A stretch of DNA of 32,784 nt. Origin: a virus. Made by a program: the position numbers and the translations under genes. The notes below the pieces were generated by a model, which was not told the origin of the DNA, did not search any database, and saw nothing but the letters and a program-made list of their open reading frames with translations. The first letter of the stretch is position 1. Every line of letters starts with the position of its first letter. This document shows positions 1-32,784 of this stretch, piece by piece. Location of the stretch: positions 1 to 32,784 of the IMG/VR virus record IMGVR_UViG_3300032053_006264; one strand, given 5' to 3'.

Positions 1-1
1 C

Positions 2-280
2 AAATTTGAGTTGATGCAGATGAAGCGGCGTGTTTTGGTCGCGGATGCCAATACCAATGTGCATCCCTCATGGGAGACCGCACCCCACAAAGAAATCTTG
101 GATGCCTTCAAGTTCCAGGGTGCCATGACCCACGTATTACTCATTGAAACCGATCAACAACGAACGCGAATCGGTCTACTCAAGGATGCTATTCGTGGTA
201 TGATGAGTTATAGTGGTAATGCCGCTTGGGAGATAGGCGACTTGGCCTTGAATACAGATAAGCGGATGGATGTCTGGTAG
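2..280 (+). CDS. hypothetical phage protein, probably 5'-truncated by the window edge
   Basis: The reading frame is open from the left edge to a TAG at 278-280, so the gene probably begins upstream of the window. In-frame ATGs occur at 14 and 20, but neither has a convincing Shine-Dalgarno sequence at the usual spacing, which supports a truncated gene. The visible ~90 residues are soluble and mixed in charge, with no membrane segment. I do not recognise a family. The next gene begins 34 nt downstream in the same direction, so the two are probably co-transcribed. Confidence 0.55.
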   Translation, partial: KFELMQMKRRVLVADANTNVHPSWETAPHKEILDAFKFQGAMTHVLLIETDQQRTRIGLLKDAIRGMMSYSGNAAWEIGDLALNTDKRMDVW

Positions 281-284
281 AACA

Positions 285-486
285 GAAAATAGTTCTTGAA
301 TAGGAGTATATAAGATGCCTGATACCAGAAAATATGATCGAATTGTTGACAAGGCCACCCATGCCGATCCTGGATTCAAGAATGGGCTTCGGTTAGGGCA
401 CGATGAGATTGTGGCATTATTGATGCAACAGGAAAAGAATATCTTGAGGCGAATCAGGTATCAGGCCTCTCGAAAATAGTTCTTGA
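285..486 (+). repeat. 15-nt direct repeat pair
   Basis: The 15-mer GAAAATAGTTCTTGA occurs at 285-299 and again at 472-486. The second copy contains the stop codon of the 54-aa gene and supplies most of the TTGACA -35 box of the promoter at 483-511. The first copy lies just after the preceding stop and lacks a matching -10 box at 17-nt spacing. The pair suggests duplication of a small gene-plus-promoter unit, with the first promoter copy degenerate. Confidence 0.7.
315..479 (+). CDS. small hypothetical protein (54 aa)
   Basis: ATG at 315 follows an AGGAG Shine-Dalgarno (302-306) and the frame closes with TAG at 477-479, giving 54 codons. The peptide starts MPDTRKYDRIVDKATHADPG and ends with a basic segment containing several Arg and Lys residues. 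It has no cysteines or membrane segment. No family is recognised. Support comes from the ribosome site, the tight fit between neighbouring genes and the same orientation. Its stop codon overlaps the 15-nt repeat that leads into the next promoter. Confidence 0.6.
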   Translation: MPDTRKYDRIVDKATHADPGFKNGLRLGHDEIVALLMQQEKNILRRIRYQASRK

Positions 487-511
487 CAATTATGTAAAAT
501 TGTGTTATTAT
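483..511 (+). promoter_or_regulatory. strong sigma70-type promoter
   Basis: TTGACA at 483-488 and TATTAT at 506-511 are separated by exactly 17 nt. The -35 box is preceded by TC, as in most other promoters of this window. Transcription should start near 518, which gives a leader of about 100 nt before the gene at 622. Confidence 0.85.
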
Positions 512-566
512 AACATCATAAAAGTTGTCCTGGATTGAATGAGTATGAATCAGGCAACAGTGACAT

Positions 567-600
567 GGGAGTGGGACTCCCCCAATTCAAGCGAGTCCCA
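567..600 (+). promoter_or_regulatory. mutually exclusive hairpins in a 5' leader
   Basis: Within the leader, GGGAGT (567-572) can pair with ACTCCC (576-581) across a 3-nt loop. Alternatively TGGGACTC (572-579) pairs perfectly over 8 bp with GAGTCCCA (593-600). Both stems use bases 576-579, so they cannot coexist. There is no T-run after the second stem, so it is not an intrinsic terminator. The AGAGG ribosome site (611-615) lies 10 nt beyond it. A translational switch or protein-binding element is possible. The function is inferred only from base pairing. Confidence 0.45.
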
Positions 601-621
601 ATAAATTATAAGAGGTTTGTA

Positions 622-891
622 ATGAGTGATCGTAAGATGGGCGTGAAGCAGCGGATGTTGGCATTTTTGCAGAAGCAGACGGGGTATAACACCTTCTCTG
701 TGGCGCAAGCGGCCAAGTACTTTGGCGCGGCCAATGTGACGGCAACAATTTGGCGCCTTCGTCAGGATGGATATCCGATCTACCTGAACACCAAGCGCCG
801 GGCTGATGGTTCCAAGGTCGGTGTGTATCGCCTCGGTACCCCTACCAAGCTGTCCCAGGGCATTAGCTTGTCCTCAGTTTCCGCGCGGTAA
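622..891 (+). CDS. small winged-helix/HTH-like protein
   Basis: The start at 622 is chosen because AGAGG (611-615) precedes it with good spacing. The frame is open upstream, with other starts at 565 (ATG) and 535 (TTG), but these lack a clear ribosome site and would translate through the leader hairpins. The 89-aa product has a pattern typical of short winged-helix domains of phages: a first helix with MLAFLQKQ, a second with VAQAAKYFG, a recognition helix with VTATIWRLRQDG, then a beta-wing with YLNTKRR and VGVYRL. It probably binds DNA or acts as a small transcription regulator. It is the only gene between a strong promoter and a strong terminator, so it is transcribed as its own unit. Confidence 0.75.
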   Translation: MSDRKMGVKQRMLAFLQKQTGYNTFSVAQAAKYFGAANVTATIWRLRQDGYPIYLNTKRRADGSKVGVYRLGTPTKLSQGISLSSVSAR

Positions 892-918
892 GTTCTCCAC
901 TTACTACTAATTCGTAAG

Positions 919-948
919 GCGGGCCTATCGTTCTGGTAGGCCCGCTTT
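919..948 (+). terminator. intrinsic terminator
   Basis: GCGGGCCTA (919-927) and TAGGCCCGC (937-945) form a perfect GC-rich 9-bp stem with a 9-nt loop, followed by TTTC. The T tract is short, but the position is right: 28 nt after the stop of the winged-helix gene and just before the dCMP deaminase gene. Confidence 0.8.
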
Positions 949-967
949 CATGTTATGGGGGAACTTG

Positions 968-1471
968 ATGGATATCTATACCGCAAAGAAAAGACAGATA
1001 CGACAAAGCAAATGGGACCATCGGTTTCTGGAACTCGCCAAACATGTGGCGTCATGGTCCCAAGATCCAAGTACAAAAGTCGGTGCCATCGTGGTTGACG
1101 CAGCAATGACCGTCAAGGGCATGGGATATAATGGATTCCCGCGTGGCGTCCATGATGCCCCCGAACGTTATGCCGACCGCGAAACAAAATATAAATTTGT
1201 GGTCCATGCCGAAGTGAATGCCTTGATCAATGCGAATAGTTCTGTTCGCGGCTGTACCCTGTATGTCTGGCCCACCCTGATGTTCCCACCTGTCTGCCCT
1301 GAATGTTGTAAGTCTGTGATCCAACATGGAATTCGTCGTATCGTGTGCTATCACAATCCCAACCCTTCAGGTCGTTGGCAGGATATGGCAGACTTTTCAA
1401 AAAAGATGTTGGATGAATCAGGGGTCATCTACTCAGCTATCGAATTAGACGACTATAGTTGTTATAAGTAA
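968..1471 (+). CDS. cd: dCMP deaminase
   Basis: Deoxycytidylate deaminase converts dCMP to dUMP and feeds dTTP synthesis during phage DNA replication. The 167-aa product has the zinc-dependent deaminase signature: H80-A-E82 in the VVHAEVNAL segment, and C110 and C113 in PPVCPECC as the remaining zinc ligands. Glu82 is the proton shuttle. The N-terminal DPSTKVGAIVVD strand is typical of dCMP deaminases. The start at 968 follows a GGGGG ribosome site; an in-frame ATG at 950 overlaps the terminator region and is less likely. Together with the gp1-like kinase downstream it forms a nucleotide-supply group. The symbol follows T4 usage. Confidence 0.92.
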   Translation: MDIYTAKKRQIRQSKWDHRFLELAKHVASWSQDPSTKVGAIVVDAAMTVKGMGYNGFPRGVHDAPERYADRETKYKFVVHAEVNALINANSSVRGCTLYVWPTLMFPPVCPECCKSVIQHGIRRIVCYHNPNPSGRWQDMADFSKKMLDESGVIYSAIELDDYSCYK

Positions 1472-1508
1472 GAGGTGACAACGGAACATTTTATTATGGA
1501 GGATTGTA

Positions 1509-2303
1509 ATGGAAATCAAGGTGGATTTGGATCTGTTGAAGACTAAGAAGTTGTTTATTGCCACACCGTGCTACGGTGGGATGTGTCACGGCATGTATGC
1601 CAAGTCCGTTCTGGACCTCCAAGGGCTGATGACCCGCTACGGCATCGAAACGCGCTTCTCGTTTCTGTTCAACGAGTCACTGATTACCAGGGCCCGTAAT
1701 TACCTCGTTGACGAATTTCTCCGCACGGATTTTACCCATCTCCTCTTTATTGACTCCGATATCCATTTCAATCCACAGGACGTACTCGCCTTGTTGGCAT
1801 TGGATCGTGACATCATTGGTGCGCCCTATCCCAAGAAGGCGATCAATTGGAGTAACGTGAAGGCCTCGGTACAGGCCCATCCTGATATCGTGGCGTCGGA
1901 ACTCGAAAAGGTCGTGGGTGATTATGTGTTCAATGTGGTCAAAGGCACCCAACAGTTTCAGGTCTCTGAACCATTGGAAGTTATGGAAATCGGAACCGGA
2001 TATATGTTGATCAATCGGACGGTATTCCCAAAGTGGGAAGCCGCCTATCCCGAAAAGAAGTATCGTCCCGATCATGTCGGACAAGCGAACTTTGATGGTA
2101 CCCGATATATTCACGCCTACTTCGATACCGAAATCGATAAGGTGTCAGAACGCTATCTCTCAGAGGATTATGCGTTTTGTCAATGGGCCCGGCGCATTGG
2201 TGTGTCGATCTGGCTCTGCCCGTGGATGCAATGCCAACACATCGGCACATACGCTTTTACCGGAAACATGGCCCGTATTGCAGAACTCACAGGCAAACTC
2301 TAA
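1509..2303 (+). CDS. glycosyltransferase (GT-A-like)
   Basis: ATG at 1509 is preceded by GGAGG. The 264-aa product begins with a Rossmann-like strand, KLFIATPCYGG, and has the metal-binding IDSDIHF motif at residues 81-87 (D82-x-D84), as in nucleotide-diphospho-sugar transferases. The sequence ESLITRARNYLVDEFL before it is typical of a family of phage and bacterial GT-A enzymes that begin near a DxD core. It has no signal peptide or membrane helix, so it acts in the cytoplasm. The acceptor could be phage DNA, a virion protein or a host surface glycan. It sits among nucleotide-metabolism genes rather than in the large glycan cassette, which slightly favours DNA or virion modification, but this is inference. 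Confidence 0.75.
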   Translation: MEIKVDLDLLKTKKLFIATPCYGGMCHGMYAKSVLDLQGLMTRYGIETRFSFLFNESLITRARNYLVDEFLRTDFTHLLFIDSDIHFNPQDVLALLALDRDIIGAPYPKKAINWSNVKASVQAHPDIVASELEKVVGDYVFNVVKGTQQFQVSEPLEVMEIGTGYMLINRTVFPKWEAAYPEKKYRPDHVGQANFDGTRYIHAYFDTEIDKVSERYLSEDYAFCQWARRIGVSIWLCPWMQCQHIGTYAFTGNMARIAELTGKL

Positions 2304-2317
2304 GGGGAGTCTTTATT

Positions 2318-2938
2318 ATGCTCATCGGGTTGTTGGGTTGGATTGGTTCAGGAAAAGGCACCGTAGGCGATATCTTACGGGATGATTATCACTTCTACCA
2401 AGATTCATTTGCGGCGCCGCTGAAAGATGCGGCGGCCGCGATCTTTGGTTGGGAACGAGCGTTGCTGGAAGGAGATACCGCAGAGTCGCGGGCCTGGAGA
2501 GAAGAGATTGATGAATTTTGGTCCCAGGAATTTGGTAAGCCGTTTACCCCTAGACTTGCCTTGCAGCTATTAGGTACCGAAGCAGGTCGAAATGTCTTCC
2601 ATGAAAACGTTTGGACCGCATCTCTCTTCAAGCGGGCCAGGTCCAAAGAGCATGTGGTCATTACTGATTGTCGTTTTATAAATGAAGTCGAAGGTGTTCA
2701 TAAAGAAGGTGGTATGGTGATCCATGTGGTACGGGGTGGATACCCAAGCTGGTGGAGCATTGCAAAAGAAGCGAACCTGAATAATAACCAAGATGCCAAA
2801 GATCATCTGATCTCGCTTGGCATCCATTCCTCAGAATATGCCTGGATCGGCTGCCCTATTGATGCGACCATCTGGAATAATGGTACATTAGAGGAACTCC
2901 ATCAGAGCGTCCATACGTTCATGAAGAACCACAAATAA
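2318..2938 (+). CDS. 1: deoxynucleoside monophosphate kinase (gp1-like)
   Basis: The 206-aa product carries a P-loop at residues 7-15 (GWIGSGKGT). Segments resembling T4 gene 1 kinase include SFAAPLKDAAA after the P-loop, LQLLGTEAGRNVF in the middle, and GGMVIHVVRGG before the C-terminal tail. It would phosphorylate dNMPs to dNDPs. T4 gp1 is 241 aa, so this version is shorter. The start at 2318 has a GGGGAG ribosome site in the 14-nt gap after the glycosyltransferase stop. An in-frame start further upstream would overlap that gene deeply and has no support. Confidence 0.85.
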   Translation: MLIGLLGWIGSGKGTVGDILRDDYHFYQDSFAAPLKDAAAAIFGWERALLEGDTAESRAWREEIDEFWSQEFGKPFTPRLALQLLGTEAGRNVFHENVWTASLFKRARSKEHVVITDCRFINEVEGVHKEGGMVIHVVRGGYPSWWSIAKEANLNNNQDAKDHLISLGIHSSEYAWIGCPIDATIWNNGTLEELHQSVHTFMKNHK

Positions 2939-2941
2939 ATC

Positions 2942-2970
2942 TTGACAAACCTCTCCCTTTCTGTTATACT
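2942..2970 (+). promoter_or_regulatory. strong sigma70-type promoter for the clamp operon
   Basis: TTGACA at 2942-2947 and TATACT at 2965-2970 are spaced by 17 nt, immediately after the dNMP kinase stop. The start site is expected near 2977, leaving a short leader with a GAGG ribosome site before the sliding clamp ATG at 3001. It probably drives clamp, clamp loader and regA. Confidence 0.88.
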
Positions 2971-3000
2971 CATAATATTATTAATCCTGTGAGGTGCTCC

Positions 3001-3675
3001 ATGCAATTTTCTGATACCACCCTTCAAATCCTGAAAAGTTTTGCAGGTTTGAATACCCAAATGTTCTTCAAACCAGGGAACGTCATTCGGACCGTCAATG
3101 AGTCCAAGACCATCTTGGTCGAGGCCACCATCGATGAATCGATCCCTGTTGAATTTGCCCTCTATGATCTGGGTAATTTCCTGTCAGTCCTGTCGTTGGA
3201 TGAACAGTCCACATTGGAGATATCCACCACAGAAATTAAGAGTACCAGTCAAGACGCAAAGACCAATCTGGTCTATCGGTGCTGTGATCCCCAGTTGATC
3301 AAAAATCCATTTGAGCGGAACATTTCGCTTCCAACCAATGATTATGTGGTATCCCTGACCGAAAAGGATATCCTCTGGGCCCAAAAAACTGGATCGGTCC
3401 TTCAATCCCCACAGATCGCCCTGATCTCCAAGGATGGGCATCTCTCATTGGATGTTTTGGATTCCAGCAACGATTCGGCCAGTTATGCGTCCCGCCGCTT
3501 GTCGACCCCCAACGTCCCTGCCTCAAAAGCGATATTCAAGGCCGAGAACTGGCGCCTGATCCCAGGCGACTATACTGTGACAATTTCCCTCAAGGGCATC
3601 TCCCACTTCCAACATACCACCAAGAAGATCCAGTATTGGATGTCGCTGGAAACAGGGTCAAAACGGGCAAAATAG
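3001..3675 (+). CDS. 45: sliding clamp, DNA polymerase processivity factor (gp45)
   Basis: The 224-aa product matches the T4 gp45 length (228 aa). It sits directly upstream of gp44, gp62 and RegA exactly as in T4. Family features include an N-terminal segment with LQILKSFAGLNTQM, the FALYDLGNFLSVLSL strand near residues 52-66, and a C-terminal MSLETGSK. The trimer encircles DNA, tethers gp43 and, in T4, also activates late transcription. The ATG at 3001 is preferred over the in-frame GTG at 2989 because GAGG lies at normal spacing before it. The late promoters found in this window fit with the presence of this clamp. Confidence 0.93.
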   Translation: MQFSDTTLQILKSFAGLNTQMFFKPGNVIRTVNESKTILVEATIDESIPVEFALYDLGNFLSVLSLDEQSTLEISTTEIKSTSQDAKTNLVYRCCDPQLIKNPFERNISLPTNDYVVSLTEKDILWAQKTGSVLQSPQIALISKDGHLSLDVLDSSNDSASYASRRLSTPNVPASKAIFKAENWRLIPGDYTVTISLKGISHFQHTTKKIQYWMSLETGSKRAK

Positions 3676-3680
3676 GCCCA

Positions 3681-3725
3681 GGAACGGTTCTGTTGGACAA
3701 CGTGATCTTCTCTATGGAACCGTCC
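3681..3725 (+). other. intergenic hairpin between clamp and clamp-loader genes
   Basis: GGAACGGTTC (3681-3690) pairs with GAACCGTCC (3717-3725) over 9 bp with one bulged A. The enclosed loop contains a small GTTG/CAAC helix. No T-run follows, so it is not a standard terminator. It lies in the 89-nt gap between genes 45 and 44 and could be an mRNA processing or stability element. The role is unproven. Confidence 0.45.
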
Positions 3726-3764
3726 AAAAGCATCATCTAAGTGACTCTTATTCAAGGGGAAAAT

Positions 3765-4721
3765 ATGACAAATTTTGACAGTGCGGATATGTCCCATCTT
3801 CTCTGGGTCGAAAAGTATCGACCCCAAACGGTGGCAGACTGTATTCTACCAGAACGTCTCAAGGTTCCGTTTCAAGAATATGTGAATCAGAAGCAGATCC
3901 CTAATCTCTTGTTGTCTGGTGGTGCCGGGGTCGGGAAGACCACGATTGCCAAGGCCATGTGCAAAGAGATAGGTCTGGATTACATGGTGATCAACAGTTC
4001 TGATGAGTCAGGTATCGATGTCTTTCGGACCAAGATCAAACAGTATGCCTCGGCCATGTCCCTGTCGGGTGGAAGAAAGGTCATCATCCTGGATGAAGCG
4101 GATTATCTGAATCCCAACTCTATCCAGCCGGCCCTGCGTAACGCCATTGAGGAATTTTCTGGACACTGTTCGTTCATCTTTACGGCCAACTTCAAACATC
4201 GCATCATCGAGCCGCTCCATTCTCGGTGCGCCGTCATTGATTTTGCACTCAAGACTTCTGAAAAAGAAGCCATGGCCAAACAATTCTTCAAGCGGATCAT
4301 TATGATCCTCAAGACCGAGAAGGTCGAACATGATCCCGCGGTGGTGGCTGAACTACTCAAGAAACATTTCCCCGACTTCCGGCGCGTCCTGAATGAGCTA
4401 CAGCGGTATGCTCAATTTGGTAAGATCGATACTGGCATCCTGGCACAGATCGGCGATCTCGCCATCCAGGAAGCGGTAGGATTTTTGAAGACCAAAGATT
4501 TTGGGGCCCTGAGAACGTGGGTCGCATCGACTGATATTGATCCAGTGACCTTCTATCGGAAGCTCTATGATTCCTTGTATCTGATTCTGAAACCGGCATC
4601 AATACCACAAGCGGTCTTGTTGATCGCCGATTATCAATACAAACATTCCTTCTCGGCCGATCAAGAGATTTGTCTGATGGCGGCCCTGACGGAACTCATG
4701 GTCAGTTGTGAATTTCTATGA
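3765..4721 (+). CDS. 44: clamp loader large subunit, AAA+ ATPase (gp44)
   Basis: The 318-aa product (T4 gp44 is 319 aa) loads the gp45 clamp onto primer-template junctions with gp62. It opens with WVEKYRPQTVADCILP, typical of RFC-type loaders. It has Walker A GGAGVGKTT at 52-60, Walker B VIILDEAD at 106-113, sensor 1 around TAN at 140-142, and the SRC motif at 153-155 carrying the arginine finger. A helical collar domain follows. The start at 3765 has AAGGGGA upstream; the in-frame GTG at 3741 does not. Its stop overlaps the gp62 ATG by four bases, which suggests coupled translation of subunits that act in one complex. Confidence 0.96.
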   Translation: MTNFDSADMSHLLWVEKYRPQTVADCILPERLKVPFQEYVNQKQIPNLLLSGGAGVGKTTIAKAMCKEIGLDYMVINSSDESGIDVFRTKIKQYASAMSLSGGRKVIILDEADYLNPNSIQPALRNAIEEFSGHCSFIFTANFKHRIIEPLHSRCAVIDFALKTSEKEAMAKQFFKRIIMILKTEKVEHDPAVVAELLKKHFPDFRRVLNELQRYAQFGKIDTGILAQIGDLAIQEAVGFLKTKDFGALRTWVASTDIDPVTFYRKLYDSLYLILKPASIPQAVLLIADYQYKHSFSADQEICLMAALTELMVSCEFL

Positions 4722-5116
4722 ATCCCTTTGATTTCATCAAAAGCATCCAGAGCACCAAGATCAATCTGATCGAGCAGGACGCCACAACCGAAAAGTCGTA
4801 TATCCCGTTTCTGATGAATAAGGCCATGTCCTATCATTATGATTGTCTCTCGTTTGTCCAGGACATGAATCAGCGGTATCATCTGGACCCACGGATGCAG
4901 CATGACTATCTGTTTCACACGATTCGGAGCAAGCGGCGTCCGTTTATCAAGTCCACCAAGCCTGAGGTCCATGCAACCCTGATGAATATCCAGAAAGTGT
5001 TTGGATATTCTCCACTCAAGGCCAAAGAAGCCATGTCTCTCCTCTCTCCTGATGCCCTCATGTCAATCATGCGGATGTGCGATACCGGAGGTCTCTCAAA
5101 AACCCCTAAACGATAA
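4718..5116 (+). CDS. 62: clamp loader small subunit (gp62)
   Basis: The gene starts in an ATGA overlap with gp44. The 132-aa product is shorter than T4 gp62 (187 aa) but matches the short form of marine T4-like phages in pattern: an NPFDFIKSI start, a central IPFLMNKAMSYH segment, then SIRSKRRPF, and AKEAMSLLSPD near the end. It is the non-ATPase subunit that joins four gp44 subunits. Position between gp44 and RegA is decisive. No own ribosome site is needed if translation is coupled. Confidence 0.9.
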   Translation: MNPFDFIKSIQSTKINLIEQDATTEKSYIPFLMNKAMSYHYDCLSFVQDMNQRYHLDPRMQHDYLFHTIRSKRRPFIKSTKPEVHATLMNIQKVFGYSPLKAKEAMSLLSPDALMSIMRMCDTGGLSKTPKR

Positions 5117-5119
5117 ATA

Positions 5120-5160
5120 CATGGTACTGTGACTTTTTATGAAGAAAGTGACGTACCATG
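5120..5160 (+). promoter_or_regulatory. hairpin burying the regA start codon
   Basis: CATGGTAC (5120-5127) is the exact reverse complement of GTACCATG (5153-5160), whose last three bases are the regA ATG. Inside it, GTGACTTT (5129-5136) pairs with AAAGTGAC (5145-5152) with one G-G mismatch, across an 8-nt loop. The stem thus covers nearly all of the 41-nt gene 62-regA gap plus the initiation codon. RegA is known in T4 as a translational repressor that also represses itself. This is a plausible autoregulatory operator, but binding is inferred. Confidence 0.65.
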
Positions 5161-5604
5161 AACCATATCAATGCTTTGCTCGATACGTTTATCGAGATTC
5201 GACTCCACACACCAGAAGACTTTCTCAAGATCCGCGAGACCTTATCCCGTATTGGGGTCGCCTCCGGTAAAGACCATATCCTCTTCCAATCCGTTCATAT
5301 CCTCCACAAACAAGGTCGCTACTATCTGACCCATTTCAAAGAGCTATTCGCCTTGGATGGCAAAGAGACCAATATTGATGTCAACGATCTGGGACGAAGG
5401 AATGCGATTGCCCGTCTCCTGGAAGAATGGCATCTCTGCACCATCCTCAATCCTCTAATTTATGCCGATAACTTCGCGCCGCTCCATCAAATCCGAATTA
5501 TACCACATCGAGAAAAGGATCAATGGAAACTCGTAGTTAAGTATACCATGGGCAAAAAAGATGGTAGCATACAGCAAGGGACCAAAGGAACTACGTATAC
5601 GTAG
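5158..5604 (+). CDS. regA: RegA translational repressor
   Basis: RegA binds the initiation regions of early phage mRNAs and blocks ribosome binding. The alignment to T4 RegA by eye is strong: IEIRLHTPEDFLKIRETLSR, then KDHILFQSVHILHKQGRYY, HFKELFALDGKE, ARLLEEWHL, and near the end DQWKLVVKYTMGKKDG. T4 RegA (122 aa) begins at the position of F11-I12 here, so this 148-aa protein has about 10 extra N-terminal residues and a longer C-terminus. No better start lies downstream, and the ribosome site before ATG 5158 is poor. The ATG lies in a hairpin. Directly after the gene the accessory block begins, whereas T4 continues to gene 43. Confidence 0.95.
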   Translation: MNHINALLDTFIEIRLHTPEDFLKIRETLSRIGVASGKDHILFQSVHILHKQGRYYLTHFKELFALDGKETNIDVNDLGRRNAIARLLEEWHLCTILNPLIYADNFAPLHQIRIIPHREKDQWKLVVKYTMGKKDGSIQQGTKGTTYT

Positions 5605-5900
5605 TGCTTAATAACGAAAATATTTTTTTGCTTTATGTTTTGAATGGGATAGAATAGGGTTACCAGAAAGATTCTCTCTGACAATCATTTCTCTCTAAAA
5701 AACATGTATAAATAATCCGAAGATAGTCTTAGATGAATCCGAATCTGATACCTTAGTGATCAACCTTTAGACCCTACCTAAAGTAAGTACCTAAAGATAC
5801 CTGCCTGGAGCGAAACGAAGTGAAGCGACACTGACGCGAAGCGGCAGTAAGATAGTCTATACTTCCTTCAATGGCTAGGTAAGTGTTGTTGGGATATGGT
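5605..5900 (+). other. 296-nt noncoding region with repeats and promoter signals
   Basis: No reading frame of useful length is visible. The region holds a weak sigma70-like promoter (TTGCTT 5628-5633, TAGAAT 5650-5655, 16-nt spacer), an exact late promoter at 5707-5714, and AAGATAGTCT at both 5720-5729 and 5849-5858. It also has CTTTAG (5765-5770) pairing with CTAAAG at 5778-5783 or 5791-5796, and a purine-rich GCGAA/ACGAA/GTGAA stretch flanked by CTGCC (5801-5805) and GGCAG (5843-5847). A TATACT at 5858-5863 has no clear -35. It may be a long structured leader or a small RNA; the function is unknown. Confidence 0.5.
5707..5714 (+). promoter_or_regulatory. T4-type late promoter, TATAAATA
   Basis: This is an exact match to the T4 late -10 element recognised by gp55 with gp33 and the gp45 clamp. 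It is intergenic and oriented toward the secreted repeat-domain gene, with an expected start near 5720 and a leader of about 180 nt. T4-like late transcription is consistent with the clamp encoded in the same window. Confidence 0.65.
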
Positions 5901-8027
5901 ATGAACAAAAGCTTCTTCATTGGTCTATTCCTCCTCTGTACACTAGGTCTCTATACAACGGCCCACTCGTCCGTTATCCTTGAAGTCCATAAAGTTGGTA
6001 CAGGTAAAGGCGTAATTACGTCTACACCAGCAGGATTATCCTGTGGCGCCACTTGTGTCTTGGACTTTCTCTATCTACCGGGTACAACACCAACGGGAAC
6101 GGCGACACTCACGGTCGTGCCTGATGTAGGGTCTCGCGTGAGTAAATGGAGCATACCCGGATGTTCCGGCAACAGTTGCCAACTCGTCTTTACCAATAAA
6201 CAATCAATCACCGTGACGATAGATCGCCTGGCGGGAGTCATACCACCAGCCACGATATCCGTCAGCCCCATCACCTTCTCGTTTCTGGCCCAACAGAATG
6301 CGGCATCACCAGCCACCCAGATCCTCACGATCACGACCAGCAGTAGTTGGTCTATTCGTCAAGTACCTACATGGCTCAAGGTCTCGTTGTTGAAGTATAA
6401 CACGGTACAATTGACGGCGGTCCAGACAGGATTAGCACCAGGAAACTATACAGGCACCTTGATCCTGGCGGCACCTGGAGCAGCCGATACCAACATTCCT
6501 GTTGCATTGTCGGTCGTCACGACCCCTGTCGCCCCTGTCCCATTTTCTGTGGATCGGCCTCTGATCACGATTGCAGGGCGTCAATTTGGTCAGACAGGCA
6601 CAAATCCAGCACCTCAGACTGTTGTAGTCAAAGGTGTGACGACCTTTACGACCGCGATCACGTTTCCAGTGACTACACCGGTACCGTATATACGGGTCGA
6701 TGCCTTCAAAGGATTCTTCAATATTCAGGCCTTATTGCCGGGTCTGTTACCAGGTGTCTATGACGCCACAATCATCGTCTCGTCTCCTGGTCAGGCGGCA
6801 CAGACCGTCTTGGTGAGTCTCACGGTCCAGAAGGCCCCGACCCTGGCCATCCATCCTACGTCTATTAATTTTATCGGTAGTAATGGAGGACCTTCGATAC
6901 GACCTCGAATCGTGAATATCATGAATGGAGGAACAGGAACATTAGGGGGTGTGAGTGTTACGATGAGTCCGACCCCTATCGCATGGCTGGGAGTCACCTC
7001 GACCCCTTCTAGCCTACTTCTGACGGCGAATCCGACAGGACTTGCTGATGGGGTCTATACCGGAACCCTGACCGTGAGTAGCACGACGGCCATCATCAAA
7101 ACTATCACGATCACTGTGACCTTGACGGTCGTGCCTCCGGCATCATTAGTGACCACTGGGGTGGCGACCGTTGGATGGGACAAGAATCCTGATGCGGTCC
7201 TCAATGTCTCTGGTCCGACCGATGGCTATCGACTATATCGATCCGAGACTTCGGGTGTCTATCCGAGCACGCCTCTGCTTGAGATTCCTCATCCGATCAC
7301 GATGGCAGAGATTGTTGATTCTGGTATGGTCCTTGGTCCCAACGTCTACTTCTTTCGAGTCACGGCCTTCAATACCTTTGGGGAAAGTGGTCCGTCGAAT
7401 GAGGTCTCCATGACATTTCCAGGACCGACTTCTGTAGGGGTGATACCACCGCCTCCGCCACCTCCACCGCCTCCGCCACCACCTCCTGCACCCACGGTGG
7501 CATGGGCAGACATCACATTAGTGACCACTGGGGTGGTCCAAACCCGTATGAGTGGTACCTTGGCGGGACTACCGTTCAGCGTTGATGTGACTGGACCTAT
7601 ACTTCCACCACAATTAGGAGCAGCGACCGAAGTCAATTTCTTTAAGAATTTTCAACAGACCTATACGAACCCGCCGGCGGTGACCAACTCACCAGGGACG
7701 GCTGATGCGATTCGTATTATTGGACCTGGTACCTATACGATTGTCTTCTCGGCCCCAGTCACAAATCCCATCCTGGCGATTCTCTCGTTGGGTGGAACGT
7801 CAACCATCAAGCTGACCTTCGTGAATCAGCCGGTGGTCCTCTTGAAGACTGGTCCTGGTAATTGGGGCACAGGGACACCATTAGTCGTGTTGAATAATAC
7901 CGTGACCGGTAAAGAGGGGAATGGTCTGATCCAATTTCCTGGTACGATGACTTCATTGACATTTACCTCTGATCTGGCTGAGAACTGGTGGGGATTTACG
8001 GTAGGGGTACCAATACCAATACCATAA
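5901..8027 (+). CDS. secreted multi-domain beta-sandwich protein (InlB-B-like, BACON-like, FN3, polyproline)
   Basis: The 708-aa product starts with a signal peptide (MNKSFFIGLFLLCTLG, likely cut near AHS, residue 21-23). Residues 25-108 resemble the divergent InlB B-repeat domain, with GKGVITSTPAG, CGATC and a late C-x-x-x-x-C pair. Three BACON/Ig-like repeats follow at about 118-206, 214-310 and 313-412, each ending in a G-x-Y-x-G/A-T strand. An FN3-like domain lies at 420-508, then 14 consecutive prolines (516-529), then a beta-rich C-terminal domain with many Gly and Thr. No sortase, PEP-CTERM or transmembrane anchor is seen. ATG 5901 is chosen over GTG 5883 because the signal peptide begins there. 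It may be an exported adhesin-like or virion-associated protein. Such domains are common in bacterial surface proteins, so host origin is possible. Confidence 0.75.
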   Translation: MNKSFFIGLFLLCTLGLYTTAHSSVILEVHKVGTGKGVITSTPAGLSCGATCVLDFLYLPGTTPTGTATLTVVPDVGSRVSKWSIPGCSGNSCQLVFTNKQSITVTIDRLAGVIPPATISVSPITFSFLAQQNAASPATQILTITTSSSWSIRQVPTWLKVSLLKYNTVQLTAVQTGLAPGNYTGTLILAAPGAADTNIPVALSVVTTPVAPVPFSVDRPLITIAGRQFGQTGTNPAPQTVVVKGVTTFTTAITFPVTTPVPYIRVDAFKGFFNIQALLPGLLPGVYDATIIVSSPGQAAQTVLVSLTVQKAPTLAIHPTSINFIGSNGGPSIRPRIVNIMNGGTGTLGGVSVTMSPTPIAWLGVTSTPSSLLLTANPTGLADGVYTGTLTVSSTTAIIKTITITVTLTVVPPASLVTTGVATVGWDKNPDAVLNVSGPTDGYRLYRSETSGVYPSTPLLEIPHPITMAEIVDSGMVLGPNVYFFRVTAFNTFGESGPSNEVSMTFPGPTSVGVIPPPPPPPPPPPPPPAPTVAWADITLVTTGVVQTRMSGTLAGLPFSVDVTGPILPPQLGAATEVNFFKNFQQTYTNPPAVTNSPGTADAIRIIGPGTYTIVFSAPVTNPILAILSLGGTSTIKLTFVNQPVVLLKTGPGNWGTGTPLVVLNNTVTGKEGNGLIQFPGTMTSLTFTSDLAENWWGFTVGVPIPIP
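7144..7536 (+). repeat. 21-nt perfect direct repeat bracketing FN3 and polyproline
   Basis: An identical 21-mer lies at 7144-7164 and 7516-7536, both encoding LVTTGV in the same frame. The copies are 372 nt apart, exactly 124 codons, and enclose the FN3-like domain and the 14-proline spacer. Recombination between them would remove or duplicate the module without a frameshift. Confidence 0.8.
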
Positions 8028-8035
8028 AATACTTC

Positions 8036-8064
8036 TTGACAATCCTACGGAATTGTAGTATACT
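8036..8064 (+). promoter_or_regulatory. strong sigma70-type promoter, probably giving a leaderless mRNA
   Basis: TTGACA at 8036-8041 and TATACT at 8059-8064 have a 17-nt spacer. A start about 7 nt after the -10 box falls at 8071-8072, where the phosphoesterase ATG begins (8072-8074). No Shine-Dalgarno sequence could fit on such a transcript. Confidence 0.85.
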
Positions 8065-8071
8065 GTTGAAT

Positions 8072-8725
8072 ATGAAGCTTGTATGTTTATCAGACACACA
8101 TGGATTCCATAAGCGTCTCGTGGTCCCTGATGGGGACTTCTTGATTCATGTCGGGGATTTCTCCATGCGGGCGACAAGCCCCCAGGTCTGTGAATTTGCC
8201 CGATGGTTCAAGGCCCTACCCCATACACACAAGATCATTGTGGCAGGCAATCATGATGTGGTGTTGGAAGGAGATCGTCGCTGGGCCAAAGAGGAATTTG
8301 CTCCTGCCCATTACCTGGCCCATGAACGAGTGATATTAGGTGGTCTGACATTTTTCGGTTCGCCGTTCTCTCCGGCAATTCGTGATCCCTCTGATTGGTC
8401 ATTTGACTATCCTCCTGATAGTGACCGATCCAGAGACCTGTGGGATAATATCCCCAAGAGGATTGATGTATTGATTACACATGGACCGCCCAAGGGAATA
8501 TTGGATCGGGTCAATGATCCCCATCCAGGAGAAGATCCAAATGTGGGTGATGTCAACCTTCTCCGCCGGGTGATGGAGATTCAACCACGGGCCCATATCT
8601 TTGGACATATCCATGAAGGATTTGGTACCTATCAGCATCCGACCAAACGCACCAGATTCTTTAATGTGTCTGTGTGTGATGTCAACTATAAACCCACGAA
8701 CCCTATTACCATCATTGATCTGTGA
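8072..8725 (+). CDS. calcineurin-like metallophosphoesterase
   Basis: The 217-aa product has the full set of two-metal phosphoesterase motifs: D8-x-H10 in SDTHG, GD at 28-29, GNHD at 59-62, H137 in ITHGPP, and H179-x-H181 in FGHIH. This family includes nucleases, cyclic-nucleotide phosphodiesterases and protein phosphatases, so the substrate cannot be fixed from sequence. The compact size and HGPP/GHIH arrangement resemble the small Mre11-unrelated phosphoesterases common in phages and bacteria. The start is set by the homologous MKLVCLSDTHG opening; the open frame upstream overlaps the previous gene and promoter. It heads a run of small genes leading to the endolysin. Confidence 0.9.
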   Translation: MKLVCLSDTHGFHKRLVVPDGDFLIHVGDFSMRATSPQVCEFARWFKALPHTHKIIVAGNHDVVLEGDRRWAKEEFAPAHYLAHERVILGGLTFFGSPFSPAIRDPSDWSFDYPPDSDRSRDLWDNIPKRIDVLITHGPPKGILDRVNDPHPGEDPNVGDVNLLRRVMEIQPRAHIFGHIHEGFGTYQHPTKRTRFFNVSVCDVNYKPTNPITIIDL

Positions 8726-8746
8726 GGATCTGTGAGGATCTGTGAG
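8717..8746 (+). repeat. three tandem copies of a 10-bp unit carrying stop and ribosome-site bases
   Basis: GATCTGTGAG is repeated exactly three times from 8717 to 8746. The first copy contains the TGA stop of the phosphoesterase (8723-8725). Every copy is followed by GA, making a GAGGA-like Shine-Dalgarno sequence. Only the last is at working distance from the next ATG at 8755. Confidence 0.9.
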
Positions 8747-8754
8747 GAACTGAT

Positions 8755-8907
8755 ATGCCCCTCTATTCCATTCAACTGAAGCACTCTCCTGAACAGGTGA
8801 TCCATTTTCAGACGGTGATGACCTGGGCGGCATTGCAACAATACCTTGCCGAGCATCCTGACTGGGAAATTCGACTAACTTCACCTGCCTATGTAAAGGT
8901 GAACTAA
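8755..8907 (+). CDS. small hypothetical protein (50 aa)
   Basis: ATG at 8755 lies 7 nt after GAGGA, the end of the tandem repeat, and the frame closes with TAA at 8905-8907. The peptide begins MPLYSIQLKHSPEQ and contains two Trp residues; it ends SPAYVKVN. Its beta-alpha-beta-like pattern (YSIQLKH, then ALQQYLAEHPDW, then EIRLTS) resembles very small phage proteins of unknown role. The next ATG follows one base after the stop, which suggests coupled translation. Confidence 0.65.
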   Translation: MPLYSIQLKHSPEQVIHFQTVMTWAALQQYLAEHPDWEIRLTSPAYVKVN

Positions 8908-8908
8908 G

Positions 8909-9190
8909 ATGTTACCAGCGATTATTGAGTCCATGAAAGATTCACCTGACGAGATGAACCGCAAACGGTATCTGGTGTTTGTGGACCTTATCACAAAGCA
9001 CAATGAATTGGCCGACCAGGAGTCACTGGATACCCAGAGGTTTATTGCCGCTACCAAGGCGATCAAAGAGGTGTGTCCTACGGCGACCTCATTGGAGCAT
9101 GGGATCACCCTACTTGCCGAGTTGGCGCGGGCCCGGGAATCCAACAGCAAACCTTTTTCATCGTGGGCAGGGGATCATTATGGAATTTAA
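8909..9190 (+). CDS. hypothetical protein (93 aa)
   Basis: The ATG at 8909 directly follows the stop of the 50-aa gene. The 93-aa product is mainly helical and soluble, with an acidic N-terminal half. No family is recognised. The next gene starts inside its last codons (9180), with an AGGGG site lying within this gene, as in tightly packed phage operons. Confidence 0.6.
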   Translation: MLPAIIESMKDSPDEMNRKRYLVFVDLITKHNELADQESLDTQRFIAATKAIKEVCPTATSLEHGITLLAELARARESNSKPFSSWAGDHYGI

Positions 9191-9779
9191 TATATTGAAT
9201 TGGTGGAATGCCCTTCGTTGTCGGATGGTCTATCATCCACGGCATTTGTATATTCGCCATCCAGACATTCGTGGATGGCAATGGCATGATCGTGATCATA
9301 TCATGTTGTGTGCCGTGTTTCAGATTCTTGTTGATTTTGTGGAACGGGAACTGCCGCAATTCAATCGTTTTTGTGGCATGGACACCGAGAAGCATCAATG
9401 GATCTATCGCCTCCCCTTTCTGTCGTGGTATCTTGATACCAAGAGGAACCCTCAGGCGGGCATCGAACATCTTCAATGGGCCATGTCCCTGACTCATGAT
9501 GATGGCAGTTCGACGAGCCAAGCCCAGTATGCAGCAGAAACGCTCGCGCTATATAGATGGTGGACCATTGAGCGACCTGCCCGTTTGGACCCCTGGGAGC
9601 AAGTCAGTGAGACTCGGATTCCTATCAAGGATTTGTTCAAGGGAGAAGATGGGGATGGTGAGAAAGCGCGATATTTCGAAGAACTTCGCCTGGCAGGAGC
9701 GGTCGAGGAATTATATCATGACGAGGATGAGGCGCAACTGATTCGTCTTATGAAAGTGCGACGAGGGTTATGGACGTAA
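9180..9779 (+). CDS. hypothetical protein rich in Trp, Tyr and His (199 aa)
   Basis: ATG at 9180 is preceded by AGGGG at normal spacing; the longer upstream frame lies on top of the previous gene and is discarded. The N-terminal half is notable for Trp and His residues (NILNWWNALRCRM, HPDIRGWQWHDRDH). A middle segment, FLSWYLDTKRNPQAGIEHLQ, suggests a helical bundle like those of short phage proteins that accompany nucleotide enzymes. The C-terminus is acidic, then basic. No catalytic motif is recognised and there is no signal peptide. Confidence 0.65.
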   Translation: MEFNILNWWNALRCRMVYHPRHLYIRHPDIRGWQWHDRDHIMLCAVFQILVDFVERELPQFNRFCGMDTEKHQWIYRLPFLSWYLDTKRNPQAGIEHLQWAMSLTHDDGSSTSQAQYAAETLALYRWWTIERPARLDPWEQVSETRIPIKDLFKGEDGDGEKARYFEELRLAGAVEELYHDEDEAQLIRLMKVRRGLWT

Positions 9780-9991
9780 GGACAGCAGGATCACAGGTAC
9801 AAGGAATCGTATTACATATCTCTGATGTGATTCTCCATGATACGAAACCTCAAGTGACCTTTGTGGTTACGATGAATATCGATACGATCCAATCCCCCTC
9901 AGATGGGGATGGTGAGTTATTCAATCAACAATTCGGTCAGGAAATTCTCAAGCAATTGATTCACCAATTACAGGGGGTCCCCCATGACTGA
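9770..9991 (+). CDS. hypothetical protein (73 aa)
   Basis: ATG at 9770 overlaps the last codons of the preceding gene; GAGGG precedes it at usable spacing. The 73-aa product has alternating hydrophobic strands (GIVLHISDVILHD, VTFVVTMNI) followed by an amphipathic helix (FGQEILKQLIHQL). No cysteines, no membrane helix and no known family. Its 3' end contains the ribosome site of the peptidase gene, so translation of the two is likely linked. Confidence 0.6.
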   Translation: MDVRTAGSQVQGIVLHISDVILHDTKPQVTFVVTMNIDTIQSPSDGDGELFNQQFGQEILKQLIHQLQGVPHD

Positions 9992-10508
9992 ACGTATGAT
10001 CACCACACACTTTTCCTATAAAGAATTGACCCGTTCTGGTACGGCTATTCGTATGGGGGTGGATAATGCTCCCACAGAGGAGCATCTTGTTAATTTGAAA
10101 TTGGTGTGTGAGAATGTATTAGAGCCTGTGAGGAAAGTCTATGGTCCTGTGATCGTGAATTCAGGATATCGTTCAATGGCTCTGAACATGATCGTGAATC
10201 CAATGACGACCACGCTGACCAAAGTTAGTAAACATTGTACAGGTCAGGCCGTGGACTTTGAAGTTCGTGGTGTGGAGAATGTAACGTTGGCGCAATGGTG
10301 TGTCGATCATCTATGGAGTTTCGATCAAATCATTCTTGAATTCTATACACCAGGCGATCCAAATTCAGGATGGGTTCATGTGAGTTGGTGCGCCGCCCCA
10401 CATGTCGTGGTGATCGGTGTTGATGATCAATGGAAGCCCAGGAAAGAAGTCTTTACCTCCGTCCGTTCACATGGACAAGTGATCTATACCAAAGGAATTC
10501 AACCATGA
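9984..10508 (+). CDS. M15-family peptidase, probable endolysin
   Basis: Zinc peptidases of the M15 family cut D-Ala or L-Ala-D-Glu bonds in peptidoglycan and serve as phage endolysins. The 174-aa product shows the diagnostic set: NSGYRS at 59-64, S82-K-H84-x-x-G-x-A-x-D91 with zinc ligands H84 and D91, and the third ligand H132 in GWVHVSW. No signal peptide or separate wall-binding domain is visible, so it would need a holin; none is recognised nearby. The ribosome site GGGGG is immediately followed by CCCCC and the ATG, so it may be partly masked. It overlaps its neighbours on both sides. Confidence 0.85.
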   Translation: MTERMITTHFSYKELTRSGTAIRMGVDNAPTEEHLVNLKLVCENVLEPVRKVYGPVIVNSGYRSMALNMIVNPMTTTLTKVSKHCTGQAVDFEVRGVENVTLAQWCVDHLWSFDQIILEFYTPGDPNSGWVHVSWCAAPHVVVIGVDDQWKPRKEVFTSVRSHGQVIYTKGIQP

Positions 10509-10864
10509 TTCAAGATGTCCAGGCGTTTCAAGAGGCCACCAATCAGTTTGATACCCATCGACCTGAACATAATTTTTATCATCGATTGATCAAAGAAGAA
10601 TTCACCGAATTGTTTGATGCCGTCGCGGCCAACGATGAAGTGGAAGAATTCGATGCCTGCCTGGATCTGATCTATGTCATTATCGGACATATGATTCAGC
10701 GTGGATGGGATGGTCAAGGTGGTTGGAATGAAGTCCAGCGATCCAATATGGCGAAGGTCGATCCGAGTACAGGACATGTCCGCCGTCGTGAAGACGGGAA
10801 AATTTTGAAACCTGCGGATTGGACACCGCCGGAACTCACCCCATTTATGAAGAAGGAGAAGTAG
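10505..10864 (+). CDS. MazG-like nucleotide pyrophosphohydrolase
   Basis: The 119-aa all-helical product has the metal-binding pattern of the MazG/HisE/dUTPase-2 superfamily: E32-x-x-E35 in KEEFTELFDA and E47-x-x-D50 plus D54 in EEFDACLDLIYVIIG. Such enzymes hydrolyse NTPs or dNTPs to NMP and PPi. In phages they clean the nucleotide pool or, as proposed for cyanophage MazG, alter (p)ppGpp signalling. The start at 10505 makes an ATGA-type overlap with the peptidase stop; the upstream open frame is out of favour because it lies inside that gene. The substrate is not predictable. Confidence 0.8.
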   Translation: MIQDVQAFQEATNQFDTHRPEHNFYHRLIKEEFTELFDAVAANDEVEEFDACLDLIYVIIGHMIQRGWDGQGGWNEVQRSNMAKVDPSTGHVRRREDGKILKPADWTPPELTPFMKKEK

Positions 10865-10867
10865 ATT

Positions 10868-11230
10868 ATGTCGAAGATTGTCTTGTTGATGATTCAAGGG
10901 GTCGGACCAATTTGTGGTGAATTGGTGGAAGTCAGTGCCTGGTCTCATGGAACATTTGCACCAGAAAAGCCTCCAGTGGTCCTCAAGCGCCCAGTCATGG
11001 TTGGTATTGTACCAGGAAGAACCCCAGGGGAGAAGGGTCAACTCGGATTTAATCCTTATCTGGAATTTACCGAGCAATTCGATACCGGTATTCCATTTGA
11101 ACTGGCCAATATTCTTCATAACCTGACTCCACTTCTTCAGGTGGAAAATGCGTATCGTCAGAATTATACCGATACCGGATTGATTCTACCTCCTACTGGT
11201 AGTATCCCCGGCGGACTCCATCGAGTTTAA
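10868..11230 (+). CDS. small Sm-like conserved phage protein (120 aa)
   Basis: ATG at 10868 is preceded by GGAGAAG. The product opens with beta strands around ICGELVEVSAW and VVLKRPVMVGIVPG, followed by an LGFNPYLEFTEQFDTGIPFE segment and a helix-strand tail ending TGLILPPTG. This layout resembles a small Sm/LSm-like family common in marine T4-like phages, which often ends in a V-x-P-S/T motif. The resemblance is by pattern only. If correct, it could bind RNA. It lies just before the gene 43 promoter and closes the accessory block. Confidence 0.6.
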   Translation: MSKIVLLMIQGVGPICGELVEVSAWSHGTFAPEKPPVVLKRPVMVGIVPGRTPGEKGQLGFNPYLEFTEQFDTGIPFELANILHNLTPLLQVENAYRQNYTDTGLILPPTGSIPGGLHRV

Positions 11231-11232
11231 TC

Positions 11233-11261
11233 TTGACATCCCACGGCTGTTGTGTTATACT
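11233..11261 (+). promoter_or_regulatory. strong sigma70-type promoter, probably giving a leaderless polymerase mRNA
   Basis: TTGACA at 11233-11238 and TATACT at 11256-11261 have a 17-nt spacer. Only six bases separate the -10 box from the polymerase ATG at 11268, so the transcript should begin at or within a base or two of the start codon. Confidence 0.88.
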
Positions 11262-11267
11262 AGCATC

Positions 11268-13862
11268 ATGAGATATTATACAAACGTTGCCGTGTCTGGT
11301 TCTAATCTGCTTTATCGTGGCATCCAAGATGGTCGGCCTGTACGGCTAAAAATTCCGTACAAGCCGACTGCCTATCTACAATCCCCTACTCCTACAAAAT
11401 ATACGAATCTGCAAGGGCAATATCTTGCCCCTATTCAATTTGAAAATATGTATGAAGCGTTCCTCCATAAGAAACGATATGAGAAGGTGGCAGGATTTCA
11501 AACTTATGGCATGGCCTCGCATGAATATGCGTTCATTGCCGAAGAACATCCCGAAGATGATATTCAATGGAAATTAGAAGATGTTGTGGTCGCCTATCTC
11601 GATATTGAGGTCGGCTCAGCCGAGGGATTTCCCCATCCAGCTCAGGCCGCACAGCCCGTGACGGCTATCACAGTGAAGTTATCCAATAGCGCCAATTATC
11701 ATGTGTTTGGCTATGGGAATTATACCCCCCATCGCGGGGATGTTCGTTGGCATCACTGTGAGTCTGAGGAGCATATGCTCCAACAGTTCTTGGCCTTCTG
11801 GACCGAAGATCCGCCGGATATCATCTCAGGTTGGAATGTCAAGACCTTTGATATTCCGTACTTGGTCAATCGCATCACCAACTTATGGAATCCTGATGAA
11901 GGCAATAAACTGTCGCCTTGGGGTATCCTCAAGAACAAGATCGAACATTTCTATGGGAAGGATATCTCGACTTGGGATCTGGTAGGAATCTGTACGCTTG
12001 ACTATCTCCAATTATTTCGGAAGTATGCCCCCAATTATTCCCAAGAATCCTATAAGCTGGGTGATATCGCCGCCATCGAACTTGATGAAACTAAGTTGTC
12101 CTACGACGAATATGATTCACTCCAGGATTTATATCTCAAAAATTACCAGAAGTTCATTGAATATAACATTCGAGACGTTGAACTGGTCACCAAGCTGAAC
12201 GACAAGAGCCGATTGATCGACATGGCTATCACCTTGGGGTATGACAACAAAACAAATTTTGATGATGTCTTTACCCAAGTCCGTATGTGGGATTGTATTT
12301 GTTATAATCATCTCCTCAAGAAAAACATCATTGTCCCACAGAAGCGAACCCATCACAAAGATAAGTCCTATGAGGGTGCCTTTGTCAAGGCGCCTCAATT
12401 GGGTCGTCATCGTTGGGTGGGATCATTCGACTTGAATAGTTTGTATCCCCATTTGATCATGCAGTATAATCTCTCTCCTGAGATGTTGGTCGAAGAACGT
12501 GATCATACCCCTGCCATGAAAGAAGTCTTGGCTCAAGGTGTGACAGTGACGAAACTCCTTGAACAGAAGATTGATTTGTCAAAACTTCAAGGCTGTACCA
12601 TGACACCGAATGGTCAGTTCTTTCGGACAGGTCGACAGGGATTTTTATCTGAGATTATGCAGACCATGTATGATGGTCGCGTGATCTATAAGACCAAGCA
12701 GATCGAGGCACAAAAAGAGAAGGAAAAATGTACCGATCCCATTCGTAAGAAAGAGTTGATTTATCTCATTTCTCGGTATAAGATTCTTCAATTGGCCAAG
12801 AAGGTCGCACTCAATTCCGCTTACGGTGCGATGGGTAATGAATACTTCCGATTCTTTGATGTTCGTATTGCCGAGGGTGTGACCCTGGCAGGACAGTTGA
12901 GCATTCATTGGATCGAATCGAAGTTAAATGACTATATGAGGAAACTCCTGAAAACCACGGATGTGGATTATATTCTGGCCATGGATACTGATTCGGTCTA
13001 TTTGAATTTAGGTCCCTTGGTGGATAAAGTCTATTGGAATAAGATCAGCAAACGAGTTGAGTATCCTCCAACTCCCGCGGTCATTGAATGGATGGATGGC
13101 GCCTGTGCGAATATTCAGCGCATGGTGATCGATCCTGCGTTTCAGTCGTTGTCGGATTATGTTCATGCCTATGGACAGAAGATGCAGATGAAGCGGGAAT
13201 CGTTGTGTGATACCGCGATTTGGACGGCAAAGAAACGCTATATCCTGAACGTCTATGACGAGGAGGGGGTCCGCTATACCGAACCAAAAATCAAGATCAC
13301 TGGACTTGAGGCGATCAAGTCCTCGACCCCATCAGCGAGTCGGACAAAAATTAAAGAGGCCCTGAAGATTATTCTGAATGGCTCTGAACAGGAACTCCAA
13401 ACATTCATTGCAGATTTTCGTTCTAAGTTCAATGCCTTGCCTTTAGAAGAGATTGCCTTCCCTCGTTCGGTGAGCGGGACAGAAAAGAATAAAGGTGAGG
13501 CCACTGGCATCCTGGAATTAATCGAGGATGATCCTGGTGTGGTCTGTAAGGGTGGGACACCAATCAATGCGCGAGGTGCCATGGTCTATAACCATTTCAT
13601 CGAACAGCTTGGTTTGGAGGGTCATTATGAACGGATCAATGACGGAGATAAATTGAAGTATATCTATCTTCGTGAACCAAACCGATTTAACTCCTATGTT
13701 ATGGCGTTTTTGACGCGATGCCCCAAAGAATTTCAGTTACAACTTTGTGTGGATTATGAAGCACAGTTCATGAAATCCTTTCTTGATCCTTTGAATATTG
13801 TGCTCAAAGTGATTGGTTGGAAGCCGGAAGTGGAATTGAGTTTGGAGGATTTCTTTTCATGA
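11268..13862 (+). CDS. 43: replicative DNA polymerase, family B (gp43)
   Basis: The 864-aa product (T4 gp43 is 898 aa) is complete and uninterrupted by intein or split. Exonuclease motifs: D112-I-E114 (Exo I), NVKTFD with D195 (Exo II), and YNIRD with D303 (Exo III). Polymerase motifs: DLNSLYPHLI with D388 (motif A), KKVALNSAYG at about 511-520 (motif B), MDTDS with D573 and D575 (motif C), and KKRY after it. All catalytic residues are present. The start MRYYTNVAVSG is preferred because upstream codons fall in the promoter. It should act with gp45, gp44/62 and gp41. Its stop overlaps the next ATG. Confidence 0.97.
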   Translation: MRYYTNVAVSGSNLLYRGIQDGRPVRLKIPYKPTAYLQSPTPTKYTNLQGQYLAPIQFENMYEAFLHKKRYEKVAGFQTYGMASHEYAFIAEEHPEDDIQWKLEDVVVAYLDIEVGSAEGFPHPAQAAQPVTAITVKLSNSANYHVFGYGNYTPHRGDVRWHHCESEEHMLQQFLAFWTEDPPDIISGWNVKTFDIPYLVNRITNLWNPDEGNKLSPWGILKNKIEHFYGKDISTWDLVGICTLDYLQLFRKYAPNYSQESYKLGDIAAIELDETKLSYDEYDSLQDLYLKNYQKFIEYNIRDVELVTKLNDKSRLIDMAITLGYDNKTNFDDVFTQVRMWDCICYNHLLKKNIIVPQKRTHHKDKSYEGAFVKAPQLGRHRWVGSFDLNSLYPHLIMQYNLSPEMLVEERDHTPAMKEVLAQGVTVTKLLEQKIDLSKLQGCTMTPNGQFFRTGRQGFLSEIMQTMYDGRVIYKTKQIEAQKEKEKCTDPIRKKELIYLISRYKILQLAKKVALNSAYGAMGNEYFRFFDVRIAEGVTLAGQLSIHWIESKLNDYMRKLLKTTDVDYILAMDTDSVYLNLGPLVDKVYWNKISKRVEYPPTPAVIEWMDGACANIQRMVIDPAFQSLSDYVHAYGQKMQMKRESLCDTAIWTAKKRYILNVYDEEGVRYTEPKIKITGLEAIKSSTPSASRTKIKEALKIILNGSEQELQTFIADFRSKFNALPLEEIAFPRSVSGTEKNKGEATGILELIEDDPGVVCKGGTPINARGAMVYNHFIEQLGLEGHYERINDGDKLKYIYLREPNRFNSYVMAFLTRCPKEFQLQLCVDYEAQFMKSFLDPLNIVLKVIGWKPEVELSLEDFFS

Positions 13863-14080
13863 AAGACCACTTTGAATACATACCAGGATGCCATATTGTT
13901 CCAGGTCATTTGGTGCATTGTACCCGGTGCGGAGCAGAATACCCCAGCACCAGGAAAGTCTATGGGCGCCGACTTGTAGGCCCCGGTCCCCACTATTGGA
14001 TGTGGTATTGTGCCATAGATAATTGTTATGGTAGTGGCAACGATATTGTGCCTGTGAGGGTGATAGAAGATAGTCATTGA
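13859..14080 (+). CDS. small zinc-ribbon-like protein (73 aa)
   Basis: The gene starts in an ATGA overlap with the polymerase stop. The 73-aa product has a CTRC knuckle near residue 21-24 and a second pair in WYCAIDNC near 49-56, spaced as in small zinc ribbons, with basic residues between. Zinc binding is likely; the partner is unknown. Coupling with gene 43 suggests a role at replication, but this is inference. Its TGA overlaps the -35 box of the next promoter. Confidence 0.65.
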   Translation: MKDHFEYIPGCHIVPGHLVHCTRCGAEYPSTRKVYGRRLVGPGPHYWMWYCAIDNCYGSGNDIVPVRVIEDSH

Positions 14081-14105
14081 CTTTTTTGTGTGGATATGAT
14101 ATTAT
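14077..14105 (+). promoter_or_regulatory. sigma70-type promoter for RyR-domain, uvsX, 40 and 41 genes
   Basis: TTGACT at 14077-14082 and TATTAT at 14100-14105 are 17 nt apart, with the -35 box overlapping the preceding stop codon. Start is expected near 14112, leaving a short leader with GGAGG before ATG 14124. No terminator is seen before gp41, so this probably drives the recombination and helicase genes. Confidence 0.78.
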
Positions 14106-14123
14106 ATAACGAATGGAGGATGT

Positions 14124-14474
14124 ATGCGTTTAACCTATGAGCAAATTGCCGAAGCCTGTCATGAAGCCAATCGTGCGTATTGCCATGCCTTGGGAGACTA
14201 CACCCAGTTGCCTTGGAGCATGGTGCCTGCGAATATCAAGCAATCTGCCCTGGATGGGGTGACCTTTCATTTGGCGCATCCTGATTCCAGTCCTGACGCG
14301 AGCCATACCAATTGGTATAACTTCAAGAAGGCAGATGGTTGGGTCTATGGCCCCATTAAGGATGCCGATAAAAAGGAACATCCTTGTATGGTATTATATG
14401 GCGAACTTCCCGTGGAACAACGCGCCAAAGACTATATCTTTGCAGCACTGGTCGAGACCCTCCGTAAATTTTAA
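14124..14474 (+). CDS. RyR-domain protein
   Basis: The 116-aa product has the RyR-repeat pattern: a helical N-terminus LTYEQIAEACHEANRAYC, a central W-Y-N-F-K-K-A-D-G-W-x-Y-G segment, then KDADKKEHPCMV, YGELP, and RAKDYIFAALVETL. Single RyR domains are widespread in phages and bacteria and are thought to bind small ligands such as nucleotides; the phage role is not settled. The gene has a strong GGAGG site and is first after the promoter ahead of uvsX. Confidence 0.88.
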   Translation: MRLTYEQIAEACHEANRAYCHALGDYTQLPWSMVPANIKQSALDGVTFHLAHPDSSPDASHTNWYNFKKADGWVYGPIKDADKKEHPCMVLYGELPVEQRAKDYIFAALVETLRKF

Positions 14475-14493
14475 CACCACATCAGGAGACATA

Positions 14494-15549
14494 ATGGGCA
14501 TTTTAGATACGCTGAAAAAGAATTCAACCATCAAGGAAACGGATGTCTTGTCTGACTCCGTGTTATTCAATGAAAAGGATATGATCACCACAGAGGTGCC
14601 TATGATCAATGTGGCATTATCTGGGAGTCTGGAAGGTGGACTTGCGCCAGGTATCACAACGATTGCAGGACCGTCTCGGTATTTCAAGAGTAACTTTGCC
14701 TTGCTGTTGGCCAAAGCGTATCTGGACAAGTATCCTAAAGATGCCGCCATTCTGTTGTATGATACTGAATTCGGCACACCCAAATCCTATTTCGAGGCAT
14801 TCAAGATTGATATGGATAAAGTGATTCATACACCAGTCACGGATGTTGAAGTCTTGAAGCATGATATTATGACACAGCTTGCCTCAATCAAAAAAGGCGA
14901 TCATGTGATCATCATTGTCGATTCCTTGGGTACTCTGGCATCCAAGAAGGAAGTAGATGATGCCTTGGAAGGAAAGTCTGTTGCGGATATGACCCGCGCC
15001 AAGGCACTGAAATCGTTGTTTCGCATGGTCACGATCCACTTGCGTATCAAGGACATCCCAATGATTGTCGTGAATCATACCTACAAAGAGATTGGTCTCT
15101 ATCCCAAGGATATCATGGGTGGAGGCACTGGACTCATGAACAATTCTGATACGGTGTGGTTCATGGGACGGCAACAGGAGAAAGACGGTACCGAACTTCA
15201 GGGATACAACTTCATTATCAATGTGGAGAAGTCTCGTTTTGTCAAAGAAAAGAGTCGTATCCCTATTTCTGTGACCTTTGATGGCGGCATTGAGCAATAC
15301 TCCGGTTTGTTGGAAACCGCTCTGGAATCCGGGCATGTGACCAAGCCGTTGGTGGGGTGGTATCTCAAGAAAGGCGATACCAAGAAGGTGCGCGAAGCAG
15401 AGACACTGACCAAGGAATTTTGGGAAAGCATCTTGATCGACCCAGAGTTTCGGAATTTTATGAGGAAGAAATATGAGGTGGCCTATGGGAATATTCTCAA
15501 GACTGTATCGGTGGTTGACGAGGAAGAAGACGCCGAAGACGCTGTGTGA
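14494..15549 (+). CDS. uvsX: UvsX RecA-like recombinase
   Basis: UvsX forms filaments on ssDNA and drives strand exchange for recombination-dependent replication. The 351-aa product (T4: 391) has the UvsX-type Walker A GPSRYFKSN at 59-67, a conserved LLYDTEFG after it, and Walker B HVIIIVDSLG. The C-terminus is strongly acidic (VVDEEEDAEDAV), as in T4, where it affects DNA binding. ATG 14494 follows AGGAG; the longer frame upstream overlaps the RyR gene and is rejected. The last 77 nt overlap the next gene in another frame. Confidence 0.95.
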   Translation: MGILDTLKKNSTIKETDVLSDSVLFNEKDMITTEVPMINVALSGSLEGGLAPGITTIAGPSRYFKSNFALLLAKAYLDKYPKDAAILLYDTEFGTPKSYFEAFKIDMDKVIHTPVTDVEVLKHDIMTQLASIKKGDHVIIIVDSLGTLASKKEVDDALEGKSVADMTRAKALKSLFRMVTIHLRIKDIPMIVVNHTYKEIGLYPKDIMGGGTGLMNNSDTVWFMGRQQEKDGTELQGYNFIINVEKSRFVKEKSRIPISVTFDGGIEQYSGLLETALESGHVTKPLVGWYLKKGDTKKVREAETLTKEFWESILIDPEFRNFMRKKYEVAYGNILKTVSVVDEEEDAEDAV

Positions 15550-15865
15550 AAATGTCGATTATGTTTTAGGTGAGTATATCATTGGGGATGACTCTCCCCC
15601 GATCTCTACAGTCAAGCTGTTGACGACCGTATATCGGGGTGTGGAGTATTGTTATCTCAACGTCCGGGTGTCGGAGCATGGCGGAACTGGACAACTCTCC
15701 TTCAAATATTCATTCATAGATACAGCCAGCTTTGATAGCGCGGAACTCAAGGTAGATCGTGAGTTTGTGACGATAGCGGGCCAGGTATTGGAATCTATTT
15801 TACTGCGGGAAGGCACCACGAATGATTCGATTGGAATTATCAATCCTCAAAAATCTGATTTATAA
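15473..15865 (+). CDS. gp40-position protein, candidate head vertex assembly chaperone
   Basis: The gene sits between uvsX and 41, the place of T4 gene 40, whose product helps initiate prohead assembly. The 130-aa product has a basic N-terminus (FSRLYRWLTRKK) encoded over the uvsX acidic tail, then a beta-rich body with VDYVLGEYIIGDD, TVKLLTTVYRGVEYCYLNV and FDSAELKVDREF. The family match is by pattern and position only. GAGGAAG precedes ATG 15473; a second in-frame ATG at 15485 is possible. It also overlaps gp41 by 44 nt. If the N-terminal part is not translated, the gene would be shorter. Confidence 0.6.
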   Translation: MRWPMGIFSRLYRWLTRKKTPKTLCENVDYVLGEYIIGDDSPPISTVKLLTTVYRGVEYCYLNVRVSEHGGTGQLSFKYSFIDTASFDSAELKVDREFVTIAGQVLESILLREGTTNDSIGIINPQKSDL

Positions 15866-17252
15866 CGAACCGTATCTCCGTAAAGTTCTTCCTCATATTC
15901 AGACTTCCTATTTCAGTGATACCTGCGAACGGCTGGTGTTTGAGGAAATCAATCGATTTGTCACCAAGTATAATACTGCTCCCACCCATGAAGCCCTGGT
16001 CATTAATCTGACTGAAGCGGTGAGCTTGAGGGAAGAAGAGGTCCGCGGTTCGATTGAAGTTCTCAAGCAATGTTATCAAGACAAGGATAATCCAACTGAT
16101 GTGCCGTGGCTTATTGATCAAACTGAAAAGTTCTGTCAGGAGAAAGCGATCTATAACGCGGTACTAGAAGTGGTTTCCATCATCGACAATAAAGATGGGA
16201 AGAAGAATAAAAATTCCATTCCCGATCTCCTCTCGAAAGCATTAGGCATCACCTTTGATACCCATGTCGGTCACGATTATATGGAACAATCGGATGATCG
16301 ATATGAATTCTATCATCGTACCCATAAGCGCATTCCTTTCGATCTTGATTTCTTCAATAAGATTACCAAGGGCGGATTTTGGGAAAAGACACTGAACATC
16401 CTATTGGCAGGGACAGGGGTTGGAAAAACTTTGGTCATGGCCCATATGGCGGCGGCCGCCATGTCCATCGGTAAAAACGTCCTATACATCACATTGGAAA
16501 TGGCAGAAGAACAGATCGCCAAACGGGTTGATGCAAACCTCTTGAATGTTCGGTTGGATGACATCTTGGCGGTGAGTAAGGATGACTATACCAGAAAGTT
16601 CTCTGCACTCAGAAGTCGGACTCAGGGTAAACTGATTATCAAAGAATACCCCACTGCCGGAGCGTCGACCCTCCATTTTCGGGCATTGGTCGCCGAATTA
16701 GCCTTGAAGCGATCCTTCAAGGCGGATATCATTTTTGTGGATTATTTGAATATCTGTGCGTCAGCCAGGATCAAGGCGGGAGGGAATGTCTCGTCATATC
16801 AATACATTAAAAGTGTTGCCGAAGAACTCCGAGGATTCGCGGTTGAATGTAAAGTGCCAGTCGTGTCGGCCACACAAACTAATCGTCAGGGATTTGATAA
16901 CTCAGATGTAGATATGACCGATACCTCTGAGTCTTTTGGTCTTCCTATGACCGCCGATTTCATGTGCGCGATCATTGAGACCGAAGAATTGCAACTCATG
17001 GGGCAATACATGATTAAGCAACTCAAGAATCGGTATTCCGATCCCAATATCAACAAACGGTTTGTGATCGGGGTCGATAAAAGTCGTATGAAATTGTTTG
17101 ATGTGGCCCAGGATGCCCAACTCAATATCCAAGGGTCGGGACAACTCATTGAAGGAAATCAACAACGTATGTTGACCGGACCTGGAGAACCGGCGACTAC
17201 ACACAAAACGATGATCCGAAGGACCAAGAACTTCAACGGAATTAAAACATAA
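15822..17252 (+). CDS. 41: replicative DNA helicase, DnaB-like (gp41)
   Basis: The 476-aa product (T4: 475) is a RecA-fold hexameric 5'-3' helicase. Residues align with T4 gp41 throughout: TEKFCQEKAIYNA, then ITFDTHVGHDYM, FNKITKGGFWEKTLNIL, Walker A AGTGVGKT at 196-203, YITLEMAEEQIAKRVDANLL, Walker B IIFVDYLNIC, and SESFGLPMTADFMCAIIETEEL. It unwinds the fork ahead of gp43 and would work with a primase not in this window. The start at 15822 gives the expected N-terminus and has a GGGAAGG site upstream. Confidence 0.96.
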   Translation: MIRLELSILKNLIYNEPYLRKVLPHIQTSYFSDTCERLVFEEINRFVTKYNTAPTHEALVINLTEAVSLREEEVRGSIEVLKQCYQDKDNPTDVPWLIDQTEKFCQEKAIYNAVLEVVSIIDNKDGKKNKNSIPDLLSKALGITFDTHVGHDYMEQSDDRYEFYHRTHKRIPFDLDFFNKITKGGFWEKTLNILLAGTGVGKTLVMAHMAAAAMSIGKNVLYITLEMAEEQIAKRVDANLLNVRLDDILAVSKDDYTRKFSALRSRTQGKLIIKEYPTAGASTLHFRALVAELALKRSFKADIIFVDYLNICASARIKAGGNVSSYQYIKSVAEELRGFAVECKVPVVSATQTNRQGFDNSDVDMTDTSESFGLPMTADFMCAIIETEELQLMGQYMIKQLKNRYSDPNINKRFVIGVDKSRMKLFDVAQDAQLNIQGSGQLIEGNQQRMLTGPGEPATTHKTMIRRTKNFNGIKT

Positions 17253-17255
17253 ATA
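17248..17255 (+). promoter_or_regulatory. possible late promoter, CATAAATA
   Basis: CATAAATA differs by one base from the T4 late element and overlaps the gp41 stop codon. A start near 17261 would put the GGAGG (17263-17267) at the extreme 5' end of the message for the 414-aa gene. It is weaker evidence than the two exact TATAAATA sites. Confidence 0.35.
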
Positions 17256-17272
17256 AGGAATTGGAGGATATA

Positions 17273-18517
17273 ATGGCTGATCCAACGTCTTTAGCTGAAA
17301 GTGCCCAAGCATTATTTTGTGCGCTTGCAGATTATCTTGGTGCTGCTGGTGCCAAGAAAATGTTAGATACTGAGGTCTATCCCACCTTTTCCTCATTTAA
17401 GATGGAATGGGAAAAGACTCAAAAATCAATGCCCCTGGCCACGGTATTTTCGACCCATGTAAAAACTCCTGGGGTGACGTTGAGGGACCTGGAGTCGTTT
17501 TTTAGTAAAAATCTAGATTGGTATGTCTCTTCGATGAATATCGCAAAGAAGTTGATTAGTGATATCACTGATGTATCAGGTAAGTTCACTCGCATTAAAC
17601 AACCGAAGTGGTCTGACTTCATCTATACGCGCGGTGATGAAGATGTGATGAAATCGGTTGAGGAATTATTTAAGTTGGCGAACGAGACACAGAAGAAAGC
17701 GTCCTCACTACCAGGTGGGAAACATCATCTGGTATTTGGGGATGTTAATAAATGGAGTCCTGCCGACATTTATTTTGCGTCTGAAAAGGCGAAACGAAAA
17801 ATCAAAACCCTTCTCTTGGAACATCAGAGTCTTCCTTTGGATTTCATCACACTCAACTCCGAAGTGGGTCATTTGATCGATCTAGGGGAATTACTTCCAT
17901 TGTCGCTTAAAAAGACAACGAAAAAAGAGGTCACAATCCTCAAAGTCAATTTTGATCGGAAGCATGAAATCGACTACATGAGAGAATATGTGTATGCCGG
18001 GCATGTTGTGTGGTCGCCATGGGTCAAACCTAAAGCTGATGGGAAAACGGTTAGTAGATCGTTTGAAATATATTTTGATACCACGAATAAAGGTCGGCGT
18101 TTGAAATGGCGACACGATGCGTCAACTGCTGCAATGAAATTTGAGGTTGTGGAAACAGGAAAGGAAGCCCGCGAAGGATCGATTGGTTCGGTTTCTATTC
18201 TTGCTGATCTTATGTCTATCACCGATGGTAATACCACATTTAGCCGGAAATTCAACACCCTATATGAGACGGGAAATGACAAATATAAGCAACTGGTTCG
18301 TACCCCTGTTATGACACAACTAAAAACCCGTAATCGTGAGGCATATGATAGAGCTAGGAGCGAATCTAGTGCGCTCCATGTGTCGAATCCAGTCATTCCT
18401 ATCTTTAGGGATTGGTTAGAACGCGACAAAAAGAAAAGCACAGAATTTGTTCGTTTGGTGTTTTCGTATATTACTTCCCGTTCCGATTTATCCGGTAAGT
18501 TTGTTATTGCCAAATAA
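17273..18517 (+). CDS. conserved-looking hypothetical protein (414 aa)
   Basis: ATG 17273 follows GGAGG; the in-frame ATG at 17261 lies before that site. I do not recognise the family. Visible features: a helical N-terminus starting MADPTSLAESAQ, a central KHHLVFGDVNKWSPADIYFAS segment followed by KAKRKIKTLL, then a helix leading to LNSEVGHLIDLGELLPLSLKK, and a basic C-terminal half with RDWLERDKKKS. The KWSPADI and LLPLSLKK segments look like conserved motifs of a structured enzyme or virion protein. L7-A-E9-S10 fits the prohead-protease site pattern loosely. It is followed after 13 nt by the ligase-like gene, so they may be expressed together, perhaps late. Confidence 0.6.
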   Translation: MADPTSLAESAQALFCALADYLGAAGAKKMLDTEVYPTFSSFKMEWEKTQKSMPLATVFSTHVKTPGVTLRDLESFFSKNLDWYVSSMNIAKKLISDITDVSGKFTRIKQPKWSDFIYTRGDEDVMKSVEELFKLANETQKKASSLPGGKHHLVFGDVNKWSPADIYFASEKAKRKIKTLLLEHQSLPLDFITLNSEVGHLIDLGELLPLSLKKTTKKEVTILKVNFDRKHEIDYMREYVYAGHVVWSPWVKPKADGKTVSRSFEIYFDTTNKGRRLKWRHDASTAAMKFEVVETGKEAREGSIGSVSILADLMSITDGNTTFSRKFNTLYETGNDKYKQLVRTPVMTQLKTRNREAYDRARSESSALHVSNPVIPIFRDWLERDKKKSTEFVRLVFSYITSRSDLSGKFVIAK

Positions 18518-18530
18518 CAGGAAAGCCACT

Positions 18531-19766
18531 ATGACAACATCCTTTACCTCCTTTATCACAGAATCCGCCGAAGGCAAGAACCTCCATCTTGAACACCTGG
18601 AAGATGAAGTCTTTAATGGCGGTGTGACTGGTGCTCGGAGGGCCGTGACCTTTCTGTTGTCTCTCCATAAGATGTTGACAGGTCATGTGGAATCTCATAT
18701 CAATATCACGACCAAATGGGATGGCGCGCCGGCTATTTTTTGTGGTATCAATCCTGACAATGGTCGATTCTTTGTGGGGACCAAAGGGGTCTTTGCGAAG
18801 GAGGCGAAATTGAATTATACCCCTGCGGATATCAAGAGGAATCATGCCTCCGAAGGTCTTCAGAACAAGCTGTTGATTGCCTTGGAACATCTACCCAAAC
18901 TCGGTATTACTGGTGTCCTTCAGGGTGATATGCTGTATACCCACGGCGATCTGCAAAAGGATGTGATTGATGGGGAAAAATATCTCACCTTTCAGCCGAA
19001 TACGATTGTGTATGCGATTCCAAGTGACTCGGTCTTAGCCAATCGTATTCGCGCTTCCAAGTTGGGTGTGGTGTTTCATACGACCTATCATGGTCCCACG
19101 ATGGCATCTATGAAGGCGTCCTTCAAAGTGGATATCGGCGCCTTGCGTCATACGGCCGATGTATGGTATCGGGATGCGTCATTTGTGGATCAATCAGGTA
19201 CGGCAAATTTTACCGAAGTGGAATCAACAGTCCTGGGGGATCTATTAGCCCAAGCGGGCCGGGTGTTTCAGAGCATCGATGGTAAAGTGTTGAATCGAAT
19301 TTCCTTGGATGCCACGCTGCTAGGACAGATCAAGCAGTACAACAATTCCCTGATACGAGCAGGAAAGGCGCAACCGACCGCCAAAGATCATGTTCTAGCA
19401 TTAACTCGCTGGGTCGAACAACAGGCCAATGAATCTATCCTACAAGCCAAGCTACCAGCAACCAAACATAAGCGTCTGGCCGAAAAGAGTGAATGGTTGC
19501 GGTTTTACCGGTCGTCCTATGCCGAACTGGTCAAAATTTTTCTCTTGACAAATCTGCTGAATGATGCTAAAATACAGATTGTCAGAAAATTGGAAACGGC
19601 GAAGTCTATGGGCACCTTCCTTCGCTCTGCCGATGGGGGATTGACGGTGACGAAACCTGAAGGCTTTGTGGCCGTGGACCACTTGAAAGGCGGAGTCGTG
19701 AAGCTGGTAGATCGTTTGAATTTCTCTCAAGCGAATTTTAATGCGACCAAGAATTGGACCACATAA
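18531..19766 (+). CDS. ATP-dependent ligase-like nucleotidyltransferase with capsid-targeting-like N-terminus
   Basis: The 411-aa product resembles a phage family (DUF6267-like) with a nucleotidyltransferase core. The motif I lysine is in TKWDGAPAIF (K62-x-D64-G65). ITGVLQGDMLY (G128, G132, D133) fits motif III, and GGVVKLVDR near the C-terminus fits motif V. It may join or adenylylate nucleic acid ends; the substrate is unknown. The N-terminus MTTSFTSFITESAEGK has F5-x-x-F8-I9-x-E11-S12, close to the start of T4 internal head proteins (F-I-x-E-A), where the prohead protease cuts after Glu. This hints at packaging in the head. ATG 18531 has AGGAAA upstream; the longer frame overlaps the previous gene. 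Confidence 0.75.
   Translation: MTTSFTSFITESAEGKNLHLEHLEDEVFNGGVTGARRAVTFLLSLHKMLTGHVESHINITTKWDGAPAIFCGINPDNGRFFVGTKGVFAKEAKLNYTPADIKRNHASEGLQNKLLIALEHLPKLGITGVLQGDMLYTHGDLQKDVIDGEKYLTFQPNTIVYAIPSDSVLANRIRASKLGVVFHTTYHGPTMASMKASFKVDIGALRHTADVWYRDASFVDQSGTANFTEVESTVLGDLLAQAGRVFQSIDGKVLNRISLDATLLGQIKQYNNSLIRAGKAQPTAKDHVLALTRWVEQQANESILQAKLPATKHKRLAEKSEWLRFYRSSYAELVKIFLLTNLLNDAKIQIVRKLETAKSMGTFLRSADGGLTVTKPEGFVAVDHLKGGVVKLVDRLNFSQANFNATKNWTT
19545..19573 (+). promoter_or_regulatory. possible internal promoter ahead of the glycan cassette
   Basis: TTGACA at 19545-19550 and TAAAAT at 19568-19573 are 17 nt apart, and the -35 box is preceded by TC as in most other promoters here. The site lies inside the ligase-like gene about 190 nt before its end and would feed the 48-aa gene and the glycan genes. 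Coding constraint makes chance possible. Confidence 0.5.
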
Positions 19767-19767
19767 G

Positions 19768-19914
19768 ATGAAGTTTGGTGGTTGCGACAAGACGCAAGAG
19801 ATGATCGATGCCTGGGAGAAGTATACCCGAGACCTCTGGGTCGAGTCCGAAGCCACGGCCCCTCAAGAAGAAGTCGTATATATACTAGGAGAACCGCCCA
19901 ACCTACCTTTATAA
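19768..19914 (+). CDS. small hypothetical protein (48 aa)
   Basis: ATG 19768 comes one base after the preceding stop and the frame ends with TAA at 19912-19914. The acidic 48-aa peptide begins MKFGGCDKTQEMIDAWEKY and ends in a proline-rich tail. There is no clear Shine-Dalgarno, so translation would depend on the gene before. No family is recognised. The neat fit between two genes is the main support. Confidence 0.45.
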   Translation: MKFGGCDKTQEMIDAWEKYTRDLWVESEATAPQEEVVYILGEPPNLPL

Positions 19915-19926
19915 TATGGAGTCATT

Positions 19927-20805
19927 ATGAAAGACCTTGTGATCGGTGCTATCAGCAACTACAACTTCGATCAGATCAAACTGTGGGCCAATTCCTTAGA
20001 GCAATCGGGGTTCGACGGGTATAAGATGTTGGTGTGTTACAACATCGACAGCGATACCTCCGATCAACTTGCTCGCCGAGGATTTATTCTTTGTGGTCTC
20101 TATGTGGATGACTTTGGTACGTTTAGTGCTGATCCTTCATTGTCTATTGTAGTGAATCGCTTCCTCCATTATTGGATCTTCCTGCGCCAACTCTCTCCTG
20201 AGATAAAGAATGATATTCGGTATGTTATTGCTACCGATGTCAAGGATGTGGTCTTTCAACGCAATCCCTCAGAGTATTTCAATCAATGGGACAATCAAGG
20301 TGAGTCTCCTGCTGTGGTGGCGGCCAGTGAATCGATGCGCTATCGGGATGAAGAATGGGGTGTGAATAATCTTCTTTCTTCGTTTGGACCCGCGGTCGGT
20401 ACCTCGTTATTGGATGCCGCGATTCATAACTGTGGATCGTTTGCTGCAAAGTTTGAGACGGCATTAGGTCTATTCCTTTCGATCTATCTGTTGTCGAATG
20501 GGACCAAACACCATCAGCCTGGGGGTGGCGGGCCCGATCAAGCGGCATTGAACATCTTGTTGAATACCGAAGCTTATCATCGACATTTGTATAGTGCCAC
20601 ATCAGAAGATGGATGGGCTGCACAACTCGGTACGACGATGGACCCAAACAAAATAGGGGTCTATCGACCGCTTCTTTTGGAGCCTGCTCCTATTGTCTTG
20701 AATGATCAAGTCTGTACCTCCCACGGCACCCCACATTATTTGGTCCATCAGTATGATCGTGTGCCTGCCCTGAAGGCGATCTATGAGGCCAAGTATGGCA
20801 ATTAG
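19927..20805 (+). CDS. glycosyltransferase-like protein (GT-A fold)
   Basis: ATG 19927 has GGAG upstream. The 292-aa product begins with KDLVIGAISNYNFDQIKLW, a nucleotide-sugar-binding strand and helix. It has YVIATDVKDVVFQ near 98-110, the usual acidic motif of GT-A enzymes that handle a metal-bound sugar nucleotide, followed by NPSEYF. Later GGGGPDQAALN resembles the catalytic-region helix of such enzymes. It has no membrane segment. It opens the 10-kb glycan cassette and overlaps the next transferase, so it probably adds one sugar of the same glycan. Donor and acceptor are unknown. Confidence 0.7.
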   Translation: MKDLVIGAISNYNFDQIKLWANSLEQSGFDGYKMLVCYNIDSDTSDQLARRGFILCGLYVDDFGTFSADPSLSIVVNRFLHYWIFLRQLSPEIKNDIRYVIATDVKDVVFQRNPSEYFNQWDNQGESPAVVAASESMRYRDEEWGVNNLLSSFGPAVGTSLLDAAIHNCGSFAAKFETALGLFLSIYLLSNGTKHHQPGGGGPDQAALNILLNTEAYHRHLYSATSEDGWAAQLGTTMDPNKIGVYRPLLLEPAPIVLNDQVCTSHGTPHYLVHQYDRVPALKAIYEAKYGN

Positions 20806-21772
20806 AATACTGTTTGTAGTCCATCGGTATGCTCCCTATCCAGGCGGATCGGAGAACAATGTCAAGAACATGGCCGAGGAAATGGTCCGTCGAGGCGTAG
20901 AGACCTGGGTGTTTGCAGGTCAACACCAGGGGGATCTGAATGGGGTCCATGTGTCGAACAACCTAGAAATACTCCTCCATCCGTGGAATCTGATCATTGT
21001 CCATGGCGGCGATGTCAATGTGCAAAACTTTGTCTTGGAACATGCGCCGAATATTCCGTCTCCCATCTTGTATCTGTTGATTCTTCCGTCGAATTCTCCG
21101 ACCTGTGTGAAGGCCCTCCAGACTGCGCGATATATCGGGGCCTCGACCCTGGCGGATTGGAGGCATGTGAAGAAGCATGGGGTGGAAATGAAGTGTATGC
21201 AATACCGTTATGGGATCAATTTGGATGATTCGGTCTCTGAGAGTCCCCAGGGAGCATTTCGGACCCGTTATGGGATCACAACCGAATATATGTTTATTTC
21301 CTGTGGTGGTTATTGGCCCAATAAAAATATGGTCCGTTTGGTTGAGGCGTTTCGAAAGGCGAATCGAAAGGATGTGACCTTAGTCCTGACTGGATATGAT
21401 TGTTGGCAGTCTGCTCCTGTGATTGGACCCACGGACCAGATCAAGGTCCTGATGATGCCAGATCGTCGAGAAGTCTTGGCTGGCATCAAGGATGCAGATT
21501 TGTATATTATGCACTCGACCTCAGAGGGATTTGGTATCGTGCTGTTGGAAGCTATGTTGAATCACACACCCTGGGCGGCCTATTTCATGGCAGGCGCAGA
21601 AACGATGCGGGATTATGGATTCACTTATCAATGGGAGGAAGAATTGATCGCCTATATGCGACAATTCAAAGGCGTCTCTGATCTCACGCGAGATGAAGCC
21701 TACAGCTATACCGTCGGTAATCATACCAACAAACAATGTGTGGATGACATTCTTCTCTTGGTGCAACAATGA
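20795..21772 (+). CDS. GT4-family glycosyltransferase
   Basis: The 325-aa product has a GT-B fold layout: an N-terminal ILFVVHRYAPYPGGSENNVKNMAEEMVRRG with the GG donor/acceptor loop, then a second Rossmann half starting FISCGGYWPNKNMVRLVEAF. The C-terminal STSEGFGIVLLEAMLNHTPW carries the E-x(7)-E type motif (SEGFGIVLLEA) that holds the nucleotide sugar. It is a retaining transferase of the group common in LPS and capsule clusters. The start at 20795 has GAGG before it; it overlaps the previous gene by 11 nt and its stop overlaps the GMD start. Confidence 0.85.
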   Translation: MAIRILFVVHRYAPYPGGSENNVKNMAEEMVRRGVETWVFAGQHQGDLNGVHVSNNLEILLHPWNLIIVHGGDVNVQNFVLEHAPNIPSPILYLLILPSNSPTCVKALQTARYIGASTLADWRHVKKHGVEMKCMQYRYGINLDDSVSESPQGAFRTRYGITTEYMFISCGGYWPNKNMVRLVEAFRKANRKDVTLVLTGYDCWQSAPVIGPTDQIKVLMMPDRREVLAGIKDADLYIMHSTSEGFGIVLLEAMLNHTPWAAYFMAGAETMRDYGFTYQWEEELIAYMRQFKGVSDLTRDEAYSYTVGNHTNKQCVDDILLLVQQ

Positions 21773-22746
21773 AAACAGCACTGATCACCGGGATTACCGG
21801 GCAGGATGGATCATACCTCGCCGAACTGCTCCTGGAGAAGGGGTATGAGGTCCACGGCATCGTGCGACGAGTCGCCATAGAAGATCCGAGCCATCGGATG
21901 CACCGCTTGCTGCCGTTCAAAGACCGTCTCCATCTTCATGCGGCCTCCTTGGAAAGCTATCCGAGCATTTATCGAGTCTTCACCAAATTACAACCAGACG
22001 AGTGTTACCATCTGGCCGCACAAAGCTTTGTCTCCTATTCGTTCGAAGATGAATTCTCCACACTCCAGACGAACATTGGTGGCACCCATCATGTCCTCTC
22101 TGCCTTAAAGGATGCGTCTCCCCGTACTCGATTTTATTTTGCTGGATCAAGTGAGATGTTTGGGAAAGTCGAAGCCATGCCTCAGGATGAAGGCACCCGA
22201 TTTCATCCTCGTTCGTCCTATGGGATCTCCAAGGTGGCAGGATATGAATTGACCCGTAACTATCGGGAAGCGTATGGACTCCATTGTTCCACAGGCATCT
22301 TGTATAATCATGAATCACCTCGCCGTGGATTTGAGTTTGTGACCCGAAAGATCAGTTCCACGGTCGCCCAGATTTCATTAGGGCAAGCCACAGAACTGTC
22401 CTTGGGGAATCTGAATGCCCTCCGTGATTGGGGGCATGCCAAAGAATATGTTCGGGCCATGTGGCTCATGCTCCAACAGGATACCCCCGATGATTATGTC
22501 ATTGCTACCGGAGTGGCACATTCGGTCCTAGACTTTGTTCAGGCGGCCTTTGAGTATGTGGGTCTGAACTACATAAATTATGTGACCGTGAACCCCCAGT
22601 TCTATCGTCCAGCAGAAGTCGAAGTCTTGCTCGGCGATCCTACAAAAGCCCATAGGAAATTGGGATGGAAACATTCGATTGATTTTACTGAATTAGTGGA
22701 AGAGATGGTGGAGTCAGATATCCAATATTATAAAGATAGGAGATAG
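21769..22746 (+). CDS. gmd: GDP-mannose 4,6-dehydratase
   Basis: GMD converts GDP-D-mannose to GDP-4-keto-6-deoxy-D-mannose using bound NADP. The 325-aa SDR has G8-x-x-G11-x-x-G14 in GITGQDGSYLAE, the YHLAAQSFVSYSFE loop, the active-site segment SSEMFGKV (127-134), and Y151-x-x-x-K155. ILYNHESPRRGFEFVTRK is a hallmark of GMD proper. It is somewhat shorter than E. coli GMD (373 aa). The start is in an ATGA overlap with the GT4 gene. Its product is the substrate of the GDP-fucose synthase encoded at 27738 and perhaps of the SDR at 25062. Confidence 0.93.
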   Translation: MKTALITGITGQDGSYLAELLLEKGYEVHGIVRRVAIEDPSHRMHRLLPFKDRLHLHAASLESYPSIYRVFTKLQPDECYHLAAQSFVSYSFEDEFSTLQTNIGGTHHVLSALKDASPRTRFYFAGSSEMFGKVEAMPQDEGTRFHPRSSYGISKVAGYELTRNYREAYGLHCSTGILYNHESPRRGFEFVTRKISSTVAQISLGQATELSLGNLNALRDWGHAKEYVRAMWLMLQQDTPDDYVIATGVAHSVLDFVQAAFEYVGLNYINYVTVNPQFYRPAEVEVLLGDPTKAHRKLGWKHSIDFTELVEEMVESDIQYYKDRR

Positions 22747-22749
22747 ATT

Positions 22750-23424
22750 ATGGGAGAAGCATTCGTTATTGATACCACCAGAGGCACGGTCAGACCTGTT
22801 GACGGTACGACCGGAGGCCCGATACCAGGATCGACCGATCCCTTCCATCATTTGCCCCCAGTAGAATGGGTCCAGAAGCAAATTGAGTGGGGCGTGAATC
22901 ACATCTCAGCTTCAGGGCTGATCGACCCGCTCAAGTCAATTGCGCCGGTTGTAGGGGCGGAAATTGGGACCTGCCTAGGGTTTAGTGCGGAATTGTTCCT
23001 CAAAGAACTGCCGAGTCTTCAAACGCTGTACTGTGTGGATCATTATCCCACATTCATCGATTGGAACGGAACCGTCATGAGTGAGGAACGCCAGGCCTGT
23101 ATGAAGGGTGATGCCCTTCAGCGATTGTCGGCCTATGGTACACGCGCCCAATTACGGTATCAGACCAGTGAACAGTTTGCTCTAGAATTCGGAGTCTCCT
23201 CAAAGATACAGTACCTTGACTTCATTTTTGTGGATGGGGATCATTCGTTCGAAGGCGTCATGAAGGATTTTACCTTGTATTGGGATCACATCAGGCCGGG
23301 AGGAATCTTTGCCGGGCATGATTGGAACCTCCCGACCGTCCAACAGGCCGTGAAGACCTTCTTCCCTGATCCGAGCAAAGTGGTGAGTGTAAGCAATGAG
23401 GGATGGTACATCGTCAAATCATGA
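22750..23424 (+). CDS. class I SAM-dependent methyltransferase
   Basis: ATG 22750 has AGGAG upstream, four bases after the GMD stop. The 224-aa product has a methyltransferase-24-like core: VVGAEIGTCLGFSAELF (SAM motif I), TLYCVDHYPTF (acidic end of strand 2), DFIFVDGDHSFEGVMKDF (motif with DGDHS) and RPGGIFAGHDW. Enzymes with this core in glycan clusters methylate sugars or transferred groups. A glycan hydroxyl is the likely target from context only. About 65 N-terminal residues before the core are Pro- and Thr-rich. Confidence 0.82.
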   Translation: MGEAFVIDTTRGTVRPVDGTTGGPIPGSTDPFHHLPPVEWVQKQIEWGVNHISASGLIDPLKSIAPVVGAEIGTCLGFSAELFLKELPSLQTLYCVDHYPTFIDWNGTVMSEERQACMKGDALQRLSAYGTRAQLRYQTSEQFALEFGVSSKIQYLDFIFVDGDHSFEGVMKDFTLYWDHIRPGGIFAGHDWNLPTVQQAVKTFFPDPSKVVSVSNEGWYIVKS

Positions 23425-24050
23425 ATGAACTAAAAAATCTCAGTATCGTGAATGAGAACAGCTTTCTGAGTAATAGTTTCTGGCATACCACACCGGTCAA
23501 TGATGGCCATTGGGGTGTGCTAACGCCTGACTGGCCGAATCTCAAACGAGTCCTGGAAACCCATACGACCGAACGACGAACCATCGTCTCGGCCGGTGGC
23601 CACATTGGATTATATGCGTGTGGCTATGCGGAATTATTCAAGACGGTGTATGTGTTTGAACCTGATCCCCTGCATTTTTATTGTTTGGTCAATAATGTCC
23701 AGTTCCCGAATGTGATCAAACTGCAATGCGCCGTTGGGGAGAAGCCTTCTATGGGCGCGATGGTCGGTAATGGCATGGGAGCGCGGGTCGATTCCAGTGG
23801 CGAGAATCTCTGTCTCCCCATTGTTCCGATTGATGCCTTCCAGTTTCCTACGGTGGATGTGATTCAACTCGATGTTGAGGGGTATGAACTCCAGGCCTTG
23901 AAGGGCGCCATTGATACCATCATGACCCATCATCCGCTGTTGATTATTGAAAATGGTCATCAGCAGAATTTTGTTGACTTTCTCACCCTATTAGGATATA
24001 CTATAATAGAGAGAATGCAATGGGATACGGTTTGGGGATGGGGGAATTAG
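23421..24050 (+). CDS. FkbM-family methyltransferase
   Basis: The 209-aa product starts in an ATGA overlap with the previous methyltransferase. The SAM-binding core has TIVSAGGHIGLYACGYAELF, YVFEPDPLHFYCLVNNV and, near the C-terminus, VDVIQLDVEGYELQALKGA followed by HPLLIIEN, the typical FkbM signature (D-V-E-G-x-E). These enzymes O-methylate sugars or polyketides. An in-frame ATG at 23403 lies inside the preceding gene and is less likely. Context points to a glycan substrate. Confidence 0.85.
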   Translation: MNELKNLSIVNENSFLSNSFWHTTPVNDGHWGVLTPDWPNLKRVLETHTTERRTIVSAGGHIGLYACGYAELFKTVYVFEPDPLHFYCLVNNVQFPNVIKLQCAVGEKPSMGAMVGNGMGARVDSSGENLCLPIVPIDAFQFPTVDVIQLDVEGYELQALKGAIDTIMTHHPLLIIENGHQQNFVDFLTLLGYTIIERMQWDTVWGWGN

Positions 24051-24057
24051 AAAGAAT

Positions 24058-25065
24058 ATGAGCCGAAAATATAATAAAATCATTATCTGGGGCGCCAAGT
24101 TCGATTCGGGGCATACCCATGCCTTTGTCCACGAGCCGTTGATGCGGGCCGCACAATATCTTGGGTATCCAGCCTATTGGCTCGATAATCGGGATCTCCC
24201 CCATCTCCCTGTAGAATTCTTTGATCATGCCTTGGTGATCTCGGAGCAATGGTTGGTCTTTGCGAATAGTTTCTCCAATCAATTACCCCTGAGACCGACA
24301 TCGGCCTATCTGATTCATTATCTTGGTAACAAAGGTCCCATAGAAGGGAATCCTGGTGCCTCGATGTATCTTGGTAAGGTGGGGAAGTTGATTGATTTCC
24401 GCTTTGCATGTAATTGGGGCGTGGATGGAGTACCGGATAAGAATTATGCCTATCACTTCGACAAGTCTGCTTGTACGCCTATCAATGAGGGTACGTCCTT
24501 TCTACAGCAAGACGGTCCTGTGACCCTCTTCTATTCGATGTGGGCAACAGATTTGATGCCAGAGGAGATTCATGTCGAAGATCGCTATCGGATACCCGTG
24601 AAACCCTATCATGCGTTTTTTGGTGGGACCATCCGTGAGGACAATAAGGAAATGTTTGATCCTTTTATTCGGGCTTGTATCGATCACAAGATGCCATTCT
24701 ATTACAACACCCCATGGCAGAACCCCTTGCCAGTGAATCAAATCCGCCTAGCGGTGACGAATGCGTATTTGGCCCTGGATGTCAGACCCCGCAATCATTT
24801 AGCGAATAAGTATATCTCATGCCGTATCATGAAAAACATCAGCTATGGACAACTAGGATTAACGAATTGTCCCGCGACCTATGAATTTTTTGAGGGGGAT
24901 GTGGCATTCCATTCCAATCCCTATGCGCTCTTTGATGTGGCCTGTGAGATGAAACAAGATCCCCACACCCTTGACAAGATCCTTCGACAAATGACGAAAA
25001 TCAAAGAGAAACACACCTATGTCAATCGTTTACGGGATATGATTACTGCGGCGGAGGCGGAATGA
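24058..25065 (+). CDS. glycosyltransferase-like protein of unknown specificity
   Basis: The 335-aa product begins NKIIIWGAKFDSGHTHAFVHEP, a Rossmann-like strand and loop, and ends with a segment typical of the donor half of GT-B enzymes: NHLANKYISCRIMKNISYGQ, GLTNCPATYEFFEGDVAFHS. No full catalytic signature is evident, so the assignment rests on this C-terminal pattern and on its place among glycan genes. It could also be a related carbohydrate-binding or transfer enzyme. Its stop overlaps the next start by four bases. Confidence 0.55.
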   Translation: MSRKYNKIIIWGAKFDSGHTHAFVHEPLMRAAQYLGYPAYWLDNRDLPHLPVEFFDHALVISEQWLVFANSFSNQLPLRPTSAYLIHYLGNKGPIEGNPGASMYLGKVGKLIDFRFACNWGVDGVPDKNYAYHFDKSACTPINEGTSFLQQDGPVTLFYSMWATDLMPEEIHVEDRYRIPVKPYHAFFGGTIREDNKEMFDPFIRACIDHKMPFYYNTPWQNPLPVNQIRLAVTNAYLALDVRPRNHLANKYISCRIMKNISYGQLGLTNCPATYEFFEGDVAFHSNPYALFDVACEMKQDPHTLDKILRQMTKIKEKHTYVNRLRDMITAAEAE

Positions 25066-26078
25066 AAACAGCATTGATTACAGGCATCACGGGCATGGTG
25101 GGATCGCATTTGGCGGACTATCTGTTACAACACACCGATTGGAACATCGTCGGCATGTATCGTTGGGCAGATGCCCTACACAACATCGGGCATTTACTTG
25201 AACGAATCAATACCAAAAATCGCGTGAGTTTGAGTTATGGTGATCTGACCGATGCTGGAAGTCTGGACCGACTGATCGAGGAATGCCGTCCTGATTACGT
25301 CTTTCATCTGGCCGCACAAAGTTTTCCCCTGACGAGTTTTAGTGCCCCGATCAACACCTTAGATACCAATATCCAGGGTACATTGCGACTTCTGGAATCC
25401 TTGCGTAAGTACTCGCCGCTCGCGGCCATTCATGTCTGTTCGTCATCCGAGGTCTTTGGTCGCGTTCCCAAAGAAAAATTACCGATCAACGAAGAATGTT
25501 CCTTCCATCCGGCTTCCCCGTATGCTATTTCAAAAGTTGGTACCGATCTGATTGGTCGTCATTATGCGGAGGCGTATCATATGACGGTCATGACCACGAG
25601 GATGTTTACTCATACGGGACCGCGGAGGGGTGATGTCTTTGCGGAATCTTCCTTTGCCAAACAAATTGCGATGATTGAAGCGGGATATACCAAAGACCCT
25701 GTCGTGAAGGTGGGAAATCTTCAGAGCCTTCGGACCTTTGCGGATGTGCGAGATGCCGTTCGGGCGTATCATATGCTCCTGACCGTCAATCCGATTGGTG
25801 GACAGTACTACAATATAGGGGGTACGCATACCGCAACAATCGAGGATATGTTGAAGACCTTGATTTCCTTTTCGGTTATGAAAGATGAGATTCGGATTGA
25901 AGTTGATTTGAGCCGTCTTCGTCCCATTGATGCGGATCTACAAGTACCCGACACCAGAAAGTTTGAAGCCCATACCGGATGGAAGCCAGAAATTCCATTT
26001 GAACATACCATGATGGATTTGTTGAACTATTGGCGCGAGGAAGTGACCGTACAATATGGACAATTTTTGACGCGATAG
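25062..26078 (+). CDS. NAD(P)-dependent sugar-nucleotide dehydratase/reductase (GMD/RMD-like SDR)
   Basis: The 338-aa extended SDR starts MKTALITGITGMVGSHLADY, nearly identical at its first ten residues to the GMD at 21769. It has HLAAQSFPLTSF, the CSSSEVFG active-site strand, and Y154-x-x-x-K158. TRMFTHTGPRRGD and LRTFADVRDAVRAY are typical of GDP-4-keto-6-deoxymannose reductase (RMD) or related 4,6-dehydratases. If RMD, the cluster would make GDP-D-rhamnose as well as GDP-L-fucose. A GDP-talose or CDP-sugar enzyme cannot be excluded. It begins in an ATGA overlap and is preceded by GGAGG. Confidence 0.82.
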   Translation: MKTALITGITGMVGSHLADYLLQHTDWNIVGMYRWADALHNIGHLLERINTKNRVSLSYGDLTDAGSLDRLIEECRPDYVFHLAAQSFPLTSFSAPINTLDTNIQGTLRLLESLRKYSPLAAIHVCSSSEVFGRVPKEKLPINEECSFHPASPYAISKVGTDLIGRHYAEAYHMTVMTTRMFTHTGPRRGDVFAESSFAKQIAMIEAGYTKDPVVKVGNLQSLRTFADVRDAVRAYHMLLTVNPIGGQYYNIGGTHTATIEDMLKTLISFSVMKDEIRIEVDLSRLRPIDADLQVPDTRKFEAHTGWKPEIPFEHTMMDLLNYWREEVTVQYGQFLTR

Positions 26079-26087
26079 GAGTAGAGG

Positions 26088-26741
26088 ATGGATAATCAAC
26101 ATGTTCCTGTGGGTCGTGCAATGCACAAAGGACCCGCACAACTAGGGCAAGACCTTCTGGTCGATAAAATCCTTAACGGCAAATACCATGGCGCGTTTGT
26201 TGATATTGGCTGCTCCTTTCCTGAACAGTTCAGTAACACCTGGTACCTTGAGAAGGAAAGAGGCTGGCAGGGTATTGGGATCGATGTGGACCCAGCATAT
26301 GCTCAGCCATGGGCAGACTATAGACCTCAAAGTTGCTTTATTCTAACTGATGCCACGACCCTAGATTATGAACGGTTATTTAGGGACGTTCAATTTCCTA
26401 TCTGTATTGATTTTCTTTCCATTGATATTGAGCCCCCAGAAGCATCCTGGGTCGTGCTACAACGGGTCCTAGAGACTTCCTTTACGTTCAATGTCATTGC
26501 GTTTGAGGTAGACTATGGAGGCGATTGTATAAATCCAGAGAGATTTTCGACGCGGGATGTTTCCAGGGAATTACTACGATCCAAGGGATATATCCTTCTG
26601 AAGGAGGTGTACACATATGCGTTTGGATGGCCTTTAGATTCTCCACACGAACCCCCACAACCCGTAGGTTACTGGTATCATGTGGATGATATCTGGGTGA
26701 ATCAAGCAACGTATGATGCAACAGGTGATGTAGAATGTTAA
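26088..26741 (+). CDS. FkbM-like SAM-dependent methyltransferase
   Basis: The 217-aa product has SAM motif I in GAFVDIGCSFPEQFSNTWYLE, an acidic strand-2 end in GIGIDVDPAY, and a later LSIDIEPPEASWVVLQ that replaces the usual D-V-E-G of FkbM enzymes. It ends in a Trp- and Tyr-rich tail. It is likely a third glycan methyltransferase of the cassette. AGTAGAGG precedes ATG 26088. Its stop lies seven bases into the next gene. Confidence 0.72.
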   Translation: MDNQHVPVGRAMHKGPAQLGQDLLVDKILNGKYHGAFVDIGCSFPEQFSNTWYLEKERGWQGIGIDVDPAYAQPWADYRPQSCFILTDATTLDYERLFRDVQFPICIDFLSIDIEPPEASWVVLQRVLETSFTFNVIAFEVDYGGDCINPERFSTRDVSRELLRSKGYILLKEVYTYAFGWPLDSPHEPPQPVGYWYHVDDIWVNQATYDATGDVEC

Positions 26742-27736
26742 TCATTCGAACCCCCTATCGTATTTCCTTTTTTGGTGGAGGCACCGATTATCCCGCTTGG
26801 TATCGAGAACATGGAGGCGCGGTACTGTCGACCACCATCAATAAGTATTCGTTTTTGGTGCTTCGGACCTTACCAGAAATATTTGATTATAAGTATCGGA
26901 TACGGTACTATGATCGTGAGGAAGTCCAAGAGGTGAATCAGATTCAGGTACCTGTGATTCGTGAGGCGATCAAGTATATGAAGATCAACACAGGGATCGA
27001 TATTACCCATCATGGAGACTTACCTAATCGGACAGGGATCGGTTCCAGTTCAAGTTTTGCAGTCTCGTTGATTCATGGTCTTTCTGCCTTGAAGCATCAA
27101 CAAAAGACCAAACGAGAAATTGCTCGCCTGGCCATTACCTTGGAACAAGAAGTCCTCGGTGAGTCGGTGGGATCACAGGATCAAGTGGCCGCTGCCTTTG
27201 GGGGATTCAATCGGATTGAGTTTGGTGGGCAATCGGAATTTATGTGTCATCCCTTGCCACTTCGCGCCGAGGTCGTCAAGGAATTGGAATCCTGGGTCCA
27301 GATATTTTTTACCTCCAAGCTACGGAATTCCTTTGATATTACCGAGAAGAAGATCGAAAATATTCAGAACAAGACCGTGGATCTCAGGGAAATGCAGCAA
27401 TTAACAAAAGAAGCTGAATCGGTCTTGTTTGGGGTGGGATATGATCGAATCCATGATTTTGCCTCCTTGTTGAACACGCAATGGAGACTCAAGAAGGATA
27501 TCGAAACGACCATCACGAACCCAGAAATTGATGCTATCTATGCGGCAGGAATCAAGGCGGGGGCCGTTGGAGGCAAGATCCTGGGTGCAGGTGGAGGGGG
27601 ATTTATTTTGTTCTTGACGCCTCCCGATAAACACGAACAGGTACATACGGCCTTGAAGCTCAAGCAAGTTCCTGTGGCCTTTGAGTTTTTAGGTTCTCAG
27701 TTGATCTATCACGACTATCAAGACCAGGAGAAATAA
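26735..27736 (+). CDS. GHMP-family sugar kinase (HddA-like)
   Basis: The 333-aa product has the three GHMP motifs: RTPYRISFFGGGTDYPAW at 5-22 (motif I), LPNRTGIGSSSSFAVSL at about 97-113 (the phosphate loop), and KILGAGGGGFILF near the C-terminus (motif III). The opening with GGGTD is typical of D-glycero-alpha-D-manno-heptose 7-phosphate kinase and related fucokinase-like enzymes. It would phosphorylate a free or phosphorylated sugar at C1. With the nucleotidyltransferase at 28691 it suggests a heptose-type or salvage branch. The exact sugar is not resolved. Confidence 0.83.
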   Translation: MLIIRTPYRISFFGGGTDYPAWYREHGGAVLSTTINKYSFLVLRTLPEIFDYKYRIRYYDREEVQEVNQIQVPVIREAIKYMKINTGIDITHHGDLPNRTGIGSSSSFAVSLIHGLSALKHQQKTKREIARLAITLEQEVLGESVGSQDQVAAAFGGFNRIEFGGQSEFMCHPLPLRAEVVKELESWVQIFFTSKLRNSFDITEKKIENIQNKTVDLREMQQLTKEAESVLFGVGYDRIHDFASLLNTQWRLKKDIETTITNPEIDAIYAAGIKAGAVGGKILGAGGGGFILFLTPPDKHEQVHTALKLKQVPVAFEFLGSQLIYHDYQDQEK

Positions 27737-27737
27737 C

Positions 27738-28688
27738 ATGGGGAAAATTTATGTGGCGGGGCATCGTGGATTGGTGGGATCGGCCATTTGTGCTGCCCTA
27801 CATCGGGCGGGCGTCAAAGAATCCAACATCATCAAGAAAAGTCGCCAGGAATTGGATCTGCTCGATCCTACGGCCGTAAAATCATTTTTCTCGTCGGAAG
27901 ATGTTGAGCAGGTGTATATGGCGGCGGCCTATGTCGGTGGGGTCTTGGCCAACAATCTCTATCCTGGTATGTTCATCTATAATAATTTGATGATCCAAAC
28001 TAATGTGATCGATGCGGCCGCCTCACATGGAGTCAAGAAGATGGTCTTCCTGGGATCGAATTGTATCTATCCCACTGACGCACCACAGCCTATCAAGGAA
28101 GAATCGCTGATGCGTGGCCCGCTGGAACCGACCAATGAACCGTATGCGGTTGCCAAAATTGCGGGAATCAAAATGTGTGAATCCTATAATCGTGAATATA
28201 AGACCGATTATCGTTCGGTGTTGCCGTGTAACTTATATGGATTGAATGATAACTATCATCCAGAACACGGGCATATCACCGCAGGTATGATTCGGACATT
28301 CCATGATGCCAAAAAGAACGATCTGCCTACGGTGAAGGTATGGGGAACGGGGAATCCACGGCGCGAATTTCTGTATGGGGATGATCTGGCCGAGGCGTGT
28401 CTTCTGGTTATGAATACCGAAAAGACGGTATGGGAATCGATTGTCGATCCTCGTTGTAACATGATCAATGTGGGATCGGGTGTGGATCATCCGGTATCTG
28501 AGTTTGCCCGAAAAGTTGCCTATGCCGTTGGATATCAAGGGAAGATTGAATATGATCATACAAAACCTGATGGGGTCATGTCGAAGCTTGCGGATTCTTC
28601 GAAGATCCAATCATTAGGTTGGAAGCCGAAAATCACCTTGTCTGAAGGACTGCATCGGGCATGTATTGACTATCGCCAAAGGTTTTAA
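27738..28688 (+). CDS. fcl: GDP-L-fucose synthase
   Basis: This epimerase-reductase converts GDP-4-keto-6-deoxymannose to GDP-L-fucose with NADPH. The 316-aa product (E. coli Fcl: 321) has GHRGLVGSAI for NADP, the AAAYVGG loop, and catalytic residues at the same numbers as the E. coli enzyme: S107 and C109 in GSNCIYP, Y136 and K140 in YAVAK, and H179 in PEHGHI. GRNPRRE is represented by TGNPRREFLY. It completes the GDP-fucose pathway begun by GMD. AGGAG lies at good spacing before ATG 27738. Confidence 0.94.
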   Translation: MGKIYVAGHRGLVGSAICAALHRAGVKESNIIKKSRQELDLLDPTAVKSFFSSEDVEQVYMAAAYVGGVLANNLYPGMFIYNNLMIQTNVIDAAASHGVKKMVFLGSNCIYPTDAPQPIKEESLMRGPLEPTNEPYAVAKIAGIKMCESYNREYKTDYRSVLPCNLYGLNDNYHPEHGHITAGMIRTFHDAKKNDLPTVKVWGTGNPRREFLYGDDLAEACLLVMNTEKTVWESIVDPRCNMINVGSGVDHPVSEFARKVAYAVGYQGKIEYDHTKPDGVMSKLADSSKIQSLGWKPKITLSEGLHRACIDYRQRF

Positions 28689-28690
28689 TT

Positions 28691-29122
28691 ATGAAAATTG
28701 TTATTGCATCAGGTGGATTTGATCCTCTCCATAGCGGGCACGTCAGCTACCTTCATGAGGCCTCGTTATTGGGGGATATTCTGATTGTTGGAATCAACTC
28801 CGATTCTTGGTTGATTTCTAAAAAAGGTAACTATTTCCTTCCCTGGCATGAACGGGCCTATTTGGTGCAGAATCTCCGTATGGTGTCTAGTGTCAGGACC
28901 TTTGATGATCACGATGGCACCGCATTAGATTTACTCCATCAGGTGCGGGCTCAGTTTCCCTACTATCATTTGGTCGTGGCCAACGGGGGTGATCGGACCT
29001 CACTAAATAATGCTGAAGCGGCGTTTGTGGATGATAATCATGAATTTGTCTTTGGTGTCGGGGGTACGCAGAAAGTGAATGCGTCCTCGGCAATTTTGAA
29101 GCGATGGAAGGAGTTACCATGA
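28691..29122 (+). CDS. cytidylyltransferase-like nucleotidyltransferase
   Basis: The 143-aa product has the HxGH motif in GGFDPLHSGHVSYL (H14-S-G-H17), a following LIVGINSDSWL, and a C-terminal VNASSAILKRW where the S-S-x-x-(I/L) signature would be. This resembles the C-terminal domain of HldE (ADP-heptose synthesis) and glycerol-3-phosphate cytidylyltransferase. VVANGGDRT is typical of the heptose group. It probably activates a phosphorylated sugar or polyol, perhaps the product of the adjacent GHMP kinase. Its stop overlaps the next ATG. Confidence 0.82.
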   Translation: MKIVIASGGFDPLHSGHVSYLHEASLLGDILIVGINSDSWLISKKGNYFLPWHERAYLVQNLRMVSSVRTFDDHDGTALDLLHQVRAQFPYYHLVVANGGDRTSLNNAEAAFVDDNHEFVFGVGGTQKVNASSAILKRWKELP

Positions 29123-29670
29123 TCATTGACATTGGTTCAGGGCCCCACCCCAAGGCAGATGCCGACATTCGCATGGACCTTCATAAGTGGCCCTATGTGA
29201 ATTGCCAACACGATCTGTTGATCACACCCTATCCCTTTGCTGCCAACACCTTTTCGAAAGTGTATATGGGTGATGTGGTTGAGCATATCACCATTTTTGA
29301 TGTGGATCGGGTGCTGGATGAAGTCTATCGTATTTTAGCCCCTGAAGGTATGCTTGAAGTCACCGTTCCTGATCTGAGATGGATTGCCGAGCGCATTGTG
29401 AAGAATGATTGGAAAGAACAATGTGGTGAAATCGGTTGGCTCAATCAACACACCAATCCCTGGCAGAACGCCATGAGCTATCTCTATGGTGGATTTCAGA
29501 ATGTGGACGAATATAAGCTCGCCGGGATGGGTCATGTCAATGGGTTCGATGCCGCGTCCCTGAGCAATCTTCTGGCGCGTCATGGATTTAGGGATATCTA
29601 TCGTGAAGCCGATCATCGAAATCCCCCACCAGGTAACCAATCAGTACTCAAAATGTTGGGCCGTAAATAG
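29119..29670 (+). CDS. class I SAM-dependent methyltransferase (type 11-like)
   Basis: ATG 29119 has AAGGAG upstream and an ATGA overlap with the preceding stop. The 183-aa product is a compact methyltransferase: IIDIGSGPHPKADADIRMDL (motif I and strand 2), FSKVYMGDVVEHI with the D-V-V/L-E-H motif, VYRILAPEGMLEVTVPD, and a C-terminal L-L-A-R-H-G-F segment. Such small enzymes are frequent next to glycosyltransferases in bacterial and phage clusters. The substrate is unknown. Confidence 0.84.
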   Translation: MIIDIGSGPHPKADADIRMDLHKWPYVNCQHDLLITPYPFAANTFSKVYMGDVVEHITIFDVDRVLDEVYRILAPEGMLEVTVPDLRWIAERIVKNDWKEQCGEIGWLNQHTNPWQNAMSYLYGGFQNVDEYKLAGMGHVNGFDAASLSNLLARHGFRDIYREADHRNPPPGNQSVLKMLGRK

Positions 29671-29678
29671 GAGAGATT

Positions 29679-30191
29679 ATGATCTTAGTGGCACATCGAG
29701 GCAATCTATATGGCCGACAGCCCGAACGGGAAAATAGCCCAGAGTACCTCAATGAGGCCATCAATCAAGGCTATCATGTCCTGGCAGATACCTGGTATTA
29801 TGATCATTGTTTCTGGTTTGGTTTTCATCATCCCAAGGATACCTCTCTGTGTTATAAGCCCCATGTTGATTGGCTCCCCTATGCGATGAATTCGGTTTTA
29901 CTCAGGGCCCGAAATCCTGAGGCCCTCATAAAGGCTAATGAACTAGGACTGAATGCGTTTTGGCATCAAACTGATTCCTATAGCCTCACCACATGGGGAG
30001 ACTTGTTGGGATTTTACGGGGCCCCGGCCTGTGGGGAATCGTTTGTGTGTATGATGCCGCATCGTGAGTGTTCTCTGGTAGATGATCAATATCTGGACGA
30101 ATTATCTGGACATCATGATCAGTATGCACTCTGCTCGGATCATGCAGGCAGCCTGGTGGAATACCTTAATCGGAACCCGGCACTTGTATAA
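29679..30191 (+). CDS. GDPD/PI-PLC-like phosphodiesterase fold with altered active site
   Basis: The 170-aa product looks like a glycerophosphodiester phosphodiesterase: ILVAHRGNL with H6-R7 and ENSPEYLNEAINQGY with E18-N19. However, the usual V-E-x-D-x-W is V-L-A-D37-T-W here, so the metal-binding Glu is Leu. The usual G-H-D-x-P is G-F-H-H-P, so the second catalytic His appears displaced. It may be inactive as a GDPD or have changed specificity. It ends the glycan cassette; AGGAG lies before ATG 29679. The late promoter at 30187 overlaps its stop. Confidence 0.68.
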   Translation: MILVAHRGNLYGRQPERENSPEYLNEAINQGYHVLADTWYYDHCFWFGFHHPKDTSLCYKPHVDWLPYAMNSVLLRARNPEALIKANELGLNAFWHQTDSYSLTTWGDLLGFYGAPACGESFVCMMPHRECSLVDDQYLDELSGHHDQYALCSDHAGSLVEYLNRNPALV

Positions 30192-30194
30192 ATA
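30187..30194 (+). promoter_or_regulatory. T4-type late promoter, TATAAATA
   Basis: An exact TATAAATA lies at the end of the preceding gene, with an expected start near 30200 and a 36-nt leader containing AGAGGGG before ATG 30236. It is better placed than the 5707 copy and marks the 803-aa gene as late-expressed. Confidence 0.72.
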
Positions 30195-30235
30195 ACAGAT
30201 AACATCCATTCCCAAGATCCTGTAGAGGGGTTTTC

Positions 30236-32647
30236 ATGTTATCTGAACTGTTCATACCAAAATATTCATTGAATATTGACCGGGAATCCCTCCCCCAGGT
30301 CAAGTCAGCCGATCTGTTCAATTACTTCCAATATCTCAAACACCAGAATAAGATTACCTTTCTCCAGACCAAGGTGCCTGCGAACCTGTTGACGGCTGCC
30401 CAGGGCAATTTCAATACCTCCAAGGTCGAGCATTTCATGTCAAAGGACCGAGAGGACCTGGATGTGCCTGTGATAATCTCCAGTGATTTCATTATCATGG
30501 ACGGTCATCATCGTTGGCTCGCGCTCTTGAATCAGAACCCCCATGTTCCAATTTCTGTCTATAAAGCCTCAGCAAAGATTGCGGATCTGATCGATGCCAC
30601 CAAAGCGTATCCCAAGTCCTTTACCAAAAAAGTCACTGAACAGGTCAATGAAGCCACAGAGAAACATTCCGTCCTGACCTTTGGCCGCATGAATCCACCA
30701 ACCGCCGGACACGCCAAGCTTGTCCATAAGGTCCACGAAGTCGCCCAGGAACATCATGCCGATCATCATGTGGTCGTGAGTCATTCCCAAGATGCCGAAA
30801 AGAATCCATTGAGCACGGCCGATAAGCTCAAGCACGCCAAGAAAGCCTTTCCAGGTACGCATGTCACGGCGTCTTCCCCCAAACATCCTACGATTTTTCA
30901 TCATGCCGCCCTGCTTCATAAGGCGGGCACCAAGCATCTTCATGTGGTCGTGGGATCAGATCGGGTCAAGGAATTCCATGACTCATTACATAAATATAAT
31001 GGCCACTTCGATAAAGAAGGTCATGGGTTTAAGTTCAAGTCTATCACGGTCCATTCAGCCGGTCACCGGGACCCTGATGCCAAAGGAGTTGAAGGAATGT
31101 CAGCCAGCAAGATGCGCGAACATGCCAAAAAAGGTAACTATTCTGAATTCAAGAAGGGTGTGGCGCCATCCGCAACGGCCCATGCCAGGGAATTGTATCA
31201 TGATGTCCGTAAAGGACAAGGTCTGCATGAGTCCGTGACGCATCCATCCCCATTGAGCCTCAAGTGGGCCAATTTCAAATCCCAGGATCAACAAGCATCG
31301 AACATATCCTCTGCGCCATTAAACGAGGACACTGAGTATCTGATGGAAGGCGTCCATGATCAAGGGATCTTCAAGGCGGTCTTCCTGGCAGGCGGACCTG
31401 GATCAGGTAAAGACTTTGTGATGCACAAGTCCCTGGACGGCCATGGTATGGTCGAAATCAATTCAGACGTGGCCTTGGAATACATGATGGACAAGAAGAA
31501 GCTGGACAAGAAGATGCCAGAGTCCGAAAAGGATCAACGGGATGCCGTGCGGGCCCGCGCTAAGTCTGTCACAGACCTCCGTCATCGTCTGGCCCTGCAT
31601 GGGAAGAATGGGATGATTATCAATTCCACAGGAGACGATAAGACCAAAATCAAGAAACTCAAGGGTATGTTGGAAGACGAGGGGTATGATGCCAAACTCG
31701 TCTTTGTTCATGCTTCCGATAAAGTCTCGGCCGACCGCAATATCGCCCGCGGTCAACGGGGTGGTCGCATGGTCCCAGAGAAGATTCGCGCGGCCAAATG
31801 GCAGAAGTCACAGGATCAGCGGGTCGACTATGCCAAGATGTTTGGGACCGATAACTATCATGAATATGATAATTCAGAAGATCATAAGACGGCGCCACCT
31901 GAGGTCGTGCAACAAAAAGAAGAAGAATTGGCCGATCTCCATAAGACCATCAAGAAATTTACCCAGGCGCCACCTGCCCATCCAGCGGCCCAGCAATGGA
32001 TTGCGAAATCATTGGGGAATCTGATTAATCAACCGAAGATGGCCACAAAGCTCATCAAAGACGCACCTCCAAAGTTCACAGGACCAAAAATGAAACCTGT
32101 GAAGTCTAATCCCGATCCTAATTCTGAGGCCTCTGAGGAAGCCCGAGCCAAGGGATTGGAATATTATGGATTTGGAAAGTACGGAAAGGGTGGCCAAGTC
32201 ACCCATTTCTCCTTGCATGGGAAGCTGCAACAACGTGAGGCCCCTCCGACGCCAGAAGAGAAGAAACGTGCTGCCGAGACTACCAAAGCAAAAACAGCAA
32301 CACCGCCTCGGAAGAAAGCGGTCAATGAAGCATTTGAAGCCTTCCTCATGGAAGCCGTTGATGGACCTGTCGGCACATTCGAGAAGGCCAAGGAACTCGG
32401 TCATACCGGAACACAAATGCACTTGAATACCCTGTATAAGAAGCGCGATGCCCTACCAAAAGAGCATCATACTGAATGGAATAAAGAAATTCGGAAATTT
32501 GAAGCGGCCAAGCTGCATCTCGCGCCGCCAGCACCGCCCGCGCCTGCGGCACCTGCCAAGAAGTCCTTGTCGGAAATGATGAATGCCCTCCGTGGTATTC
32601 CGACGCAATACGTAGAAGAATTCGACGAACCGGATGATCGGACATAA
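30236..32647 (+). CDS. multidomain ParB-like / nucleotidyltransferase / P-loop kinase protein with prohead-protease-like sites
   Basis: The 803-aa product has a ParB-like domain at about 20-115 (MDGHHRWLALL at 88-98) and an HxGH-family nucleotidyltransferase at about 143-325 (TFGRMNPPTAGHAKLV, GMSASKMREHA). A P-loop kinase of zeta-toxin or polynucleotide-kinase type lies at about 378-560 (FLAGGPGSGKDF at 383-394, EINSDVALEYM after it). A Lys/Pro/Ala-rich linker and a C-terminal helical region follow. The junctions carry VNE139-A140, LME371-G372, VNE698-A699 and LME706-A707, which fit the T4 prohead protease pattern (hydrophobic-x-E before A/G/S). The last one lies in FEAFLMEA, like T4 internal-protein starts. 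I infer a capsid-packed polyprotein. Substrates are unknown. Confidence 0.72.
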   Translation: MLSELFIPKYSLNIDRESLPQVKSADLFNYFQYLKHQNKITFLQTKVPANLLTAAQGNFNTSKVEHFMSKDREDLDVPVIISSDFIIMDGHHRWLALLNQNPHVPISVYKASAKIADLIDATKAYPKSFTKKVTEQVNEATEKHSVLTFGRMNPPTAGHAKLVHKVHEVAQEHHADHHVVVSHSQDAEKNPLSTADKLKHAKKAFPGTHVTASSPKHPTIFHHAALLHKAGTKHLHVVVGSDRVKEFHDSLHKYNGHFDKEGHGFKFKSITVHSAGHRDPDAKGVEGMSASKMREHAKKGNYSEFKKGVAPSATAHARELYHDVRKGQGLHESVTHPSPLSLKWANFKSQDQQASNISSAPLNEDTEYLMEGVHDQGIFKAVFLAGGPGSGKDFVMHKSLDGHGMVEINSDVALEYMMDKKKLDKKMPESEKDQRDAVRARAKSVTDLRHRLALHGKNGMIINSTGDDKTKIKKLKGMLEDEGYDAKLVFVHASDKVSADRNIARGQRGGRMVPEKIRAAKWQKSQDQRVDYAKMFGTDNYHEYDNSEDHKTAPPEVVQQKEEELADLHKTIKKFTQAPPAHPAAQQWIAKSLGNLINQPKMATKLIKDAPPKFTGPKMKPVKSNPDPNSEASEEARAKGLEYYGFGKYGKGGQVTHFSLHGKLQQREAPPTPEEKKRAAETTKAKTATPPRKKAVNEAFEAFLMEAVDGPVGTFEKAKELGHTGTQMHLNTLYKKRDALPKEHHTEWNKEIRKFEAAKLHLAPPAPPAPAAPAKKSLSEMMNALRGIPTQYVEEFDEPDDRT

Positions 32648-32659
32648 GGAGACACGTTA

Positions 32660-32784
32660 ATGGAACCTCTCAGAGAAGCATACAAAGTTGGTGATCATGT
32701 CGTACCCAAGATCGGCCCCCATGCAGGACAGGTCCATCGGGTGATTCATGTCCATGACACTGGGCATCTGAATATTACCCCCGT
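32660..32784 (+). CDS. partial KOW-like small protein, cut by the window end
   Basis: ATG 32660 follows AAGGAG at usable spacing, 12 nt after the preceding stop. The 41 visible residues read MEPLREAYKVGDHVVPKIGP and continue with HAGQVHRVIHVHDTGHLNI, a KOW-like pattern (GD-x-V, GP-x-x-G-Q). L4-R-E6-A7 resembles a protease-site motif again, but this is weak in such a short piece. The rest lies outside the window. Confidence 0.6.
   Translation, partial: MEPLREAYKVGDHVVPKIGPHAGQVHRVIHVHDTGHLNITP

Follow-up and report, generated by a model that had tools for sequence, protein, structure and literature searches.

The gene P0001, located at positions 30236–32647 on the + strand and encoding 803 amino acids, quite probably specifies a cargo polyprotein that is packed into the phage head and cut by the prohead protease. 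This degree of confidence covers packaging and cleavage, not the substrate. On the side of the present analysis it is based on module homology, conservation of the candidate sites, the prohead protease and gp23 of relatives and a conserved late promoter, while the presence of homologous modules in virions was taken from the literature and from database records. The ORF had been described in an earlier note on this DNA and proved to be real, with an ATG start and widespread relatives.

The window, that is, the whole stretch of DNA analysed, covers 32.8 kb of a T4-like phage genome and has PHROG matches to a gp43-type DNA polymerase, sliding clamp, clamp loader, UvsX and a DnaB-like helicase. 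No head genes were found within these 32.8 kb. Relatives of P0001 were present in four other contigs, from 57% identity up to near-identical, together with one stand-alone kinase. Using the kinase as a profile, the family became much larger, with at least 551 stretches confirmed among the 600 candidates listed. The C-terminal 212 residues had no relative among phage isolates. The gene order of the window (UvsX, helicase, phrog_1462, DUF6267, 10-kb sugar cassette, polyprotein) agrees with that of phage HTVC008M (UvsX, helicase, unknown, DUF6267, small ORF, kinase, transferase). The cassette at 19927–30191, between DUF6267 and the polyprotein, holds sugar/nucleotide-sugar and methyltransferase functions, including a glycosyltransferase, three epimerase-type genes and a HIGH adenylyltransferase at 28691; at this position, HTVC008M and Melnitz have adjoining genes instead. 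Elsewhere in the window, a 714-aa ORF (5883–8027), whose N-terminus resembles a leader and which contains a proline-rich stretch, gave no PHROG match, and it has a relative in contig G001.

Three enzyme-like domains had been proposed for the protein. The nucleotidyltransferase and the kinase were supported by profiles and the ParB-like part remained sub-threshold, but the count was too low, since at least five modules could be delimited (all on the + strand). Residues 1–136 (30236–30643) form a ParB/DdrB-like module with a DGHHR motif, homologous to LIMEstone1 ORF101 and to an internal module of L054. The best models among members were ParBc_2 (E 0.046) and ddrB-ParB (E 0.17), both below cut-off; with these and the DGHHR motif, the ParB assignment is plausible. 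Residues 140–332 (30653–31231) correspond to a HIGH-superfamily nucleotidyltransferase, with a match over 131–338 to PHROG 3041 (E 2e-61) and 20.5 bits for Pfam CTP_transf_like, just below its 21-bit cut-off. The P-loop kinase of residues 372–597 (31349–32026) is zeta-toxin/polynucleotide-kinase-like, matching Pfam Zeta_toxin (E 6e-12) and AAA_33 (E 3e-11) over 380–533. Then follow a GFGKY/GFGRY module (residues 630–668, 32123–32239), a folded block missing from the earlier list, and a C-terminal helical module (32354–32644, helices at 725–762). The GFGKY/GFGRY module occurs in 35 of the 111 ORFs in the set, and also after the capsid-targeting sequence of S-SM1 SSM1_190.

The AlphaFold model of P0001 has folded blocks at about 142–332, 375–597, 631–668 and 725–762, with low-confidence stretches at 128–140, 333–374, 596–625 and 681–728. 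The transferase was modelled with a pLDDT of about 80, and the ParB module poorly (pLDDT 30–60). A PDB sequence search returned nothing significant for the transferase, the ParB-like module or the DUF6267 protein. The kinase module of L005/L006 has a deletion, and V-D-A stands where most other homologues have the N-S-D motif; this kinase may be inactive or altered.

Candidate cut sites, with the arrow marking the putative scissile position, were found around these modules. The four sites named previously, VNE139↓A, LME371↓G, VNE698↓A and LME706↓A, all exist; LME371 and LME706 follow the strict L/I-x-E consensus of T4, whereas VNE139 and VNE698 are weaker V-x-E sites. In addition, MLSE4↓L, LHE332↓S, LNE364↓D and LSE780↓M were recognized, the last within the C-terminal module. 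The strict sites of P0001 are six (4, 332, 364, 371, 706 and 780), and none lies inside a folded domain of the AlphaFold model: five fall in linkers or termini modelled with low confidence, and the folded transferase ends at E332. The probability of this linker placement by chance was about 0.017 for five of six sites, and 0.0015 with E332 counted as linker.

The candidate N-terminal cut MLSE4↓L (30239–30247, + strand, as for the other sites) is comparable to the cut of T4 Alt after ITE-6 (PMC5694885), and MLSELF is kept in all four ParB-first homologues. Before the transferase, QVNE139↓A (30644–30652) is replaced by LTE↓S in L003/L005 and by LTE↓A in L006; E139 is nearly invariant and aligns with the MKFxxFLxE↓ start of relatives. 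At the transferase end, the glutamate of GLHE332↓S (31223–31231) is invariant in eight of eight aligned transferases and nearly so across 15 proteins. The linker contains PLNE364↓D (31319–31327) and, immediately before the kinase, YLME371↓G (31340–31348), whose L369 and E371 are invariant in 15 proteins. Downstream, AVNE698↓A (32321–32329) appears in relatives as ALNE↓A, SINE↓E or SVNE↓E; both E139 and E698 are off-consensus in P0001, with L-T-E or L-N-E at or near these spots in relatives. The internal capsid-targeting-like motif FEAFLME706↓A (32333–32356) becomes FEDFLAE↓A in L003 and FESFLLE↓D in L006.

Alignment of homologues, suggested in the earlier note as a check, showed the x-E-A/G sites to be kept while the linkers vary in length and content. 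Of 68 non-redundant homologues, 67 had a hydrophobic-x-E site (HxE↓) flush with the kinase edge (all 35 fused ones and 32 of the 33 stand-alone ones), compared with means of 3.1 (fused) and 1.8 (stand-alone) and maxima of 9 and 7 in shuffled windows, although folding of the N-terminal strand could explain part of this conservation. Among 57 non-redundant polyproteins, [LIVMF]xE occurred 839 times in linkers versus 539 ± 20 in shuffles (z 15.1), and 321 times in domains versus 296 ± 15 (z 1.7), both z-scores being inflated by homology among the 57. The contrast between linkers and domains is not explained by relatedness alone.

The same modules are also found as separate genes, and most P0001 relatives and stand-alone modules carry a T4-like N-terminal capsid-targeting sequence. 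Stand-alone kinases start with MFSFKEFTLLDE↓GVHD (L007) or MKTFAELQE↓GVYD (Melnitz), stand-alone transferases with MKKFSEIIE↓A (Melnitz) or MKKFSAFLNE↓A (S-SM1), and DUF6267 proteins with MMKFTQFLAE↓S (DLP6) or MTTSFTSFITE↓S (window). Since stand-alone modules start with capsid-targeting sequences, the glutamate before G372 of P0001 aligns with the last residue of a targeting peptide elsewhere. There are exceptions: the HTVC008M transferase N-terminus, MKTLKELLRKK, has no glutamate, and P0001 itself lacks the classic N-terminal F-x-x-F-[IL]-x-E, starting with MLSE↓LF and carrying the motif internally at 700–707.

Hydrophobic-x-E sites are where modules have been gained, lost or exchanged. L054 (1,309 aa from ATG) corresponds to L053 plus the ParB-like module, with LKE↓ at both module edges. 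The ParB module is first in P0001 and last in DLP6_068, the kinase is first and the transferase last in L092, and in L017 a different transferase occupies the same slot. A HELVHH module, a Pol-beta NTase or other blocks are additionally present in some relatives, and most of these additions have hydrophobic-x-E at their borders. Separately, an ORF in the record of L054, L105:3-917, was observed to combine an ADP-ribosyltransferase (Pfam ADPrib_exo_Tox, E 2e-21) with L-x-E sites and the GFGRY module; it is located shortly upstream of a gp67-like gene. From its sequence, this ORF is a candidate Alt-like cargo in the head operon and parallels T4 Alt.

With regard to expression, the late promoter noticed previously at 30187 was confirmed and is also conserved upstream of homologues. 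This T4-type promoter, TATAAATA (30187–30194, + strand), precedes the start codon by 49 nt and has two exact matches in the window against 0.69 expected. Either TATAAATA or ATAAATA was found at −33 to −49 in 12 of 13 polyprotein or kinase genes checked, from which P0001 is predicted to be made late. Between promoter and gene, a leader hairpin, UCC-UGUAGAG-GGG (30218–30230, + strand), overlaps the ribosome-binding site. Its loop UGUAGAG is invariant in 26 leaders, including those of polyproteins that differ in their first module, and its 3-bp stem is paired in 98% of cells, with seven double-sided changes and a score matched by none of 500 shuffles. It is single copy in the 214-kb and 136-kb contigs of relatives, and a comparison with Rfam gave no family match. 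The hairpin, here and in the L016–L056 leaders, is a candidate translational operator. The 14-mer leader motif alone is unspecific, with no ORF start behind 46 of 79 matches, and is meaningful only in the context of late promoter and start codon. In L178, L180 and L195, the 14-nt leader sequence is also found before ORFs of 207 aa that begin with M[RK]FGFVYLWYDT and resemble GIY-YIG endonucleases, as if the leader had been captured by a mobile gene.

A protease of the required type is available among relatives. A Peptidase_S77 prohead protease was found in six relatives' contigs; in the closest relative, the incomplete contig G001, gp23 was found and the protease was not. T4 gp21 cuts at L/I-x-E, core proteins included (PMC9026906). 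The gp23 junctions of relatives before the expected mature N-terminus (LNE↓A, LTE↓A, LQE↓T, LSE↓A and LNE↓S) are as expected from this rule, and the cut-site pattern of the P0001 family is the same.

The virion evidence concerns homologous modules of other phages and not the phage of the window. The S-SM1 transferase (T4-GC190) was detected by MS in purified virions by Sullivan et al. 2010 (PMC3037559), and when the S-SM1 genome was scanned for capsid-targeting N-termini, the only annotated gene to have one was this transferase. In S-CREM2, the nucleotidyltransferase gp154 was detected in virions (PMC10665884); it starts with MKNFSSFLTE↓A and aligns to P0001. The MS-detected S-CREM2 gp160 has a block in common with the L054 polyprotein, and LIMEstone1 ORF101 is annotated in its record as 'confirmed structural protein'. 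According to the authors of the cyanophage studies, virion detections may include carry-over after CsCl. For gp156, another virion protein of S-CREM2, the similarity to the L092 Pol-beta module did not reach significance (E 0.07) and was rejected.

Other genes of the window may encode sister cargo. One candidate by its N-terminus, with similar N-termini in its homologues, is the DUF6267 gene with a KWDGAPA motif (18531–19766, + strand; Pfam DUF6267, E 3e-107). DUF6267 proteins were observed to contain KWDGAP, GD/EL, EGFV and KLVD motifs, which resemble motifs I, III, IV and V of covalent nucleotidyltransferases (ligases). The phrog_1462 gene (17273–18517, + strand), with the N-terminus MADPTSLAE↓S, is a possible sister cargo, and a second candidate cargo polyprotein starts with MEPLRE↓A at 32660 (+ strand) and runs off the window at 32784. 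A homologue of the latter (L003:12276-13859) extends for about 500 aa to the contig end, with about a dozen HxE↓ sites.

The earlier note had proposed that enzymes are packed, cleaved and injected. Conservation of sites, the N-termini of stand-alone modules and the virion-detected homologues support it, while packaging and cutting of P0001 itself, injection and substrate are inferred. In the proposed mechanism, P0001 would be synthesized late in infection, and its capsid-targeting-like F-x-x-F-L-x-E segments would bring it into the prohead core. There, a gp21-type prohead protease would cut the linkers after hydrophobic-x-E, freeing inside the head the ParB-like module, the nucleotidyltransferase, the kinase and the small accessory modules. 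Together with the DNA, the freed modules would probably be injected into the cell, where they would act during the first minutes of infection. The steps of this scheme, from late synthesis and core targeting to cutting and injection, are adopted here since they are established for T4 Alt and the IP proteins.

A different fate inside the head was also considered, in which only the ends are trimmed and the modules stay joined, as in most of T4 Alt. Alt is cut only near both termini, and FEAFLMEA does lie near the C-terminus of P0001. However, the internal sites are conserved like the terminal ones, they are paired around modules, and at the kinase they turn into N-terminal candidate cut sites when it is a separate gene, which makes trimming of the ends only unlikely. 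A scaffold-like core protein comparable to gp22/gp67, chopped up and lost from the head with enzyme folds as relics, would fit with the fragmentation of core proteins by gp21 at L/I-x-E and with the partly degenerate appearance of the L005/L006 kinases. Against this, the folded domains of P0001 are free of strict sites, the Walker A and HIGH-type motifs are intact among aligned homologues, and the relatives' head operon has separate gp22-like genes, so that this explanation is highly improbable.

The protein could instead be a cytoplasmic bifunctional enzyme acting after infection like NadR (NMN adenylyltransferase plus ribosylnicotinamide kinase), its acidic linkers being uncut flexible spacers. 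The order of NMNAT-like domain and P-loop kinase is that of NadR, which is also the best PDB fold match over both enzymes (E 6e-7), followed by bacterial polynucleotide kinase; NMNAT models match the transferases of L092 and of the NTase-B type of L054, and fusions of HIGH NTase and kinase occur in jumbo phages. Membership of P0001 in NadR was nevertheless rejected, as there was no match to TIGR01526, the kinase is of the different Zeta_toxin/AAA_33 type and candidate cut sites separate the domains. Moreover, kinase and transferase also exist as genes of their own, many of which start with a capsid-targeting sequence, and their order can be reversed (L092), while the late promoter and the virion-detected homologues argue against an early cytoplasmic enzyme. 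This alternative was judged quite unlikely, and the packed and cleaved polyprotein is preferred. For its cargo, a reaction on nucleotides is most likely. Tentatively, and somewhat short of an even chance, the NMNAT-like adenylyltransferase and the kinase may rebuild NAD+ against NAD-depleting defences; possible but less likely is nucleic-acid end repair by a set of enzymes that includes the DUF6267 protein as a partner.

Compared with known systems, the family of P0001 resembles T4 IPI-III and Alt in the F-x-x-F-[IL]-x-E N-termini of most relatives, the L/I-x-E rule, the S77 protease of relatives, the late promoter and the enzyme cargo. The difference is that T4 has one protein per gene, whereas here several unrelated enzyme modules form one chain with sites between them. 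The ADP-ribosyltransferase Alt is cut by gp21 at ITE-6 and LTE-619 (PMC5694885), only near its ends, unlike the candidate sites between modules in P0001. In phiKZ and SPN3US, many head and ejection proteins are likewise cut after x-x-E by an S77-type protease, but the reported cuts remove propeptides (A-x-E or S-x-E) and none separates enzyme modules. The cyanophage 'cytitidyltransferase' T4-GC190, virion-detected and with a capsid-targeting N-terminus, is homologous to the transferase but has a single enzyme domain, whereas P0001 fuses it with kinase and ParB modules.

Polyvalent proteins, including P1 DdrB, are similarly multi-domain and mosaic with a ParB-like module; they are predicted to be virion-packed and injected, and the polyprotein analogy was already drawn by Iyer et al. 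2017 (PMC5512222). In the P0001 family, too, one mosaic chain combines several effector domains that are unrelated to each other. In the portion of that source available here, release is proposed to occur by an embedded MPTase, Alt-clade ARTs are said not to occur in genuine polyvalent proteins, and T4-type capsid targeting or L-x-E linkers are not described (PMC5512222). P0001, by comparison, has candidate linker sites for the prohead protease, and a profile search detected no peptidase domain in it. Since prohead-protease linker sites between enzyme modules are described for neither group, as far as that portion of the source extends, P0001 is regarded as a variant between T4 internal proteins/Alt and polyvalent proteins. 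The open-access literature searched gave no description of multi-enzyme polyproteins that are cleaved in the heads of T4-like phages.

There is about an even chance that T4-like phages widely use such cargo polyproteins, with interchangeable enzyme modules bounded by prohead-protease sites, a dedicated leader hairpin and fixed stoichiometry, cut in the head and injected as a multi-enzyme takeover kit. If the proposal is true, T4-like phages would gain a polyprotein strategy that delivers several enzymes together with the genome, and the recurrent 'cytidyltransferases' in cyanophage virion proteomes would be explained. Hydrophobic-x-E at module edges would serve as a sequence rule to find injected effectors among unknown phage genes, and the literatures on T4 internal proteins and on polyvalent proteins would be joined. 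The modules would then be candidates for counter-defence in the first minute of infection, for example by NAD+ or RNA repair.
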